Shown piece by piece: positions 1 through 64,000 of a stretch of DNA of 64,000 bases. The translations under genes were made by a program, and so were the position numbers. The first letter of the stretch is position 1. Each line of letters opens with the position of its first letter. This DNA is from Caenibius tardaugens NBRC 16725 (lineage in GTDB: Bacteria > Pseudomonadota > Alphaproteobacteria > Sphingomonadales > Sphingomonadaceae). Under the pieces are notes generated by a model that did no database searches, was not told where the DNA came from, and was given only the letters and a program-made list of their open reading frames with translations. Location of the stretch: NCBI RefSeq assembly GCF_003860345.1, contig NZ_CP034179.1, positions 620,001 through 684,000 of the forward strand, read 5' to 3'.

Positions 1-1849
1 GGGAAATCCTTGCCCCGGCCGTGGCGCCCAAAAGGGTATAGCCACCACTGCGCGTCGTATTGGCATAATCCGCCCACGCCCCTTGCGGCACCCATTCGAT
101 GTTGGGCGCGATGTGCAAATCATCCCCACCCAGCCGCACTTCCGCGCGATAGACATGCTTCGGGGCGACCGGCAGACGATTGCCACCAAATTCGCGATCG
201 TTGCGGAAACGGAAATCGCTGTACTGATAGACCTGTCGCACACGCAGCCAGGCGGCAAGATCAAGCGAAAGCGCCGCTTCGATGCCCTGATGCCGGGTCT
301 TCCCCGCATTGAACGTCGATGCCGGAACATCCGGGCCAACCGTGTATTGCAGCATCTCACCCTTCAGGTCCGCGCGGTAAAAGGACACATCCCATTGCGC
401 GATCCCCAGCGTTCCCCGCGTCCCGATCTCGGCCGTCCAGGCCCGCTGCGCCTTGACCGGCACGAATGCGCTTATTTGCGCCAGTTCCCCAAATCCGGGT
501 AATTCGGCGGATCGGCTGTAATTCGCATAGATCTGAATCGTGTCCGTGGGTTCGTAAAGCACGCCGAACTTGGGCGACAACTCGCTGAAATCCGCCCGCG
601 CCCGCACATCGCGCAGCCCGCCTACGGCACCATTGTAGCGTTCATGCTGATCGCGATAGCCATCGGCATAGATGGCGCCTGCAATCAGGCTCAGCCGGCT
701 CAACGGTTTATACCGCACTTCGGCATAGAGATTGGCGGTGCGGGCCTTTTGGTCCGCGAGGAACGTCAGCGCGCCGCGTTTCCCGTTAACGTTGACGTAG
801 CGACGGGAATCCACCGTGCCAAAACGGGCTTCACCCCCGACTGTAACCGCGAAAGGACCGCTGCCCCAATTGAGCCGCAGATAGGCCCCGCGATCCAACG
901 ATGACTGATCCACCACCTGAAAAATGGGATGATCCAGCGATTTGCGATTGAAAAACAATCCCAGATCGAGGTTGGCATCACCCAGGGCCACGCTGGTCCG
1001 GTTCTGGAAACGGAGCGACCGGATATTCCGGGCCTGATCGCCTGCGAAGTTGCCGACCCGGGGATTGCTCCTGGCCTGCGCCAGCGTCAGCGCGCCGGGC
1101 AGTTCCTGATTGATATCATTGAGGCTGGCATAGAACCGCGTCTTCACCGCATCGCTGATGCGGAAGCCGACATTGCCATGGAAACGCAGCGAATGACGGC
1201 GCGCATGATCGCGGTCGCCGTCCGATGTGTCTGCGCTGATCGCACCCCAGTAATCCATGGCACCGGACATGCCGCCATAGGAGGCGAGGCCGCGCCATGT
1301 ATCGAAACTGCCTGCATCGCCACGCAGATAAAGCCCCTTTGCATCGGCACCGGTTGGCGTCACCCCGTTGATCGCGCCGCCCAGCGTGCCGGAACCGAAC
1401 CGCAGGGCATTGGCCCCGCGATAGACCTCTAGATGATCGAAGAAGGCCGGTTCCAGTTCCTGGAAATCGCCGTTGTCATCGGCCAGATTGATCGGCACGC
1501 CGTCCTGCAACAAGGTCAGGCCGCGCATATGATAGCCGCGCGAAAGGCCCGAACCGCGCACAGAAAGGCGCACTTCCTGTCCATAGCGGGGCTGAAGGTA
1601 AACACCCGGCGAAAACGCCAGCGCATCGCGCAACGAGACGAGCGATTTGTCCGCGTAGTCTTCGTATCCGACGATGTCGGCGCCCCCGGGCGTGGCATTC
1701 ACCTGCACCTCGGCCTCATCGATCACGGTCTTGCCATTTACGATGATGACATTGGCATTGGCGCGATCGGCGTCTTCCGCGCTCTCGGCATGGGCCGGCG
1801 CAGCGATGGCGACGATGGAGGCGGCAAGCGCCCATTGAGCGATATTCAT
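1..1849 (-). CDS. TonB-dependent outer-membrane receptor (C-terminus beyond window edge)
   Basis: The frame opens at an ATG (complement of 1847-1849) and runs off the left edge with no stop, so about 616 residues are seen and the end of the barrel is missing. A signal peptide ends at APAHA. The plug domain follows, with typical plug motifs (RDALAFSPGV, EVRLSVRGSG, LLQDGVPINL, LEVYRGANALRFGSGTLGG), then a beta-barrel rich in alternating aromatic strands. It lies 36 bp downstream of a SCO protein, a PCu(A)C chaperone and a DUF2946 protein on the same strand. That context suggests copper or a copper complex as ligand (inference); a siderophore or other organic ligand is not excluded. Confidence 0.85.
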   Translation of the reverse strand, partial: MNIAQWALAASIVAIAAPAHAESAEDADRANANVIIVNGKTVIDEAEVQVNATPGGADIVGYEDYADKSLVSLRDALAFSPGVYLQPRYGQEVRLSVRGSGLSRGYHMRGLTLLQDGVPINLADDNGDFQELEPAFFDHLEVYRGANALRFGSGTLGGAINGVTPTGADAKGLYLRGDAGSFDTWRGLASYGGMSGAMDYWGAISADTSDGDRDHARRHSLRFHGNVGFRISDAVKTRFYASLNDINQELPGALTLAQARSNPRVGNFAGDQARNIRSLRFQNRTSVALGDANLDLGLFFNRKSLDHPIFQVVDQSSLDRGAYLRLNWGSGPFAVTVGGEARFGTVDSRRYVNVNGKRGALTFLADQKARTANLYAEVRYKPLSRLSLIAGAIYADGYRDQHERYNGAVGGLRDVRARADFSELSPKFGVLYEPTDTIQIYANYSRSAELPGFGELAQISAFVPVKAQRAWTAEIGTRGTLGIAQWDVSFYRADLKGEMLQYTVGPDVPASTFNAGKTRHQGIEAALSLDLAAWLRVRQVYQYSDFRFRNDREFGGNRLPVAPKHVYRAEVRLGGDDLHIAPNIEWVPQGAWADYANTTRSGGYTLLGATAGARIS

Positions 1850-1885
1850 GGTAATAACTCCCCGAATTCGGGATAAAACAGGCGA

Positions 1886-2521
1886 TCAGGCGACAAGGCG
1901 GCGCAACTTGGCGAGCGCGGCATTCTCGTTTTCATGATGATCGAGGATGGATTGGAGACGGCCGTTGCGATCCATCAGGAACACCCCCGCCGTATGGTCG
2001 ATGGTATAGTCGCCGCCTTCCAGCGGCACCTTCTGGTAAAAGGCGCGCCATCGCTTCACGATCTGGTCAATTTGCGCGGTGGTTCCGGTCAACCCGATAA
2101 TCGGGGTATCAAACAGCGCGGTATAGTTGCCGATATCGGCGGGCGTATCATGGCCGGGATCGACGGAGACGAAGACGATGGCGAACTTCATGCCATCATC
2201 GCCCATGCGCTTGCGCAGTTGTGCCATGCGCGCCAGTGTAGTCGGGCAGACATCGGGGCACCGGGTAAATCCGAAGAACATCGCATAAGGTTTGCCCGCC
2301 AGATTCCGTTCGGTGAAACGGGCGCCATCGGGCGTGACCAGCGCGAACGGACCACCAACGCTGTCGGCATACTCTTTTGGCGTTCCATCCTGCGTACCGC
2401 GAATGGCAATGCCTGCCGCGACGACCGCCAGCAGCACCATAAACACCCACAGGAACAGCGACACCTTGCGCAAGCCGTGCTGTTCCGGTTGGGCGCCGCT
2501 TTCTGAAAGCGGTTCAGTCAT
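1886..2521 (-). CDS. SCO1/SenC family copper chaperone
   Basis: SCO proteins deliver or redox-tune copper for the CuA site of cytochrome oxidase and are membrane-anchored with a periplasmic thioredoxin fold. The 211-residue protein has one N-terminal membrane helix (about residues 20-41), the CxxxC copper motif RCPDVCP (Cys88, Cys92) and the conserved distal His176 in DYTIDHTAG, so all three expected copper ligands are present. The ATG at 2521 overlaps the end of the upstream PCu(A)C gene by 8 bp, indicating co-translation. A longer in-frame start at 2590 lies inside that gene and is less likely. Confidence 0.93.
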   Translation of the reverse strand: MTEPLSESGAQPEQHGLRKVSLFLWVFMVLLAVVAAGIAIRGTQDGTPKEYADSVGGPFALVTPDGARFTERNLAGKPYAMFFGFTRCPDVCPTTLARMAQLRKRMGDDGMKFAIVFVSVDPGHDTPADIGNYTALFDTPIIGLTGTTAQIDQIVKRWRAFYQKVPLEGGDYTIDHTAGVFLMDRNGRLQSILDHHENENAALAKLRRLVA

Positions 2522-3014
2522 GGCGATGCCCCCGGCTGCTTTCTCCCGCAGCGGCGGCGGCGGCGCCAATCGGGGCAACGGCCAGTTCAACCCGCACTTT
2601 CCCCGCGCGCTGGAAATGCAGAGTCACAGGAACACGGGAACCCTGCTTCAACGGCTGCTTCAATCCCAGCAACATGATGTGATAGCCGCCCGGTTTCAGT
2701 GCAACCGTCTGACCTGCAGGCACGGGCAAGCCATGCGGCAACGGGCGCATGCGCATCACACCGCCATCCATATTCACCGAATGGATCTGCACATCCTTGG
2801 CGGCAGGACTGGTGCCCGACAGCAAACGGTCGGCCTGAGCGCCCTTGTTGGTCACGGTCATGAAACCGCCCCCAGCCGATTGGCCGGGCGCCGTTTCCCG
2901 CGCCCAGGGATGGCCGATAACCAGATCGCCCGCGGTATAGCTATGGGCCGCCAACGACCCACCTGTAGCAAGGAACATGGCCGCAACAGCCGCCACAAGA
3001 TGCTTGGAAAACAT
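2514..3014 (-). CDS. PCu(A)C family periplasmic copper chaperone
   Basis: PCu(A)C proteins bind Cu(I) in the periplasm and pass it to cytochrome oxidase, usually with SCO. The 166-residue product starts with a signal peptide (MFSKHLVAAVAAMFLATGG). It carries the His/Met copper site: HSVNM and MRMRP, then GGYHIML about 20 residues later. The C-terminus ends in a His-containing tail (RGHRHD) that may add metal binding. I chose the ATG at 3014 because it places the signal peptide at the N-terminus; an upstream start at 3065 would put 17 unlikely residues before it. The gene lies between DUF2946 and SCO genes in one orientation. Confidence 0.92.
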   Translation of the reverse strand: MFSKHLVAAVAAMFLATGGSLAAHSYTAGDLVIGHPWARETAPGQSAGGGFMTVTNKGAQADRLLSGTSPAAKDVQIHSVNMDGGVMRMRPLPHGLPVPAGQTVALKPGGYHIMLLGLKQPLKQGSRVPVTLHFQRAGKVRVELAVAPIGAAAAAAGESSRGHRHD

Positions 3015-3086
3015 GATAATACTCCGGCAGGCCACGGCTGGCGCAAGGCGCGCCGCCATGACCAAAAGACAAGTCAGGTCAGATTG

Positions 3087-3554
3087 TCAGACCGTTGCCG
3101 GAGGGCCGCGCAATGGCGGACGGAGATAGAAAATGTTCCGGAACGGCAATTGCCGGACCGGGGCCACGCCCAGCGCCAGAATAAACGCCAGCGCCAAGGC
3201 CAGCAGCGGGGCGGATGCACCGCCCATCGTCGCCATAGACAGCGAGGAATAGGCGCAATCGGGATTCGCCTTGCCCTGCTGTTTGTCGCTGCCCTGCATG
3301 GCTTTGCCATTAGCACCATGCCCGTCAACCGGGACGGCAACCTGCGTGGTCATTGCCCCGCCGCCATCGGCATTACACAAGGCAAGCGTCAGAATTTGCG
3401 AAGAATCCACCCCAGTGGCGCTGGAGATCATATACCCCGCAGGCAGGATTGCCCGCATGCACAGGGCCAGCGCGACCGCCAGAATGGCAGCCTGCCAGTG
3501 ACCCCGAACAATGGCGCGCAAGGCATGCATGGAACGGCCCCATAGCCCGCGCAT
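3087..3554 (-). CDS. DUF2946 family protein
   Basis: The 155-residue protein has an N-terminal hydrophobic segment containing CMRAILPAGYM, a Met/His-rich middle with conserved cysteines, and a second hydrophobic helix near residues 115-135. That is the layout of DUF2946 (family recognised from these motifs). The function is not established; DUF2946 genes commonly sit beside copper-related TonB receptors and PCu(A)C genes, as here. It is probably the first gene of the leftward copper operon. An alternative ATG at 3530 would shorten it by eight residues and has a GGGG stretch at suitable spacing. Confidence 0.8.
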   Translation of the reverse strand: MRGLWGRSMHALRAIVRGHWQAAILAVALALCMRAILPAGYMISSATGVDSSQILTLALCNADGGGAMTTQVAVPVDGHGANGKAMQGSDKQQGKANPDCAYSSLSMATMGGASAPLLALALAFILALGVAPVRQLPFRNIFYLRPPLRGPPATV

Positions 3555-3696
3555 CCCCGTTTGTCAGCCCGTCGACGGGAAAATCCTTGCCGGTCTGCAA
3601 AAGTCGGCATGATCGGCCCATTGCCAGCCGCTGAAATTGGCCGCACACTCCCCCGATATAAGAACAAACGGCGAGTATGCCGGATGGGAGACCGGG

Positions 3697-4896
3697 GTGA
3701 GCGCAGCATTCCATTTCGATCCTTTTGCAGCGGAATTTTTCGAGGACCCGTTCCCCGCCTTTCAGGTGATGCGGCGCGATCATCCGGTCTATCGCCGCGA
3801 AATCCCCAACCACCGGGTATGGCCGCATTACTGGATGCTCAGCCGGGCAGCCGATGTCGACGCCGCACTGAAAGACTGGCGGCGTTTCTCTTCCGCGCAA
3901 GGCACGCTGATCGACACGGACATCACACTGATCCCGCCCAACATGTTCAATATGGACCCCCCGCGCCACGATGAACTGCGCACTATCCTTGCCCGCGTGC
4001 TGACCCCGCGGCGCGTCGCCGATCTCGAACCGGAAATCGCCCGTGCGGCGCGCGCCATTCTGGCCAGTCACCTGCCGACCGGTCAGTTGGATGCCACCCG
4101 GGATTATGCCCAGCTGATTCCCACACTGACCATGTGTTCCCTGCTGGACCTGCCCGTTTCGGATCGCGAACTGTTCCTGCGGTGGAACCTTGAAACGATG
4201 GCTGGCGCCGATTTCACCAGCCCCGAGGCATTGCGCGCCTATGGCGAAATGGACGCATACTGGAAGGGCATCGTTGCCGAACGGCGCAAACACAAGGGCA
4301 GCGACCTGATCTCTCAGATTCTGCATCACGACCGGGCCGGTCTTGAACTCGCGGATGAAGAGATCGCGGGCTTCTGTTCGTTGCTGCACGATGCCTCGCA
4401 GAACACGACCATGAACATGATCGCCAATGCCGTGATCGCACTGGGGCGCAACCCGGACCAGCGGCGCAAGCTGACGGACGATCCCACGCTCTGGCCTGCC
4501 GCGATTGAGGAACTGATGCGTTTCGTCTCCCCGGTGCAAGGCCTCGCGCGGGCGACGACATGCGATGTCACGTTGCACGGGGTGACCATTCCCGCCGGGG
4601 ATCAGGTGCTGATCCTCTATGGTTCGGCCAACCACGACGAGACCGTGTTTGAAAATCCCGAACGCCTCGACTTCGATCGCCCGCGCGTAAAAACGCACTG
4701 GGGGTTCGGCCAGGGCATCCACACCTGCCTGGGCGCGGCCGTGGCCCGTCTTGAGATACGCGTGGCGCTGCAGGTGCTGCTGGACGCCGTGCCGGACTAC
4801 ACCGTGGTGGAAAGCGGGATTATCCGCAACCAGCTCGTCCCGACACGCGGCCTAGCCGCCACCCCGATCACTTTTGCCCCGATCACTTTTGCCTGA
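3697..4896 (+). CDS. Cytochrome P450 with atypical I-helix
   Basis: This is a 399-residue bacterial P450. Visible hallmarks are the K-helix ExxR in EELMRF and the heme loop FGQGIHTCLG with the thiolate Cys near residue 344. The I-helix oxygen-activation motif, usually AGxD/ETT, reads ASQNTT (about residues 233-238), so the acidic residue is Asn. I chose GTG at 3697 because GGGAG (3686-3690) precedes it by 6 bp; a TTG at 3637 is open but has no such site. The C-terminus ends in a duplicated PITFA pentapeptide. Eight bases separate it from the next P450, so the two are probably co-translated. The substrate is unknown; a steroid or terpenoid hydroxylation fits the neighbourhood. Confidence 0.93.
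   Translation: MSAAFHFDPFAAEFFEDPFPAFQVMRRDHPVYRREIPNHRVWPHYWMLSRAADVDAALKDWRRFSSAQGTLIDTDITLIPPNMFNMDPPRHDELRTILARVLTPRRVADLEPEIARAARAILASHLPTGQLDATRDYAQLIPTLTMCSLLDLPVSDRELFLRWNLETMAGADFTSPEALRAYGEMDAYWKGIVAERRKHKGSDLISQILHHDRAGLELADEEIAGFCSLLHDASQNTTMNMIANAVIALGRNPDQRRKLTDDPTLWPAAIEELMRFVSPVQGLARATTCDVTLHGVTIPAGDQVLILYGSANHDETVFENPERLDFDRPRVKTHWGFGQGIHTCLGAAVARLEIRVALQVLLDAVPDYTVVESGIIRNQLVPTRGLAATPITFAPITFA
4862..4891 (+). repeat. Two perfect 15-bp tandem copies at the 3' end of the P450 gene
   Basis: The unit CCCCGATCACTTTTG occurs twice without a gap (4862-4876 and 4877-4891). It adds the pentapeptide PITFA a second time just before the stop codon. The reading frame is kept, so this looks like a recent slippage duplication with little structural effect. 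Confidence 0.95.
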
Positions 4897-4904
4897 GCCC
4901 GCAT

Positions 4905-6140
4905 ATGCGCAATCCCCCCATCGATCAGGAATTTGCCTTCGATCCGCAAGACCCCTCGAAATCCAAGGATTTCGCGCTGATGGATCGTATCCGCGCCACC
5001 CGGCCGGTCTGCCGCCCTGCGGACCATCTCGTCCTGACCACCCGCTGGCAGGACACCCGCGACGGCTTTCGCGATATCGTGCGCTTTTCCTCTGTCGGCG
5101 ACATGCGGGCGCCGGGTGTCACCGTGCCGATCGAGGAAAGCTTCCTTGGCGAACTCGACGCCCCACTGCATCCCCGCATCCGGCGCGTGTTGATGCGCGC
5201 GTTCACGCTGAAAGGCGGTCTGGCGGCGGAAGAATGGACGCGGGCCTGTGTTCGCCGCCGTCTCGATGCCTACGCCCACAACGGTGGGGGCGATCTGATG
5301 CAGGCGCTTGCCATCCCGCTGCCCGGCTCGGTTTCGGCCCACGTGCTGGGCATTCCCGACGCATTGCACGATCAGGTCATGGCATGGTGCGATGCATTGC
5401 TGCACAGCACCTGGCCATCCCACGGCAAGACCGAACGGGGCGAAGGGATTGCCGGGGCCTTTCCAGAACTCGCCGCCACGCTGGACGAATTGATCGCAGA
5501 CCGCGCCGCCAATGAGGCAGCCGCCCCGGATGATCGGCCCGATGACCTGATCGCCACCATGGTCCACACCCGTGACGAGGAAGGCTGGCAGATCGGCGCC
5601 CATCATATCCGCACGCTGATCGTCAACATTCTCGCCGGGTCGCTGTCGGCCAGTTACATGCTGGGCAACATCGCCTATCGCTTCGTCCGCGACACCGCAT
5701 TTCAGCAGGTGCTGCGCGATCAGCCCGATCTGATCCCGGCAGCGGTGGAAGAATCCCTGCGTTATGAAGCGCCGGTGGCTTTCCTGTTCCGTACGGCGCG
5801 GGACGACGGTGAAATCGGCGGGTGCCCGGTGCACAAGGGCGAACATCTCATGCTGGGCATCGCCGCCGCCAATCGCGATCCGGCGCAATATCCCGATGCC
5901 GGCACATTTCGGCTCGACCGCGATAATACCGACAGCCATCTGTCGTTCGGCTTCGGCGCGCATCTCTGCGTCGGCAATCACCTGACCAGGATGATCGGGC
6001 GGGTGGTGCTGGAAGAAATGATTGCGCTGTTCCCGCAGGGTAGCCTGTCGTTCGCCCCGGGGTTCGCATGGCAATGCGTGGCGCACCCGCTGGAATACGG
6101 CCCGGAAACGCTCGACCTCAAGGTAAAGACGATCAGGTAA
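4905..6140 (+). CDS. Cytochrome P450 lacking the usual I-helix acid/Thr pair
   Basis: This 411-residue P450 directly follows the previous P450 gene. The heme loop SFGFGAHLCVGNHL supplies the thiolate near Cys355, and the K-helix ExxR is in EESLRYEAPV. The I-helix position reads AGSLSA (residues 244-249) in place of AGxD/ETT, so neither the acidic residue nor the first conserved Thr is present. Catalytically competent P450s with altered I-helices are known, so this may mean substrate-assisted oxygen activation or an unusual reaction rather than loss of function. Its stop overlaps the 3' end of the convergent SDR gene by 8 bp. Confidence 0.93.
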   Translation: MRNPPIDQEFAFDPQDPSKSKDFALMDRIRATRPVCRPADHLVLTTRWQDTRDGFRDIVRFSSVGDMRAPGVTVPIEESFLGELDAPLHPRIRRVLMRAFTLKGGLAAEEWTRACVRRRLDAYAHNGGGDLMQALAIPLPGSVSAHVLGIPDALHDQVMAWCDALLHSTWPSHGKTERGEGIAGAFPELAATLDELIADRAANEAAAPDDRPDDLIATMVHTRDEEGWQIGAHHIRTLIVNILAGSLSASYMLGNIAYRFVRDTAFQQVLRDQPDLIPAAVEESLRYEAPVAFLFRTARDDGEIGGCPVHKGEHLMLGIAAANRDPAQYPDAGTFRLDRDNTDSHLSFGFGAHLCVGNHLTRMIGRVVLEEMIALFPQGSLSFAPGFAWQCVAHPLEYGPETLDLKVKTIR

Positions 6141-6903
6141 CCGGGCAGCTTCCGCCGTCCACCATCAGCGTGTGTCCGTTGACATAGGCGCTGTCCCGCG
6201 ACAGCAGGAACCGTGCCGCGCGCCCGATATCTTCCATCGGATCGCCCAGCCTGCCCTGCGGATTGCGCCCCATGACGCGGGCCTTCATCGTCTCATCCGC
6301 AGCAAACGCCTTGACCAGCGCAGGGGTCGTCGCCAGCGGGGCGATGCAGTTGACCCGCATACCTTGCGGCCCCCATTCCCGTGCCAGTGCGCGGGCGAAC
6401 CCACGCTGGGCTGCTTTGACCCCGGCATAGACCGGCAGGCGGGCCTTACCTTCGAACCCAGCCTCGGATGTGAGCAGCAGCAATGCCCCGCCCGTGTGTT
6501 TGAGATGGGGATAGGCATAGCGGGCCAACAGATAACTGCCCCGCAGGGACACGGCGATCTGATGCCGCATCTCGCCCATCGTATATGCGGCCAGCGGCGC
6601 ATGTTTGGCGGCGGACTGGTCGCTCGTCGCATTATGGACGGCCCCGTCCAAACGGCCTTCCTGCGCCACCACTGTCGCAATGGCATCCCGCACCGATGCG
6701 TCATCGGCCACATCGCAGGCAACGAAACGCCCCTGCCCACCAAGGGCAGTCACCTCCTGCGCGACACGTTCCCCCTCCGCCGCGCGGCGTGCCGCGATCC
6801 ACACGGTCCAGCCCGCCTCGCCGCAGGCCAGCGCAATACCACGGCCAACCCCGCCGCTGGCGCCAGTGACAATCACGCTATGGCGTTCTGACGCGGTCAC
6901 CAT
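6133..6903 (-). CDS. Short-chain dehydrogenase/reductase (SDR)
   Basis: A 256-residue classical SDR that oxidises or reduces an alcohol/ketone with NAD(P). Visible motifs are the cofactor loop TGASGGVG, DVAD at the adenine pocket, a Ser in LLTSEAG, the catalytic YAGVK and the C-terminal VNGHTLMVDGG. The HNATS segment replaces the usual NNAG. The start overlaps the previous gene's stop by 7 bp, and the gene is last in a VOC / SDR-like / SDR operon. The gene content nearby suggests a hydroxylated polycyclic substrate (inference). Confidence 0.92.
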   Translation of the reverse strand: MVTASERHSVIVTGASGGVGRGIALACGEAGWTVWIAARRAAEGERVAQEVTALGGQGRFVACDVADDASVRDAIATVVAQEGRLDGAVHNATSDQSAAKHAPLAAYTMGEMRHQIAVSLRGSYLLARYAYPHLKHTGGALLLLTSEAGFEGKARLPVYAGVKAAQRGFARALAREWGPQGMRVNCIAPLATTPALVKAFAADETMKARVMGRNPQGRLGDPMEDIGRAARFLLSRDSAYVNGHTLMVDGGSCPVT

Positions 6904-7508
6904 GACCGTCCCCTATCGGCAGGCAGGCAACGCCCGCTCAACCATGCCGCATCGTCGGACAGCAGCAAACGCACGGCGCCCAGGACATCTCCGTCCAAGG
7001 TTCCCGGGAACCCGGCCAATGGCGGATCGGGGGCAATCGGCGGCCCATTCAGCACCCGGCATGGCGTGGTCACCGTATTGACCCGAACCCCCCGTTTGCC
7101 TTCCGACAGAGCCAGCGAGCGGGCCAGCGTCTCCACCGCTTCGGCAATCCCGGATTCCGCAGCCAGCCCTGCCGAATCGAGCGGCGGTGGACTGTCGACC
7201 ACGGCTACGATCGCCCCGCCGTCCGCGCAGCACAAGGCCGCCGCACCCAAGGCCATCATCCAATGGAGCAGCGGATCTTCGCCCCGTGCGCCCCATTCTC
7301 CCGTTGGCAATGCCATGACCGCGCAAGGCGATCGCACTTCGGGAAACAGCGCGACAACGATCTCTGTTTCAAGACGGCGCGCACCCAGATCACGCCGCCA
7401 CTCTTCCCATGCCCGATCATCGCCATCGTCGGGCACGGCGACCAGCGTCGCACCCAGCCCCGTCGCAATGCGCCGTGTCGCATCGCAATCCGATCCGATA
7501 ACGATCAT
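6897..7508 (-). CDS. Degenerate SDR-fold protein, probably non-catalytic
   Basis: This 203-residue protein keeps the outline of an SDR (a Rossmann-like start, GGAIVAVVDS before the active-site region, GVRVNTVTTP, a DDAAWLSGRCLPADRG-like end). It lacks the glycine-rich TGxxxGxG loop, where GSDCDATRR stands, and has no YxxxK pair. It is about 50 residues shorter than a normal SDR. It is tightly packed between a VOC gene (13 bp away) and a complete SDR (7 bp overlap), so it is translated with them. A structural partner of the downstream SDR, or a decaying paralogue, are both possible. Confidence 0.72.
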   Translation of the reverse strand: MIVIGSDCDATRRIATGLGATLVAVPDDGDDRAWEEWRRDLGARRLETEIVVALFPEVRSPCAVMALPTGEWGARGEDPLLHWMMALGAAALCCADGGAIVAVVDSPPPLDSAGLAAESGIAEAVETLARSLALSEGKRGVRVNTVTTPCRVLNGPPIAPDPPLAGFPGTLDGDVLGAVRLLLSDDAAWLSGRCLPADRGRSW

Positions 7509-7521
7509 CGGGCGCGTACCA

Positions 7522-8400
7522 TCAGTCGTTTACCGGACGCATCAGTTCGATCCGCACCCCATCGGGGTCTGCGCCGTGCTGCAGTTCGATATAGGACATG
7601 CGCACGTGGGCCTCTTCCACGAAATAGCCGCCCAATCCCGACAGTATGGGGATCGTCGCCTCGATCTCGTCATCCCAGAACGCGATATGCGTCAACCCGA
7701 TCCGGTTGAGCGGCTGCCGTTCCCGCGTACCGAAACATTCGGGTTCGAAGACCTTGAGCAGTTCCAGCGTATTGCCCTCCGCATCCCGGATCATCTGCGC
7801 GCGCAGGCGGATGCCCGGCACCTCGTTAATAGTGTCGAGGAAATCCACCGCCTCATCAAACACGTAATTTTCAGCGGGCCGGAAACCGAGCGCCGCATAA
7901 TAGGCCAGCGATGCATCGATATCGGGGACGCAGATCCCGCTGTGCGAGAACCGGCCCGCCACGCCGGGCTGATGCATCAGTTCGATACGGGTGCCATCGG
8001 GGTCGGTGCAATAGAGCAAGGTGACGCCCGTTTCCGCGTTGTGCGCGCGCGTTTCTTCCACCACATGTCCACCGGCATCGCGGATTTTTTGCGCGTGGGC
8101 ATCGATGTCATCGACATAGAACGACAGATGCACCAGCCCGTATTGCAGGGTCGAACGCCGCTCGCGCGATCCACTGGCAGTCGGGTGGAGGAAATGCAGC
8201 AATTCCAGCCGGGGGCCGCTGGGATGCTGCAGCATCTTCGCGCGGAGCCGGACGCCGGGCAGTTCCATGGTCTTTTCCATGTCCGGGCCTTCGAGGATTC
8301 CGTAATCCTCGGCATCCTCGTATCCCAGAGCCTCCTTGTAAAAACGCTCGGCAATAGCAAAGTCGCTAACACAAACCCCGCGGTGGGACATTCGGATCAC
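7522..8400 (-). CDS. Tandem VOC-fold (glyoxalase/dioxygenase superfamily) protein
   Basis: The 292-residue protein contains two complete VOC domains, about residues 1-145 and 150-290. Each keeps the four metal-ligand positions of the glyoxalase I / methylmalonyl-CoA epimerase layout: His6, Glu66, His91, Glu140 in the first, and His153, Glu213, His238, Glu285 in the second. Type I extradiol dioxygenases use a His-His-Glu set in the C-terminal domain only, so ring cleavage is less supported than lyase, isomerase or epimerase chemistry. The start is GTG at 8400, with AAGGAA 8 bp upstream; an ATG at 8391 is an alternative. It heads an operon with two SDR-family genes. Confidence 0.85.
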   Translation of the reverse strand: MIRMSHRGVCVSDFAIAERFYKEALGYEDAEDYGILEGPDMEKTMELPGVRLRAKMLQHPSGPRLELLHFLHPTASGSRERRSTLQYGLVHLSFYVDDIDAHAQKIRDAGGHVVEETRAHNAETGVTLLYCTDPDGTRIELMHQPGVAGRFSHSGICVPDIDASLAYYAALGFRPAENYVFDEAVDFLDTINEVPGIRLRAQMIRDAEGNTLELLKVFEPECFGTRERQPLNRIGLTHIAFWDDEIEATIPILSGLGGYFVEEAHVRMSYIELQHGADPDGVRIELMRPVND

Positions 8401-8432
8401 TGGATGGTTTCCTTCTCGTGGTCGTAGGAAAC

Positions 8433-8444
8433 CGGTCTAGACCG
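8433..8444. promoter_or_regulatory. Perfect 12-bp palindrome upstream of the VOC operon
   Basis: CGGTCTAGACCG is a perfect inverted repeat 33-44 bp upstream of the VOC gene start. CTAG is rare in proteobacterial coding DNA. Position and symmetry suit a repressor or activator site, but no regulator is identified and no second copy was seen in the window. Confidence 0.4.
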
Positions 8445-8486
8445 ATCCATGCCCACCACACAATGTGACGAACCGGCCATTTCGCA

Positions 8487-8545
8487 CTGGTCCTGCCTTC
8501 ATCCCGCCTGGCGCCAGGTGCCAGAGGAACAAAGGCAGGGACCAG
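8487..8545 (-). terminator. Long hairpin after the MFS gene
   Basis: Arms 8487-8499 (CTGGTCCTGCCTT) and 8532-8545 pair with one bulged base and enclose another perfect palindrome, CCTGGCGCCAGG (8507-8518). The structure begins just past the MFS stop codon (8559), so it probably ends or attenuates that transcript before the VOC operon. There is no clear U-tract, so a factor-independent terminator is not certain. Confidence 0.5.
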
Positions 8546-8558
8546 GCCCCCATGTCTT

Positions 8559-9932
8559 TTACGACGTGGAAACGGCTGTTCTTTCGTCGCGCATCCGGGC
8601 GAGAGCGGAACGGTAGGCTGGCAAACCCATGACAATGATCGTGACAATCACCGGCAACAGGATCGCCCCCGCCAGCGCGATGGAATAACGGATCGCGTTT
8701 TCATCCCCGAAACCGAAATCGGTAATCGCCGCGATGAAGCTTGCCCCCACCCCCAGTCCCACCAGATTGACCATCAGCAGCGTCAGCGCCATCACCTGCC
8801 CACGCAGGCGGTTCGGCGTGACATCCTGAATGGCGGCGATCATCACCCCCTGCGCGCCCTGCCCGATCAGGGTGCCAATCCCCATGCACAGCAGCGCCAG
8901 CGTTGCCGTGGGCATTAATGGCCCGACAATCAGCGGCGCGGCTTTCAGCACGGTTGTGGCCAGCACAATGCGCATATTGGCATCCGCCTGCCCTTTGCGC
9001 ATCAGCCGTCCCGACACCCAGCCGCCACCGATCGTGCCAATGGTGCCGCACACCAGCATGAGCAGCCCGTAATAGAGCCCCGCCTGTGCAATCGGCATGT
9101 GATAAGTGCGGACAAGGAACGTCGGGTACCACAGGGTCACGCCGATCGAGAGCATACCGATCAGTGAGATGGAACTGATCAGCACCCCGTAAACGCGCCA
9201 GTGTTCGCGCAGATAGGCGAGCGTTTGGGATATCGCCGGTATTTCCCCCTGATCGCTGGCGGCCAGTTCACGCCGTTCCGGTTCGCGAATGGTCATCAAC
9301 AGAAGCGCAACGAAAACTCCCGGCAGGCCAACCACCACGAACACCATCTGCCAGGGCGATAAGGCGCCAAGCACGGGTAGCACCGCACCGCCCATCTCGG
9401 TAAAATGGGTCAGCAGTGCCCCACCGATCACCAGCGCCAGCCCGCCACCGATTGGGTACCCGATAGCATAGCAACTGATTGCCAGCGCCCGTCGCCGGGA
9501 TTCAAAATAATCGGAAATCAGCGAATAGGCCGTCGGGCTCAGCGTGGCTTCGCCGATGCCCACGCCGATACGCGCGGCGAACAGTTGCCCGAAACTGCGC
9601 GCGGTGCCGCAGGCCACGGTCATCGCCGACCAGAACAACACCCCCAGCACGATGATGCCGCCCCGCCGACGCGTGGAATCGACCAGCCGTCCGATGGGGA
9701 TCGCGGCAACGCTGTACAACATGGCAAAGGCGAACCCCTGCAACAGGCTGATTTCAAAATCGCTCAGTCCGAGATCCTGCTTGATCGGAATGACCAGCAA
9801 GGTCAGCACCCGCGCGTCGATCGCGCTGAAGCTGTAGGCGATGAACAACACCGCAACGACATACCAGCGATAGAGCGATCCCGGTTCGCTGCGTTCCGCT
9901 ACCTGTTGATCGTCCATCGCCGTACTTGCCAT
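8559..9932 (-). CDS. MFS transporter
   Basis: A 457-residue inner-membrane carrier with twelve predicted hydrophobic helices. The loop GRLVDSTRRR matches the MFS motif A region, and RIGVGIGEATLSPTAYSLIS is characteristic of the Spinster-like / aromatic-acid-uptake branch common in sphingomonad catabolic clusters. It lies 49 bp downstream of an SDR in a Rieske / ADC / SDR / MFS order, so uptake or release of the pathway substrate is likely. The substrate cannot be read from the sequence. Confidence 0.9.
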   Translation of the reverse strand: MASTAMDDQQVAERSEPGSLYRWYVVAVLFIAYSFSAIDARVLTLLVIPIKQDLGLSDFEISLLQGFAFAMLYSVAAIPIGRLVDSTRRRGGIIVLGVLFWSAMTVACGTARSFGQLFAARIGVGIGEATLSPTAYSLISDYFESRRRALAISCYAIGYPIGGGLALVIGGALLTHFTEMGGAVLPVLGALSPWQMVFVVVGLPGVFVALLLMTIREPERRELAASDQGEIPAISQTLAYLREHWRVYGVLISSISLIGMLSIGVTLWYPTFLVRTYHMPIAQAGLYYGLLMLVCGTIGTIGGGWVSGRLMRKGQADANMRIVLATTVLKAAPLIVGPLMPTATLALLCMGIGTLIGQGAQGVMIAAIQDVTPNRLRGQVMALTLLMVNLVGLGVGASFIAAITDFGFGDENAIRYSIALAGAILLPVIVTIIVMGLPAYRSALARMRDERTAVSTS

Positions 9933-9981
9933 ATGCTATTCCGCTCCCTCTCGTTCTGTCCGCATCCTCGCCTGCGCGTGG

Positions 9982-10848
9982 CTACCAGGCCGATACCGGA
10001 TTGCTCCGATCCAGAATGCTGGCCGTGCGTTCCCTGACTTTCTCGTCATTGTCCGCGCTTTCGGGCAGCAGCCAGAACTTGCCTGCGCGAATGCCGGCAA
10101 GGGCAAAGTCGGCCACTTCGTGCGGTTCGGTCAGTGCCATTTTGAGGCCTGTCGTGCGCACGAGATCTTCCATCGTTTCGTAAGCGGGTTTGTTGTCGTC
10201 CCCCGCCCCGTAATCGTCCGGCCGGTTGCGCTTGGACGCCAGGATCGAGGTGTTCACCACGTGCGGTCCCGGAAACAGCACCGCCGCGCGCAAACGATCG
10301 CCTTCCCGCAGGAACTGCTGGTGCAGGACTTCGCTGATGCTGGTGACTGCAGCTTTCGAAGCGGCGTAGATCGGGGTGTTCGGCAGCGAACGAAGCCCGC
10401 CGTTGCCTGACGAGGTGTTGATCACCACGCCCGGTTCCCCCGATTCCAGCATGCGCGGAACAAAGGCCTGAATGCCGTAGACAACGCCGAACACGTTGAC
10501 ATCGAAGCCCCAGTGCCAGTCATTCGCTGGCAACGACCAGATCGGCCGCTGCGCTTCGCCAAGGCCGACACCGGCATTGTTGAACAGCAGATGTGTGGCG
10601 CCGAACCGGTCCCACACGGCATCGGCCAGCGCGGTCACGGATTCTGCCTTGGTGACATCGACCCGGATGCCGACAACTTCGCCGCCTGTTTCCGCAACGA
10701 TTTCCGCAGCGGTGCTGTCCAGTCGTGCCTGGTCGATATCGGCCAGCACGACCCGCGCACCGTCGGTTGCAAGCCGGACGCCCAGCGCCCGGCCCACACC
10801 ACTTGCCCCGCCGGTAATGACGGCAACGCGATCCCTGAAATCCTGCAT
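9982..10848 (-). CDS. SDR family oxidoreductase
   Basis: A 288-residue SDR with complete motifs: TGGASGVG cofactor loop, VLADID acidic turn suggesting NAD preference, NNAGVG, catalytic Ser in INTSSGNGG and YAASK. An unusually long segment follows the YxxxK (RNRPDDYGAGDDNKPAYE), which could form a substrate lid. Its ATG shares one base with the stop codon of the upstream ADC-like gene (TGATG), so the two are translationally coupled. Confidence 0.92.
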   Translation of the reverse strand: MQDFRDRVAVITGGASGVGRALGVRLATDGARVVLADIDQARLDSTAAEIVAETGGEVVGIRVDVTKAESVTALADAVWDRFGATHLLFNNAGVGLGEAQRPIWSLPANDWHWGFDVNVFGVVYGIQAFVPRMLESGEPGVVINTSSGNGGLRSLPNTPIYAASKAAVTSISEVLHQQFLREGDRLRAAVLFPGPHVVNTSILASKRNRPDDYGAGDDNKPAYETMEDLVRTTGLKMALTEPHEVADFALAGIRAGKFWLLPESADNDEKVRERTASILDRSNPVSAW

Positions 10849-11654
10849 CAGGCCGCCTTCGCCCCGGCCAGAGCAACATCGATGCCCGGATTGGCCGGAA
10901 CGTCGTTACGCTGGACCCAGAACGGTGCGATATAATCCGCCGGGACCGTACGCAGCAGTTGCCCGCTCGTATTGGTGGCGCCTTCGACATATTCCATGCT
11001 GACGATCCGGCGGATCGGCACATCGACAAGCGGATCGTACGCCGATTCATGGAAACGGATTTCACCGTCGAAGGCCTGCCGCAGATTGTAGTTCCGCTTC
11101 CAGTTGAGCCGGGTCAGATAGACATCGCCATCGAATTCACCCGGTGTGGTGATCGAAGGCAGGCCTTTGTAACAATAGAAATATTCTTCGAACGGGGCAG
11201 GCGCGCCCTGATCCGCGCCAAGCGTGCCCTCAACCTCGAAATAAGTGATCCCGTGGCGGGTGCAGGTCGCGCGAACCCGATCGCCCTTCTTCTCAAATGT
11301 CGTTTCCGCGATCTTCTTCGGTTCCCCGAAACGTTCGCGCCCGCTGGTGACCACGGTTTCCCCTTCCATCGCCATGTGGAACACATAACCACCCGGGGTC
11401 CCTTCATAGTCGCACATGACGCCCAGCGTCAGCGCGCCGATCTCAACCGTTGTTTCCGGCGTCACATGCATGGCGACATGGGCGAACTGCAGGAATATTT
11501 CCGGCCGGGCGGCCGCAACGAGGGGGCGCGGCAGCAGCGCCTTCGCGATTTCAGGATCGGTTTCATACACCGCCCGAACCGTGCGCACCGTGTTATTCAA
11601 ACCGGATGTCTGCGGGGCCTGAACCGGTCCCTGAACATAGCGTAGCCTTGCCAT
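10848..11654 (-). CDS. Acetoacetate decarboxylase-like (ADC superfamily) protein
   Basis: The 268-residue protein carries GREXFGEPKK-type sequence; Lys113-Lys114 correspond to the Schiff-base lysine pair (115/116) of clostridial acetoacetate decarboxylase. ADC-superfamily enzymes decarboxylate beta-keto acids or run aldolase/dehydratase chemistry through an imine. The ATG at 11654 has an excellent AGGAGG site 7 bp upstream, so the longer frame to 11675 is rejected. Placement between a Rieske oxygenase and an SDR suggests work on a ring-derived keto acid or keto compound rather than acetoacetate (inference). Confidence 0.85.
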   Translation of the reverse strand: MARLRYVQGPVQAPQTSGLNNTVRTVRAVYETDPEIAKALLPRPLVAAARPEIFLQFAHVAMHVTPETTVEIGALTLGVMCDYEGTPGGYVFHMAMEGETVVTSGRERFGEPKKIAETTFEKKGDRVRATCTRHGITYFEVEGTLGADQGAPAPFEEYFYCYKGLPSITTPGEFDGDVYLTRLNWKRNYNLRQAFDGEIRFHESAYDPLVDVPIRRIVSMEYVEGATNTSGQLLRTVPADYIAPFWVQRNDVPANPGIDVALAGAKAA

Positions 11655-11737
11655 AGCTTCTCCTCCTTCAGGCAAAATTCCCCCGCCGTGCGAAGCTGTC
11701 TCCGCACGCCCGACAAATCCGGGAAGGGGTATTCATG

Positions 11738-12742
11738 TCACACCACGGCCATTTGCCGCGGCGTGTCACCATCAACGTAAAACTGTTCGAAATAGCGGCG
11801 GAAGCGCAGGATCGGCCCATCCCCGTCGCAAAGCAGCGGCCGCGCACGATGTATCTTGTGCGCCCAGATCGGAATGTCGCCTTCGACGCCGCTTTGCCCG
11901 CAGGTATTGGCGATCGCGGCCAGCGCGGCCTTGTGTTCGGGCGAACCTTCCCCGGTATCGGGATAAGTGAAGCAAAACCGCAGCTCGACCTGATCCGCCT
12001 CTACCGGGGTGGCGAGAACCATCAGCGACAGGGTGACCACCCCGCGCAATTGCGTGAATTTCTGCCCGGCACCATTCTGGATTGTCTGGACACTGGACGG
12101 AATGACTTTCTCCACCCCGTCGGGCATGCGCACCGTGCGCTGCCCCTGCGCTTCGCTGCGGCGGACATGGCCATCGTAAACCGTGGTCCCTTCCGGCACG
12201 GCTTCCATCTTGTGAACATATTCGAAATGCGCGAGATCGACCCCGTTTTCCGCGATTTCCTGCGGGTTGCTGGCGAACGACCATTCACGGCGGATCGGCG
12301 CGGCCCAACCTGCTTCGGTGAACGGCGCATGTTCGATAACATCGAACATCGGCGCAATCCGATCTGGATGGTACCACGCCCAGACCACGCCATTCTTTTC
12401 CGTCACCGGATAGGCACGCACCACGGGTTCGCGTTTGGTGATCGGGGGAATAGCCTTGGCATAGGGAATATCGACGCAGAAGCCATCGGGCCGGAAGGCC
12501 CAGCTATGGAACGGGCAGCGCAGATTGCCGCCTTCCACCCGGCCCCCATGGCCCATATGCGCGCCAAGATGCGGACAATAGGCATCCAGCAGGCCCGCTT
12601 CGCCCTCTTCCGTGCGGAACAGCACCTGATCGCGGCCGAAATAATGCACCGGGCGCACATCGCCTGCGGCCAGTTCATCGCTATAGGCCACGAAATACCA
12701 GCCAAAGGGAATCCCCATCGGAAACCGCTGCAGCATTGCCAT
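11738..12742 (-). CDS. Rieske non-heme iron oxygenase, KshA / cholesterol 7-desaturase type
   Basis: In the 334-residue protein the Rieske [2Fe-2S] ligands are Cys56, His58, Cys76 and His79 (CPHLGAHMG, CPFHSW). The mononuclear iron ligands are His172 and His177, with Asp169, in ENGVDLAHFEYVH, and Asp289 in GDIPIWAHK. The DxPIWxxK block followed by DGPILRFRRYFEQFY is typical of the 3-ketosteroid 9alpha-hydroxylase (KshA) and Neverland/DAF-36 families rather than aromatic-ring dioxygenases. 9alpha-Hydroxylation in ring-B opening is the best guess. No KshB-type reductase lies next to it, so electrons must come from elsewhere. It is first in an operon with the ADC-like and SDR genes. Confidence 0.9.
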   Translation of the reverse strand: MAMLQRFPMGIPFGWYFVAYSDELAAGDVRPVHYFGRDQVLFRTEEGEAGLLDAYCPHLGAHMGHGGRVEGGNLRCPFHSWAFRPDGFCVDIPYAKAIPPITKREPVVRAYPVTEKNGVVWAWYHPDRIAPMFDVIEHAPFTEAGWAAPIRREWSFASNPQEIAENGVDLAHFEYVHKMEAVPEGTTVYDGHVRRSEAQGQRTVRMPDGVEKVIPSSVQTIQNGAGQKFTQLRGVVTLSLMVLATPVEADQVELRFCFTYPDTGEGSPEHKAALAAIANTCGQSGVEGDIPIWAHKIHRARPLLCDGDGPILRFRRYFEQFYVDGDTPRQMAVV

Positions 12743-12873
12743 TCTCTCTCCACCGCGGGCCGGTCAGTCAGCCGGTCCCGTCATTCTCCGACGTACGGGC
12801 AGAATACCCGGTAACACCCGCTACGGAAGCGCGCGCGGGAAGACGGACCGTGCGCCCTCATGCACAATCGCGG

Positions 12874-13803
12874 TCAGCGCAGGTGCGCCTCCAACGCGGT
12901 CAGGGCGGGCTTCATCCACGGGCGCAACTTGCCATGCTCGAAACTGATGGCGAGATGATCGATAAATGCGCGGGTTGCCGCCGGCATCATCCCCGGTGAA
13001 AACACCACCCACACTTCCTTGTCGCAAAACGCCCACTCCTGATTGAGCGCCACAAGACGGCCTTCCATCAGGTCTTCACGGATCACACTGATCGGAATCT
13101 GCGCGATACCCAGCCCGTGCCGCGCTGCCGATGCCAGCGCGATGCCACTGTTGCTTTTCCAGTTGCCCGAAACCTTGATCCGGCTGTTGGCGGCATCGTC
13201 ATCCTGAAAGAAAAAGTGCCCGCCCAGATCGGTCAGACACTGATGCGCAGCCAGATCGCTGGAACTCTCCGGCCACCCATGCCGCGCCACATAGTCAGGC
13301 GATGCGCAAAGACAGTAGGAAAGATAGCCGAACAGCCGCGCCTTAAGGTTGGAATCGTTCAGTCGACCATAGCGGATGATGACATCGAACTGTTCCTGCA
13401 CCAGTTCCGCCTCGCGCAGGTAGGCGACCACTTCCATCGAGATTTCGGGATGACGCGCACCAAATTCCGCCACGATGGCGGACATATAGGTCACGCCGAA
13501 GATATCGCTCAACCCCACCCGCAAGCGCCCGACCGGGCGTTCCTGAAACTGGGTTAGTTGCCGTTCCACGTCGACCAGCGAGGATCGCATTTCCTGACAG
13601 CGTTGGTGAAACAGATCGCCTGCCGCAGTCAACGAAAGCCTTCTGGTGGTGCGCAGCAACAACTGTGCGCCAACCCGCGTTTCCAGTTCGCTGACCATCT
13701 TGCTGACATAGGATTTGGACACCCCGAGCGCTTCTGCACCCGCAGTAAAGCTGCCGGTTTCGACAACCGCCAGAAACTCCTCGATCCCTCGCCAGGTGAC
13801 CAA
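12874..13803 (-). CDS. LysR-type transcriptional regulator
   Basis: A 309-residue LysR regulator with an N-terminal winged HTH (GIEEFLAVVETGSFTAGAEA and on through SKMVSELE) and a C-terminal effector-binding domain. I chose a TTG at 13803, preceded by GGGAAGG at 5 bp spacing, because it starts the protein at the conserved HTH. The frame stays open to a TTG at 13914 but would add 37 atypical residues; there is no ATG option. It lies upstream of the Rieske operon on the same strand, so it may control that operon or the amidohydrolase. Confidence 0.88.
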   Translation of the reverse strand: MVTWRGIEEFLAVVETGSFTAGAEALGVSKSYVSKMVSELETRVGAQLLLRTTRRLSLTAAGDLFHQRCQEMRSSLVDVERQLTQFQERPVGRLRVGLSDIFGVTYMSAIVAEFGARHPEISMEVVAYLREAELVQEQFDVIIRYGRLNDSNLKARLFGYLSYCLCASPDYVARHGWPESSSDLAAHQCLTDLGGHFFFQDDDAANSRIKVSGNWKSNSGIALASAARHGLGIAQIPISVIREDLMEGRLVALNQEWAFCDKEVWVVFSPGMMPAATRAFIDHLAISFEHGKLRPWMKPALTALEAHLR

Positions 13804-13935
13804 GCGCGCCTTCCCATGCAACGCCGTCTCAAATGCGGCGATGGCGGAAAAGCTAAACGGGTCCGATCCGGATTGGAACCCTGATTTATCCTTATTGTTC
13901 ACGATCCGGATCAAATCCTGCCGTTAAACCCGGCC

Positions 13936-15129
13936 TCAGGCCGCGCGCTTGGCGAATTGCGTCTTGCGCGGGCCAATCCGGGCCGCCAGCGCCCACAGGG
14001 CATCTTCATCGAGATCGTCGAAAACCTGCAGCGCATTGCCGGCAAACATCTTCTGGATGTCTTCTTCCGGCAAGCCGCCAAGGCTCGCCTGCATCTTGTC
14101 CAGCGTGGCGGGCCAGGTGCCTTCGGGATGCGGATAATCCGTGCCCCACATGATCCGGTCGATCCCGATCTTGTAATAGGCATCGGTGGTTTCTTCATCG
14201 GGCAGCGCGGAACAGCCGATCCAGATATTGCGGGCGAAATATTCGCTCGGCTTCATCGTCAGGTTCGAATTGTAATCGCCCAGCTTGCCCGACGTGTGCT
14301 TGACCGAGGCCCGGATATCCATGAGTTCCAGCACCCATGGGAACCAGAATTCGCCGCCAGCCTCAGTGAAGCAGACCTTGAGCCGCGGATAAAGTTCGAA
14401 CACGCCACCGAAAATCATCGACCACATCGGGCGCGTCAGCCAGAAGGCATATTCGGACAGATAGGTGCCGATCCAGCCCGGCTGGGTGGTATCATAGGCC
14501 GGGGCCCCGCCGGAGTGGAAGTGCACCGACATGTTCAGATCCTGGAGCAGCTCCCACATCGGATAATATTTCGTGTGGTTGTACATGGCATACCCATCGG
14601 TGATGATCGGCATGAACACGCCCTTCAGCCCTTCGGCATGGGCACGGCGGATTTCCTTGAGGTTTTCCTCCACGTCGTACAGCGCCGGGATCACGGCCAG
14701 ACCGATGCGGCGCACCGGATCATCCTTGCAGAATTCCGCCAGCCAGCGGTTGTGCGCACGCGCACCGGCCCACTGCAGTTCCGGTTCTATGCCGAAGGGC
14801 CGCAGCCCCACATCAGCACTGAACGGCGGCGCATTACGTTCGGTGATGCCATCGGGAAACAGCACTTCGGCAACAACGCCATCGCCATCCAGCACCTTGT
14901 TGCGCATTTCCGGATCCCACGCCCCGGTCAGCCCTTCGCCCACGCGGGCGCGCCATTTGGTGTTGAAATCGTCCAGCAGGAAACGCTTCTCGTGTTCTTC
15001 GCGCGCCACGATTTCACGCTGCACGCGATCATCGAACTCTGCATGGTATTTGCTGTCCAGATATTCGCGATACCGCTCCGGCGGCAAACCGGCATGACCG
15101 TCCGATGAGACAACGAGATAACGGTCCAT
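13936..15129 (-). CDS. Amidohydrolase family 2 metal-dependent hydrolase/decarboxylase
   Basis: This 397-residue TIM-barrel protein belongs to the COG2159-type amidohydrolases, which hydrolyse C-C or C-N bonds or decarboxylate aromatic acids. Candidate metal ligands are in SSDGH near the N-terminus (the first His of the usual DxH/HxH pair appears replaced), HFHSGGAP in the middle, and the Asp of MWGTDYPHPEG near the C-terminus. AGGAGAGAG lies 5-8 bp before the ATG. It is 22 bp or more upstream of the LysR gene in the same direction. The substrate is unknown. Confidence 0.87.
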   Translation of the reverse strand: MDRYLVVSSDGHAGLPPERYREYLDSKYHAEFDDRVQREIVAREEHEKRFLLDDFNTKWRARVGEGLTGAWDPEMRNKVLDGDGVVAEVLFPDGITERNAPPFSADVGLRPFGIEPELQWAGARAHNRWLAEFCKDDPVRRIGLAVIPALYDVEENLKEIRRAHAEGLKGVFMPIITDGYAMYNHTKYYPMWELLQDLNMSVHFHSGGAPAYDTTQPGWIGTYLSEYAFWLTRPMWSMIFGGVFELYPRLKVCFTEAGGEFWFPWVLELMDIRASVKHTSGKLGDYNSNLTMKPSEYFARNIWIGCSALPDEETTDAYYKIGIDRIMWGTDYPHPEGTWPATLDKMQASLGGLPEEDIQKMFAGNALQVFDDLDEDALWALAARIGPRKTQFAKRAA

Positions 15130-15265
15130 GAGAACTCTCTCCTAAATGTCGGAGCGCAAACGCCCCGGGGCGGCAGCGAATGGAATCTCCGCCCGCCCAT
15201 GTGTTTTCATGACGTGAGAATACCGCGCAGCTGGGCATCGCCACAAGGCAACCAGCGCGCACAAA

Positions 15266-16534
15266 CTATCGCTCACAGGAAACGATCTCCATCGCCCCGC
15301 CCCGCTTTTCCGCCAGTGCAGGGTCGAGCAGGGCATAGATCAGCAATGCGCCCATCACGCCTGCAAAGACAATGAAGGGTGCCGCGGGCATCCATTCGTA
15401 GAGACCGACAGCAATAGCGGGAACGACAACGATCGAGGCCCCGGCGATCGTCGACACCGCCCCGGCCACGGCGCCCTGCCCCCCGTTGCCCACGGCCAAC
15501 GAGGCCCCCGCCGTGTAGGCCGGACGGGCAAGACCAAATCCGAAGCTGGCCAGCGCGAAGGCCCCGACCAGCGGCAGGAAACCCGGCAGCGCGACAATCA
15601 GGGCGTTGCCGATACAGGCCAGCGCGCCGCCCCAGCGCAGCAACGAACGCGGCATCATGCCACACAGGCCGACAAGCCCCCATTGCGCCACAAGCCCCGC
15701 CACCGCGCCCGCAACCATCACGATCCCGATCGAACTTTGCGCCTCCACCGGAGACAATCCCACCCGGTCGATCACCAGAAAACCGAGCGTATAGGTGTTG
15801 CCCGCCTGTGCCGAACTCATTGCCAGACCATAGATCAGAAAGGGGCGCACGGCCGGATTGCGCCAGATGTTCCAGCTGCTGCTTGCAGAGGTTCTGGTCG
15901 CGGCCTGCTCCCGTCGAATCTGGTCGCCCGGCAAGACCAGCGCAACCAGCAGGAGGATCGCAATGCCCGCCACGGCGAACACGAACATCGGCCCGGCGAG
16001 CCCGACGTAGGGCAGAATCAGGAACGGCGCGATGGCTGGCCCGAGGATAGTGCCGATATTGAGGGCGCCGCCCAGACCGGCAATCGCCCGCACACGCTGC
16101 TGCCCTTCGGTCCGGTCCGCGACATAGGCTTGCGCCGCGGCCGCGGAGGCAGAACCGAATGTCCCGTACGTCGATCGGATCAGAAGAAACGCAACGAAGG
16201 TAACCAGCGGGATCAGCAGGCCTTTCAGCCCGGCAAGCACCACAACCCCGCAGCCCAGCATCGAAAAGATGAAACCGCCCAGCCCGATCAGGATGTGGGG
16301 TTTGCGCCCCTTGCGATCGGATCGCCCCGCCCAGAACGGGGAGGTGATCGCCCACATCAATGCCGAAAGGGAAAAGATGGAGGCAATCAGGAAATCGGAG
16401 ATACCCAGTTCCCGCCCGGCGGCGGGCATAACGGAAATCAGCCCCATGTTCCCGATGGCCATGGCCAGGGTCGTCGCAAACAGGGCCGCGAACGCCAAAG
16501 GGGAAAGAACACGCGGCGGCGGGGCAACACTCAT
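15266..16534 (-). CDS. MFS transporter
   Basis: A 422-residue carrier with twelve hydrophobic helices and WAGRSDRKGRKP, a good match to the cytoplasmic loop 2-3 signature GxxxDRxGRR. It follows the TonB receptor gene by 30 bp on the same strand. An outer-membrane receptor plus inner-membrane carrier pair would provide full transport of one pathway substrate (inference). Confidence 0.9.
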   Translation of the reverse strand: MSVAPPPRVLSPLAFAALFATTLAMAIGNMGLISVMPAAGRELGISDFLIASIFSLSALMWAITSPFWAGRSDRKGRKPHILIGLGGFIFSMLGCGVVVLAGLKGLLIPLVTFVAFLLIRSTYGTFGSASAAAAQAYVADRTEGQQRVRAIAGLGGALNIGTILGPAIAPFLILPYVGLAGPMFVFAVAGIAILLLVALVLPGDQIRREQAATRTSASSSWNIWRNPAVRPFLIYGLAMSSAQAGNTYTLGFLVIDRVGLSPVEAQSSIGIVMVAGAVAGLVAQWGLVGLCGMMPRSLLRWGGALACIGNALIVALPGFLPLVGAFALASFGFGLARPAYTAGASLAVGNGGQGAVAGAVSTIAGASIVVVPAIAVGLYEWMPAAPFIVFAGVMGALLIYALLDPALAEKRGGAMEIVSCER

Positions 16535-16564
16535 GATTTCCAGTCCACCGCGTGCAACAGTGTT

Positions 16565-18901
16565 TTAGAACTTGAGCTTTACGTCAGCCCCGAAGCTGCG
16601 TGGATCGCCCCATTGGCGCACCGTGAAGGCGGTCAGGTTGATCCCGCTGGTCCAGTACTTTTCATCCGTGATATTCTTGCCCCAGACGGAAAATTCCAGT
16701 TCCGCATTACCGCCAACGTCGATCCCGGCAAGCGTCAGGCGCGCATCGGCCACCCCATAGGCCTTGCGACGGCTGAGCACGTCAGGCGTGATCGTGCCCC
16801 ACTGCGAACTGCGCCACGAATAGTTTACGCTGCTGATCAATTGCACCCCGCCCAGATCGAGCCGGTGTTCCGCGCCCAACAGGACATTGTTCTTCGGAGC
16901 GAGGGGAATCTGGTACGTATGCGTCACATCCTGCCCGGATGGCAGCACGAAATCCTTGTAACGCGCCTTGAGATACCCGTACCCGAAATTGATGCTGAGC
17001 GTGTCGGTCGGGCGCAGTTGCCCTTCCAGTTCAAAGCCGGTGAACTTGGCCTTGCCCGCATTGATGATATTGGTCGTCACGAATTCCGGGACGAACACGC
17101 CCGCCTGAAAATCCTTATAAATGCTGTGATACACCGCCATGTTGATGCTCAGGCGGCGATCGAAGAAGGTGCCTTTCGTACCCAGTTCAAATGACAGCAG
17201 CTTTTCCGGATCGTACGGCTTGTTAAAGGCCGCATTGTTGGCCGCCGTATCGTTGTAACCGCCGCTCTTGTAACCGGTGGCCACGCGCCCGTAGATGTTC
17301 CAGGTCGGGTTCACCTTGAAGGTGACATTAAGTTCGGGGTTGAACTGCGACCACGATTTCTTGTTGTTGAGCGGGATCAGATCCGTCGGCCCAATGCCGC
17401 CATTGCCGGGGATTACACCCGAAACCGGCCCGCCGCTGGCGGTAAGCGGCACATTGCCCGGCCCGCGCTGGAACACCCCGGCATTCGCGCTGAGTGGATT
17501 GGCCGCGAATGTGCTGTAGGCGAAGAACCGTTCCCACACGTCGCGGGTATCCTTGGTCCAGCGCAAACCCAGCGCGATATCCACCCGGTCTTCCGCCATC
17601 GGCGGGGTCCAGGTGACCTGGCCATAGCCGGCGATCGAATGGTTGTTCGCACCGCGCTGGCTGAGATCGTACTTGTTGCCGCCGAACTGGAAGTTCCAGC
17701 GCGGATTGTGCACGTTGTAGCGATCCCGCATGTAGAACGCGCCGAGTGTGTATTTCACGCGCCCGGCATCGCCAATGACCTGAAATTCCTGGCTGAACTG
17801 GTTGTAGTTGTTGTCCAGACGGAACCGCAGCAGATCCATCGGGGTACCGTCGAAATCGCTGTGGCTGCGCGTCTGCATCTTGCGCCATGCGGTGATCGAT
17901 TTCAGCGTCACATCGCCCAGCGCCCCCGCACCCGCATTGTATTCCAGCGTGACCGCATGGCCCGATACGCGGAAATTGTTCTCATGAACATTGTCCGCAC
18001 TGATCGATTTGGGCCGTGTCGTGTGCAGATTGCGAATGATCGCGTTATACGTGGAACTGCCCACCGGGAACAGGGTGCCCATGGCGCTGATCGCCAGCAT
18101 CGAACCCGTGCCCTTGCTGTTGGTGATGTCATAGACGTAGCGCGCGCTGAACCGGTCGCTCAGTTCCCACAGCACGTCCGCGCGGGCAGAATGCAGCCGC
18201 TGGCGCCCGAAATCGCGCGAAGGCCCGGTGTTCTTGTAGAACCCGTCAAACTGCCGTCCGGCATAGGAGAACTTCGTCTTGATGCTGCCGATGCCGGAAC
18301 CTTCCCCACCCATGGTCGGCAGGTCGACCGTGATACGTTCGTTGAACAGGCCATGTTCGCCGATGCCGAACACGATCGAACCGCCGAATTCGCCCGACGG
18401 CTTGCGCGTAACGAGGTTGACCGCGCCACCAATCGTGTTCTTGCCGTAAAGCGTACCCTGCGGGCCACGCAGCACTTCCACACGTTCCAGATCCGCGATT
18501 TCGAACGCAGCCCCGGTGGACTTGGCGATCGGCACACCATCGACATAGAGCCCGACAGGCTGATCCCGGCCAAGGCTGGTATCCGACGAAGGCGCCAGCC
18601 CGCGGATCGATATCAGCGGGCCGAAGGTGTTCCCAACCGTCTGGTTGATCTGGATATTGGGCATATAGGTGCCGATGTTCGAAACGTTGGTGGCACCGGC
18701 GCGCTCCAGCGCCTCGCTACCCATTGCTGACACCGAAATCGGCACGTCGATCAGGCGTTCTTCACGGCGTTGCGCCGTCACGACAATGTCTTCAGTGGAA
18801 ACAGTTGATGTGCCACCCGATGCGCCCTGCGCATAGGCTTCGGTCGCGCCGAATGCCGAAAGTGCCATTGTGGTGAGCATGGTCAAACGCAAATGCTTCA
18901 T
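16565..18901 (-). CDS. TonB-dependent receptor
   Basis: The product has 778 residues with a signal peptide ending at EAYAQ. A sphingomonad-style N-terminus follows (TEDIVVTAQRREERLIDVPI), then plug motifs (LERVEVLRGPQGTLYGKNT, INLVTRKPSGEF) and a long barrel ending in KLKF with a terminal Phe, as in outer-membrane proteins. The ATG at 18901 is preceded by AGGAGG; the frame is open to 19084 but the signal peptide fixes the start. Receptors of this subtype often sit in aromatic or steroid catabolic islands and probably import the hydrophobic substrate. Confidence 0.93.
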   Translation of the reverse strand: MKHLRLTMLTTMALSAFGATEAYAQGASGGTSTVSTEDIVVTAQRREERLIDVPISVSAMGSEALERAGATNVSNIGTYMPNIQINQTVGNTFGPLISIRGLAPSSDTSLGRDQPVGLYVDGVPIAKSTGAAFEIADLERVEVLRGPQGTLYGKNTIGGAVNLVTRKPSGEFGGSIVFGIGEHGLFNERITVDLPTMGGEGSGIGSIKTKFSYAGRQFDGFYKNTGPSRDFGRQRLHSARADVLWELSDRFSARYVYDITNSKGTGSMLAISAMGTLFPVGSSTYNAIIRNLHTTRPKSISADNVHENNFRVSGHAVTLEYNAGAGALGDVTLKSITAWRKMQTRSHSDFDGTPMDLLRFRLDNNYNQFSQEFQVIGDAGRVKYTLGAFYMRDRYNVHNPRWNFQFGGNKYDLSQRGANNHSIAGYGQVTWTPPMAEDRVDIALGLRWTKDTRDVWERFFAYSTFAANPLSANAGVFQRGPGNVPLTASGGPVSGVIPGNGGIGPTDLIPLNNKKSWSQFNPELNVTFKVNPTWNIYGRVATGYKSGGYNDTAANNAAFNKPYDPEKLLSFELGTKGTFFDRRLSINMAVYHSIYKDFQAGVFVPEFVTTNIINAGKAKFTGFELEGQLRPTDTLSINFGYGYLKARYKDFVLPSGQDVTHTYQIPLAPKNNVLLGAEHRLDLGGVQLISSVNYSWRSSQWGTITPDVLSRRKAYGVADARLTLAGIDVGGNAELEFSVWGKNITDEKYWTSGINLTAFTVRQWGDPRSFGADVKLKF

Positions 18902-19211
18902 TGTGATCCCTCCTCCTGCCCAGCCGACAGGGATTGGAAACACGCGGATTGCGCGCCAATATCTCCCCTTGTCAGCGCTGCGATTTACGCAGTCTTTTCT
19001 GGATACGCCTTCACTCAGGCAGCGTATGTGCCGCCCTTGCAATACTGTTGGACCAATCCTTGCCGATGGGCGTACGATCAACAAGCCCGCCGGAAAGATC
19101 AGACTGTTTCCGCTGGAAGTTTAAATCCACTCCCCCCACAGACGACCGCAATCGCCGCAACGCCGCATGCAATACGGTGTGTCGCCTGTCAGGAATCGCG
19201 AGGATTTGCGC
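18902..19211. other. 310-bp intergenic region, TonB receptor leader
   Basis: It separates a thioesterase gene and the TonB receptor gene, both on the minus strand, so it must hold the receptor's promoter. I see an AGGAGG site directly before 18901 and a weak inverted repeat CTGCG-5-CGCAG (18978-18992). No convincing sigma-70 boxes, operator or RNA element was recognised. Confidence 0.6.
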
Positions 19212-20129
19212 CTAATCGTTTTCAGGCTGGGGCGATTGGCGTACCATGAAATGACCGTAGGCCGAGGCAATCGGACGTGCGGGATCATCCTGCCAGGCCT
19301 TTGCCTCGAACGCGACAATCCGCCGCCCATGCTTGACAATGGACACGCTGGCATAACTGTCCACCGCGCGGCCCGACCGCAGATAGTTGATCGTCAGACC
19401 GATCGGGCGCGGCAGATTGGCCACATCCATATCCTGCCGCATGCGATAGATCGCCGCCGTTTCCAGAAACGCCCCGATCAAACCGCCGTGGATCGCGGGC
19501 AGATAGATATTGCCGATAATCCGTTTGGAAAACGGCATCATCACCGTATTCGGCGCGACCGGCCTGATCCCGAGACAACGGGAAAATGGACTGTTCGCAA
19601 AAGTCCCCGTTTCATCCTCCGGCGCGTCAAGCAGAACGGTTTCCTTGTAGGCCGACACATCCGCTGTCGATTTGTCCGAACGATTGGCGTTGATCATGAA
19701 ACAACCCGTCGCCGTCGCCACCGGGGCATCTTCCCCTTCATGATAGGCTGTCGCGCGGACAAAGGCGATCGAACGTGTGACGCTGTAGCAGTGCGCATGC
19801 GCGCAGAGTTCCTTCCCCGGCGTGGAAGGACGCTGATAGTCGATCCGCAAGTCCAGCGTGGCGATAGGGGTCAACCCTTCAAGCGCCAGTTGCACCGCAA
19901 TCCCGCATGTCTCGTCCAGTAGCGTCGTCACGATGCCGCCATGCAGCACACCTGTATCCACATAGCCGACGAATACCGGCTGATAAGGCAGGCGCGTCCA
20001 TGCTTCGCCGGGGGCCATGCGATCGATCTGAAAATTGGCATTGCGCCCGAAATAGGAAAAATGCCCCCGAATTCTGTTGGCGTTCTCCTCAAAAGCCTGC
20101 TGATCAGGGGTACGGGGCGCTTCAGACAT
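19212..20129 (-). CDS. Tandem hot-dog thioesterase-like protein (PaaI type)
   Basis: The 305-residue protein has two hot-dog domains. The first contains GVLHGGIVTTLLDETCG, the PaaI-type catalytic segment with the conserved HGG and acidic residue. The second contains AIHGGLIGAFLETAA, again with HGG and Glu. Both halves therefore look potentially active as acyl-CoA thioesterases, one chain making the dimer that single-domain PaaI proteins form. A role in releasing CoA from dead-end pathway intermediates is inferred. It is divergent from the ThDP enzyme gene across 397 bp. Confidence 0.87.
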   Translation of the reverse strand: MSEAPRTPDQQAFEENANRIRGHFSYFGRNANFQIDRMAPGEAWTRLPYQPVFVGYVDTGVLHGGIVTTLLDETCGIAVQLALEGLTPIATLDLRIDYQRPSTPGKELCAHAHCYSVTRSIAFVRATAYHEGEDAPVATATGCFMINANRSDKSTADVSAYKETVLLDAPEDETGTFANSPFSRCLGIRPVAPNTVMMPFSKRIIGNIYLPAIHGGLIGAFLETAAIYRMRQDMDVANLPRPIGLTINYLRSGRAVDSYASVSIVKHGRRIVAFEAKAWQDDPARPIASAYGHFMVRQSPQPEND

Positions 20130-20526
20130 GGTCTATCCTTAAAACTCAACACGGCGCACGCTTGTGCAGGACCGGAATGGGCCAGCAAAAACGCGCAGAC
20201 ACGCCATGCGTGCCTAGTCCGATTTTGATCGACGACGCAATGCCCGGTTTCAGGGTCGGACCGATCCGGCCAGGGCACCCCGCGTATCGACAGGCGCGGG
20301 TCATGCATTCGCATGATGCGGGGATGCGGCCCACCCCCCAAAAGCACGCACAGCAATGCTGGCCAAAGGCTGGTTCTGTATAAGAATTGTGGAAGGGGAC
20401 CATGCGGCGCCTGTCGCCGATGGGGATAAGGGATGGCATCATTGCCGCACCCGGGATCATTCTCTTTCGTTCATGTCCGGAACCCACCGCCAGCACACAC
20501 CATGAATGCGATAGGGAGGAACAGGT
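20130..20526. other. 397-bp divergent intergenic region
   Basis: It lies between the hot-dog protein (leftward) and the ThDP enzyme (rightward) and must carry both promoters. A GGGAGGAACAGG ribosome binding region precedes 20527. A TATAAG box (20379-20384) is a possible -10 for the rightward gene but lacks a good -35. One GGCCAA box (20361-20366) resembles those clustered at 47158-47220. I found no convincing operator or small RNA. Confidence 0.5.
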
Positions 20527-22140
20527 ATGCCGGAAATGATGACGGGGGGACAGGCGATCACCGCCGCACTTGAGGCTCTGGGGGTAACCTGCGTCTTCGG
20601 TGTGCCGAGCCAGCAGAACCTCGCCCTGTACGAAGCCCTGTCGCATTCACAGACCATTCGGGTGGTCGGGGCCCGGAACGAGGCGGGCGCAGCGCATGCC
20701 GCCGACGGTTATGCCCGGGCAACGGGGAAGCTGGGTGTTGCCATCACCAGCACCGGCCCAGGCACGACGAATGCCGTAACCGGATTGTACGAGGCCGGGT
20801 TTGCATCCTCACCGGTCTTGCTGATCACCACGCAGATCGATCGTGTGCACCTTGGCCGCAACCGGGGTTTCATTCATGAAGCCGAAGGCCAGTTGCCGAT
20901 GCTGCAAGCCGTGACACGGCGCGCAGAACGCCCGCTGCATGGCCACCAGCTCTACGACACGATCCTGCGTATGGGGCGCGATATCCAGAGCGGCCGCCCC
21001 CAACCGGGCGCGATCGAAGTCCCCACCGACATGCTGGGCGAAATGACAGCGGTAGAACGCACGCCGTTCACCAAGGCACCACCGCACGTGCCCGGTGCGG
21101 ATGCGATTGCCCATGTCGCCGATCTGCTGAACGGCGCCTCCCGCCCGCTCCTGTGGCTTGGCGGCGGTTGCGTGCGCAGCGGCGATGCCGAAGCGATCCG
21201 CGCGTTCGTGGACCATTTTGGCGCGCCTGTGATCACTACGCCCAATGGCCGCAGCGCCCTATCCACCGATCATCCGCTCGCCCTGGGCAGCGCGCCCCAC
21301 TATCCCGCGTTCCGGGCCTTGCTGGACCAGGCCGATGTCGTTCTGGCGGTGGGCACCCGTTTCCAGTTCGTCACCAGCGCATACTGGACCTTGCCGCTGG
21401 GCAAGAACCTGATCCAGATCGATGTCGATGGATCGATGATCGGCCGCAACTATCCCGCTGCCGCCAGCCTGATCGGCGATGCGGCGGCAACGCTGAACGC
21501 ACTAAGGCAAACGCTGCCGCAGCAGCAGCCCGACCCGCAGTTCCTTGCTCTGGCACAGGAAACCCGCCGCGCGATCGATGCGGATTCGGCGCAGCGTGCG
21601 GGACCGGATCATGCGCAATTGTGCGCGATTATTGACGAAGTGCTGCCGCATGATCGCAATATCGTGTGCGATGCGACCATGGTGGGCAACACCTGGGCGA
21701 CCTACCGGCTGCCGGTTCGCGATTTTCAGGGCTTTACCTACAGCACCAGCCTTGCGATCGGCCCGGCCCTGCCGCTGGCGATCGGGGCTGCAGTGGGCAG
21801 TAACCGGCGCACGATTGCCATTCATGGCGATGGCGGCGTGATGCTGAATATCGGGGAAATGGCAACTGCCGTGGAAACCCGCGCACCGCTCACCCTGCTC
21901 GTCTTCAACGACCACGGCTATGGCATTCTCAAAACCTTGCAGAAGCAGACCGGATTGACCCCGTTTGCCTGCGACCTGCACACACCCGACTTCGTGGGGA
22001 TCGGGCGTGCGATGGGCATGGCGGCGGAACGCGTGACATCGCCTGACGAATTCCGAACCGCATTCGAACGCTCGGTTGCAACGGAAGGTCCATCCCTGAT
22101 CGAAATCGACCTCACCCAGATTCAGGCGCTCTCGCTGTGA
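20527..22140 (+). CDS. Thiamine-diphosphate-dependent enzyme (acetolactate synthase / 2-hydroxyacyl-CoA lyase-like)
   Basis: A 537-residue three-domain ThDP enzyme. The activating Glu is Glu52 (GARNEAGAAHAADGYARATG), and the ThDP/Mg motif is HGDGGVMLNIGEM followed by VFNDHGYGILK. The central domain has a Rossmann-like fold (VLAVGTRFQF). Such enzymes make or cleave C-C bonds next to a carbonyl; without the acetolactate-specific small subunit beside it, a carboligase/lyase in a catabolic path is more likely than amino-acid biosynthesis. The stop codon overlaps the GTG of the following MFS gene (GTGA), showing coupling. Confidence 0.9.
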   Translation: MPEMMTGGQAITAALEALGVTCVFGVPSQQNLALYEALSHSQTIRVVGARNEAGAAHAADGYARATGKLGVAITSTGPGTTNAVTGLYEAGFASSPVLLITTQIDRVHLGRNRGFIHEAEGQLPMLQAVTRRAERPLHGHQLYDTILRMGRDIQSGRPQPGAIEVPTDMLGEMTAVERTPFTKAPPHVPGADAIAHVADLLNGASRPLLWLGGGCVRSGDAEAIRAFVDHFGAPVITTPNGRSALSTDHPLALGSAPHYPAFRALLDQADVVLAVGTRFQFVTSAYWTLPLGKNLIQIDVDGSMIGRNYPAAASLIGDAAATLNALRQTLPQQQPDPQFLALAQETRRAIDADSAQRAGPDHAQLCAIIDEVLPHDRNIVCDATMVGNTWATYRLPVRDFQGFTYSTSLAIGPALPLAIGAAVGSNRRTIAIHGDGGVMLNIGEMATAVETRAPLTLLVFNDHGYGILKTLQKQTGLTPFACDLHTPDFVGIGRAMGMAAERVTSPDEFRTAFERSVATEGPSLIEIDLTQIQALSL

Positions 22141-23387
22141 CGGGTGTAACTCTCGGCACGATGCCCACCACGCGGAACGCCGATGGGCGTTATCGCTGGG
22201 TCATTCTGGCGGCCACGTTCGTCACCCAGATGCTCGTTGTCGGTAGCACGAGTTATGGCTTTGCCCTGTTCGTAAAGCCGGTGTCGGAGGCCTATGGCCT
22301 GTCACGGGCCGACATCAATCTCGGGCTGATCCTGCTTATTGCGGGATCGGCGATCTTCTCGCCGATTGTGGGGCGGGCACTCGACCGCTTCCCGGCGCGC
22401 CTTATCCTGATCGGTGGGGCCATTTTGTTCGGGCTCGCCACAGCGGCCATATCGCTGACTCACGATTTCCATATCATCGCCTTCATCATTTTCCTGCCGC
22501 TTGCCTGCGCATCGGTCATTCTCGGTCCGATCACCGCGTCCACATTGATCGCCCGATGGTTCGATGAAAAGCGGGGGCAGGCCCTGGGCATCTCCGCCGT
22601 GGCGTCGTCCACAGGCGGGATGATCATGATCCCGATCATGTCATGGCTGATCGAACATCACGGCTGGCGGCAAACCATCCTTATCACCGGTACGGCGGTC
22701 ATGGCCTTGGCGCTGATGGCTGCCGCCGCAGTGCGCGAACGCCGTTCCGCACCGGCAACAACCATGCCCCAGACCAAGACGGCCGCAGCATCGACTACCG
22801 ATCGCTGGAGCATCGGCCGACTTGTCCGCACGCGGGATTTCTGGCTGCTCACCGTAACGGTCGGCATCCTGTTTTCCACCAGTCAGGCCCTGCTCAGTTC
22901 GTTGATCGCTTATGGATCGGACCGGGGCTTCTCCCCGTCGCAGGCGGCCATGCTGCTGTCTGCCGTCTCCTTGTCATCCATCATCGGCAAGCTGCTGATC
23001 GGCGCCATGGCAGACCGGGTGGACAAACGCCTGCTGCTGAGCGGCGTCGCCCTGCTGCTGGGCATCTTCGTCACGATCCTGCTGATGCATCCCGCGTTCC
23101 CGGTGCTGATCACCGCCTGTCTGGCGGCTGGTGCAGCCATCGGCGGCACTCTGCCGTTATGGGGCGCGATCATCTCCGCGCGTTTTGGGCTGGCATCGTT
23201 CGGCGCGGTTATGGGGTGGACAGCGCAGATGCAGCTTCCGCTGCAACTCGCCTCACTGCGCTTCATAGGCGAAAGCTACGACCGCACGGGCAGCTATGAT
23301 CTGGCATTCGCCGTGTTCGCCGGGCTGGCCCCGGTGGCCATGCTGACCGGGTGGCTGATTGGCCGCCCCGGCTTCGCCAAACTCTAG
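22137..23387 (+). CDS. MFS transporter (OFA/monocarboxylate-like)
   Basis: The 416-residue product has twelve hydrophobic helices. SYGFALFVKPVSEAYGLSR in the first loop resembles oxalate/formate antiporter and monocarboxylate transporter members of the MFS, and KRGQALGISAVASSTGGMI-type sequence follows helix 4. The GTG start at 22137 overlaps the previous stop codon; an ATG at 22161 is also possible. Coupling to a ThDP enzyme suggests transport of that enzyme's acid substrate or product. It converges on a regulator gene with only 15 bp between stops and no terminator seen. Confidence 0.88.
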   Translation: MTGVTLGTMPTTRNADGRYRWVILAATFVTQMLVVGSTSYGFALFVKPVSEAYGLSRADINLGLILLIAGSAIFSPIVGRALDRFPARLILIGGAILFGLATAAISLTHDFHIIAFIIFLPLACASVILGPITASTLIARWFDEKRGQALGISAVASSTGGMIMIPIMSWLIEHHGWRQTILITGTAVMALALMAAAAVRERRSAPATTMPQTKTAAASTTDRWSIGRLVRTRDFWLLTVTVGILFSTSQALLSSLIAYGSDRGFSPSQAAMLLSAVSLSSIIGKLLIGAMADRVDKRLLLSGVALLLGIFVTILLMHPAFPVLITACLAAGAAIGGTLPLWGAIISARFGLASFGAVMGWTAQMQLPLQLASLRFIGESYDRTGSYDLAFAVFAGLAPVAMLTGWLIGRPGFAKL

Positions 23388-23402
23388 GCCAAACTTTGGG
23401 TG

Positions 23403-24494
23403 TCAGCTCGCTATCGCGGCAGAACTGAGCAAGACCCGCACCAGTTCGACCTGACGGTTGGTGCCGGTCTTCTGAAAGATGCTCTGCAATTGCGAGCGCA
23501 CCGTGTTGCGACTGATGCCAAGGCTCGCGGAGGCTTCGTCCAGACTTGCCCCTGCGGCCAGTTCGCTGGCCAGCGCCGCTTCTGCCGGGCTCAGGCCGAA
23601 CAGTTGTCCCAGTGTGGGGGCCGATATGAGGGCCTGCCGGCCCGGATCGCGAATGATCAGCATCGCCGTGCGCCGCAAAGGTTCTTTCAAAGGATAGAAC
23701 GCCGGCCCCGGCCGCACGATAACCGTCAGCGGCAGGAACTGCTCGTCGCGATAGACCGCCAGGGGGGAAAACTTGCTCCAGTCGGAACGGGCGCTCTGTT
23801 CTGCGGCATTGGCGCGCACCTGATCCATGAGGCGCGTGGTTTCACCGGGCGAATGCGCCCGCAACTTGCCGTGATGCAGGCGCAACCCATCGCCGCGCGC
23901 CAACAGGTCGTCAGCCACCGCATTGGACAACAGCACAGTGCCTTCATAATCCACCAGAAGCACCGCGATATTGCTGGTTTCCAGCGCCGCACCGAAGACC
24001 TGACTACGCCGTTCCAGACCGACAAAGTGATGATAGATACCCAGGCACCGCTTCATCGGTTCGATCAGGCTTTTGAGCAGGTTGACGGCGTCGGCATCGA
24101 AAGCCGGGTCATCGGCTCCGCGCAACAGCACAATCGTCGCGGTGCGCCCCGCTTCGTCCGCCACGGGCAGGATCAGCGTCTGGCTTCCAGATAACGGCCC
24201 TGCGGACGGCATGGTGTGGCGAGAGACATCATCCCGAGGCAATGTCGCGAAAAATTCCGGCTGAGCGAAAGCTTCAACCAGATCGGTATAGGGTTCGGAA
24301 TCGTGAAAGCCCTGCGGCCGGTTATGGCCATCAAACGGCATGCCGATCAGGAACGATGCCCTGCTGCTGTCAAACACCGCACAGGCCACTTTCAGGAAGC
24401 TGACCAGGGCCGGGACCTCAGGTATGCTGCGATACAAAGCGTTCAGCAGGCGTTCGCGCTGATCCATCCACACAGGAGCATTCTTGTCGTGCAA
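23403..24494 (-). CDS. LuxR-type (GerE HTH) transcriptional regulator
   Basis: The 363-residue protein ends in a LuxR/GerE HTH (LSPAEAALASELAAG to ISRNTVRSQLQSIFQKTG). The preceding region has a PAS-like segment around IAVLLVDYEGTVLLSNAVAD, so it may sense a small molecule directly; no receiver domain is present. This layout is common among sphingomonad catabolic regulators. The frame starts with a TTG at 24494; an ATG at 24467 is equally possible, as neither has a strong ribosome binding site. It converges with the ThDP/MFS operon, its likely target (inference). Confidence 0.85.
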   Translation of the reverse strand: MHDKNAPVWMDQRERLLNALYRSIPEVPALVSFLKVACAVFDSSRASFLIGMPFDGHNRPQGFHDSEPYTDLVEAFAQPEFFATLPRDDVSRHTMPSAGPLSGSQTLILPVADEAGRTATIVLLRGADDPAFDADAVNLLKSLIEPMKRCLGIYHHFVGLERRSQVFGAALETSNIAVLLVDYEGTVLLSNAVADDLLARGDGLRLHHGKLRAHSPGETTRLMDQVRANAAEQSARSDWSKFSPLAVYRDEQFLPLTVIVRPGPAFYPLKEPLRRTAMLIIRDPGRQALISAPTLGQLFGLSPAEAALASELAAGASLDEASASLGISRNTVRSQLQSIFQKTGTNRQVELVRVLLSSAAIAS

Positions 24495-24615
24495 ACCTGA
24501 CGTCTTTCTAAAGAGGATTCAATGGCTGGCAAAGCGCGACCATGCCAGGCGAACGTTACATCTGCGGGGAACCGGCGCAAGCACCGATGCAATTATTAGT
24601 GCGTTGCGTAGCCGC

Positions 24616-25293
24616 CTACTTTCCCGGCAGAGGATGGGCGGCAATGATCATTTCGAGGAGGATGCGCCAGTCGTAGCTTTCCACCAGATCTGGGAACCGC
24701 GCGACAGCCTGCCGCAACTGGGGAAAAGCCCCATCGTTTTCCTCTTCCAGAAACAGGGCCTCAAGTTCGCCAACACGGGTTTCATTGCGTTCGGCCAATG
24801 CATTCGAATGGACCGCGATCCACGCCCCGGATGACGCGACGAGCCCCATCGCATTGTACAATTTCAGCGCGCTTTCCATGTCGATCCCACGCGATTGCAT
24901 CGCGACGAGGAACGCTTCGAGCGAATCCGCTTCATCCGCCGATCCCCACCGGGCTTCCGCATAGGTGGGGATGAGATGCGGATTGATTGCCAGTGTCTTG
25001 AATGTCAGTTCGGCATAAGCCCGCACGACTTCCTGCCAGGTCATGTGCGCATCATCGGGGGGCAGCCGCTCTGCGAGATTGCTCAACGCCAGACTGATCA
25101 ACGCATCACGATTTTTCACATAGCGATACAGCGTCGCCATACCCACGCCCAACCGGGCGGCCAGTTCCTTCATACTGAGATCGGCCAGCCCCATGGCAAT
25201 CGCCGTTTCGACGATGAGCTTGAGGCTCAGGCTTTTCGGCCTCCCCCCGCGTCGGGTTGGCGATGACGCCTTGGCTGCTGTTTGCGCATTCAT
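24616..25293 (-). CDS. TetR family transcriptional regulator
   Basis: A 225-residue TetR regulator; the N-terminal HTH reads MKELAARLGVGMATLYRYVK, followed by a helical ligand-binding domain. The ATG at 25293 is preceded by GGGGGAGG at about 8 bp; the frame stays open to 25473 but the extra residues are not TetR-like. It is divergent from the D-aminoacylase-like gene across about 295 bp and probably represses that gene and itself. Confidence 0.9.
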   Translation of the reverse strand: MNAQTAAKASSPTRRGGRPKSLSLKLIVETAIAMGLADLSMKELAARLGVGMATLYRYVKNRDALISLALSNLAERLPPDDAHMTWQEVVRAYAELTFKTLAINPHLIPTYAEARWGSADEADSLEAFLVAMQSRGIDMESALKLYNAMGLVASSGAWIAVHSNALAERNETRVGELEALFLEEENDGAFPQLRQAVARFPDLVESYDWRILLEMIIAAHPLPGK

Positions 25294-25588
25294 CCGGGTT
25301 GCCTCCCCCTGTCTCGTCCGTTCTCTATCCGCCTCATCGCCGCCTGCCCACCCGCAATCGCCATTGCGGATCAATGCCCACGATGCCCCCTTCCCGCGTA
25401 CTCCTCCCAACTGCACAAAGCCGTGAAGCGATAGTTTTGATAAACGGTATCCGAAACCGGTTGTCATGGCCACAACGCATGACTACGATGCACAGGTTCG
25501 CGCGAGAGTCGGTTCTGCCACAGGCTGGAAGACCCGTAGTCAGGCGTCGATAACCATTAAGAATTGCATGATTTTTGGGAGAATTGTC

Positions 25589-27328
25589 ATGGCAGGATAT
25601 TTGATCAAGGGCGGAACAGTCGTCGATGGCGCACTGAACCCCGCATACAAGGCGGACGTGCGCGTGACCGGCAATATCGTCAGCGAAATCGGCACGGATC
25701 TGGCCGCAGAGGCAGGCGAACAGATTGTCGACGCCACGGATTGCTACGTCACACCGGGCTTCATCGAAACGCACACCCACTTCGACGCCACGATGTGGTG
25801 GCAGGATGATCTCAATCCCCTGCCCGGCTATGGCGCGACGACGATTGTCATGGGCAATTGCGGATTTTCCGCGGCGCCGATTTCGGATGACCTGCGCGTA
25901 CGCGATGAAATCGTCGGCATTTTCGCCTTCTTCGAAGACATCGACAAGGAAGCCTTCGTCAACGAACTGCCCTGGGACTGGCGCAAGTGGTCGGAATACA
26001 AGGCTTCGATGACATCGAAGGTCAAGCTGCCGCTGAACTATGCCGCCTTTGTCGGCCATATCGCGATCCGCCTGGCCGTCATGGGCATGGAGGGCTGGAC
26101 CCGCGCGGCAACCGATGAAGAAATCGCACGCATGTGCGAGCTGCTCGAAGATGCCTGCAAGGCGGGCGCGATGGGGCTTTCGACCAACCAGCTCGACTAT
26201 GATGGCGATGAACGCCCGGTCCCGACTTTCGCCGCCGAAGACAAGGAATTCCGTGCACTGCTGGAAGTGCTCGATCGCCATCCCGGCACGATGTGTCAGG
26301 TGGTGATGGATACGTTCATCCGGCTGACCTGCCCCGCAACGCTGGAACGTTTCGATCGCCTGACCGAAGGGCTGAACGTGCGGGTCCAGTGGGGCGGCAT
26401 GCCCACACTGGAATTCCAGAAGCCCATTCTCGACGAGCTCAAGGCCCGCCACGAAAAGCTGAAGGCGGAAGGTCGCGATTTCTGGACCGCCTATACCCAC
26501 GTATCGCCGACCAACACACTGTCGCTAACCAAGTCGCTGATTTTCGCACAGTCAGGCGATTTCGTGTGGCACGAAGTGGTGACAGCGGACAGCTGGGAAG
26601 AAAAGGAACGTCTGCTGGCCGACCCCGACTGGCGCGCCCGTGCACGCGTCAGCTGGGATACCAAGGCCTGGGCGCACGCGCCGATGAACAATCCCGATCG
26701 CCTGCTGCTCCGCAATTCGGACAATGGCGTGGGCCCGATGAACCTTACGCTCGTCGACTATATGAAAATGACGGGGATCGAACATCGCAGTGACGCGATG
26801 GCCGACTGGATCTTGCGCAACGGCGTGAAATCGACCGTGCACATGGCCCCCTTCCCGATGAACGAGGACGTGATCATCGAACTGATCCGCGATCCGAAAT
26901 CGGCCGGAAACGTATCGGATGCCGGCGCCCACGCGCAGATGTTCTGCGGCCCGGGCGAAAACATGCTGCTGTTCACCTACTACTTCAAGCAGGGCAAGAT
27001 CACGATCGAGGAAGCGGTCCACGTGCAGTCGGGCAAGCTGGCGGAACACTTCAACCTTCAGGGTCGCGGCGTTCTGGCCGTGGGCAACCCGGCGGATATC
27101 ACGGTGTTCCACATCGACGAGATTCAGCGCCGTGAAGAACGCAAGATTTTCGACACGCCGGATGGCATGGGCGGCGTGACCTGGCGTTATACCCGTGATC
27201 CGGCACCGATGCGCCTGACGCTGGTGAACGGCACTTCGACGTTCGATACCACCGGCGCCACCGGAACCCGCCCGGGCCAGTTCCTCGCGCCCGCGCCCGC
27301 GTTCCAGTACGCGCAAGCCGCCGAATAA
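25589..27328 (+). CDS. N-acyl-D-amino-acid deacylase-like amidohydrolase (family 3)
   Basis: The 579-residue protein has the metal motif HTHFD (His62, His64). It also has MGNCGFS with Cys91, matching the metal-ligand cysteine of D-aminoacylases, and NVSDAGAHAQ with the catalytic Asp near the C-terminus. Many proteins of this family in catabolic islands act on amides or cyclic ureas other than D-amino acids, so the substrate is open. I chose ATG 25589 for its GGGAGA site 6 bp upstream and the family-typical N-terminus; an upstream frame from 25466 is rejected. A strong terminator follows. Confidence 0.87.
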   Translation: MAGYLIKGGTVVDGALNPAYKADVRVTGNIVSEIGTDLAAEAGEQIVDATDCYVTPGFIETHTHFDATMWWQDDLNPLPGYGATTIVMGNCGFSAAPISDDLRVRDEIVGIFAFFEDIDKEAFVNELPWDWRKWSEYKASMTSKVKLPLNYAAFVGHIAIRLAVMGMEGWTRAATDEEIARMCELLEDACKAGAMGLSTNQLDYDGDERPVPTFAAEDKEFRALLEVLDRHPGTMCQVVMDTFIRLTCPATLERFDRLTEGLNVRVQWGGMPTLEFQKPILDELKARHEKLKAEGRDFWTAYTHVSPTNTLSLTKSLIFAQSGDFVWHEVVTADSWEEKERLLADPDWRARARVSWDTKAWAHAPMNNPDRLLLRNSDNGVGPMNLTLVDYMKMTGIEHRSDAMADWILRNGVKSTVHMAPFPMNEDVIIELIRDPKSAGNVSDAGAHAQMFCGPGENMLLFTYYFKQGKITIEEAVHVQSGKLAEHFNLQGRGVLAVGNPADITVFHIDEIQRREERKIFDTPDGMGGVTWRYTRDPAPMRLTLVNGTSTFDTTGATGTRPGQFLAPAPAFQYAQAAE

Positions 27329-27351
27329 CCATTGGCAACCCGATAGCGCAG

Positions 27352-27389
27352 CGGGGCGGAAGTCAGTGACTTTCGCCCCGTTTCCTTTT
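27352..27389 (+). terminator. Rho-independent terminator after the amidohydrolase
   Basis: A long hairpin with outer arms CGGGGCG / CGCCCCG and inner arms AAGTCA / TGACTT (27352-27380, one G-U pair) is followed by TTTCCTTTT. It lies 24 bp past the stop codon and also separates the gene from the convergent AraC gene. Confidence 0.85.
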
Positions 27390-27399
27390 GGTTCGGAAC

Positions 27400-28281
27400 T
27401 TATCGCGAATCAGGCAGATCGCGCATCCGGAGCAGATCGTTCCGGTACCGGCTCGGGCTCTTTCCGGCCCACCGGCCGAAAGCCGTTGAAAATGCGGAGG
27501 GCGAATGAAAACCCAACCGCTCCGCAATTTCCGCAATGGACAGGTTGCCTTCATCCAGCAGCATCGTCGCCCGTTTCAGGCGCAATTCGTCCAACTGCTG
27601 ATGTATGGTCATCCCCGTGGTTTCATGAAACGCCCGCGTGAGGTGCCGTTTGCTTAGCTCGGCCAGCGCAGCCAGTTCATCCAGTGTCGGGGGTGGGCCT
27701 TCTTCCTCCAGCCGCCGGATTACCTTGCGATAGGCCGCACGCGACAAGCCGCCACGCAACAGATTGCCATCTGCCGGTGTTTCCCGCAGGTACCGCACCA
27801 GTTCCACCAGAAGCGTATTGCCCAGCGCCTCCATCAGGCGGGTCGATGCATAGCCGGGGGCTTCGATTTCCCGGGCGATCCGCAGCATCACATCGCGAAT
27901 AACGGGCCGCTTTACATTCAGGCAACTGTTGAGGCGGTTGCGCGACTGATCAACTTCCTCGCCCAGCAATTCCTCCAGCAAGGGCGGGCGAAACACACAA
28001 CGGATGGAATTCGTCATCACACCGTCCGACCGGATACGCAAAGGCACCCCCGCCGGAACGAAAATCACGCGCCCGATATCGATAAATTCGCCAGTCGCGG
28101 AACCCGGCTCGAAACGCCCTACAGACAGGCTCTGATGCACCTGCCGCTGAAGCGATAACGTGTGGACCCGTTCGTGGAGAATAAACTCCGTCGGGTTGGG
28201 TGTCAGGTGGGTGGCGATCTGCGCCACAAGGACCGATGTCGAGACGCTGACATCGATCCTTGTTTCATAACCGGGCGGCAT
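27400..28281 (-). CDS. AraC family transcriptional regulator
   Basis: A 293-residue regulator with a C-terminal double HTH (LDELAALAELSKRHLTRAFH, then LSIAEIAERLGFHSPSAFS) and an N-terminal cupin-like sensing half (GRVIFVPAGVPLRI). It is clearly paralogous to the AraC protein at 43703-44590: both share GRxxxVPAxVPL, APG(F/Y)AS and RGGLSR-type sequence. It sits directly downstream of the igr-like operon on the same strand, 65 bp after the Ltp2-like gene's end, so its promoter may be read through from the operon. Confidence 0.9.
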   Translation of the reverse strand: MPPGYETRIDVSVSTSVLVAQIATHLTPNPTEFILHERVHTLSLQRQVHQSLSVGRFEPGSATGEFIDIGRVIFVPAGVPLRIRSDGVMTNSIRCVFRPPLLEELLGEEVDQSRNRLNSCLNVKRPVIRDVMLRIAREIEAPGYASTRLMEALGNTLLVELVRYLRETPADGNLLRGGLSRAAYRKVIRRLEEEGPPPTLDELAALAELSKRHLTRAFHETTGMTIHQQLDELRLKRATMLLDEGNLSIAEIAERLGFHSPSAFSTAFGRWAGKSPSRYRNDLLRMRDLPDSR

Positions 28282-28346
28282 CTGGCTAGGCAGGCTTACG
28301 TCCCTCCTTCGCTATGGCCAAAGACACCCGCAGCCAAAGCGCAAAA

Positions 28347-29516
28347 TCAGCCCTGCGACAGGATCAGGCCCGATGTGGGCACGCCGGTCCCTGCCGTAAC
28401 GATCACATTCCGGCAATCGCCGGGCTGGTTGACACTCTGTCCACGGACAAGCCGCACACCCTCGGCCACACCATTCAGACCATGGATATAGGCTTCACCG
28501 AGCTGACCGCCGTTGGTGTTCACCGGCAGACGCCCGCCGCGCGCGATATTGCCTTCCAGAACGAAGTCCTTGGCCTGTCCTTTCGGGGCGAACCCGAAGG
28601 CTTCGATCTGCGGCAGAACGAAGGGCGAGAAGTGATCGTAAAGGATCGCCGCCTGCACGTCATTGGGACCGATTCCAGCCATGCCGTAAAGCTGGTTGGC
28701 TACGAGGTCCATTTCCGACAGCCGCGTGATATCGGGGCGATAGTAGCTCGTCATCATTTGCTGATCATCGCAGGCGCCCTGTGCGGCGGCGTTGATAATC
28801 ACGGGCGGCTGGCGCAGCTTGCGCGCACGTTCCGCCGTGGTGACGACAACCGCCACGGCCCCGTCCGATTCCTGACAACAATCGAGCAGGTGCAGGGGTT
28901 CGACAATCCAGCGCGATGCCTGGTGGTCGTCCAGCGTGATAGGCTGTTCGTAGAACCATGCTGCCGGATTGGTTGCCGCAAAGTCCCGAAAGCCGACCGC
29001 AATGCGCCCGAAATCTTCCGACGTCGCGCCATATTCATGCATGTAGCGACGGGCGGACATGGCCACCCAGCTGGCCGGGGAAATCAGACCGTACGGGGTA
29101 TAATAGCCGAAATGCGCAATTTCCGCCGTTGGTAAGGCATCCGGGGTGTGCCCCGAACCGAACCGGTATTGCGACCGTTCGTTCATCGCGCGGTAGCAAA
29201 CCACCACTTCCGCAACGCCCGTGGCCACAGCCATCGCGGCATGCATAATCGGTGCGCAAGCCGCACCACCGCCATAGTGGATACGGCTGAAGAACTTCAG
29301 ATCGCGTCCGCCGATATTGCGGAACAACTCGATCTCGGGGTTATTGTCCATGGTGTAGGTGGACATCCCGTCGACTTCCGCCGGATCGATCCCTGCATCC
29401 GCCAATGCCGCCAATGTCGCTTCAACCGCCAGCCGCAATTCGGAACGGCCGCTGTTCTTGGAGAATTCGGTTGCGCCGATACCGGCGATGGCTGCCTTGC
29501 CCGAAAGAGCATTCAT
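28347..29516 (-). CDS. ltp2: Ltp2-like thiolase-fold aldolase (steroid side-chain retro-aldolase type)
   Basis: The 389-residue protein has a thiolase fold of the SCP-x/Ltp2 branch. The usual thiolase HEAF motif is replaced by LYDHFSP with Tyr293, and the GHP-type motif by NTNGGQLGEAYIHG with Tyr343. These fall one residue from the Tyr294 and Tyr344 discussed for actinobacterial Ltp2 (numbering from memory). Ltp2 pairs with a DUF35 domain and cleaves the 17-hydroxy side-chain CoA thioester to a 17-keto steroid and propionyl-CoA; the DUF35 partner is encoded three genes upstream. The ATG overlaps the MaoC stop codon by 4 bp. Steroid specificity is inferred from the operon. Confidence 0.85.
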   Translation of the reverse strand: MNALSGKAAIAGIGATEFSKNSGRSELRLAVEATLAALADAGIDPAEVDGMSTYTMDNNPEIELFRNIGGRDLKFFSRIHYGGGAACAPIMHAAMAVATGVAEVVVCYRAMNERSQYRFGSGHTPDALPTAEIAHFGYYTPYGLISPASWVAMSARRYMHEYGATSEDFGRIAVGFRDFAATNPAAWFYEQPITLDDHQASRWIVEPLHLLDCCQESDGAVAVVVTTAERARKLRQPPVIINAAAQGACDDQQMMTSYYRPDITRLSEMDLVANQLYGMAGIGPNDVQAAILYDHFSPFVLPQIEAFGFAPKGQAKDFVLEGNIARGGRLPVNTNGGQLGEAYIHGLNGVAEGVRLVRGQSVNQPGDCRNVIVTAGTGVPTSGLILSQG

Positions 29517-29929
29517 GCCGCGTTCCTTTCCGGAAAATGGAGAGTGACAGTGGCACTGACGTGCTCACCGATACGGTTGCGCCCTGAAACGGCGACAGCC
29601 ACTTCGCGCGCATCGGCATCCACGCGGGCCACTTCGCCGTTGATCCGCATCGTATCGCCCACGAAATTGGGTGCGCCCAGCTTGATGGCAATTTTGCGCA
29701 CACGTGCACCGTGCCCGGCCCATTCGCCCACATACCGCTGCACCACGCCATTGGTGGTCAGGATGTTCATGAAGATGTCCGGCACGCCCGTCGATTCCGC
29801 TGCGGCCTTGTCATGGTGGACATTCTGGTAGTCGTTGGTTGCCAGCGCCCCGGCGACAATCGCCGACGCGGTGATCGGAAACGCCAGTTCCGGCAGCGCG
29901 GCGCCTTGTTTAATATCTTCAAACTGCAT
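29513..29929 (-). CDS. MaoC-like enoyl-CoA hydratase subunit (ChsH1-like)
   Basis: A 138-residue single hot-dog protein with the hydratase dyad in ATNDYQNVHHD (Asp33, His38). Size and partner genes match ChsH1, the catalytic subunit of the heteromeric ChsH1-ChsH2 hydratase of cholesterol side-chain degradation. The ATG at 29929 lies inside the 3' end of the upstream acyl-CoA dehydrogenase gene (11 bp overlap), and the stop overlaps the Ltp2-like start (ATGA), so it is tightly coupled to both. The frame extends upstream to 30169, but that part is antisense or overlap noise. Confidence 0.87.
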   Translation of the reverse strand: MQFEDIKQGAALPELAFPITASAIVAGALATNDYQNVHHDKAAAESTGVPDIFMNILTTNGVVQRYVGEWAGHGARVRKIAIKLGAPNFVGDTMRINGEVARVDADAREVAVAVSGRNRIGEHVSATVTLHFPERNAA

Positions 29930-31073
29930 CGAAACCTCCACCGATAGCCGAAAGCGGGCGAGCCTTGCCCGCCGCAATCGCAGCACCCAGTTCAGCGAGC
30001 ATGGGCTGCGCGCCGCCGAGTGCGGATTCGACCGCTTTCGCGGCCAGAAAATAGCGATGGATAGGATAGGTGATGTCTGCCCCCATCCCTCCATGCTGGT
30101 GCTGCGCCGTCTGCGTGACCCGATGTCCACCGGTTGCGGCCCAATATTTGGCCGCGCCGATTTCGACATCGTCGCATTGCCCCTGATCCATCAACCAGGC
30201 GGCGCGCCACGTGGTCGAACGCATCGCCTCGACATCGATGTAGCCATCCGCAGCACGCTGCTGCACCGCCTGCATCGAACCGATCGGGCGCCCGAACTGG
30301 ATCCGTTCGGAGGTATAGGCCGCTGTCCGGTGCAAGGCCGCGCCAGCGATCCCCAACTGGCTGGCGCACAACGCCACGCGCATCCGCCCCACATGCCAAC
30401 GCAAGGTGTCGTTCGCACCGCCGCCGTTATCGAGCAGCGCATCGCCGGGGAGGTGCACGCCATCCAGTTCCAGCAAGGCCAGTGGCGTTGCATCCGTGCC
30501 TGTCTGCTTCTCACGGCGCAGACCCGCGCTATCGACCGGCAGGAGGAACAGACCCGCGCCGCCGTCTTCGCCCAGTCGGGCCGAGATCAGAATGGCAGAC
30601 GCTTCCATCCCCCAGGCAACCGCCGATTTCACACCGGGCAACCGCCAACCATTGCCGTCGCGTTCGGCAAGCAGCGCGGGCACTTGCCACGCACCGCCCA
30701 CTTCATCGCATGCGCTGGTCAGAATGGCTTTCCCGGCCGCTGCCTCGCGTACGATGTCGGTATTGGCCGCGCCTGTCGTTGCCAGCGTTTGCGCCGCAAC
30801 CAATGTGTCGCGCAGCGGAACCGGTGCCAACACAATCCCGGCCTGTTCCAGCAGAAACGCGGTTTCCGCAGTGCCGAAACCGGTTCCCCCGACGCTTTCA
30901 TCGAGGCCTATCCCGGTCAACCCGGCTTCGGCCAGCAGCCGCCACAGATTGGCATCATAGGCAGCACCGGACGCGGCAAAGGCACGCATGTCATCGTCGC
31001 CGCAATGATCGGCAAAAATCGACCGCGCCAGTTCGACGATGGCCTGCTGATCTTCATCAAGAGAGAATTCCAT
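29919..31073 (-). CDS. Acyl-CoA dehydrogenase subunit lacking the catalytic Glu (ChsE1/FadE28-like)
   Basis: A 384-residue FAD-dependent acyl-CoA dehydrogenase fold. QHQHGGMGADITYPIHRYF near the C-terminus is the flavin-contacting segment. At the position where the partner has NHERIGLA with the catalytic Glu, this protein reads GRMRVALCA, so no Glu is present there. The characterised ChsE1-ChsE2 (FadE28-FadE29) enzyme is an alpha2beta2 heterotetramer in which the two subunits contribute different parts of the active site; the operon layout here fits that. The start is 3 bp after the MaoC-DUF35 stop, at a CTGACCGATG junction. Confidence 0.88.
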   Translation of the reverse strand: MEFSLDEDQQAIVELARSIFADHCGDDDMRAFAASGAAYDANLWRLLAEAGLTGIGLDESVGGTGFGTAETAFLLEQAGIVLAPVPLRDTLVAAQTLATTGAANTDIVREAAAGKAILTSACDEVGGAWQVPALLAERDGNGWRLPGVKSAVAWGMEASAILISARLGEDGGAGLFLLPVDSAGLRREKQTGTDATPLALLELDGVHLPGDALLDNGGGANDTLRWHVGRMRVALCASQLGIAGAALHRTAAYTSERIQFGRPIGSMQAVQQRAADGYIDVEAMRSTTWRAAWLMDQGQCDDVEIGAAKYWAATGGHRVTQTAQHQHGGMGADITYPIHRYFLAAKAVESALGGAQPMLAELGAAIAAGKARPLSAIGGGFDAV

Positions 31074-31076
31074 CGG

Positions 31077-32039
31077 TCAGCCCCCGGCACGCGCGGGACG
31101 GAAACCGGGAAGGACATAACCCGGTTCGATCTCCACGAAATCGAGTTCCAGCGGCATGCCGATTTCCAGTTTGTCCGCCGGCAGGTCGATGCCGTTGACA
31201 ACAACGCGCACGCCTTCTTCCAGTTCGACCAGCAGGACCGGCAGCGGGTATTCGAAACCCGGAAGGCGCGGCTGGTGCATTGTCACATGGCTGTAGAGCG
31301 TACCCTTGCCCGAAGCCTTGACCGTTTCCCATTCGAGCGAATGGCAAACCGGGCAACCCGGCCCCGGCGGGTGGCGCAAATGGCCGCAACTGCTGCACTT
31401 CTGGATCAGAAATTCGCGACGGGCGATCCCTTCCCAATAGTGGGCGTTGTCGTGCGTCACCGCCGGGCGCGGGTGCGGGAATTCGGGCTTTGCCGTATCA
31501 GCCGCCGGAGCGGGCGCCTGCGCCAGATTGGGTTTGAACTTCAGAATCCGGAACAACATCCGGCCAACCGGTTCACCATTCTGGTCGGTAAATTCATAAC
31601 GGATCGTCACGAAGTGGCCGATACCAAGCCCGGTACGCTTCTCCTCGGACACGTCATCAACCACGGCGACGTAGGAAACGCGGTCCCCTTCCACCAGATA
31701 ACGGTCATATTCCTGTTCGATATTCGTCGCGACCACGCCGATATAACCGGCTTGGTCGAAGATATTGAGAACGGGGATCGATTCCTCTTCCAGACGCCCG
31801 CCCGAACGATAGGGCGACATCGTCCACACTTCGAGCATGGCGGGCGGGCTGACAGCACTGTCGAACCCCATAGCGCGCGCGGCCTCGTCATCGACGAATA
31901 TGGGGTTTGTTTCCCCCATCGCCTCGCACCAGCGGCGGATCATCGGAATATTGACAGGATCGCGTGCGGTAACCGGGCTGGTTGCTTCGCGGCCAACCCA
32001 TTCACGGGCACGGCTGTAAAGATCGCTTGTATCGTTCAT
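31077..32039 (-). CDS. MaoC-like hydratase / DUF35 fusion (ChsH2-like)
   Basis: The 320-residue protein has an N-terminal hot-dog (MaoC/FAS1-like) domain of about 170 residues, a proline/alanine-rich linker (about 172-195) and a C-terminal DUF35 domain. The DUF35 part has a rubredoxin-like zinc ribbon (Cys215, Cys218, Cys229, Cys232) and an OB-fold (GKGTLYSHVTMHQP and onward). This is the architecture of ChsH2, which pairs through its N-terminus with ChsH1 and through DUF35 with Ltp2, so hydration product can pass to the aldolase. I chose ATG 32039, with AAAAGGG 8 bp upstream; a TTG at 32057 overlaps the previous stop codon and is less likely. Confidence 0.9.
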   Translation of the reverse strand: MNDTSDLYSRAREWVGREATSPVTARDPVNIPMIRRWCEAMGETNPIFVDDEAARAMGFDSAVSPPAMLEVWTMSPYRSGGRLEEESIPVLNIFDQAGYIGVVATNIEQEYDRYLVEGDRVSYVAVVDDVSEEKRTGLGIGHFVTIRYEFTDQNGEPVGRMLFRILKFKPNLAQAPAPAADTAKPEFPHPRPAVTHDNAHYWEGIARREFLIQKCSSCGHLRHPPGPGCPVCHSLEWETVKASGKGTLYSHVTMHQPRLPGFEYPLPVLLVELEEGVRVVVNGIDLPADKLEIGMPLELDFVEIEPGYVLPGFRPARAGG

Positions 32040-32053
32040 CTTGATCACCCTTT

Positions 32054-33232
32054 TCAACGCGGCGCGCGCGGCATGCCGAGCCCGAATTGCGCCACCATAT
32101 CCCGCAGCACCTCAACAGCGCCGCCACCGAACGTGTTAATCTGACATGCCCGGTATTCCCGTTCGATCCGGCCCTGCAGCAGCGCCCCGGGCGAACCGGC
32201 GCGCACCAGACCGGCGGCGCCCAGAATATCCAGAAGCAGCCGGACAACCCTGATCATGCCTTCGGTGCCGAAAACCTTGACGCCACCAGCCAGATCCGGC
32301 CGGGTGGAACCTTCGGCGACTTCCCAGCCCACCCGGTTACCCATGGTTTCGCTGGCCAGCAGCAGCGCATAGGCTTCCGCGAGCGAGGCCTGAACCCAAG
32401 GCAGGTCGATTACCTTGCCCCCTGTTCCACCAACCGATGTCTCGCGGGCCCACTGCACCACGTTGTCGAAATGGCCATGTGCCCCGTAAATGAGCGCGGC
32501 CAGGCCGATGCGTTCGTGATTGAGCTGTTCCGCGATCAATCGCCAGCCCGCGTTTTCCTGCCCGATCACCATATCGGCGGGAACCATCACATCCTGATAG
32601 TAGCTGACGTTGGTGCGAACATCGCCAACCGTGACAATCGGCGAGAACGAGAACCCGGGATCGCGCGCATCGACCATCAGGATCGTGATGCCCTTGTGCG
32701 GGGGCGCATCCGGATCGGTCCGCGTGGCGAGGAAGACATAGTCCGCCCCTTCTGCGCCGCTGGTGAAGATCTTCTGGCCGTTGACCCGATAGTGATCGCC
32801 TTCACGCACGGCCCGCGTCTTGAGCGCGGCAAGGTCCGTGCCCGCGCCCGGTTCCGAATAACCGATCGCAAAAATCAGGTCGCCAGCCGCAATTTTGGGC
32901 AGGATTTCCTGTTTCTGCTTTTCCGTGCCCATCCGCATCAAGGCCGGGCCCACGGTGTTGACTGTGACAAATGGATAGGGCGCGGCCGCCAGAACCAGTT
33001 CTTCCAGCAGAATCTTCTGGGTGCGCGGATCAAGCCCTCGCCCGCCATATTCCACCGGCCAGCCGGGCGTCAGCCAGCCATCGCGCCCCATCTGGCGAAT
33101 GGTTTCACGATAGAGCGGGCCGCCTTCGGCCCCCAGTGTTTCCGCGCGGACTTCATCCGTTACCAACTGTTTCAGATAGGCGCGAAATTCCGCCCTGATG
33201 CGGCGCTGCTCGTCCGTGTAATCGACCCTCAT
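32054..33232 (-). CDS. Acyl-CoA dehydrogenase catalytic subunit (ChsE2/FadE29-like)
   Basis: The 392-residue protein has the substrate/FAD segment IGYSEPGAGTDLAALKTRA and WxTSG-like KIFTSGAEGADYV. It also has Glu240 in LNHERIGLA, the place of the catalytic base reported as Glu241 in FadE29. The C-terminus (NTFGGGAVEVLRDMVAQFGL) is of the FadE29 kind and lacks the usual QxxGGxG flavin segment, which its partner provides. It is the second of two complementary dehydrogenase genes in the operon. Both dehydrogenase genes begin at the same stop-start junction, TGACCGATG. Confidence 0.9.
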   Translation of the reverse strand: MRVDYTDEQRRIRAEFRAYLKQLVTDEVRAETLGAEGGPLYRETIRQMGRDGWLTPGWPVEYGGRGLDPRTQKILLEELVLAAAPYPFVTVNTVGPALMRMGTEKQKQEILPKIAAGDLIFAIGYSEPGAGTDLAALKTRAVREGDHYRVNGQKIFTSGAEGADYVFLATRTDPDAPPHKGITILMVDARDPGFSFSPIVTVGDVRTNVSYYQDVMVPADMVIGQENAGWRLIAEQLNHERIGLAALIYGAHGHFDNVVQWARETSVGGTGGKVIDLPWVQASLAEAYALLLASETMGNRVGWEVAEGSTRPDLAGGVKVFGTEGMIRVVRLLLDILGAAGLVRAGSPGALLQGRIEREYRACQINTFGGGAVEVLRDMVAQFGLGMPRAPR

Positions 33233-33235
33233 CGG

Positions 33236-35053
33236 TCAGTTTCCCTCTTGCTGGAACGGGGCGATACCCAGGCGCTCAAGCGCATCGGGCGTCACCGGCA
33301 CATAGGTTTGCGCGGCCGGATCAACGACAAACACGGGTTCTCCAGTCAGAGCCGGATCATACCCTTCGCGTTGCACCGCCCCTTTGCGCAGTTTGAACGT
33401 GGTGGTCATGTCTGCCGCCCCGGAAAGGCGGACAAACAGCGGCACCGCATAGGAAGCGAGGCGTTCCGAAGCGAAGGCATAGAACGCTTCCGGATCGAAC
33501 GCGTGGCCGGACTGGAACGTCAGCGCCGCCATTCCGGCGCGGCCTTCGGTATGCGGAATCCGCACGCCGTAGACATTCACCATGTCTAGGCCGGGCAAAC
33601 CGGCCAGAACGGTTTCGACTTCCTGTGTCGACACATTCTCGCTCTTCCAGCGGAACGTGTCGCCCACCCGATCCACGAAATAGACATAGCCATCCGCATC
33701 CATGCGAATGAGATCGCCCGATTTCACCCAGGCATCATCCGGTCGGAACAGACCGCGAAGCAGCTTGGCTTCTGTCGCTTCCTCCGAGGTATAGCCTTCG
33801 AAGAACCCGCCAGGGTCGTTCCCATACAAAACTTCCGCCACCAGTTCGCCGACTTCGTCCGGCCCTGCCAGTATCGGCTTGCCGTTTTCATCGAGCATAT
33901 AGCCGTCCGTTTCGACATCCCAGCGCAGCACCCGGATATTGGTATATTCGGGGTACGGAATACGCCCGACCGAACCGACGATATTGTCGACATTGGTGAT
34001 GCCGTAATTGGCCTCGGTCGAACCGAGCCCTTCATAAATACCTTCGATCCCGAACCGATCGACAAATGCCCGCCAGACATCCGGCTTCAGACCGGCGCCA
34101 GCCAGTTTGCGCAGCGTATGATCCCTGTCATCGGGTTGCGGCGGGCTCGCCATCAGATACCGGACGATCTCGCCGATGTAGTAGGCTGCGGTCACCTTGT
34201 GGCGCCGCACATCGGGCCAGAACCCGGAACGGCTGAACTTGCGACGCAGCAGGAACGGCACCCCGAACGCCAGCGAAGCCGATGGCACCACCATCCCGCC
34301 CGCACCATGATAAAGCGGCAGCACGCAATAGAACACGCTGTCCTTGTTGAACTCCATCAGGCCGCCCATCATTTCCCCGCTGTTGAGGAAACGCAGGTGG
34401 CTCATCTTAGCGCCCTTGGGCATGCCGGTCGTGCCAGAGGTGAAGATCAGATAGAGCGGATCGGCCGCGACCAGCCCTTTGCGCAAGTCGGCGGACGGGG
34501 TTTCCTCCGAAGCCTGCGCGACCGCCTGGGCAAAATCGATCTGCCCGTCTTTCGGGGCAATTTCCCGTCCCGGTTCGGCATCGATCAGGACCGGCAGGCC
34601 AGCAGGCCCATCCAGCGTATCAAGCGCATCGATCAGTTCCCGATCGATAATCAACGCCCGCGAATTCACCTGAGTCAAGGCGTGGCGCAGCACAGCGCCG
34701 GTCGCACTGGTATTGATAAGCGCGGTGACGATCCCGGCCTTGGAAAGGCCGAGCCAGTAAAGCACGAATTCGGGGCGATTATACATCATCAGGGCGACCA
34801 CATCGCCGCGCTTCAATCCCTGTGCCATCGCGGCATTGGCAATCTGGTTGGCCCGCCTGTTCGCGTCCGCAAAGGTGATCCGCTGTTCCTCAAACAGGAT
34901 AAACGGGACATCGCCGCTGTCGGCCGCCCGTTCTTCCAGACGATCGGGCACCAGATAGGGCATGTCGCGGGTAAAACCCATGACCCGGCTGGCGCCCTTC
35001 ATATACCGGGCCATCGATTCTTCGCGTGACGGGCGAATTTCAACCTGGCTCAT
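33236..35053 (-). CDS. Acyl-CoA synthetase (FATP/very-long-chain or steroid-acid ligase type)
   Basis: A 605-residue adenylate-forming ligase. The P-loop reads IFTSGTTGMPKGAKM, the second motif region EGLGSTEANYG, and GDTFRWKSENVSTQEVE is the signature of the FATP / FadD17-FadD19 / bile-acid-CoA ligase branch. It forms CoA thioesters of carboxylic acids by way of an acyl-AMP. The ATG at 35053 shares one base with the previous stop codon (TGATG). As the only ligase in the operon, it is the likely step that activates the side-chain acid before dehydrogenation by the ChsE-like pair. Confidence 0.9.
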   Translation of the reverse strand: MSQVEIRPSREESMARYMKGASRVMGFTRDMPYLVPDRLEERAADSGDVPFILFEEQRITFADANRRANQIANAAMAQGLKRGDVVALMMYNRPEFVLYWLGLSKAGIVTALINTSATGAVLRHALTQVNSRALIIDRELIDALDTLDGPAGLPVLIDAEPGREIAPKDGQIDFAQAVAQASEETPSADLRKGLVAADPLYLIFTSGTTGMPKGAKMSHLRFLNSGEMMGGLMEFNKDSVFYCVLPLYHGAGGMVVPSASLAFGVPFLLRRKFSRSGFWPDVRRHKVTAAYYIGEIVRYLMASPPQPDDRDHTLRKLAGAGLKPDVWRAFVDRFGIEGIYEGLGSTEANYGITNVDNIVGSVGRIPYPEYTNIRVLRWDVETDGYMLDENGKPILAGPDEVGELVAEVLYGNDPGGFFEGYTSEEATEAKLLRGLFRPDDAWVKSGDLIRMDADGYVYFVDRVGDTFRWKSENVSTQEVETVLAGLPGLDMVNVYGVRIPHTEGRAGMAALTFQSGHAFDPEAFYAFASERLASYAVPLFVRLSGAADMTTTFKLRKGAVQREGYDPALTGEPVFVVDPAAQTYVPVTPDALERLGIAPFQQEGN

Positions 35054-35940
35054 CAAACGTTCTCCCGCCCGGCCGCATGCGCCTGCAAAAACGGCAGGAT
35101 AGCAGCGTTGAACCGCGCGTTATCATCACCAGCGATCATGTGGCGTGCTCCCGGAATTTCGGCCTGCGCGATATGCGGCAGGGCCTGTTTCAAGTGATCC
35201 ATTGTCTCACGGCTGAGGACATCGCTTTCGCTGCCCCGCACGACCAGCATGGGGGCATCAATCTGCGCCGCCGCAGCCATCAGGCGGGCTTCCACTTTCG
35301 CCCTGTCCCACGCCTGCTTCTTGCCCACGTCCATGAAGGCAGGGTCCCAATGCCAGTAATAGCGCCCGTCAGGCTGTTGCCGCAGGTTCTTGAGCAGCCC
35401 TTCCGGCCGGGACGCGCGCCCGGGATTGCGCGAATAGTTCGCCACCGCCTCAGCCGCTTGTTCCAGCGTATCGAAGCCCCCCATCGTATCCCGCATGAAG
35501 GTGCCAACCCGGTCGGTACCGCGCGCTTCCATGCGCGGCGCGATGTCGACCAGTACCATTGCCGCGCACGGCGCCCGGGGTTCTTCCCCACATGCGAGCA
35601 AGGCGGTGATTCCCCCGAGCGAAGCCCCTACAATCACCGGCGGCCGTGACATCATGCCCACCAGAACACGAATATCGGCTGCAAAATGATCGAGCGTGTA
35701 ATCCCCTTGCGGGCACCAGCTGCTCTGCCCATGGCCGCGCATATCAACGGCATAGACGGTGAACGCCCCTTCCCCGGCACCTGCCTGCGCCGCGAGACTT
35801 TGCGCCGTTCCCCGCCACGACCAGCGGGTTTGCCCACCACCGTGCAGGAGAATAACGGGCGCACCATTTTCCGGGCCATAGCGATCGGCCTGAAGCGTCA
35901 CATCCTGTGCGACGGGGAATGCAACTGTGACAGCCTCCAT
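35053..35940 (-). CDS. Alpha/beta-fold hydrolase
   Basis: A 295-residue hydrolase with oxyanion segment LLHGGGQTRWSW, nucleophile elbow GASLGG (Ser), an acidic residue in VVRGSESDVLS and the catalytic His in GARHMIAGDDNARF. It is the first gene of the igr-like operon, which is not typical of the actinobacterial version. It may hydrolyse an ester or amide conjugate or a CoA thioester. I chose ATG 35940, after a GTAGAGAG site; the open frame upstream to 36018 is only the 13-bp repeat array read through. Confidence 0.85.
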   Translation of the reverse strand: MEAVTVAFPVAQDVTLQADRYGPENGAPVILLHGGGQTRWSWRGTAQSLAAQAGAGEGAFTVYAVDMRGHGQSSWCPQGDYTLDHFAADIRVLVGMMSRPPVIVGASLGGITALLACGEEPRAPCAAMVLVDIAPRMEARGTDRVGTFMRDTMGGFDTLEQAAEAVANYSRNPGRASRPEGLLKNLRQQPDGRYYWHWDPAFMDVGKKQAWDRAKVEARLMAAAAQIDAPMLVVRGSESDVLSRETMDHLKQALPHIAQAEIPGARHMIAGDDNARFNAAILPFLQAHAAGRENV

Positions 35941-35956
35941 CTCTCTACCCAATTCA

Positions 35957-36033
35957 TTCTGGCCAATTTCTTCGACCAACTTTTCCGACCAACTTTTCCG
36001 ACCAACTTTTCCGACCAACTTTTCTGGCCAATT
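35957..36033. repeat. 12-bp direct repeats bracketing the tandem array
   Basis: TTCTGGCCAATT is present at 35957-35968 and again at 36022-36033, on either side of the four-copy array. The second copy overlaps the last 3 bases of the array. The core TGGCCA is itself a palindrome and recurs in other promoter regions of the window. Confidence 0.9.
35973..36024. repeat. Four perfect 13-bp tandem repeats upstream of the igr-like operon
   Basis: CGACCAACTTTTC occurs four times head to tail at 35973, 35986, 35999 and 36012, with no mismatch. The array begins 33 bp upstream of the first gene of the operon and probably lies in its 5' leader. The 13-bp period does not fit the DNA helix repeat, so neighbouring copies would face different sides of the DNA. 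Confidence 0.97.
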
Positions 36034-36148
36034 ATATCTCTGGACGCCTTGCGTCGGTTACCAGGCAAACGGTAGAGTACCGCATCCGGAGCAACAAGCA
36101 GCGGCACCGCTAGCCCGCAGGGTTTTGGCTCTAACCGTAAATTTGGCC

Positions 36149-36177
36149 TTTATACTAAATTTCAATTCGGCAGTCAG
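36149..36177 (-). promoter_or_regulatory. Candidate sigma-70 promoter of the igr-like operon
   Basis: Read on the minus strand, CTGACT (36177-36172) and TATAAA (36154-36149) are separated by 17 bp, a fair -35/-10 pair. Transcription would start near 36142 and give a leader of about 200 bases that includes the 13-bp repeat array. The rest of the 35941-36323 gap shows AT-rich sequence (taaattt motifs) but nothing else I recognise. Confidence 0.35.
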
Positions 36178-36323
36178 TGAGCAACAAAACATCCGGTTCC
36201 CTTTCGCCGGTTTCCCCTTGACGGGAGAACGGGGATAGACCGCAATCGGGCAAGGCCGCAGCACGTGTAAACGCATGGCTGCGGATCGCTTCAGTCAAAC
36301 CACTCGGAGAGGATTTTCGACAG

Positions 36324-37079
36324 ATGAACGACATACAAGGCAAGGTCGCATTGGTAACCGGTGCTGGCGGCGGGATAGGCCGTGCCACGGCACAGCTCTT
36401 CGCCACACGTGGCGCAAAAGTCGTTGTCGCCGATTTTCAGGCCGATGCCGGCAACGAAACGGTCGCGCTGATCACGGCCGCCGGGGGTACCGCCAGCTTT
36501 GTGGCTTGCGATGTATCGGTGCCGGAACAGGTCGCGGCGCTCGTCCAGCAGGTAGTCGCGCTCTATGGCGGTCTGGACTATGCGGTGAACAATGCCGGTA
36601 TCGACCCGGAATTCGCCCCGGTGGCAGACTGGTCACTCGAACATTTCGACCGCATCATGGGCATCAACTTGCGCGGGGTCTTCCTGTGCCTGAAGGAAGA
36701 AATTGCCCTGATGAAGGGCAAGGGCGGCGGTATCGTCAACGTCGGATCGTTCGCGTCCTTCGCCGGGGTTGCGAACAAGCCATCCTATTGCGCCAGCAAG
36801 CATGGCGTACTTGGCCTGACCCGCGCCGCAGCGCTGCAATATGCCCGTGATGGCATCCGCATCAACGCGGTTTGCCCCGGCGCTGTGCAGACGGCCATTC
36901 TGGCGGACAATGTCGGATCCTTGCCCGAAGGCGGGGAGGATATCGTCGCACAAAACCATCCCATCGGCCGGATCGCCACGCCTGAAGAAATCGCGGAATC
37001 GATCTACTGGGCGGCCGTGTCCGCCACCTACATGATCGGGCATGGTCTGATCGTCGACGGGGGCCTCGCCGCAGGGTAA
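36324..37079 (+). CDS. SDR family oxidoreductase (hydroxysteroid-dehydrogenase-like)
   Basis: A 251-residue classical SDR with all motifs in place: TGAGGGIG, VVADF (acidic residue favouring NAD), CDVS, NNAGID, catalytic Ser in NVGSFASFAG, YCASK and a C-terminal IVDGGLAAG. Bacterial 3-, 7- and 17-hydroxysteroid dehydrogenases share this form, but the family is too broad to fix the position attacked. It is divergent from the igr-like operon and convergent with two flavin dehydrogenases, a setting that favours a steroid alcohol. Confidence 0.92.
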   Translation: MNDIQGKVALVTGAGGGIGRATAQLFATRGAKVVVADFQADAGNETVALITAAGGTASFVACDVSVPEQVAALVQQVVALYGGLDYAVNNAGIDPEFAPVADWSLEHFDRIMGINLRGVFLCLKEEIALMKGKGGGIVNVGSFASFAGVANKPSYCASKHGVLGLTRAAALQYARDGIRINAVCPGAVQTAILADNVGSLPEGGEDIVAQNHPIGRIATPEEIAESIYWAAVSATYMIGHGLIVDGGLAAG

Positions 37080-37101
37080 GCCGGGCACAACCGGGTATAA
37101 G

Positions 37102-37130
37102 AAAAGGGCGGCCCCGGGGCCGCCCTTTTT
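37102..37130. terminator. Bidirectional intrinsic terminator
   Basis: AAAAGGGCGGCCCC (37102-37115) and its exact complement GGGGCCGCCCTTTT form a 14-bp perfect stem with A- and T-tracts at the two ends. It sits 22 bp past the SDR stop codon and 24 bp before the end of the convergent flavoprotein gene, so it can serve both transcripts. Confidence 0.92.
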
Positions 37131-37154
37131 CAGTACGGATGCCGACCGATCGGA

Positions 37155-38864
37155 TCAGACATTGGCCTTGGCCACGTGCCGCGCCGCGCGCCGCCCGGAA
37201 TAGACACAATCGGCATAAGACAGCCCGCTGACATATGTCTGCGACGCGATCCCGACCGCCGTGCGGCCCGCAGCGTAAAGCCCCGGTATCGGCCTGCCAT
37301 CCTGATCGAGCACCAGCCCGCTTTCTTCCTCGATCCGCAAACCGCCGAAAGAAATCACCGGCAAAGGTAGGAACCGGCTCTCTACCGAAATGTCCATCGC
37401 GTAATAGGGACCGCTTTCCAGCGGCTTCATATCGGCGATATCCTTGTCGAAGGTATCCGCTTCTTCGCCCCGTGCAGCCCGATTGTAAGCCTCGATCGTG
37501 GCCCGCAAAGTGGCGGCATCAAAGCCCACCTTTTGGGCCAGTTCCTCTATCGTCCCCGCCTTCTGATAATTGAACATCAGGTTGAGCAAGGTGACATCGC
37601 GCTGAAATGGCACGAGAATCGGGTCCATCGCCTGCTTGAACGCCGCCTTGCGCGCGGCAGCATCGTACACGACATAGGCCACGCCCCCCTGATGATCACC
37701 GATGTGTTCGCCCAGTGTCGCACCATAGACGGTTTCGTCGACGAAGCGTTCACCCTTGCGGTTGACCACGATCGCGTTCGCCCAGGCTTTCGGCGGATTG
37801 ATGAAGCGCCACGCGCTGATCTTGCCCATCAGCGCGGTCTGCCCGCCAACCGACTTGCCAAGATAAATCCCCGCCCCCTGATCACCGAGCGTGCCGTTGG
37901 GCATACCCTTGGCATAATCGGGCGCGTGTTCTTCCACCATTTTCGGGTTCATAATGAAACCGCCGGTGCTGAGCAGCAGCCCTTCGCGCGCACGAATCCA
38001 GCGCGTTTCCCGGCCATGGGATTCAATCGCCATGGCTTTCTTCAGATAGTGGTTGCCGATCCCGATTGTGATCGAGGCAAAGGGCAAGGCTGGCGGCAAC
38101 ATGGCCAGAAACGTGTTGGCGCGCGCGATATAACGGCTGAACTTGCGCGCATCCGCGCTATCCTTCGGGATCGAGAGAATCTTGACCCCGATCACCCGGC
38201 CCGTGCTGTCCACGGCCAATTGCCGCGCTTCGGAATAACGGTGAAACACCAGCCCCAGCTTCAAGGCGGAATCGCGCAGCGGGTCGTAGATCGCCGAGCC
38301 AAGCCCCCAGGCCTTCTTGCCGTTGCGCATAAAGGCGCGATGCCCGCGCGCCGCCGGCTTTGCGCGTTTTTTGTAACTGGAAACCAGCGTATTATCTGGG
38401 TGATACAGGAAACGGTCGAGCGGTGGATAAGACGCCTTTTCCTTCCACACGGCGGAGTTCAGCTTCCCCCCATGCTCCAGAATCCAGTCAACCGTTGGCA
38501 CGGATTCGGCCACGAACTTACGCAGCGTTGCATCGGAGACGACATCGCCCGCCTCGATCTTGAGATATTTGTACATCTCTTCCGGCGTATCGTCTTCGCC
38601 CGCTTCCTTCTGGATCACTGTGCCACCGCCAGCATAGAAAATCCCGCCATTGGCGGCAGTCGACCCGCCGCCTTCATAACGATCGACGGCAATAACGCGC
38701 ACCCCGCGTTCCACCGCTTCGAGCGCGGCGGCAACCCCTGCGCCACCCAGACCAACAACCACCAGATCGGCGGTCTCATCCCATGGATGGGAATCGGGAT
38801 CGGCGATCACCAACGGATCTTCGATTTCCAGCCCCAGTTCGCGGGCCTTCTCGGCGACTGTCAT
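37155..38864 (-). CDS. FAD-binding dehydrogenase (KstD / fumarate-reductase flavoprotein superfamily)
   Basis: A 569-residue flavoprotein with the dinucleotide loop VVGLGGAGVAAALEA, followed by GGGSTAANGGIFYAGGGT as in the FAD_binding_2 family. It ends in GLYAAGRTAVG and SGLSYADCVYSGRRAARH instead of the GATIGPAMTFG end of true delta-1 dehydrogenases. A delta-4-(5alpha or 5beta)-ketosteroid dehydrogenase, as known from bile-salt and androgen degraders, is a reasonable guess; other ene-dehydrogenations are possible. It follows the KstD-like gene by 52 bp in the same direction, so the two form an operon. Confidence 0.85.
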   Translation of the reverse strand: MTVAEKARELGLEIEDPLVIADPDSHPWDETADLVVVGLGGAGVAAALEAVERGVRVIAVDRYEGGGSTAANGGIFYAGGGTVIQKEAGEDDTPEEMYKYLKIEAGDVVSDATLRKFVAESVPTVDWILEHGGKLNSAVWKEKASYPPLDRFLYHPDNTLVSSYKKRAKPAARGHRAFMRNGKKAWGLGSAIYDPLRDSALKLGLVFHRYSEARQLAVDSTGRVIGVKILSIPKDSADARKFSRYIARANTFLAMLPPALPFASITIGIGNHYLKKAMAIESHGRETRWIRAREGLLLSTGGFIMNPKMVEEHAPDYAKGMPNGTLGDQGAGIYLGKSVGGQTALMGKISAWRFINPPKAWANAIVVNRKGERFVDETVYGATLGEHIGDHQGGVAYVVYDAAARKAAFKQAMDPILVPFQRDVTLLNLMFNYQKAGTIEELAQKVGFDAATLRATIEAYNRAARGEEADTFDKDIADMKPLESGPYYAMDISVESRFLPLPVISFGGLRIEEESGLVLDQDGRPIPGLYAAGRTAVGIASQTYVSGLSYADCVYSGRRAARHVAKANV

Positions 38865-38916
38865 TCCTTATCCTCTCACATCACAATTCTTGTCGGGGGC
38901 GCGGAAACACCCCAGC

Positions 38917-40641
38917 TTATTCCGGCAAGGCGCGTCCGGCATCGCGGGCGATCCGCCGCGCGGCGACAAAGCCAAACGTCATAGCCGGGCCGATTGTCGC
39001 GCCTGCACCGGGGTAGGAATACCCCATGACCGAGGCGGAGACATTCCCGATGGCGTACAATCCTGCAATGGGCCGACCATCCTTGTCGACGACCCTGGCT
39101 TCGGCATCGGTTTCAATGCCGCCATTGGTGCCGATATCGCCCGGATAGATCGTCATCGCATAGTAAGGCGCCTTGTCGAGCGGCTTGAGATTGGGGTTCG
39201 GCTTCCTGCGCGGATCGCCGTAGTAGCGATCATAGGCATCCCGTCCGCGATGGAAATCAGGGTCTTCACCCCGCGTGGCATTGGCGTTGAAGCGCGCAAT
39301 CGTCTGCTCCAGATTGTCGGGGCTGACGCCGATCTTCCCGGCCAGCTCCCGCCAGCTGGATGCCTTGTGCAGCATCTGCCGCACCGGCTTGCTCAACAGG
39401 GCATCGCCGCCGACCGGCATCACCGGGCCCATGGGATACTTGCCGCGATATTCGGCATCGAACAGGATGAAGGATGGGACCGTACCCGCCCCGGGCCGGT
39501 CATTCTCCACCATTTCACGTCCAACGATATGATAGGATGCCGCTTCGTTCAGATAGCGCTGCCCCGCCTGATTGACGATAATCGTACCCGGCAGGGCCCG
39601 TTCGAAATGCAGGGGCCGGGCGCGATCTTCGCCCGGAACCGTCACCGACGGAGACCACCAGACCGAATCCATATGCGACGTCGCAGCGCCCACACGCAGT
39701 GCGGCCTCCAGCGCGTCACCAGTGTTCGACGGCGCCGCCGCGCTCCAGTCCGGGTCAGGGCTCTTGTTGAGATAGCGCATGCGCAAGGCGCGATTGCGTT
39801 CAAAACCCCCAGCCGCCAGCACCACGCCATGGCGGGCGCGAATGCGGATCGAGCGGCCATCGCGCTGCGCCTCCACACCCACGATACGGCCGCCTTCTTC
39901 AATCAGATCGGAAAGCGGCGTGTTGCACCACAATTGCCCGCCCGCATCCTCCAGCGACAGGCGGCACCGCGCGAGAAGCGCGTTGCCGAAAGCCAGAAAA
40001 CGCGACCGTTTTGATTTCAGGCGCCCCTTGATATCGAACACATACCGCGACACCACTTTGGCAAATGCCCGTTTCCAGCCCGGCCCGCGCGTGATCATCG
40101 GCGCGGATTCGATCATGGTCCAGGGAATGCGCCCGAACAGTTGGGTGCTGGGGTGCGACATCCGCATATGTTCGAAAGGCGCCCCCAGATCGCGCGAATG
40201 AAACGGCAGCGGTTCGTGCGTGCGGTACCCCATTTTCCCGCCGGGCAGATCTGCGTGATAATCGGTATAGCCAATCGCGCGGAAGTGAACCCGGCTGTGC
40301 GCACGCAGCCAGCGCATCATCACGCGCCCTTCCCGCACGAAGGCTCGAATGCGATCATCGCTGACATTGCCAGCCAGCGCCTTGATATATTCGTAGCCTT
40401 CTTCCTCGCTATCGGGCTGCCCCTGTTCCGCGGCATAATCGCTGGCGATGATCCAGGTGCCGCCACCCGATGTCGCCGAAGTTCCGCCGAACAGCGGGTC
40501 CTTCTCGATCACCAGCGTGCGCAGGCCCGCGCTTGCCGCCACAATCCCGGAGACCAGCCCCCCTGCCCCGGAACCCACGACGACGACGTCAAAGTCTTCA
40601 TCCCAGCCGTTTTCGGTACCCACAGGTGCCTGTTCGCTCAT
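38917..40641 (-). CDS. kstD: 3-Ketosteroid delta-1-dehydrogenase family flavoprotein
   Basis: The 574-residue protein has the FAD loop VVVGSGAGGLVSGIVAA, FGGTSATSGGGTWI, and the C-terminal KstD signatures PYYAMTIYPGDIGTNGG and SVMGYSYPGAGATIGPAMTF. In KstD the Tyr and Gly of the first signature (Tyr487/Gly491 in the Rhodococcus enzyme, from memory) bind the 3-keto group. The enzyme desaturates C1-C2 of ring A, which together with 9alpha-hydroxylation opens ring B. ATG 40641 has GGGAG 5 bp upstream; a GTG at 40647 is the alternative. Functional assignment is to family; the exact steroid is open. Confidence 0.88.
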   Translation of the reverse strand: MSEQAPVGTENGWDEDFDVVVVGSGAGGLVSGIVAASAGLRTLVIEKDPLFGGTSATSGGGTWIIASDYAAEQGQPDSEEEGYEYIKALAGNVSDDRIRAFVREGRVMMRWLRAHSRVHFRAIGYTDYHADLPGGKMGYRTHEPLPFHSRDLGAPFEHMRMSHPSTQLFGRIPWTMIESAPMITRGPGWKRAFAKVVSRYVFDIKGRLKSKRSRFLAFGNALLARCRLSLEDAGGQLWCNTPLSDLIEEGGRIVGVEAQRDGRSIRIRARHGVVLAAGGFERNRALRMRYLNKSPDPDWSAAAPSNTGDALEAALRVGAATSHMDSVWWSPSVTVPGEDRARPLHFERALPGTIIVNQAGQRYLNEAASYHIVGREMVENDRPGAGTVPSFILFDAEYRGKYPMGPVMPVGGDALLSKPVRQMLHKASSWRELAGKIGVSPDNLEQTIARFNANATRGEDPDFHRGRDAYDRYYGDPRRKPNPNLKPLDKAPYYAMTIYPGDIGTNGGIETDAEARVVDKDGRPIAGLYAIGNVSASVMGYSYPGAGATIGPAMTFGFVAARRIARDAGRALPE

Positions 40642-40814
40642 GTCCACTCCCGCGATTATTGCAGGGGGTTAGGTCACCCGAAGGGCTGCGATCAATCTCT
40701 CCGCAAAATGCCGCGCGGGTAAATGGCCAGATCGCAAAAGCATCCGGCATCGCGGCAGCTTGAAACCGCCCGTTCGCGTGCGATAACCATGGCCAGAGAT
40801 TTGGGAGGATGATG

Positions 40815-41636
40815 ATGGACCTGTGGTCTTACAAGGGTAAACGGTGTGTGGTTGTCGGGTGTTATTCCGGCATTGGCGAGGCGACTGCACGCGAACTGGT
40901 GCGCCTGGGCGGTGAAGTGCATGGATTCGACGTCAAGCCTTCGCCGGTCGACCTTGCGTCCTTCACCACATGCGACTTGCGCAAACGCGACGATATCGAT
41001 GCCGCGCTGGCTGGCATCGCGGGGCCGATCGATGCCCTGTTCTATTGCGCCGGTCTGCCGCAGACCTTCCCGGGGATCGAAGTGGTGCAGGTCAATTTCC
41101 TGAGCGTGCGCTATCTGATCGAACGCGCCCTGCCCAAAATGCAGCGCGGCGGGGCCATCGCGATCATCGCCTCCACGGCTGGCAATGGCTATGTCATGCG
41201 CCTGCCCACGGTTCTGGAAATCGCCGACACGCCGGATTACGATGCCGGTCTGGCCTGGGCGGAAAGCCACCTGCCCGAACTGGGCGATCCCTATGCCTTT
41301 GCCAAGGAAGCCGTCATCGTCTGGGCGCTCCGCCGGTCGCAGACACTGATCGCCGATGGCATCCGGCTCAACCTGCTCAGCCCCGGCCCCACGGTATCGG
41401 GCATGACCAAGGATTTCGAAGCGGTATCCAGCCCCGCGATCATCGACGTCTACACGGCCCCGATCAACCGGCGGTCATCCTCCGCCGAACAGGCCTATCC
41501 GCTGATCTTTCTCAACAGCGATGGGGCGAGCTATGTCAACGGCACCAACTTTATCGCGGATGGCGGATTCACGTCGGGCATGCAGTTCGGGATGATCGAT
41601 CTGGACGGTATGCTGCAAAAGGCCATTTCGGCATGA
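40815..41636 (+). CDS. SDR, 3alpha-hydroxysteroid dehydrogenase/carbonyl reductase-like
   Basis: A 273-residue SDR with cofactor loop GCYSGIGEA, an acidic residue in HGFDVKPS, the abbreviated CDLRKRDD segment, Ser in IIASTAGNG and YAFAK. The N-terminal pattern and the long stretch before the Tyr resemble Comamonas 3alpha-HSD/carbonyl reductase. Three ATGs lie in a row (40809, 40812, 40815); the last is 6 bp from GGGAGG and is taken as the start. Its stop overlaps the next gene's ATG by 4 bp. It is divergent from the KstD-like gene, suggesting it supplies the 3-keto substrate. Confidence 0.9.
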   Translation: MDLWSYKGKRCVVVGCYSGIGEATARELVRLGGEVHGFDVKPSPVDLASFTTCDLRKRDDIDAALAGIAGPIDALFYCAGLPQTFPGIEVVQVNFLSVRYLIERALPKMQRGGAIAIIASTAGNGYVMRLPTVLEIADTPDYDAGLAWAESHLPELGDPYAFAKEAVIVWALRRSQTLIADGIRLNLLSPGPTVSGMTKDFEAVSSPAIIDVYTAPINRRSSSAEQAYPLIFLNSDGASYVNGTNFIADGGFTSGMQFGMIDLDGMLQKAISA

Positions 41637-42016
41637 GCGACAGCGACCGCACCCAACGCGGCGAAGCCCTGTTTGACGCCGTCTATGGCGGCGTCGTCCC
41701 GCTGCCGCCTGCGGAAATCCGCGATGCCTACGTCCACAACACCATCGACCACCTGTTTGGCGAAGTGTGGACACGCGATGTGCTGGATATCCCCCAGCGC
41801 CGCCTGCTGATCCTGGGCGCGGTCATTGCGCTGGGTGAAACCGGCATCGCCGAAATCCAGATTCGCGCGGCACTGGCGAAAGGCGAATTGACTGTGGAAC
41901 AGGTGGAGGAAATCCGCGTCTTCATGGTCAACTATGTCGGCCATCCGCGCATTGCGAACTTTTCCGCCGCCATGGCCCGGGCGATAGCCGCCCATCGGGA
42001 AGCAACGGGCGACTGA
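41633..42016 (+). CDS. Carboxymuconolactone decarboxylase family protein
   Basis: A 127-residue all-helical protein of the CMD/AhpD superfamily, recognised from DIPQRRLLILGAVIALGET and the later EQVEEIRVFMVNYVGHPRI. The AhpD redox CxxC pair is absent, so peroxidase activity is unlikely; the family also holds gamma-lactone decarboxylases. It overlaps the upstream SDR gene by 4 bp (ATGA), so it should act in the same step or the next. The substrate is unknown. Confidence 0.88.
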   Translation: MSDSDRTQRGEALFDAVYGGVVPLPPAEIRDAYVHNTIDHLFGEVWTRDVLDIPQRRLLILGAVIALGETGIAEIQIRAALAKGELTVEQVEEIRVFMVNYVGHPRIANFSAAMARAIAAHREATGD

Positions 42017-42030
42017 GCCAACACAATCAT

Positions 42031-42070
42031 CACGTCATTGCGCCGCGGCACACCCGCCCGCAATGACGTG
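42031..42070. terminator. Hairpin between convergent genes
   Basis: CACGTCATTGCG (42031-42042) and CGCAATGACGTG (42059-42070) are exact complements with a 16-base loop. It lies 14 bp past the CMD stop codon and 13 bp before the end of the convergent ferredoxin gene. There is no U-tract, so termination strength is uncertain. Confidence 0.6.
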
Positions 42071-42083
42071 AGCGAAAGCGCGA

Positions 42084-42401
42084 TCAGGCTTCCTCCGCGA
42101 CTTCGACAACCAGTCCATCCAGAGCATCGGTCACTGTAACCTGACAGCCAAGGCGGCTGGTCGGCCGGGCATTGTCGAGGCCGTCGACCATATCACGCTC
42201 TTCCCCGGTCGGTTGTGGCAGGCGCGCGACCCAGGCATCATCGATATAGACGTGGCAGGTCGCGCAGGAACATATCCCCCCGCACAGACCGACAATGCCC
42301 GGAATGTCATTGCACAGGGCAATTTCCATCAGCGTCATATCAGGGAAGGCATCAACTGTGATCGCATCGCCGTTGACCGGGCGATAAGTTACCTTGGGCA
42401 T
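42084..42401 (-). CDS. Adrenodoxin-type [2Fe-2S] ferredoxin
   Basis: The 105-residue protein has Cys40, Cys46, Cys49 and Cys86, the exact C-x5-C-x2-C-x36-C spacing of adrenodoxin/putidaredoxin-type ferredoxins (GLCGGICSCATCHVY). An extra Cys44 lies inside the loop. These proteins pass electrons from an NADH reductase to a P450. The gene is 7 bp downstream of the P450 gene at 42409-43611, its obvious partner. No ferredoxin reductase is in the window. Confidence 0.95.
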   Translation of the reverse strand: MPKVTYRPVNGDAITVDAFPDMTLMEIALCNDIPGIVGLCGGICSCATCHVYIDDAWVARLPQPTGEERDMVDGLDNARPTSRLGCQVTVTDALDGLVVEVAEEA

Positions 42402-42408
42402 GTCTTGT

Positions 42409-43611
42409 TTACTTTCCGGAAGGCGTGAAAGTCAGAATTTCGCGGGTCAACCCGCGCACCTGCGGGGAATGCATCCGTTCGAGCGAGCTTTCATCCACGG
42501 AGAAATCGCCCAGCGCGGCCAGAATTTCCTCTATCGCGACACGCGCCTCCAGCCGTGCCAAGGCCGCCCCCAGACAGGCATGCAGCCCGCCACCAAATCC
42601 CAGATGATCGCGCGGGTTGCGGCGAATGTCGTAGTCTTCGGCACGATCGAACTTGCGTTCGTCGCGATTGGCGCTGGTGAACAGCAACGCCACTTTCGAA
42701 TTGGCCGGGATCGTCACCCCGTGCAGGGTCACATCGCGCGTGGTGGTGCGCGCCATCATCTGCGTCGGCCCATCGAACCGCATGGTTTCTTCCACCGCGC
42801 TTTCGATCAGCGCGGGATTGTCGCGCAGCAGCGCCGCCTGATCGGGATGGCTATGCAATTGGTAACACATGTTGCCGATCAGCTTGGTGGTGGTCTCGTT
42901 CCCGGCGATCGACAGGATGTAGATGTAACCGATCAGTTCCTCATGCGTCAGACGACCATCGGCCTGCGCATCCATCAGCAGCGCGATAATATCCTCGCGC
43001 CGCGCGCCGCGCGCACGCTCGGCAATGTCGGCGTTGAAGTATTCGTACAAGGCCAGCGTGGCATGCATCCCTTCATCGGGCATGCCGAACACGCCTTCAT
43101 CGCGATGCACGACGGTATCGGTCAGATGCCGCAGGCGGTCTTCATCCTCGCGGGGGAAGCCCAGCAGACGACAGATGATCGCCATGGGCAGCTTCGCCGC
43201 GAAATCGGCAATGATATCAATCCGCCCGCTCGCAAGATGCGGGGCCAGCAACTCGCGCGCCATGGTCCGCACGGCGTCTTCCAGCGGGGCGACCTTAGCC
43301 GGGGTGAACATCCCCGCAATCAGGTGCCGCATCTTGCTGTGAACCGGAGGATCGGTGTTGATCAGCAGTTGGACCTGCGCCTTGAGGTCTTCAAGCGAGG
43401 TTCCGCTGGCACTGGAAAAGGTCTTGAAATCGCGCACGGCAGCGCTGCAATCCTCGTAGCGGGACAGCGCATAGAACCCGAATTTTTCATTGTGAAAGAC
43501 CGGCGCTTCGTCCCGCAGACGGCGATAGGTCGGATAGGGATCATCATGCAGGCTGTAATCGAACGGATCGTAGACGACCGGCGGCAAAGACGAAACGGCG
43601 ACATCAGTCAT
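42409..43611 (-). CDS. Cytochrome P450 (canonical I-helix)
   Basis: A 400-residue P450 with I-helix SIAGNETTTKLIG (normal AGxETT), K-helix EETMRF and heme loop LGFGGGLHACLGAALARLE with Cys near residue 346. Unlike the pair at 3697-6140, its oxygen-activation residues are intact. It is co-transcribed with a dedicated [2Fe-2S] ferredoxin. In size and arrangement it resembles bacterial steroid or terpenoid hydroxylases. Terminal side-chain hydroxylation feeding the ligase would fit but is inference. Confidence 0.95.
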   Translation of the reverse strand: MTDVAVSSLPPVVYDPFDYSLHDDPYPTYRRLRDEAPVFHNEKFGFYALSRYEDCSAAVRDFKTFSSASGTSLEDLKAQVQLLINTDPPVHSKMRHLIAGMFTPAKVAPLEDAVRTMARELLAPHLASGRIDIIADFAAKLPMAIICRLLGFPREDEDRLRHLTDTVVHRDEGVFGMPDEGMHATLALYEYFNADIAERARGARREDIIALLMDAQADGRLTHEELIGYIYILSIAGNETTTKLIGNMCYQLHSHPDQAALLRDNPALIESAVEETMRFDGPTQMMARTTTRDVTLHGVTIPANSKVALLFTSANRDERKFDRAEDYDIRRNPRDHLGFGGGLHACLGAALARLEARVAIEEILAALGDFSVDESSLERMHSPQVRGLTREILTFTPSGK

Positions 43612-43702
43612 GCATAATGCTCCAAGAGAATGGCAAGCCGACCTTGCCTGACCCCAACATTCGGATCACCTCATGTAATGGCAATGAATTCGGCAACCCG
43701 GG

Positions 43703-44590
43703 TCAATGGCTGGAATAGGATGCCCCCGCCTTGCCCAAGCGACCGACCCGTTTGCGGTAGTCTTGCGGCGATTCCCCGGCGAGCTTGCGGAACGCCACCG
43801 AAAGGCTGCTCGCGCAGGAGAAACCAAGGCGGTAAGCGATATCCTTGACCAGCAGATCGGTATCGGCAAGCAGCGCCCGGGCTTTTTCGAAACGCACCTG
43901 TTCGACATAGGCATAGACGGTCATCCCCGTCGATTCCTTGAAACTGCGCGTCAGGTGCCGCAGGCTGACCCCGGCCAGTTCACTCAGTTCCGACAGCGAA
44001 GGGCAACGGGCGTTGCCTTCAACCGCTTCGGTGATGATGCGCAGATGACGGCGCGACAGGCCGCCGCGATAAACCACGTCGCCTTTGGGATATTCCCGCA
44101 CGTAACGGGCGAACTGGATCAGCAGGGTCATACCCAGCGATTCCACCAGCGCCTTGCTGGCAAAGCCCGGCGCACGCAGTTCGTTACCAAGAAGATTGAG
44201 AATATCCTCGATCCCCGGATGCCTGAAATTCAACAGCGATGACAGAACGTTGCCATCGAAAATATGGCCATCTCCGCCATATTCCTCCAGCACTTCCTGC
44301 GTGAACATGCAGCGCACCACCTCGTCCGGCCGTTCGGCCGTGCAAACTTCAAGCGGCACATGCGCGGGCAACACCAGCAAGCGCCCGATGTTCTGGAAAT
44401 CCGGGCGCATATTGGGCACGCGATAGCGCCCCTGACACGAATAGGATGGCTGGCGCTGCTGCAACGCGATCGTGTGCAACGGCTCCTCAAACACTTCGCC
44501 TTCCCGGGAATCGGGAAGGTGCGTGATCAGTTCCGCCACCACATGCGCGGTATCCACCCTGACCAGACTTTCATGTCCGTGTGTCAACAT
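43703..44590 (-). CDS. AraC family transcriptional regulator
   Basis: A 295-residue regulator with a C-terminal AraC double HTH (LSELAGVSLRHLTRSFKEST, DIAYRLGFSCASSLSVAF) and an N-terminal sensing half (GRLLVLPAHVPLEV). ATG 44590 follows GAGG at 7 bp spacing; a GTG one codon earlier is also open. It is a paralogue of the AraC protein at 27400-28281. It lies 91 bp upstream of the P450/ferredoxin operon on the same strand, its most likely target. AATGGCAA occurs twice in that gap (43629-43636 and 43677-43684) and could be part of its binding site. Confidence 0.9.
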   Translation of the reverse strand: MLTHGHESLVRVDTAHVVAELITHLPDSREGEVFEEPLHTIALQQRQPSYSCQGRYRVPNMRPDFQNIGRLLVLPAHVPLEVCTAERPDEVVRCMFTQEVLEEYGGDGHIFDGNVLSSLLNFRHPGIEDILNLLGNELRAPGFASKALVESLGMTLLIQFARYVREYPKGDVVYRGGLSRRHLRIITEAVEGNARCPSLSELSELAGVSLRHLTRSFKESTGMTVYAYVEQVRFEKARALLADTDLLVKDIAYRLGFSCASSLSVAFRKLAGESPQDYRKRVGRLGKAGASYSSH

Positions 44591-44883
44591 CACACATCCT
44601 CAACCAGTCTTATCATTATCCCATGGCTGACCTTATGCTGGCGAGCGAAGATGTGTCGAGATCAAATAAGACCACAAACGGTTGCGAAATCGCGCGATCA
44701 GGCCGCTTTGCACAAGTCGATGTCCACATTTCCAAAGCTCGCCCGTTTTTGGCAATCGCCGCGCAGGCTGTTGACGCATTTCGATATCAGTTTCACAAAG
44801 ACTTTCGTTTTTGCGTAAATTTGAGCGCATGTACCACGCCAATATCTGCCTAACGGTAGATCGTACCCCTGAACGCCCCGCCC

Positions 44884-47031
44884 TCACTCCCGCTCACGCC
44901 GCCGTTCGAGCGAAACAGGCAGGCCCGTCATCCGTGGCATCGCATTGATGCTTTCCCGCCGCGTGTCGTCGAGCAGGAGATTGGTCGAAACCCCGTCCTT
45001 ATAGTAACCCCTGTTCTGATCGGCATCGGGCAAGCCGCCAAAACCATGGGAGATGGACACGACCCTTCTGCGCACCGTGTCGTCCGGTTCCGCAGCCGCC
45101 ATGATCGCCCCGTGGGCGGATCGGATGATCACCTCGTCCGCGCGCGCGATCCCCCGTTCCGCCATATCGTGCGGATTGAGATAAGCCCGGTTATAAGGCT
45201 GGCGCTTGCGCGTGGACGGCAGATTGCGTCCGACCGAATTGAACGTTTCGCGCAGCCGCCGCACCGCCAGCCGGAATTCCGACCCATCTTCCATACGCGC
45301 GCGGGCATCGTCCAGCGCATGGTCGAGTTCCGCCTGCACATCGGCGGGCATCAGGGCGAACCGGCCCTGCCAACCCGGTTCGGCCGCTTGCGCGAACTGA
45401 CGCGCGCCGCCCACGTCCGCACCGCGCGGCAGGGTTTGCAGATCGGCGAAAGGCATGGGGCAATCCCGGGCGATCATCGCAAGAATATCGTCGGTTTCCG
45501 GCACGGATACCATGTCCAGCGGCATTCCATTGACAGGAAGGTTCACCCCCATTCGCCGCGCCAGCGACCAGAACACATACCAGTCATCCACCAGTTGCGC
45601 TCCATCGGGCACAGTCGTGCAGGCAGGCGTGTAACGTGCGAACGGACTGTCGCGGTAGATCATGTATTCGTAGAGCCAGAAATGCAGGTCCGGCCTCTCG
45701 TACTGCAGTTTCGGCGGCAGGATATAATCCGCCAGTTCCGCAGTGATCGACATGATCGGCTCGATACAGACCAGCAGGTCGAGCGCGCGCAACGCCCCGA
45801 CAATCTTGCGCTGATCGGGCACTGAAGAGGCCGGATTGCCTCCATGAACGATCAGCGCGCGGATCTGGCCATCCCCCGGCGTGAGGATTTCGTCCGCCAT
45901 CACCCCGGTCATCATTTCGTCCATCAGCATGCCGGAACCGTCAATGCGACTGGTTGGTCCGTTTTCCCACCAGCGGCCGGGCGGCGTGACCTGTGCCTGA
46001 CGCGGATAGCGCGGCAGGATCGCGCCCGGGTTGAGAATCTCCTGCCCCTCGCGGATAAAGGCCCCCATAAGGACGTTCAGCGTTTCAATCAGGTGTTCCG
46101 CAAGATTGGAATAGGGCCCCATGTCCGGGCCGGTGGAACTGCCCGCCAGCCCTTTCAACCCCGCGCCGCCCAACATGCGGGCCGCCTCCACCAACTGTTC
46201 TTCCGGGACATCGGCCCGGCGCGCCACGAAGTCGGACGTGAACGGCCCCACAGCGGCGCGCAAGGCAGCCAGATCGCCAACATGCGCATCGCAGAATTCC
46301 TTGTCGTACCATCCGTTCTCCAACATGATCCGGATGATCCCTGCGAACAGGACGGGATCTTCACCCGGCAATGGCTGAATGAAGAGATCGGCAAATTGCG
46401 CGGTTTCCGTGGCGCGCGGGTCCACCACGATCAATTTCATGCCGCGTTCGCGCGCTTCCTTCATGCGTTTGACCGGATTGCGCGTATCGAACGGCGGGTT
46501 CACCGAAACCATCGGATTGGTGCCAACCAGCAGCATGACATCGCACTGCGCATTGGGAATCCGTCCCGGCGCCCAGGTTCCCATGCGCCCTGCCGTCACC
46601 GCTTTGGCCGACTGATCGATCGTTGCCGAACTGTACGTCTTGGGCGAACCGAGCGCGCGCAGAAAATCGTTCAGCATCACCGATGCCGAGGCGGTAAAGA
46701 ACGCGCCCCCGCCCTTGTATCCGGCCAGTGCTTCGGCGCCTGATTCATCCCTGATCGCACCAAGTTTCCCGGCGATTTCGTCCAGCGCTTGTTCCAGCGG
46801 AATTTCGATCCGCGAGCCATCAGGCAGACGTTTCAGCGGCTGCAATATCCTGTCCGGGCTGTTGTGCGCCTCAACCGCGCGCAAACCCTTGAAACATGCG
46901 AAACCCAGCGTCTGCGGATCATCGCGATCCCCACGAATGGATTTCAGCCGCCCTGCATCGTCCAGCGTCAAGACCATGCCGCATGTCCCCATGCAGATAC
47001 GGCAGAACGAATGTACCTCGCGATCGGCCAT
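44884..47031 (-). CDS. Molybdopterin (bis-MGD) oxidoreductase, DMSO-reductase superfamily
   Basis: A 715-residue enzyme with an N-terminal [4Fe-4S] motif (Cys10, Cys13, Cys17, Cys46: FCRICMGTCGM, GFACFKG), then molybdopterin-binding domains (LLVGTNPMVS, LIVHGGNPASSVP, YNRAYLNPHD). The region that normally supplies the Mo-ligating Cys, SeCys or Ser reads IDQSAKAVTAG, with no evident Cys/SeCys. No Tat signal peptide is visible, so it is probably cytoplasmic. ATG 47031 has GGGGAG 5 bp upstream. No membrane or electron-transfer subunit genes adjoin. It is divergent from a TonB receptor operon. Its reaction cannot be read from the sequence. Confidence 0.87.
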   Translation of the reverse strand: MADREVHSFCRICMGTCGMVLTLDDAGRLKSIRGDRDDPQTLGFACFKGLRAVEAHNSPDRILQPLKRLPDGSRIEIPLEQALDEIAGKLGAIRDESGAEALAGYKGGGAFFTASASVMLNDFLRALGSPKTYSSATIDQSAKAVTAGRMGTWAPGRIPNAQCDVMLLVGTNPMVSVNPPFDTRNPVKRMKEARERGMKLIVVDPRATETAQFADLFIQPLPGEDPVLFAGIIRIMLENGWYDKEFCDAHVGDLAALRAAVGPFTSDFVARRADVPEEQLVEAARMLGGAGLKGLAGSSTGPDMGPYSNLAEHLIETLNVLMGAFIREGQEILNPGAILPRYPRQAQVTPPGRWWENGPTSRIDGSGMLMDEMMTGVMADEILTPGDGQIRALIVHGGNPASSVPDQRKIVGALRALDLLVCIEPIMSITAELADYILPPKLQYERPDLHFWLYEYMIYRDSPFARYTPACTTVPDGAQLVDDWYVFWSLARRMGVNLPVNGMPLDMVSVPETDDILAMIARDCPMPFADLQTLPRGADVGGARQFAQAAEPGWQGRFALMPADVQAELDHALDDARARMEDGSEFRLAVRRLRETFNSVGRNLPSTRKRQPYNRAYLNPHDMAERGIARADEVIIRSAHGAIMAAAEPDDTVRRRVVSISHGFGGLPDADQNRGYYKDGVSTNLLLDDTRRESINAMPRMTGLPVSLERRRERE

Positions 47032-47157
47032 GGCTTCTCCCCGCATGAACCGGCCCGCACAAATAAGATTACCCGCGAGCGGCGGGCCCGGTGCACTGTA
47101 TACCACCAGTATTGCACGGCATGCGGACGATGCGAGACCCGCGTGAGCGCAATAATT

Positions 47158-47220
47158 GGCCAAGATCGGCAATCCGGCCAAAGGTTTGCATAAACGGCCA
47201 ATGCCGCCCTGTTCGGCCAA
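47158..47220. promoter_or_regulatory. Four phased GGCCAA boxes in a divergent promoter region
   Basis: GGCCAA occurs at 47158, 47176, 47196 and 47215, all in the same orientation, with spacings of 18, 20 and 19 bp, close to two helical turns. The boxes lie between the molybdoenzyme gene (start 47031) and the TonB receptor gene (start 47318), nearer the latter. This regular same-face arrangement suggests cooperative binding of a regulator; which one is unknown. Confidence 0.5.
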
Positions 47221-47317
47221 ATCGGTTCATCCTATGTCATCGGGGAAAATAGAGCAGGCAGATGCCTGCCGGGACAGGCGGATATGGCGCCAGCCAGAGC
47301 ATGGGAGGACAATGCAC

Positions 47318-49654
47318 ATGAGGTTTACCACATCAAAGATGGCCCTGTTGGGCAGTGCGATGGGTGCAATCGCGGCATGTACCGTGCCCGCCTTCGCCCA
47401 CGCCCAGGAAACGCAGCCCGCAGGCGAGACGGCCCGCGAAGGGGGGCTGGAAACCATCGTTGTCACCGCGCGCCGCCGCGCGGAAAACCTGCAGGACACC
47501 CCGGTTTCCATCACCGCTTTCAATGCGGCGAAGCTGGAAACGATGAATGTGCAGGAAGTGTCCAAGCTGGCCAATTTCACCCCGGGCCTAGAACTGGTCC
47601 CATCGGGCACGACGCAGGGCGTCGGTGTATCGATCCGTGGGATCGCAACCTACGATCCGATCCTGACCAACGAACCCTCGGTCGGCCTCTATATCGACGG
47701 GATTTACGTCAACGCCCTATCCTACGGTCAGTTCGATACGCTCGATCTCGAACGGGTCGAGGTTCTGCGCGGCCCGCAAGGCACGCTGTTCGGACGCAAC
47801 ACCACGGGCGGTGCGATCAACATCGTCACCCGGCGCCCTTCCGACACATTCGGGGTCGAAGCCAAGGCCAGCTATGCCACGCATAACGAAATCATCGGCA
47901 AAGTGCGCATCGATACCGGGGAAATCGCAGAAGGCATCAAAGCCTCGCTCACCTACCAGTACCGCACCCGCGACGGTTATGTCGACGACATCACCCGCCC
48001 CGACAAACGCGATCCCGGCGCTTCGCGCGCCCACGCGATCCGGGCCGCGCTCCACGCTGGATCGGGCCCGTTCACGCTCGACTACACGTTCGACATGGTT
48101 CGCCGCCGCGATTATGGCCCGCACAACCAGTTCGCGCTGGTGACAGATGCCTATGGTGCGTTCACCTCGCAGTCTCCACTTTACGGCGGCGACCCGCTGC
48201 GGGTCTCCGACAAGCGGCTGGGCACTGTGAACGGCTATGACGAGAAAGTGGCGCGCAACAATTCGTGGAACCATGCCCTGACGCTCGAATACGCGGCGTC
48301 GGACAATCTCACGCTGAAATCGATTACCGGCCATCGCAAATGGGTCAGTCACGAACTCAGTCCATTCGGATCGTCATCCGATTTCATGCTGCCACTGATC
48401 ACCGATTTCTCCACGTATCCGTTCGGCACCACGGTCATGAAAATCGACCCCTATGTCGGGGGTGGCATGAAGCGCCTGAAGCAGTTCACGCAGGAAGTGC
48501 AGATTCTGGGAAATTTCACGCGGTTTGAGTATGTTGTCGGCGGCTATTACTACGACGCGAAGTACGCCGAAGATAACCCGCAGACCTACCTCTACTACGG
48601 GGACTTCACGGGCGACGGCATCCCTGACGGCGGCGTGCCCGCAGCGGGGCGTCTTGCCTATCAGGGCAGCACAAAATCCTATGCCCTGTTCGGCCAGTTC
48701 AATTACACACCCGCCATTCTGAACGACAATCTCGAGCTGACAGGTGGTATCCGCTACACCATCGACAAGAAGCGGCTGCAAACGCAGATTTATAACAACG
48801 GCCTGCCCCCGCCGATTGAAAACCAGCAGGGCAAGACCTTCAAGAACACCTCGTTCAACATCACCGCGAACTACAAGTTCACGCCCGACATCTCCGCTTA
48901 TGCGCGGTTTGGTACGGGCTATCGTTCAGGCGGCTTTTCGCCGCGCGCCTTCGACGGATCAGCGTACAATCCGGAAAAGGCCAAGGTCTATGAATTCGGC
49001 ATCAAGTCGGAATTCTTCGACCGGCGGCTGCGTGCCAACCTGGCAATCTTCCGGACCGATTACAGCAACCTGCAAATCACCCAGCCCGGTTTCAGCGACA
49101 CTGCCGGCTTCGTCAGCAACGTGATCAACGCGGGTAAAGCAACCTATCAGGGTTTCGAGTTCGAACTGACCGCAGCGCCAGTCGAAGGGCTGACCCTGAC
49201 ATTCGACGTCAGCTACGTCGATCCGAAGTACAAGCAGTTCCTGTATAACGGGATCGATATCAAGAACGACGCGAAGTTCGGGTTTGTCGCCAAATGGGCG
49301 GCCCATGTCGGCGGCACCTATGAATTCCCCGAAACCTCGTTCGGCACGCCGTCGATCTCGCTCGACTACAGCTACAAGAGCAGCCGCGTTTATGAATCGG
49401 TTTCCTCCGATCCGATCGGCCTGCCCGATGCACGCGACCAGTTGAAAGGCCAGGCCCGCAACGATCTGAGCGGCCGGATCGCCCTGTCGAAAATCCCGGT
49501 CGGCGGCGCGCAATTGACGCTAGCCGTGTTCGGTGAAAACCTGCTCGACAAGAAGTACCGGATCAGCACGATCGATTTCGGTGCGCTGGGCTTCGGCACC
49601 GCCATCTATAATCGCCCGCGCGTGATCGGCATCGATGCGAAAGTGAACTTCTGA
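47318..49654 (+). CDS. TonB-dependent receptor
   Basis: A 778-residue receptor with a signal peptide ending near FAHAQE, sphingomonad-type ETIVVTARRRAENLQDTPVS, plug motifs (LERVEVLRGPQGTLFGRNTT, INIVTRRPSDTF) and a barrel ending in AKVNF. The ATG at 47318 is 9 bp from GGGAGG; an ATG at 47312 is only 3 bp away, and the frame runs back to 47156. It leads an operon with a 3beta-HSD-like gene (11 bp on) and a SnoaL-like gene, suggesting import of the substrate those enzymes use. Confidence 0.93.
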   Translation: MRFTTSKMALLGSAMGAIAACTVPAFAHAQETQPAGETAREGGLETIVVTARRRAENLQDTPVSITAFNAAKLETMNVQEVSKLANFTPGLELVPSGTTQGVGVSIRGIATYDPILTNEPSVGLYIDGIYVNALSYGQFDTLDLERVEVLRGPQGTLFGRNTTGGAINIVTRRPSDTFGVEAKASYATHNEIIGKVRIDTGEIAEGIKASLTYQYRTRDGYVDDITRPDKRDPGASRAHAIRAALHAGSGPFTLDYTFDMVRRRDYGPHNQFALVTDAYGAFTSQSPLYGGDPLRVSDKRLGTVNGYDEKVARNNSWNHALTLEYAASDNLTLKSITGHRKWVSHELSPFGSSSDFMLPLITDFSTYPFGTTVMKIDPYVGGGMKRLKQFTQEVQILGNFTRFEYVVGGYYYDAKYAEDNPQTYLYYGDFTGDGIPDGGVPAAGRLAYQGSTKSYALFGQFNYTPAILNDNLELTGGIRYTIDKKRLQTQIYNNGLPPPIENQQGKTFKNTSFNITANYKFTPDISAYARFGTGYRSGGFSPRAFDGSAYNPEKAKVYEFGIKSEFFDRRLRANLAIFRTDYSNLQITQPGFSDTAGFVSNVINAGKATYQGFEFELTAAPVEGLTLTFDVSYVDPKYKQFLYNGIDIKNDAKFGFVAKWAAHVGGTYEFPETSFGTPSISLDYSYKSSRVYESVSSDPIGLPDARDQLKGQARNDLSGRIALSKIPVGGAQLTLAVFGENLLDKKYRISTIDFGALGFGTAIYNRPRVIGIDAKVNF

Positions 49655-49665
49655 CGGGGGATAGC

Positions 49666-50679
49666 ATGACAGTGGCTGCCGATGATCGGGTGCTCGTCAC
49701 CGGGGCGGGCGGTTTTCTCGGCAGCCACGTCGTACAACGTCTGGTGGCCGATGGCCGTCGCGTTCGGGCCTTCGTTCGCGCATCCACCGATGTCACCGCG
49801 ATCAGGGACCTGCCGATCGAATGGGCCTATGGCGACATCACGGATCGGGATGCAGTGTTCGCCGCCATGGAAGGCTGCACCAGTGTCATCCATTGCGTTG
49901 TCAACACACAGGCCTGGCTGCGCGATCCCGCCCCGATGTACCGCGTCAATGTGGAAGGGCTGGAAAACGCGATGGAGGCCGCGCTGGCCCACGGCGTCCG
50001 GCGGTTCGTGCTGACCAGCACCATCGCTGCGATCGGGCGCAACTCCACCGGCGTTTCAACCGAAGAAGACCAGTTCAACTACCCCGAAAAATCGGGCGAA
50101 TACATCCGCTGCCGGGTGGAGGCGGAACGACGCTTCTTCGCCTTCGTGCGCGATCGGGGCCTGCCCGGCATCGCGATGAATGTCGCCAATACCTATGGTC
50201 CGGGCGACTACGTGCTGACCCCGCATGGCCGCCTGCTGGTGGCGGCAGCTTTCGGTGAAATGCCGTTCATTCTCAACACGGGGCTACCCTGCGTGGGCAT
50301 TGCCGATGCGGCCGATGCCATGGTGCTGGCCGAACAGCGCGGGCGTATCGGTGAACGCTACATCGTGTCGGACCGCTGGCTGACCCAGAAGCAGCTCTAT
50401 CAGACAGCTGTCGATCAGGCCGGTAGCGGCGTGAAGCTCAGGGTGATGCCGTTGCCCGTGCTCTATGCCTTGGGCTTTGTTGCGGATTGCGTTTCCGCGA
50501 TCACCCGCCGCGATAGCCAGCTATCCGTTGAATCCGCGCGGCTCAGCCACATCATCAACGACATGAATGCGGAAAAGGCACGGCGCGAATTGGGCTGGAC
50601 ACCCCGCCCGGTTCTGGATTCCGTGCGCGCGGCGGTGGATTTCTACAAGTCACAGCGTATGACAGCCCGCAAAAGCTGA
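49666..50679 (+). CDS. NAD-dependent epimerase / 3beta-hydroxysteroid dehydrogenase-like protein with YxxxR
   Basis: A 337-residue extended SDR with TGAGGFLGSHVV and ALAHGVRRFVLTSTIAAIG (catalytic Ser/Thr region). The usual YxxxK pair reads YIRCR (Tyr146, Arg150), so the catalytic Lys is replaced by Arg; the codons are unambiguous (TAC ATC CGC TGC CGG). The family covers 3beta-HSD/isomerases, dihydroflavonol reductases and sugar epimerases. GGGGGA precedes the ATG. It lies between the TonB receptor and the SnoaL-like gene. Confidence 0.87.
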   Translation: MTVAADDRVLVTGAGGFLGSHVVQRLVADGRRVRAFVRASTDVTAIRDLPIEWAYGDITDRDAVFAAMEGCTSVIHCVVNTQAWLRDPAPMYRVNVEGLENAMEAALAHGVRRFVLTSTIAAIGRNSTGVSTEEDQFNYPEKSGEYIRCRVEAERRFFAFVRDRGLPGIAMNVANTYGPGDYVLTPHGRLLVAAAFGEMPFILNTGLPCVGIADAADAMVLAEQRGRIGERYIVSDRWLTQKQLYQTAVDQAGSGVKLRVMPLPVLYALGFVADCVSAITRRDSQLSVESARLSHIINDMNAEKARRELGWTPRPVLDSVRAAVDFYKSQRMTARKS

Positions 50680-50691
50680 GGAGATTACCCG

Positions 50692-51213
50692 ATGAGTGCC
50701 GATCTGAACGATCTCGCCCGCCGCGTGCAGGCGATGGAAGACCATGCCGCGATCATGGAAACAAAAGTCCGCTATCTGCGCGCCTGCGACCGCAAGCAGC
50801 CCGATGAAGTGCGCAAATGCTTCATCGACAATGCAGTGATCGATTTCGAAGGTTTTCCCGTGTTCGACAATGCGGACGAATTCGTCGCGCTCTACACGCA
50901 GTTCGGATGCGTGCCCCATGTGCTGGATATGCACCACATGCAGAATCCGGTGATCACGCTGACCGGGCCTGACACGGCGACCGGGCTGTTCGATCTCTAT
51001 TTCTTCCAGATCGACAAGCAGGCCCGGACCCTGATCCAGCTTGCATCGTCGTATGAAGACGAATTTGTGAAGCGCGACGGACGGTGGCTCCTCTCGAAAA
51101 GCGTATCGCGCCGCCTGTCGTTCCTGATGGACGAAGTGAACGAGAAAGGGCTGCGCACAGTCGTCGGTCTCGGCGAACAGACGCAAACCGCCTTCGGTCA
51201 GGCAGCCCAGTAA
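50692..51213 (+). CDS. SnoaL-like / NTF2-fold protein, possibly a BaiE-type steroid dehydratase
   Basis: The 173-residue protein has the cone-shaped NTF2/SnoaL fold pattern. Tyr28 and Asp33 (RYLRACDRK) and His81 (LDMHHMQN) have exactly the spacing of the catalytic Tyr30, Asp35 and His83 of the bile-acid 7alpha-dehydratase BaiE (numbers from memory), and two Arg lie near the position of its Arg146. Steroid 7alpha-dehydratases of this fold are known in sphingomonad bile-salt degraders. AGGAG precedes the ATG at 8 bp. Ketosteroid isomerase or polyketide cyclase activities are alternatives within the fold. Confidence 0.82.
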   Translation: MSADLNDLARRVQAMEDHAAIMETKVRYLRACDRKQPDEVRKCFIDNAVIDFEGFPVFDNADEFVALYTQFGCVPHVLDMHHMQNPVITLTGPDTATGLFDLYFFQIDKQARTLIQLASSYEDEFVKRDGRWLLSKSVSRRLSFLMDEVNEKGLRTVVGLGEQTQTAFGQAAQ

Positions 51214-51236
51214 CATCCCAAGCGAAGGGGCCAAAA

Positions 51237-51273
51237 CGAAGGGGCGCGCCGCAACCTGCAGCGCGCCCCTTCG
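51237..51273. terminator. Hairpin between convergent operons
   Basis: CGAAGGGGCGCGC (51237-51249) and its exact complement (51261-51273) form a 13-bp stem around an 11-base loop, 24 bp past the SnoaL-like stop codon and 9 bp before the end of the convergent SDR gene. A U-tract is not present. Confidence 0.7.
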
Positions 51274-51281
51274 GCGCTGTG

Positions 51282-52085
51282 TTACAGGCTGAACCCCCCG
51301 TCCAGCCGCACACTTTGCCCCGTCACATAGCTTGCCTGATCGGAGGCAAGGAACGCGAAAAGGTTGCCTGCCTCCCTGATATCGGCAGGCCGACGCAGAC
51401 GGGTCTGCGCATCCAGTTGGCGGATCAGGGCGATCACATGGCTGCGGCCCGGTTCCGGCAGGTCCTGCATCTGGGCGATCTGTTCTTCTGCCGTGGCATC
51501 GAACACCCAGGATACCGGCACGGCATTGCAGCGAATGCCCGATTCCGCCTCTTCGGCCGCGATCTGACGAACCAGAGCCTCCACAGACCCTTTCGAGAAG
51601 GGCGAAACCCCATCGTAATCGACGACGCGGAAATTGGCGATCGTGGTGCAGGCCGTCAGCGACCCCCCGCCCGTTTTGCGCATGGCCTTCACCGCGCGTG
51701 CCATCAGGCGGAAGGCCCCCATCGAATCTTCAGCGATGAATTGCTCCAGCGCCGGTTCTTCGGCATCGGCGATGCGCGAAAACGGCATTAACGGGCCGCC
51801 TGCGGAAATGACGGTATGCATACGCCCGCCACCCACAGCTTCGGCCTTGGCAATCGCCGCATCGATACTTGCCCCGTCAGTCAGCGCCATTTGCACGGCG
51901 TGGACATCGTGGCCCGCGCCGCGCAATTCCACCTCCAGCGCACGCGCGCGCTCCGCCCCGCGATTGTAGGTGAACACCACGGGAACCCCGGCTTCGACAA
52001 GGCACCGCATCGTGCCCTCGCCCACGTGGCCTGTGCCACCTGCAACCAGTGCCGCCCCCTGCGGATAGGTAAGACTCAACGCCAT
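51282..52085 (-). CDS. SDR-family protein without the canonical Tyr
   Basis: A 267-residue SDR with cofactor loop GGTGHVGEG and a good C-terminal end (SYVTGQSVRLDGGF). In the active-site region the sequence is VVDYDGVSPFSKGSV: the Lys is present, but Ser occupies the usual Tyr position four residues before it, with a Tyr eight before. The enoyl-reductase YxxxxxxK spacing is not matched exactly either. It may be an atypical reductase. Its start is 3 bp after the upstream SDR's end; it is the last gene of the esterase operon. Confidence 0.87.
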   Translation of the reverse strand: MALSLTYPQGAALVAGGTGHVGEGTMRCLVEAGVPVVFTYNRGAERARALEVELRGAGHDVHAVQMALTDGASIDAAIAKAEAVGGGRMHTVISAGGPLMPFSRIADAEEPALEQFIAEDSMGAFRLMARAVKAMRKTGGGSLTACTTIANFRVVDYDGVSPFSKGSVEALVRQIAAEEAESGIRCNAVPVSWVFDATAEEQIAQMQDLPEPGRSHVIALIRQLDAQTRLRRPADIREAGNLFAFLASDQASYVTGQSVRLDGGFSL

Positions 52086-52088
52086 CGC

Positions 52089-52862
52089 TCAGCCCTGCCC
52101 TTCCAGTTGCTTGGGCATATGGCCCACCGGGCGCAACATCGTCACCTCCACGGTCACGTTGTCAGGAAGATCGAACATGTGGGCGATTTCTTCCCCCACC
52201 ACCTCCACCGGCATCATTCCGTTCCAGTATGGACCCTGATCGAGCCAGTCGGCATAGGCCGCCTGCACGGCTTCAGGGTCCCACCCACGCCCAAACCCGG
52301 TGCCTGTGTCCCCCGGGATAAAGCAGGTGACCGCAATATTGTCCTTCTGCACTTCGTGGCGAAGCTGTTCGGTAAAATATTCCATGCCGGCCTTGGTTGC
52401 ACCATAGATCGACAGGTGCCCGAACGAGCCCGGCGCGCGCGTGGTCGCGGACGAGATATTCACGATCCGCCCGCCGCCCCGTGCCCTAAGGTAAGGGATC
52501 ACCGCGCGCGCCGCGAAAATCGGTGCGAGGAAATTGATCGCCGTCTGTTCGCGGACCTGCGCTTCATCCAGCTTTTCGATGGCATTGGGGTACGCCACCC
52601 CGGCATTGTTGACGATGCCATCGATCCCGCCGAAGTGATCGGCAGTTTGCCGCAGGGCCGCCTCGATCTGCGCCGGGTCGGACACTTCAGCGGCAATCGG
52701 CAGAACATCGCCGCCCAGTTGCCCGGCAGCTTCGGCCAAGGCTTCGGCGCTACGCGCGACAATCGCGACCTTTGCCCCCCGACGGACCAGCGCAGCGGCG
52801 GTGTGATACCCCATGTTGCGGGCGGCGCCCGTAACAAGAATGACCTTGCCTTGCGCGCTCAC
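52089..52862 (-). CDS. SDR family oxidoreductase
   Basis: A 257-residue classical SDR with TGAARNMG, NNAGVAYP, catalytic Ser in VNISSATTRA and YGATK. A long C-terminal region with many acidic and aromatic residues replaces the usual DGG end. The start codon is GTG at 52862, overlapping the aldehyde dehydrogenase stop codon (GTGA). Its partner genes suggest successive oxidation of an alcohol and aldehyde. Confidence 0.9.
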   Translation of the reverse strand: MSAQGKVILVTGAARNMGYHTAAALVRRGAKVAIVARSAEALAEAAGQLGGDVLPIAAEVSDPAQIEAALRQTADHFGGIDGIVNNAGVAYPNAIEKLDEAQVREQTAINFLAPIFAARAVIPYLRARGGGRIVNISSATTRAPGSFGHLSIYGATKAGMEYFTEQLRHEVQKDNIAVTCFIPGDTGTGFGRGWDPEAVQAAYADWLDQGPYWNGMMPVEVVGEEIAHMFDLPDNVTVEVTMLRPVGHMPKQLEGQG

Positions 52863-54316
52863 GCTGCCTCCACCGCGATTGTCTTGGTTTCCAGATACTC
52901 CTCGAACCCTTCGACGCCCATTTCGCGGCCGATGCCGCTTTGCTTGTAACCGCCGAAGGGCGCATCGGCCCCAAACAGGTTGGCGTTGTTGACGTTGAGC
53001 GATCCGGTGCGGATGCGCCGCGCCACCGCCAGCGCCCGCTGGGGATCGGCCGACTGCACCGCACCGCCCAGACCATAAACCGAGTCATTGGCAATCCGCA
53101 CCGCGTCGTCATCGCCATCGTGCGGGATGGCGACCAGCACAGGACCGAAAATCTCCTCCTGCGCGATGCGCATGTCGTTGGTCACATCAGCAAACAGCGT
53201 CGGGCGGATATAATAACCCTCACCGGTTTCCACCGGCCCGCCCGTCACCAGCCGCGCGCCTTCTTCCTGCCCCAGCCGGATATAGCCCGAAACCCGTTCG
53301 AACTGGGCCTTGGATGCCACCGGCCCAAGGATCTGTTCCACGCTGGTCGGATCGCCGAAGGGCAGCCCTTCATACATCTGCTGGATGATCGCCACCGCCT
53401 CGCCATAGCGTGAACGCGGCAGCAGGATACGCGTGGGCAGAGAACAGCCCTGTCCGGCGTGGAAACACACCGCCAGCGCGCTGTAGAGCGCATCGGGAAA
53501 CCGTGCATCGTCCAGCACGATATTGGCGGACTTGCCCCCCAGTTCAAGAAATACGCGCTTCAGCGTGGGCGCAGCCGCTTCCATGATACGCTTGCCCACC
53601 GCGGTAGATCCGGTGAACGAAATCACGTCCACCCGCGCATCCTGAACCAGTTGTTCGCCCAGCGACACCTTGTCGGAACTGGTCACCACGTTCAGCACGC
53701 CCGGCGGCAAGCCAATCGCGGCAGCCGCTTCGCCAATCATGATCGCGGCCCAGGGCGTGTCTGGCGCGGGCTTCAGCACCACCGTGCACCCCGCGGCAAG
53801 CGCCGCCGTCAGCTTGGCGAGATTGATCTGCACCGGCATGTTCCAGGGCGTAATCGCCCCCACCACGCCCGCCGCTTCCTTGATGACCAGCCGGCGGCTG
53901 GGCACCCCCATGCTGGCGGTAACCCCAATGTCCCGTTCGAATTCATAACGGCGGGCCAAATCGATGGTCCATTTCATCATCTCGATCGGCACGGCAAGGC
54001 CAACCGAACTGATCACGCCCATAGTCGCGCCGGTTTCTGCCGCGATCCGTTCGCGCCAAGCCGGGATCAGTTCTTCGAGTTTCGCCTGCAACCTGTCCAT
54101 CCAGCTAACCCGTGCGGCCAGATCGTGCGCCCAGGTACTATCGTCGAATGCCCGCCGCGCGGCAGCGATGGCTTCATCCATATCGGCTGCGCTGCCATCG
54201 GCCGCGCGCCCCACCGACCGGCCCGTTGTCGGTGCGATATTCTCATACATCCTGCCGTTTTCGGCAGGGCGCAGAACCCCGTCAATGTAAAGCAGGGTAT
54301 CGGCAAATTGGCTCAC
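52859..54316 (-). CDS. Aldehyde dehydrogenase family protein
   Basis: A 485-residue NAD(P)-dependent aldehyde dehydrogenase. It has the GAITPWNMP cofactor region with its Asn, FTGSTAVGKRI, the general base Glu in LELGGKSANIV, the nucleophile Cys in GQGCSLPTRI and EEIFGPVLVAI. It oxidises aldehydes to acids. The GTG start overlaps the upstream gene's stop by 4 bp, and its own stop overlaps the SDR start. In a steroid setting it could finish oxidation of a side-chain aldehyde made by a P450 and an SDR (inference). Confidence 0.93.
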   Translation of the reverse strand: MSQFADTLLYIDGVLRPAENGRMYENIAPTTGRSVGRAADGSAADMDEAIAAARRAFDDSTWAHDLAARVSWMDRLQAKLEELIPAWRERIAAETGATMGVISSVGLAVPIEMMKWTIDLARRYEFERDIGVTASMGVPSRRLVIKEAAGVVGAITPWNMPVQINLAKLTAALAAGCTVVLKPAPDTPWAAIMIGEAAAAIGLPPGVLNVVTSSDKVSLGEQLVQDARVDVISFTGSTAVGKRIMEAAAPTLKRVFLELGGKSANIVLDDARFPDALYSALAVCFHAGQGCSLPTRILLPRSRYGEAVAIIQQMYEGLPFGDPTSVEQILGPVASKAQFERVSGYIRLGQEEGARLVTGGPVETGEGYYIRPTLFADVTNDMRIAQEEIFGPVLVAIPHDGDDDAVRIANDSVYGLGGAVQSADPQRALAVARRIRTGSLNVNNANLFGADAPFGGYKQSGIGREMGVEGFEEYLETKTIAVEAA

Positions 54317-55161
54317 GATTTCAGCCCTTCCATTATAACGCGTTCGAAACGCGTCCTGACTTGTTCGGTAACGGGGATGGCAATCCCGCTTTCGGCCGCA
54401 GCCTCAAGCGCAAGAGCAAGGTCTTTCTCCCCAAGAATGACGAGCGCATCCTGCGTGGCGAGGAAGGCGTCCTTGCCCATGATGTCCGTCCCGTTCCGGC
54501 GGAACCCGACATATTGCCGCATCGATGGCGTAAGATTGCCGTTGTTCGTCATAACGGCAGAGAGTTGTTCATGATCGAGCCCCAGCGCATCAGCCAGACG
54601 ATAGGCCTCCACCGCCGCACTCAGTTCACTGTAGGTGACCAGATTGTTGCACAGTTTGAGCGCCATGCCCGCGCCCGTGGCCCCTGCGTGGATAATATCC
54701 GAACAATAGCTGGCAATCATCGGGCGGGCCCGTTCCAGCGCAATGGGATCGCCCCCCACCATGGCAGTCAAGGCCCCCTTGCCTGCGCCGTCAGGGCCGC
54801 CTGACACCGCCGCGTCGATCAGCGCCACCCCCTGCTTTGCCGCAATTTGCGCCAGATCCCGAACCGTCGACGGGCGCACGGTGCTGTGGATCGCGATCAC
54901 ACCATCACGCATCGTGCGCAACAGCCCGCTTTCCCCATCGACGACCGCATGCACATCGGCATCGTCGCGAACGCATACGCCCACGACCTCCACATCGCCG
55001 CCCATTGCGGCAGGACTTGCGGCGAGCGCAGCCTCCTTTTCAAATCCGGCCAGCGCAGCGGGTACGGCATCGAAAACGCTGGCATCCGCGCCAAAGGCGG
55101 AAACCATCCGCCGTGCCATGGGGGCACCAATGTTACCGAGTCCAATAAATCCAACGCGCAA
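54313..55161 (-). CDS. NAD(P)-dependent beta-hydroxyacid dehydrogenase (3-hydroxyisobutyrate dehydrogenase family)
   Basis: A protein of about 282 residues with the N-terminal dinucleotide motif VGFIGLGNIGAPMARRM, substrate motif DAAVSGGPDGAGKG and catalytic Lys in GMALKLCNNLV. It oxidises short beta-hydroxyacids or related compounds. I place the start at TTG 55161, 7 bp after GGGGAG, because the Rossmann motif then begins at residue 2. GTG 55167 and a longer frame to 55251 are open but less typical. TTGACA lies upstream (55277-55272), so it may have its own promoter. Confidence 0.87.
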   Translation of the reverse strand: MRVGFIGLGNIGAPMARRMVSAFGADASVFDAVPAALAGFEKEAALAASPAAMGGDVEVVGVCVRDDADVHAVVDGESGLLRTMRDGVIAIHSTVRPSTVRDLAQIAAKQGVALIDAAVSGGPDGAGKGALTAMVGGDPIALERARPMIASYCSDIIHAGATGAGMALKLCNNLVTYSELSAAVEAYRLADALGLDHEQLSAVMTNNGNLTPSMRQYVGFRRNGTDIMGKDAFLATQDALVILGEKDLALALEAAAESGIAIPVTEQVRTRFERVIMEGLKS

Positions 55162-55314
55162 CGGCACTCTCCCCAATCGACATGGATGCCTGCATTCCGG
55201 GCATTCCAACGGGCGCAGACGCACCCCGGCCCTGTTCCGGGCAGAGGCCATTCATCATTGCCGGGGTAATGCTGTCAACCGGGGGAAAGCCGTTCTTCTG
55301 GCCATTTTTCCCCG

Positions 55315-56265
55315 TCACGCCATGGCTTCGTGCCCGGCATTCCGCCCAGCCCGGGCAAAGGCTTTGTGCAGCATCGAAGCACCTTTTGCGACCGCTTCAT
55401 CTGCCTCCCCCACAGCCCCGAACAGGCTGACAAAGCCATGAAACACCCCAGGATATTCGACGTATTCCACCGGAACCCCGGCCTTGCGCAGAAGATCGGT
55501 ATAGGCCCGCCCCCCATCGCGCAGCGGATCGCATTCGGCCGTCAGGATCGTGGCCGGCGGCAAGCGCGACAGGTCTTCTGCCCGCGCGGGGGATGCCCAG
55601 GGATGCGCGCGATCCGCGCTGTTGGGCAGATAGGCGGAAAGGCAAAGCTCGGAAAAGTCCGCGTCGAGGAAGTACCCTTCGGCAAATTCGCGCGCGGAGG
55701 GAAACTCCGCAATCATGTCCGCGCCCGGATAGATCAGCAACTGGTGCACGATCGCGGGGCCACCCTCATCGCGGATGCGCGCGGCGGTTACGGTTGCCAA
55801 CGTCCCGCCCGCACTGTCACCGCCCAATGCCATGCGCGTGGTGTCCAGCCCGTATTCGGCGCCATGTTGCGCCACCCACCGGGCGGCGATCAGGGCATCG
55901 TCCACCGCCGCCGGGAACGCATGTTCGGGGGCCAGGCGATAGTCCACCGAAACGATAGCAAAACTGCCAAGCCGCGCGAGGCGATGGCACAGCCGTTCAT
56001 GGCTATCGATCCCGCAAGCGATGTAACCGCCCCCATGATAGAATACGAGAACCGGCTGCGGCCCGTTGGCTTCCTCACAACGATAAATGCGCGCAGGCAC
56101 CCCGTCGGCATCGACATCCTGCGAAACAACCCGGTCGGCGGGATCGGCAGGCTGGAGCATCTGGGCACTATAGGCACGAAATTCCTGTGCGGTGATCGCG
56201 CCCATATCTGGACTGTTCGCGTTCATGAATGCCAGAATGGCGGTCGATGTTTCGTTCAGCGGCAT
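55315..56265 (-). CDS. Alpha/beta hydrolase, HSL-type acetyl esterase
   Basis: A 316-residue hormone-sensitive-lipase family esterase with oxyanion motif HGGGY, catalytic Ser in GGDSAGG, Asp in AECDPLRDGG and His in VFHGF. These enzymes cleave short-chain esters and some lactones. Its ATG is 3 bp after the stop codon of a 33-codon small ORF. It is the first large gene of the esterase / dehydrogenase / ALDH / SDR / SDR group. Confidence 0.92.
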   Translation of the reverse strand: MPLNETSTAILAFMNANSPDMGAITAQEFRAYSAQMLQPADPADRVVSQDVDADGVPARIYRCEEANGPQPVLVFYHGGGYIACGIDSHERLCHRLARLGSFAIVSVDYRLAPEHAFPAAVDDALIAARWVAQHGAEYGLDTTRMALGGDSAGGTLATVTAARIRDEGGPAIVHQLLIYPGADMIAEFPSAREFAEGYFLDADFSELCLSAYLPNSADRAHPWASPARAEDLSRLPPATILTAECDPLRDGGRAYTDLLRKAGVPVEYVEYPGVFHGFVSLFGAVGEADEAVAKGASMLHKAFARAGRNAGHEAMA

Positions 56266-56268
56266 CGA

Positions 56269-56370
56269 TCAGTTCCTTTTCGTGGCCGCAGGGACATCGA
56301 AAACGGCCTGTCGTTCAAACCCATGCGGGGTATTTGCCATCCGCGTTTCAAAACAGACTGCAAACTTCAT
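56269..56370 (-). CDS. Candidate 33-residue leader peptide / small protein
   Basis: ATG 56370 is preceded by GGGAGAG (56383-56377) at 6 bp spacing, the best ribosome binding site in this intergenic region. The frame reads MKFAVCFETRMANTPHGFE and ends KRN at a TGA just 3 bp before the esterase ATG. That arrangement implies translational coupling. Third-codon GC is lower than in neighbouring genes, which weakens the case. I do not recognise the peptide; it could be a small protein, a leader controlling the esterase, or chance. Confidence 0.45.
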   Translation of the reverse strand: MKFAVCFETRMANTPHGFERQAVFDVPAATKRN

Positions 56371-56405
56371 ACGAGTCTCTCCCGTTGTCGTGCCTTATTC
56401 CATTT

Positions 56406-56433
56406 TTTATATCGCGCTATAATAGCGAGTCAA
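56406..56433 (-). promoter_or_regulatory. Sigma-70-like promoter of the esterase operon
   Basis: On the minus strand TTGACT (56433-56428) and TATAAA (56411-56406) are separated by 16 bp, each one mismatch from consensus. Transcription would start near 56399, about 30 bases upstream of the small ORF. A palindromic operator fills the spacer. Confidence 0.6.
56415..56427. promoter_or_regulatory. Palindromic operator candidate between -35 and -10
   Basis: CGCTATAATAGCG is a perfect inverted repeat with a central A. It lies wholly inside the spacer of the leftward promoter and contains a consensus TATAAT (56418-56423) for the rightward strand. The divergent TetR gene starts at 56483, so this is a natural site for that repressor to control both directions. 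Confidence 0.55.
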
Positions 56434-56482
56434 TCAGCGCAGCCTCGGCCAATCCGGGGTTAGCCATTGCCAAGGACACCCG

Positions 56483-57136
56483 ATGACCACGCGCCCTCAT
56501 GCCGGAGCGGAACGCCGCAAGCAGGCCATCCTGATCGCGGCACGGGATATGCTCAACCGCGAACCGCTTTCCATGCGGCGGCTGGCGGAAGCTGCCGGGG
56601 TCAGCCAGGCGACGCCATACAACCTGTTCGGTTCAAAACGGCAGTTGTTCGTTGAACTCTACGCCATGCAGCGTGCGGAACTGGCTGAAAAACTGAACCT
56701 GAGCGAACACCCCCATGCCTTATCGCGCATGTTTTACGCCATTCACCTGTTCGGCAGCGAACTGGCCGCAGAACCGACATTTTTCCGCGCGCTGCTGGGC
56801 ACGATCTACGCCAGCGCCCCCGATGATACACCAGCGCAGGAGGCCGAGCCGGGCGCCGCATTCTGGCTCCAGCTGGTCAGGGATATTCAGGCGGAAGGCC
56901 TGATCGACCCTGCGGTCAATCCCGATGCTTTCACCGCCAACTTCATCTATATTCTCAGCGGTGCGATGATCGACTGGGTAAACAACCGCGCCAGCCTGGG
57001 CCCGTGGGAAGCGGCCGTGGGTTATGGCCTGACACTGGCGTCGCTGGCCGTCGCCACGCCGCGCATCCGGCCGGAACTGGAGGAGCGACGGCAACAGTAC
57101 GAAAGGCAACTGGCCGGATTTCGTATCGGGCTGTGA
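56483..57136 (+). CDS. TetR family transcriptional regulator
   Basis: A 217-residue TetR regulator with HTH SMRRLAEAAGVSQATPYNLF followed by KRQLF, and a helical C-terminal domain. AAGGA lies 7 bp before the ATG. It is divergent from the esterase operon across about 215 bp that contain the CGCTATAATAGCG palindrome, so local repression of that operon and of itself is likely. It converges on the RND efflux operon with 16 bp between stop codons. Confidence 0.92.
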   Translation: MTTRPHAGAERRKQAILIAARDMLNREPLSMRRLAEAAGVSQATPYNLFGSKRQLFVELYAMQRAELAEKLNLSEHPHALSRMFYAIHLFGSELAAEPTFFRALLGTIYASAPDDTPAQEAEPGAAFWLQLVRDIQAEGLIDPAVNPDAFTANFIYILSGAMIDWVNNRASLGPWEAAVGYGLTLASLAVATPRIRPELEERRQQYERQLAGFRIGL

Positions 57137-57152
57137 TCGTGGGCGGCGCGGG

Positions 57153-58574
57153 CTATTCCGTCTTCAGCCCGCCGCCCAGAGCCGTGTAAAGCGATACCCC
57201 GTTCTGAAGTTCCGTTGCACGCAGACGGATCAGTTGCTGTTCTGCGGAAAACAGATTGCGTTCCGCATCCAGCACTTCGAGATAGATCGAAATCCCGTTT
57301 TCATATCGCAACATCGCCGTTTCAGCGAGGCGCCGCTGTGCGGCAACCGCCTGTTCCTGCGCCCGAATCTGTTCGCGATAGCGCTGCCGCCCGACGAGGG
57401 CGTCCGACACTTCGCGGAACGCATTCTGCACCGTGCTCTGATAGGTGGCGACCATTTCATCACGCTGCGCTTCCGACAATCGGAGCGATGACTTGCGCTT
57501 GCCCCAGTCGAAAATCGGCAGATCCACCGCACCGCCAAACGACCAGGTATCGTTACCGCCCTTGAACAGACTGTCCAGTTGCGGCGAAATGAAACCGAGC
57601 GCGCCCGTCAGCGAAATGCGCGGGAAGAATGCGGCGCGCGCCGCGCCGATATTGGCATTGGCGGCATAGAGCTGTTGTTCCGCCGCGAGAATATCCGGAC
57701 GATTGGCCAGCAATGCCGAAGGGAGCCCCGGATCAAGCGCCTCGAATTGACCGGCAGTCTGAATCGGCCGCGGTTCGGGCAACGGCCCGGCAATCGGGCC
57801 TCCGATCAGCACCAGCAAAAGGTTGCGCTGCTGCTCGGTCGTGCGGCGTAGATCGGCCAGATCGGTTTCGGCCTGCGTCACCAGCAACAAAGACTGATCG
57901 TAATCGACCGAGGAGGTGACCCCCGCATCCATGCGCAGTTTGGCGATTTCCAGCCCTTGCCTGCGGCTCGATACCGTGCGTTCGGCCAGCGCGATCCCTT
58001 CTTCGCCCGCGCGAATGGCATAATAGGCCGCGGCGACATCGCTGATCAGCGAGAGGCGAAAGGCCCGCTGCGCCTCCACTGTCGCCAGATACTGCCGCCG
58101 TGCCGCTTCACTCAGGTTGCGGATACGCCCCCAGAAATCGAGCTCGAACGCGCTGACCGCAATCCCCGCGCGATACTGGCTGTAAGTGATATCGCCATTG
58201 CCCGTTCCGCCGGTTCCCAGCGAGTTGACCGGGGCATGGGTGCGGGTAGCGGAGGCATCACCATCCAGTTGCGGCAGACGATCGCTTTCCTGAATACGGA
58301 ATTGCGCGCGGGCCTGTGCAATCCGCGCCGTGGCTGCTGCAAGATCGCGATTGTTCGCCAAGGCCGCCCCAATATAGGTCTTGAGGCGGGGATCGCCGAA
58401 GAAACGCTGCCAGCCGATTTCCGCAGCGGCTTCTCCGCTCACACTATCCTGATCGGCGTAGAGTTCCGGCACCGGCACGGAGGGCTGGATATTTTTCGGC
58501 GCCATATTGCAACTGGCCAGCGCCGTTGCTCCCAGCAGGAGGCCAAACCCGTTGCGCAGCGCGGTTCCGTTCAT
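57153..58574 (-). CDS. RND efflux outer-membrane lipoprotein (NodT/TolC family)
   Basis: A 473-residue outer-membrane channel protein. The N-terminus has a lipoprotein signal with lipobox LASC (Cys22), and the body has the two long helical OEP repeats (for example RIAQARAQFRIQESDRLPQL and AGVTSSVDYDQSLLLVTQAE). It forms the outer duct of a tripartite pump. I took ATG 58574, 4 bp after the RND pump stop codon; the open frame upstream to 58667 lies inside the pump gene. Confidence 0.93.
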   Translation of the reverse strand: MNGTALRNGFGLLLGATALASCNMAPKNIQPSVPVPELYADQDSVSGEAAAEIGWQRFFGDPRLKTYIGAALANNRDLAAATARIAQARAQFRIQESDRLPQLDGDASATRTHAPVNSLGTGGTGNGDITYSQYRAGIAVSAFELDFWGRIRNLSEAARRQYLATVEAQRAFRLSLISDVAAAYYAIRAGEEGIALAERTVSSRRQGLEIAKLRMDAGVTSSVDYDQSLLLVTQAETDLADLRRTTEQQRNLLLVLIGGPIAGPLPEPRPIQTAGQFEALDPGLPSALLANRPDILAAEQQLYAANANIGAARAAFFPRISLTGALGFISPQLDSLFKGGNDTWSFGGAVDLPIFDWGKRKSSLRLSEAQRDEMVATYQSTVQNAFREVSDALVGRQRYREQIRAQEQAVAAQRRLAETAMLRYENGISIYLEVLDAERNLFSAEQQLIRLRATELQNGVSLYTALGGGLKTE

Positions 58575-58578
58575 GGCC

Positions 58579-61500
58579 TCAGACACGCGATGTCTCCCCG
58601 TCCGACGGTTTGCCGGATGCGGCGGCTTCCTGCGCCTCCGCCTCCCGGTCTTCGGCTTCATAATCATGATCGCGCGACAGCCACTTGCGCACCACCAGAT
58701 AGAAGACGGGGGTGAAGAAGACGCCGAAAATGGTGGCGGCGATCATCCCGCCCATCACGCCGGTGCCCACCGCATGGCGGCTGGCCGCACCCGCACCGCT
58801 GGCAATCGCCAGCGGCACCATGCCCAGAATGAAGGCCAGACTGGTCATCAGAATAGGCCGCAGGCGCAGACGGGCGGCATTCATGGTCGCCTGGAACGGG
58901 GCCACGCCTTCCTCTTCCTGTTCCTTGGCAAATTCCACGATCAGAATCGCGTTCTTGGCGGCCAGACCTATGATCGTAATCAGCCCAACGTTGAAATAGA
59001 CGTCGGCCGACAATCCACGCAGCATCGTAAACAGCACGGCGCCCAGAACCCCGAACGGCACCACCAGCAACACCGCCAAGGGTATGGACACGCTTTCATA
59101 TAGCGCGGCAAGCAGCAGAAACACGATAATCACCGAAAGGCCGAGCAAAAGCCCGATCTGGCTACCAGCCAGCTTCTCCTCATAGGCGGTTCCGGTCCAC
59201 TCGTAGGCGAGATTGCCTGTCAGCACCTTGTCGGCAATCCGCTCCATCTCGGTCAGGGCGGCCCCGCTCGATTTGCCCGGCGCGGCCTGCCCCGAAATCG
59301 TGAGCGAGGGATAGCCATTATACCGTTCGAGCTGCTGCGGACCCGATGTCCATTTCACCTCGGTAAAGGCGGAAAACGGCACCATGTCGCCGACATTGTT
59401 ACGCACACGCAAGGCGAGAATATCGGCAGGGCGCATACGCTGGGTGGCATCGGCCTGAAGATAGACGCGCAGAACCGTCCCTTCGTGCACGAAATCGTTG
59501 GCATAGACCGAACCGAAGCCGATCCCCAATGTCTGGTTCACATCGCCAATCTGCAAACCCAGCGCGCGCGCCTTTATCCGATCGATATCGACGAACAGCT
59601 GCGGCGCAGGCGGCAGGCCTTCCGGCCGCACGGTCGCGAACATGTCGCTCTTGGACGCTTCGGCAAGAATTTGCTGCGCGGCGGCGGACAGCACTTCGCC
59701 ACCCTGCCCGCTGCGATCCTCAAGCTTCATGGTGAAACCGGTGGCATTGCCCAGAGCCAGGATCGGCGGCGGGTCGAGTGCGAAAATCTGCGCACCCGTG
59801 ATGCCCTGAAAGGCCGCGTTGGCCCGCGCCACCAGATTGCTGGCGGAATGGTCCGACCCGCTGCGTTCGCCCCAGGGTTGCAGATCGATAAAGGTATGTG
59901 CGGCCGACTGCCCTTGCCCGAAGAAACTGAAACCGCTGAGAGTCACGACATTGCGCACTTCCGGTTGTTTCTTGAGGAAAGCTTCGGCCTGCACGACGGC
60001 TTCCTGCGTCCGCTGCATGGTCGCCCCCGGCGGCGCGATATACGATGCAAAGAAATAGCCCTGATCTTCTGTCGGCAGGAAACCACCGGGCAACCGTGTG
60101 AACAACAGCAGCGTCACCACGCACATCGTGCCAAACACCAGCAGCCAGCGTTTGGGCGCGACAAGCATCTTGCCCACCTGCCCCGAATAACGGCCGGTCA
60201 ATCTTTCGAAATGGTCGTTGAACCAGCGGAAAAAGCGCGCAGGCGCACCACGCAGGCCTTCAGCCGGTTCACCCGGCTCCTTGTGTTCGTGCGGCTTTAG
60301 CAGCGTCGCGCAAAGCGCAGGTGTCAGCGTCAGCGCCAGCACGGCGGAGAAGAAGATCGAGATCGCCAGCGTGACCGAAAACTGCCGGTAGATGCCCCCG
60401 GTCGATCCCGGAAAGAACGCCATCGGAATAAACACCGCGACCAGCACCAGCGTGATCCCGATGATCGCCCCGGTAATCTGCCCCATCGCCTTCACGGTGG
60501 CGCGACGCGGATTAAGCCCTTCCTCGCGCATGATCCGTTCGACGTTCTCGACCACCACGATCGCATCATCGACCAGAATACCGATCGCCACCACCATCGC
60601 GAACAGCGACAGCACGTTGATCGAATAGCCGAACAGATAAAGCCCGAGACACGACCCGGCGAGCGCGATCGGCACGACCACTGCGGGGATAAGCGTCGCC
60701 CGCCAGTTCTGCAGAAACAGAAACATGACAAGAAACACCAGGATCATGGCCTCGATCAGGGTGGTGATCACACTGTCCACCGACGCCGTGATGAACGGTG
60801 TGGTATCGTATGGGATCGACCAACTGAGATCTTCCGGAAAGGTCTTTTCCAGTTCGGCCATCCGCGCCCTGACGCCTTCGGCCGTGCCCAGAGCATTGGC
60901 GCCGCTGGCAAGTTCAATCGCCATGCCCGTGGTGGCCTTGCCGTTCAGCTTGACGCTGAAGCCGTAGCTATCCTGCCCCAGTTCCACCCGCGCCACATCG
61001 CCCAGACGGACAGTCGAACCGTCCGGGTTGGAACGGACAATGATCTGCCGGAACTGTTCGGGAGTCGAGAAGCGGTTCTGAGTGACAATCTTGGCGTTGA
61101 ATTCCGTCCCGGGCGCAAGCGGCTGTTCGCCAAGCCCGCCTCCAGCGGTCTGGCTGTTCTGTTCCTGCACGGCCTTCAGTGCCTCGGCCGCGGAAATGCC
61201 GTATCCCGCCAGTTTCTGTTCATCCAGCCAGATGCGCATGGCATAAGGCGAACCGAACAGGCGGACATCGCCCACGCCCTGTACGCGCCGCAGTTCATCC
61301 ACGATATTGGCGGAGGCATAATTGCCCATTTCCAGCGCGCTGAGCGTACTGCCCTTGGATTCCAGCGCGATGAGCATCAGGAACCCGGAACTGGACTTGG
61401 TTACGGTCACGCCACGCTGACGCACCTCCTGCGGCAAACGGGGTTCGACCCGGCTCAGCCGATCCTGCACCTGGCTGCGCGCCACATCGAGATCAGTGCC

Positions 61501-61788
61501 CGGCTGGAATGTGATGGTGATCGACGCCGTGCCATTCGAACGGCTGGTCGATGACATGTAAAGGAAATGCTCAACCCCGCTGATTTCCTTCTCGATTATC
61601 GAGGTAACCGTGCGATCGAGCGTCCCCGCGTCGGCGCCGTCATACGTCGCGGAAAGATTGAGGGCCGGCGGCGCAACGGACGGGTATTGTTCGATCGGCA
61701 GCATGCGCAGGCCAATGATGCCGAACAGGGCAACGAAAATTGCGATAACCCAGGCGAATACCGGGTGATAGACGAAGAAGCGCTTCAT
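58579..61788 (-). CDS. RND multidrug efflux permease (AcrB/MexB type)
   Basis: A 1069-residue inner-membrane pump of the HAE1 family. It has an N-terminal FFVYHPVFAWVIAIF helix, the proton-relay Asp pair in TM4 (GILVDDAIVVVENVERIM), large periplasmic loops, and a second transmembrane half ending in VMGGMIAATIFGVFF. It exports hydrophobic compounds, which could include steroids or pathway intermediates. It lies 13 bp after the adaptor gene, in the normal adaptor / pump / outer-membrane order. Confidence 0.97.
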   Translation of the reverse strand: MKRFFVYHPVFAWVIAIFVALFGIIGLRMLPIEQYPSVAPPALNLSATYDGADAGTLDRTVTSIIEKEISGVEHFLYMSSTSRSNGTASITITFQPGTDLDVARSQVQDRLSRVEPRLPQEVRQRGVTVTKSSSGFLMLIALESKGSTLSALEMGNYASANIVDELRRVQGVGDVRLFGSPYAMRIWLDEQKLAGYGISAAEALKAVQEQNSQTAGGGLGEQPLAPGTEFNAKIVTQNRFSTPEQFRQIIVRSNPDGSTVRLGDVARVELGQDSYGFSVKLNGKATTGMAIELASGANALGTAEGVRARMAELEKTFPEDLSWSIPYDTTPFITASVDSVITTLIEAMILVFLVMFLFLQNWRATLIPAVVVPIALAGSCLGLYLFGYSINVLSLFAMVVAIGILVDDAIVVVENVERIMREEGLNPRRATVKAMGQITGAIIGITLVLVAVFIPMAFFPGSTGGIYRQFSVTLAISIFFSAVLALTLTPALCATLLKPHEHKEPGEPAEGLRGAPARFFRWFNDHFERLTGRYSGQVGKMLVAPKRWLLVFGTMCVVTLLLFTRLPGGFLPTEDQGYFFASYIAPPGATMQRTQEAVVQAEAFLKKQPEVRNVVTLSGFSFFGQGQSAAHTFIDLQPWGERSGSDHSASNLVARANAAFQGITGAQIFALDPPPILALGNATGFTMKLEDRSGQGGEVLSAAAQQILAEASKSDMFATVRPEGLPPAPQLFVDIDRIKARALGLQIGDVNQTLGIGFGSVYANDFVHEGTVLRVYLQADATQRMRPADILALRVRNNVGDMVPFSAFTEVKWTSGPQQLERYNGYPSLTISGQAAPGKSSGAALTEMERIADKVLTGNLAYEWTGTAYEEKLAGSQIGLLLGLSVIIVFLLLAALYESVSIPLAVLLVVPFGVLGAVLFTMLRGLSADVYFNVGLITIIGLAAKNAILIVEFAKEQEEEGVAPFQATMNAARLRLRPILMTSLAFILGMVPLAIASGAGAASRHAVGTGVMGGMIAATIFGVFFTPVFYLVVRKWLSRDHDYEAEDREAEAQEAAASGKPSDGETSRV

Positions 61789-61801
61789 CGGGAAACCCCC
61801 T

Positions 61802-62947
61802 TCACTTCTTCACCGGGGTCGATTGCGCGCTTTTTGCGCCCTTGGTTCGGGGCGTAACCTTCTGGCCCGGCTGCACCTTGGTCCAGCCATCCACGATCAG
61901 CGTTTCACCCGGACGCAAGCCGGAACGGATGACCCATTTGCCAGCGCTCTGCCCGCCAAGCGTCACCGTGCGCCGGATAACTGTGTTGTCCTTGCCCAGC
62001 ACCATCACGCTGGCCTGATCGCTCTGTATCTGGACCGCGCGTTGCGGAACACTGACCCCATTACGCACCACGCCGGCCACGATCCGCCCACGCACGAACT
62101 GGCCGGGCAGCAACAGTCGCTCCGGGTTGGGGAACTGGGCGCGCAAGGTCTGGCTGCCGGTGGAGGGATCGACGGTCTGATCTGCGAAATCCAGAAATCC
62201 GACCGGCCCGTATTCCTGCCCGTTTTCAAGCACGAGCCGGACTTCGATCGCGCCCAGATTGGGCAGGCGGATATCGCCGGAACTGACCTGTTCCTGCAAG
62301 TTCAGCAATTGCGCGCTCGATTCCGTGAATGTCGCATAGATCGGGGAAAGCTGGTTGATCTGTGTCAGCAAGGTCGCCGAACTCGCGCTGACCAGCGCAC
62401 CTTCGGTCACCTGCGCCTTGCCCACCCGCCCGGCAATCGGCGCCCGCACAGTAGTATAGCCCAGTTCCAGTTTCGCCCGATCAAGCGCCGCACGGGCATC
62501 AGCCACGGCCGCATCCGCCTGCCGTGCATCGGACAGGGCGGCATCGTATTCCTGTGCGCTCACCGCCTTTCGGCTCACCAGCGGCTGATAGCGCGTCACA
62601 ATCGAACGGGCATTGGCCTGTGCCGCCTGCGCACGCGAAAGCGCGGCCTGCGCCTGCGCCAGTTGGGCCTGCTTGTCGCGGGGATCGATCAGGAACAGGG
62701 GGGCGCCCTCGGGCACGTCGGACCCTTCCTTGTAAAGGCGCCGTTCCACGATACCATCCACCCGCGCGCGCACTTCGGCGGTGCGCACCGCTTCTATGCG
62801 GCCCGGCAGTTCGGTAATATTCGGGACATCCCCACCAACAACCTTGATAACATCGACAGCAATAGGCGGCGGCGCGGGCATTTCCGGTTCGCCGCACGAA
62901 GCGATCATCAACACCACGGGCAACGCGAGCAACCGCAAACGGCCCAT
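61802..62947 (-). CDS. RND efflux periplasmic adaptor (membrane fusion protein)
   Basis: A 381-residue AcrA-like adaptor. A lipoprotein signal ends at IASC (Cys18). A beta-barrel/lipoyl region with TVRAPIAGRVGKAQVTEGAL and a coiled-coil hairpin (AQAALSRAQAAQANARSIVT) follow. The ATG at 62947 fits the lipoprotein signal although no clear ribosome binding site precedes it; starts at 63001 or 63073 are open. It is the first gene of the efflux operon, divergent from a TetR gene. Confidence 0.92.
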   Translation of the reverse strand: MGRLRLLALPVVLMIASCGEPEMPAPPPIAVDVIKVVGGDVPNITELPGRIEAVRTAEVRARVDGIVERRLYKEGSDVPEGAPLFLIDPRDKQAQLAQAQAALSRAQAAQANARSIVTRYQPLVSRKAVSAQEYDAALSDARQADAAVADARAALDRAKLELGYTTVRAPIAGRVGKAQVTEGALVSASSATLLTQINQLSPIYATFTESSAQLLNLQEQVSSGDIRLPNLGAIEVRLVLENGQEYGPVGFLDFADQTVDPSTGSQTLRAQFPNPERLLLPGQFVRGRIVAGVVRNGVSVPQRAVQIQSDQASVMVLGKDNTVIRRTVTLGGQSAGKWVIRSGLRPGETLIVDGWTKVQPGQKVTPRTKGAKSAQSTPVKK

Positions 62948-63076
62948 GAACGGGTGAGGTGGGTTTTCCAAAATGTCGCTCCGCAGTATCACGCCGCTCA
63001 TAACACAACACCCGATGCATTGTGTGGGTTCCAGCATGGGTAAATCCGAATCAAGACTGGACAACGCCAACAAAAC

Positions 63077-63092
63077 CGGACAACGATGTCCG
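63077..63092. promoter_or_regulatory. Inverted repeat between TetR and the RND operon
   Basis: CGGACA-ACGA-TGTCCG is a perfect 6-bp-arm inverted repeat 33 bp upstream of the TetR gene. Its left half plus the following bases, GGACAACG, recurs at 63059-63066, 19 bp upstream. A further inverted repeat, ACACAA / TTGTGT, spans 63003-63025. These are plausible operators for the TetR repressor of the pump. Confidence 0.5.
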
Positions 63093-63124
63093 CTTAATAG
63101 ATAAGGGCATCATGGCGGTCAAGC

Positions 63125-63673
63125 ATGAGAAAAGATGCACTGGAGAGACGGGAAAAACTTATCGCTGTCGCAGCGGAGTTGTTTGAAAACGAAGGGTATG
63201 ATGTCCCCTTGGAACTGATCGCCGAACGGGCGGGAATTGGCCGTGGCACGCTGTACCGGAATTTCCGCGATCGCAACGCGCTGGTCCTCGAAATCCTGAA
63301 AATGCGCATCAACCAGATTGCCGAGGAAATTGAGCGCAACAAGGACGATATGCACGCCTTCTTCCGCTTTCTGGCGCATATCGGCCTTCTATCGGCCAAG
63401 TACGTCAAAGGTCGGCAAAGTGTCGAAAACGACCCGTCGCTGGCCGAACAACGCGAAGAATTGAAGGAACGCGCCGATGCAGTCACCACCATGGCGCTGG
63501 AACGCGGCAAGGCAACCGGCCAGATCCGTGACGACCTGACACTGTCGGACGTCTATTATCTCGCCCGCATGCTTGAAAGCACAGTCCTTGCGACCGCTGC
63601 AGAAGAACGCGAGGCGGTGATGACACGCATGTTTACGATACTGGTCGAAGGCATCGGTCCCCGACCAGCCTGA
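63125..63673 (+). CDS. TetR family regulator, likely repressor of the RND pump
   Basis: A 182-residue TetR protein with HTH VPLELIAERAGIGRGTLYRN followed by FRDRNALV. The C-terminal domain is short, as in several AcrR-like pump repressors. It is divergent from the adaptor gene, with a perfect inverted repeat in the gap, the standard arrangement for a repressor sensing a pump substrate. No strong ribosome binding site precedes ATG 63125. Confidence 0.9.
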   Translation: MRKDALERREKLIAVAAELFENEGYDVPLELIAERAGIGRGTLYRNFRDRNALVLEILKMRINQIAEEIERNKDDMHAFFRFLAHIGLLSAKYVKGRQSVENDPSLAEQREELKERADAVTTMALERGKATGQIRDDLTLSDVYYLARMLESTVLATAAEEREAVMTRMFTILVEGIGPRPA

Positions 63674-63678
63674 TCATG

Positions 63679-64000
63679 TCAGACGGTCAGGAAACGCCGT
63701 TCCCGCCCCGCGTCGGTGATAGTCGGCTCGGGGACGCAAAACAGCGTGCGCTGCGACGAACGCCGCGCCCCTCCGACACGCGATGTATACGCGACAAGCC
63801 ACGGCGATGTGAGCAGACCGAGCGTTAGCGGGGACAGCCACAGCGCGGTTACCGGATCGACCAGCGCCACGGCGGCAAACAGCAGCCCCAGCGCGATATG
63901 TTCCTTGAGATTGGGCAGGACATCGCGAACGCGCAATTCCTGCGCTTCGCGCGTCTGGGTATTCCAGCCGGATTCCTTGCCCAGCAACATCCGGACCAGC
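63679..64000 (-). CDS. opgH: Glucan biosynthesis glucosyltransferase H, C-terminal fragment (5' part beyond window)
   Basis: About 107 residues of the C-terminus are seen. They contain MLLGKESGWNTQTRE, HIALGLLFAAVALVDP, a membrane helix with LWLSPLTLGLLTSPWLVAYT, and a tail LFCVPEPT, as in OpgH (MdoH). OpgH is the inner-membrane glucosyltransferase that makes osmoregulated periplasmic glucans. The gene runs leftward and enters from beyond the right edge. It ends 5 bp from the TetR stop codon, convergent with it, and is unrelated to the catabolic island. Confidence 0.82.
   Translation of the reverse strand, partial: LVRMLLGKESGWNTQTREAQELRVRDVLPNLKEHIALGLLFAAVALVDPVTALWLSPLTLGLLTSPWLVAYTSRVGGARRSSQRTLFCVPEPTITDAGRERRFLTV

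Follow-up and report, generated by a model that had tools for sequence, protein, structure and literature searches.

Gene organization of the operon

Within the window, i.e. the whole 64,000-nt stretch of DNA analysed from Caenibius tardaugens NBRC 16725, an oestrogen-degrading bacterium also named Novosphingobium tardaugens, positions 28347–35940 hold seven genes, all on the minus strand. At the head lies an alpha/beta hydrolase (35053–35940, 295 aa from its ATG), followed by an FATP/FadD6-type acyl-CoA ligase (33236–35053, 605 aa), a ChsE2-type acyl-CoA dehydrogenase subunit (32054–33232, 392 aa), a ChsH2-type MaoC-DUF35 fusion (31077–32039), a ChsE1-type acyl-CoA dehydrogenase subunit (29919–31073, 384 aa), the catalytic subunit of a ChsH1-type MaoC hydratase (29513–29929, 138 aa) and an Ltp2-type retro-aldolase (28347–29516, 389 aa, EGO55_03105 in the published numbering). 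With ATG starts taken for the hydrolase (35940), ligase (35053), ChsH2 (32039) and ChsH1 (29929), the successive junctions from the 5' end are an overlap of 1 base, gaps of 3, 14 and 3 bases, and overlaps of 11 and 4 bases. The packing described in the first-pass annotation (seven co-directional genes with overlaps of 1–11 bp or gaps of at most 14 bp) agrees with these recomputed junctions, and its open reading frames lie where it had placed them, ligase and hydrolase in the same operon as the five Chs/Ltp2 genes. The ChsH2-type frame extends to 32057 if a TTG start is used; residue numbers for this protein refer to that 326-aa frame.

The operon is already known. Published mutagenesis primers (PMC12882949) match the window exactly at 27670, 35932 and 36624, which identifies it as the igr-like operon of that study, reported in 2026 as EGO55_03105–EGO55_03125 with, in the available text, five genes named. 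Judged by the primer positions, the published deletion covers all seven genes. Relative to the available part of that account, we add the ligase, the hydrolase, the gene order, the distribution, and the ketosteroid dehydrogenase and P450 flanks.

The five side-chain enzymes

Pfam and PDB sequence searches back the families first assigned to the seven products (alpha/beta hydrolase, ligase, two dehydrogenases, MaoC-DUF35, MaoC, aldolase), and the typing of the last five as ChsE2, ChsH2, ChsE1, ChsH1 and Ltp2 is borne out by best PDB matches with wide margins. The two dehydrogenases are distinct subunits, each scoring above all other acyl-CoA dehydrogenases in the PDB: ChsE2 matches 6wy8_B at 385 bits and 4x28_A at 379 (next other match 146), with Glu240 invariant in all 64 aligned rows, and ChsE1 matches 6wy8_A at 247 and 4x28_D at 183 (next 89). 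ChsH1 (4wnb_B 109 bits, 4w78_B 108, next 39.5) has the catalytic-dyad residues Asp33 and His38, which are invariant in 78/78 aligned rows. The MaoC half of ChsH2 (4wnb_A 147 bits, 4w78_A 145) lacks the catalytic His, having Phe54 at that position, a site occupied by Tyr in 54 of 66 rows; its C-terminal DUF35 half (6ok1_B 142 bits; next other match for the protein 65.5) carries a four-cysteine zinc finger, Cys221-x2-Cys-x10-Cys-x2-Cys238, and both Pfam domains, zf-ChsH2 and OB_ChsH2_C, score above cut-off.

The aldolase matches 6ok1_A (T. curvata Ltp2) over its full length at 577 bits (next 174.5) and the NF005892/PRK07855 model at 663 bits against a cut-off of 469. Alignment to 6ok1_A places Tyr293 in a YDHF motif (Tyr293-Asp-His-Phe) and Tyr343 at the second position, the counterparts of catalytic Tyr294 and the second catalytic Tyr344 in TcLtp2 (PMC12329534), a C3-type pattern. 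Two other assignments were rejected: (i) a C5-type Sal/Shy pair, with a YDCY/Gln aldolase, a single-MaoC Shy and a C3H1 finger, given the YDHF motif with its second Tyr, the two MaoC proteins and the C4 finger found here; and (ii) fatty-acid or terpene families for the dehydrogenases and thiolase, for which ChsE1, ChsE2 and Ltp2 top the PDB matches by far. The prediction of a steroid side-chain operon is a strong one.

Gene order and phylogeny

After the hydrolase the genes run ligase-E2-H2-E1-H1-Ltp2, an order seen again in other sphingomonads, so the arrangement is not due to chance. It differs, as the first reading had it, from the order E1-E2-H2-H1-Ltp2 of the same five enzyme types in the R. 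jostii cholesterol module and, as we take it, in the M. tuberculosis igr operon; among 80 fetched relatives the igr order occurs in seven loci, R. jostii (L071) included. The order is not novel, though, and cannot be a unique proteobacterial invention, because E2-H2-E1-H1-Ltp2 occurs in 27 of the 80 relatives, 18 of them Actinobacteria. The cas-type C3 module of Rhodococcus sp. 1168 (L067) and other Actinobacteria has the same order, ligase-E2-H2-E1-H1-aldolase; the cas gene order of RHA1 would agree if the names CasL to CasP follow it. A third order, H2-E1-H1-Ltp2-E2, occurs in 21/80 relatives, all beta/gamma. In Comamonas testosteroni TA441, according to the available text of PMC12502768, ORF40-44 cover these five functions and serve to take off the propionyl residue, as gene disruption with cholic acid showed; by ORF number they begin with the MaoC-DUF35 gene and end with a dehydrogenase gene.

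In a quick tree of 111 rows, with SH-aLRT as the only support measure, Ltp2 belongs to a separate clade of 25 rows, most of them from sphingomonads (SH-aLRT 96), which neighbours the beta/gamma-proteobacterial and the actinobacterial Ltp2 clades without falling inside either. As for a distinct proteobacterial version of the module, the order is shared with Actinobacteria and the operon is already published; this is a known kind of system. Relative to the cas-type module, the sphingomonads have Ltp2 in a separate clade, an additional hydrolase, and a ligase of another class.

Ligase and hydrolase

The ligase scores 672 bits with NF006134/PRK08279 (cut-off 625), and only 216 bits with the CasI model NF052587 (cut-off 900), for which the L067 ligase scores 996. 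It is thus not a CasI orthologue, but of a FATP/FadD6-like class; nor is it an SclA orthologue, sharing 26% identity with the presumed SclA. The hydrolase (PF00561, 82 bits) shares 45% identity over 278 positions with the hydrolase adjoining the ligase of another locus of the same strain (L135), which from gene order and ligase type we take to be the bile-salt cluster bsd I. That cluster also has a pair of CoA ligase and alpha/beta hydrolase, and its ligase is 26% identical to the operon ligase, with the steroid-24-oyl CasG model nearest at 420 bits against a cut-off of 750. The bsd I cluster is induced by cholate, according to the available text of PMC12882949. That the operon has a dedicated ligase of its own suggests that the substrate is probably a free C22 acid.

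Neighbourhood of the operon

Directly downstream lies an AraC-family regulator (27400–28281, minus strand, PF12833), and an AraC gene is also found beside ltp2 in C. estronivorus (L009, genome G133) and in G061, a second genome of the genus. Upstream are SDRs, two genes resembling ketosteroid dehydrogenases, a ferredoxin gene and a P450. The divergent neighbour is an SDR oxidoreductase (36324–37079, plus strand, PF13561, 80% identical in G061), followed by a 3-ketosteroid-Delta4(5alpha)-dehydrogenase-like flavoprotein (37155–38864, minus strand; 4at0_A the best PDB match at 212 bits, next 97; NF005511 at 736 bits, cut-off 466) and a 3-ketosteroid-Delta1-dehydrogenase, KstD (38917–40647, minus strand, 7p18_A 480 bits), by numbering EGO55_03150, which has been listed as a putative kstD (PMC12239570). 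Next come a second SDR (40809–41636, plus strand, PF13561 and NF009092, 87% in G061), a 2Fe-2S ferredoxin (42084–42401, minus strand, PF00111), by numbering EGO55_03165, named a ferredoxin in PMC7793797, a cytochrome P450 (42409–43611, minus strand, PF00067) and another AraC-family regulator (43703–44593, minus strand, PF12833, 86% in G061).

The P450 raises the question of sterols: cholesterol or phytosterols might be the substrate, with the P450 and ferredoxin starting side-chain oxidation. The pair is conserved beside the operon in G061, and in the PDB the P450 comes closest to a reconstructed CYP125 (CYP125MRCA). That match is weak, however, at 239 bits against 229 for YjiB and 227 for CYP130, so close to other CYPs that the P450 is no clear CYP125; in C. 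estronivorus the P450 that matches best shares only 62% identity and sits ~30 kb off, on the opposite side; and the available text of PMC4810484 gives no evidence, as of 2016, of cholesterol use by Proteobacteria via the 9,10-seco pathway. We regard sterols as quite unlikely substrates. Similarly unlikely is a larger stand-alone locus in Caenibius, in which the operon as core, two AraC regulators, P450/ferredoxin, two SDRs and two ketosteroid dehydrogenases would together carry a saturated steroid or sterol derivative that bears a side chain through P450 oxidation and ring-A oxidation to a 17-ketosteroid; if true, a proteobacterium would here have an aerobic side-chain route started by a P450.

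Distribution among sphingomonads

Co-occurrence was followed in 397 sphingomonad genomes, with Ltp2 counted at ≥80% identity among the top-ranking candidates from an initial screen (at most four per genome). Ltp2 was found in 14 genomes, spread over nine genera. As ring-degradation markers we used proteins that we take to be IpdA and TesB, given their position in the published SD cluster; for these queries, family models reach only the level of CoA-transferase and extradiol dioxygenase (HsaC 243 bits, cut-off 450). HsaD had no match above cut-off in the C. tardaugens genome itself and was left out. All 14 Ltp2 genomes have an IpdA match (56/397 overall; Fisher p 3e-13) and a TesB match (46/397 overall; p 1e-14), both p values ignoring kinship. 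In six of the 14, IpdA lies 28–47 kb from the operon's Ltp2 on the same contig.

The ligase is tied to the module by occurrence in the same genomes. Of 43 genomes with both markers, a ligase match was found in 14, the same 14 as for Ltp2, at 4.7–5.5 kb from ltp2 (measured between the low ends of the matches); the other 29 had none among the best candidates scored, up to 30 per genome, four of them (G011, G056, G252, G295) having further, unscored candidates. SclA was matched in 41 of the 43 at the cut-off used, and hence has little power on a link to bile salts.

These counts bear on whether igr-like enzymes were recruited here for a non-steroid substrate, e.g. a terpenoid or branched acyl acid. 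AtuA-family genes lie ~9 kb from ltp2 in six of the 14 relatives, near the hydrolase in the loci inspected, and among the papers listed by our literature search none combined AtuA with steroid degradation. Ltp2-like classes are also present in genomes without ring markers: 100 of the 111 Ltp2-tree rows carry the YDHF/Tyr residues, among them a 58–64% Ltp2 class with a DUF35 partner, with no E1 or H1 within 1.5-kb flanks, and mostly from genomes without IpdA/TesB, so that the residues alone are no proof of a steroid substrate. Against such a recruitment stand the two markers matched in every operon genome, within 50 kb in six for IpdA, and the ketosteroid dehydrogenases adjoining the operon in the window. 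A non-steroid substrate seems very unlikely to us.

Proposed function and significance

The five enzymes are predicted to act on C22 steroid CoA thioesters. The FATP-type ligase would form the CoA thioester of a free C22 steroid acid (a steroid-20-carboxylate with a C3 side chain). ChsE1-ChsE2 would next introduce a C17-C20 double bond, and hydration at C17 would fall to ChsH1 together with ChsH2's MaoC half. Ltp2, seated on the DUF35 half of ChsH2, would then act as a retro-aldolase on the tertiary alcohol, splitting it into a 17-ketosteroid, which may enter the strain's 9,10-seco pathway, and propionyl-CoA. In Caenibius the neighbouring SDRs and Delta4(5alpha)- and Delta1-ketosteroid dehydrogenases may oxidize ring A of the same molecule.

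Another conceivable role lies in the strain's bile-salt pathway, where the module would run the second (C3) cycle as its counterparts do in C. testosteroni and R. jostii RHA1. In favour of this, the enzymes are the same, L067 has this gene order together with a CasI ligase, and the strain uses cholate for growth. Yet the available text of PMC12882949 reports that the seven-gene deletion leaves growth on cholate or deoxycholate unimpaired, which argues against the C22 activity being needed on these two, and that the aldolase gene EGO55_03105 is not induced by cholate; moreover, Sphingobium Chol11 and related bile-salt degrading Sphingomonadaceae were reported to have no Ltp2 homologue (PMC8399759). 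This role is largely refuted as to growth, and we think it unlikely overall. What we consider probable is a module that handles the last side-chain cycle by itself and works on a C22 substrate other than the strain's own cholate/deoxycholate intermediates. The natural substrate would probably be a C22 acid or a steroid yielding one, e.g. C22 acids from other steroid degraders.

Removal of the C3 side chain is the step that yields propionyl-CoA and a 17-ketosteroid from steroids. A defined set of sphingomonads carries the complete module with its own ligase, though relatives of Chol11 were reported without Ltp2 (PMC8399759), and in the one strain tested the available text of PMC12882949 has the module dispensable on two bile salts, which poses the question of its purpose. 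Should the module use C22 acids that other bacteria release, the breakdown of steroids in the environment would involve a division of labour. Its ligase, too, would be a candidate for C22-acid activation; we know of no bacterial C22-acid activating member of the FATP/FadD6-type class.

Operon structure and core proteins

Seven minus-strand open reading frames fill positions 28347–35940, bearing out the coordinates and description in the first-pass annotation. In transcription order they encode an alpha/beta hydrolase (35940–35053), a FATP/FadD6-type ligase (35053–33236), ChsE2 (33232–32054), ChsH2 (32039–31077), ChsE1 (31073–29919), ChsH1 (29929–29513) and, last, Ltp2 (29516–28347); the junctions, 5' to 3', are an overlap of 1 base, gaps of 3, 14 and 3 bases, and overlaps of 11 and 4 bases. 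Each of the five core proteins was searched against all PDB sequences, and the counterpart already proposed for it came out on top by a wide margin: 385 bits for ChsE2 (best other match 146), 247 for ChsE1 (89), 109 for ChsH1 (39.5), 577 for Ltp2 (174.5), and 147 and 142 for the MaoC and DUF35 halves of ChsH2 (65.5).

In alignments, the diagnostic residues of Ltp2, ChsH1 and ChsH2 agree with those of C3-side-chain enzymes. Residue 293 of Ltp2 opens a YDHF motif; this Tyr and Tyr343 align to Tyr294 and Tyr344, residues of T. curvata Ltp2 named in the accessible text of PMC12329534, which also gives the C4 zinc finger as the ChsH2 form, in contrast to Shy; the DUF35 finger here is Cys-x2-Cys-x10-Cys-x2-Cys. 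Among rows passing coverage and score filters, Asp33 and His38 of ChsH1 are kept in all 78, and ChsH2 has Phe54 at a position that is Tyr in 54 of 66.

Co-occurrence with steroid ring degradation

A survey of 397 genomes from the family found Ltp2 (at least 80% identity) in 14, IpdA of the strain's steroid ring-degradation (SD) cluster in 56 and TesB in 46. All 14 Ltp2 genomes have both markers (P = 3e-13 for IpdA and 1e-14 for TesB, one-sided Fisher tests that ignore kinship, over 9 genera). In six of them (G084, G174, G220, G243, G288, G161) ltp2 lies 28–47 kb from IpdA and 27–48 kb from TesB; in the other eight IpdA is farther away or on a different contig. The names IpdA and TesB are our own, given from the place of these genes beside a tesD homologue in the published SD cluster; by family match IpdA is a CoA transferase and TesB a BphC/HsaC-type dioxygenase, under the HsaC cut-off.

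The YDHF/Tyr residues alone do not prove a steroid substrate, because they occur in 100 of 111 Ltp2 rows, including a second Ltp2 class (58–64% identical) found in G094, G011, G093, G280, G360 and G017 and as an additional copy in G220. Six flanks of this class (L106–L111, 1.5 kb each side) contain the DUF35 partner and no E1 or H1, and ring markers occur in one of the six genomes; perhaps the same motif serves another substrate there.

The ligase and the predicted substrate

Ligase matches (E <= 1e-80) were found in 14 of the 43 two-marker genomes, the very set with Ltp2 and adjoining the operon in each, and not in the other 29 (in four of which some candidates were unscored). This confinement marks the ligase as belonging to the module and points to a free acid as the likely substrate. 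Mammalian FATP-type ligases activate bile acids. The hydrolase shares 45% identity with its counterpart in L135, a locus taken as bile-salt cluster bsd I by gene order and ligase type, whereas identity between the ligase and the presumed SclA of that locus is only 26%.

PMC12882949, which describes a delta-igr deletion in this strain, lists the primers for it, giving one identical sequence for both UP-reverse and DOWN-forward, presumably a misprint. The 20-base annealing parts of the three distinct primers each occur once in the window, exactly, at 27670, 35932 and 36624. With the stated arms of ~700 bp, the deletion should remove ~28.37–35.93 kb, practically all seven genes. Counting EGO55 numbers in fives from EGO55_03105 (ltp2) makes EGO55_03150 the KstD gene and EGO55_03165 the ferredoxin gene, as named in the available parts of PMC12239570 and PMC7793797, respectively. 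According to the accessible text of PMC12882949, the mutant retains growth on cholate and deoxycholate, and EGO55_03105 is not induced by cholate. The ligase, gene order and distribution were not found in print in a literature search that took in parts of PMC12882949 and had no query for the ligase alone, a result that is not certain.

The best reading is that a free C22 steroid acid would be taken up first by the ligase and then by ChsE1–ChsE2, ChsH1–ChsH2 and Ltp2–DUF35 in turn, ending in a 17-ketosteroid and propionyl-CoA. Behind the proposed chemistry stand homology and the literature on C. testosteroni and Actinobacteria; a C22 acid is proposed as substrate because the ligase is dedicated and the bile-salt result was negative.

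Surroundings of the operon

Upstream lie genes for an SDR, a Delta4(5alpha)-ketosteroid dehydrogenase-like protein (4at0, 212 bits), KstD (7p18, 480 bits), a second SDR, a ferredoxin, a P450 and an AraC protein. In G061, of the same genus, the 36.3–44.6 kb block is kept except KstD, with a SnoaL-like gene directly after; in C. estronivorus (L009 = G133) the block was not found within 3.5 kb of the hydrolase, and a 62% P450 lies ~30 kb past the ltp2 end. A plus-strand row at 47156–51213 encodes a TonB-dependent receptor, an HpnA/3beta-HSD-like protein and a SnoaL-like protein, which may form an uptake-and-entry section of this island; of these, only the SnoaL-like gene adjoins the island in G061. 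A second steroid-like group (3637–12742) has two P450s (3637–4896, 4905–6140), a two-domain glyoxalase-superfamily protein (7522–8400), a Rieske oxygenase with a KshA_C domain (11738–12742), an MFS transporter (weak OATP match), an SDR and an acetoacetate-decarboxylase-family protein.

Another sphingomonad subclade has an AtuA-family gene (acyclic terpene utilisation) ahead of the hydrolase (L014 1092–2891, L016 1728–3587, L017 1030–2853, L129 9355–11169), with a Coq4-like gene between the two in L017 (weak in L129) and after ltp2 in L016. In 6 of the 14 genomes AtuA and ltp2 are ~9 kb apart; 12 have an AtuA gene somewhere, that of C. tardaugens being >120 kb away. We know of no role for AtuA in steroid breakdown. 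In L129 (G243) the ligase is in two overlapping frames (12841–14666) and the ChsE1 match in two pieces, perhaps through decay or an error in sequencing.

Gene order and phylogeny

We retrieved 80 loci from named records: E2-H2-E1-H1-Ltp2 stands on one strand in 27 (9 proteobacterial, six of them also with the hydrolase, and 18 actinobacterial), E1-E2-H2-H1-Ltp2 in 7, all Actinobacteria, and H2-E1-H1-Ltp2-E2 in 21, all beta/gamma, counting four with a distant second E2 upstream; the other 25 are incomplete, ended by a contig edge, or otherwise arranged. The gene order is thus unlike that of igr, as the first-pass annotation had it, but the 18 actinobacterial loci share it. One of these gene runs, that of Rhodococcus sp. 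1168 (L067), is preceded by a CasI ligase (996 bits, cut-off 900), whereas the window, L011, L021 and L023 have a PRK08279-type ligase in that place.

A quick tree was built from 111 Ltp2 rows (107 different); clades other than that of the window comprise 31 beta/gamma rows (SH-aLRT 98) and 37 rows that are mostly actinobacterial (98), with some forks between clades open. The Ltp2s of L013 and L010 (labelled Pseudomonadales MAG and Alphaproteobacteria MAG) share 91% and 89% identity with that of the window and group within the Caenibius clade; contig L013 was probably binned wrongly. The window Ltp2 belongs to a clade of 25 rows (96), Sphingomonadales by label or kinship except four labelled Steroidobacteraceae MAG, Proteobacteria MAG, Alphaproteobacteria MAG and Pseudomonadales MAG. 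The suggested distinct proteobacterial version stands as to its separate clade, but that clade is mostly Sphingomonadales and the module type was already known. With its own Ltp2 clade, the operon is a sphingomonad version in its own right of this known module.
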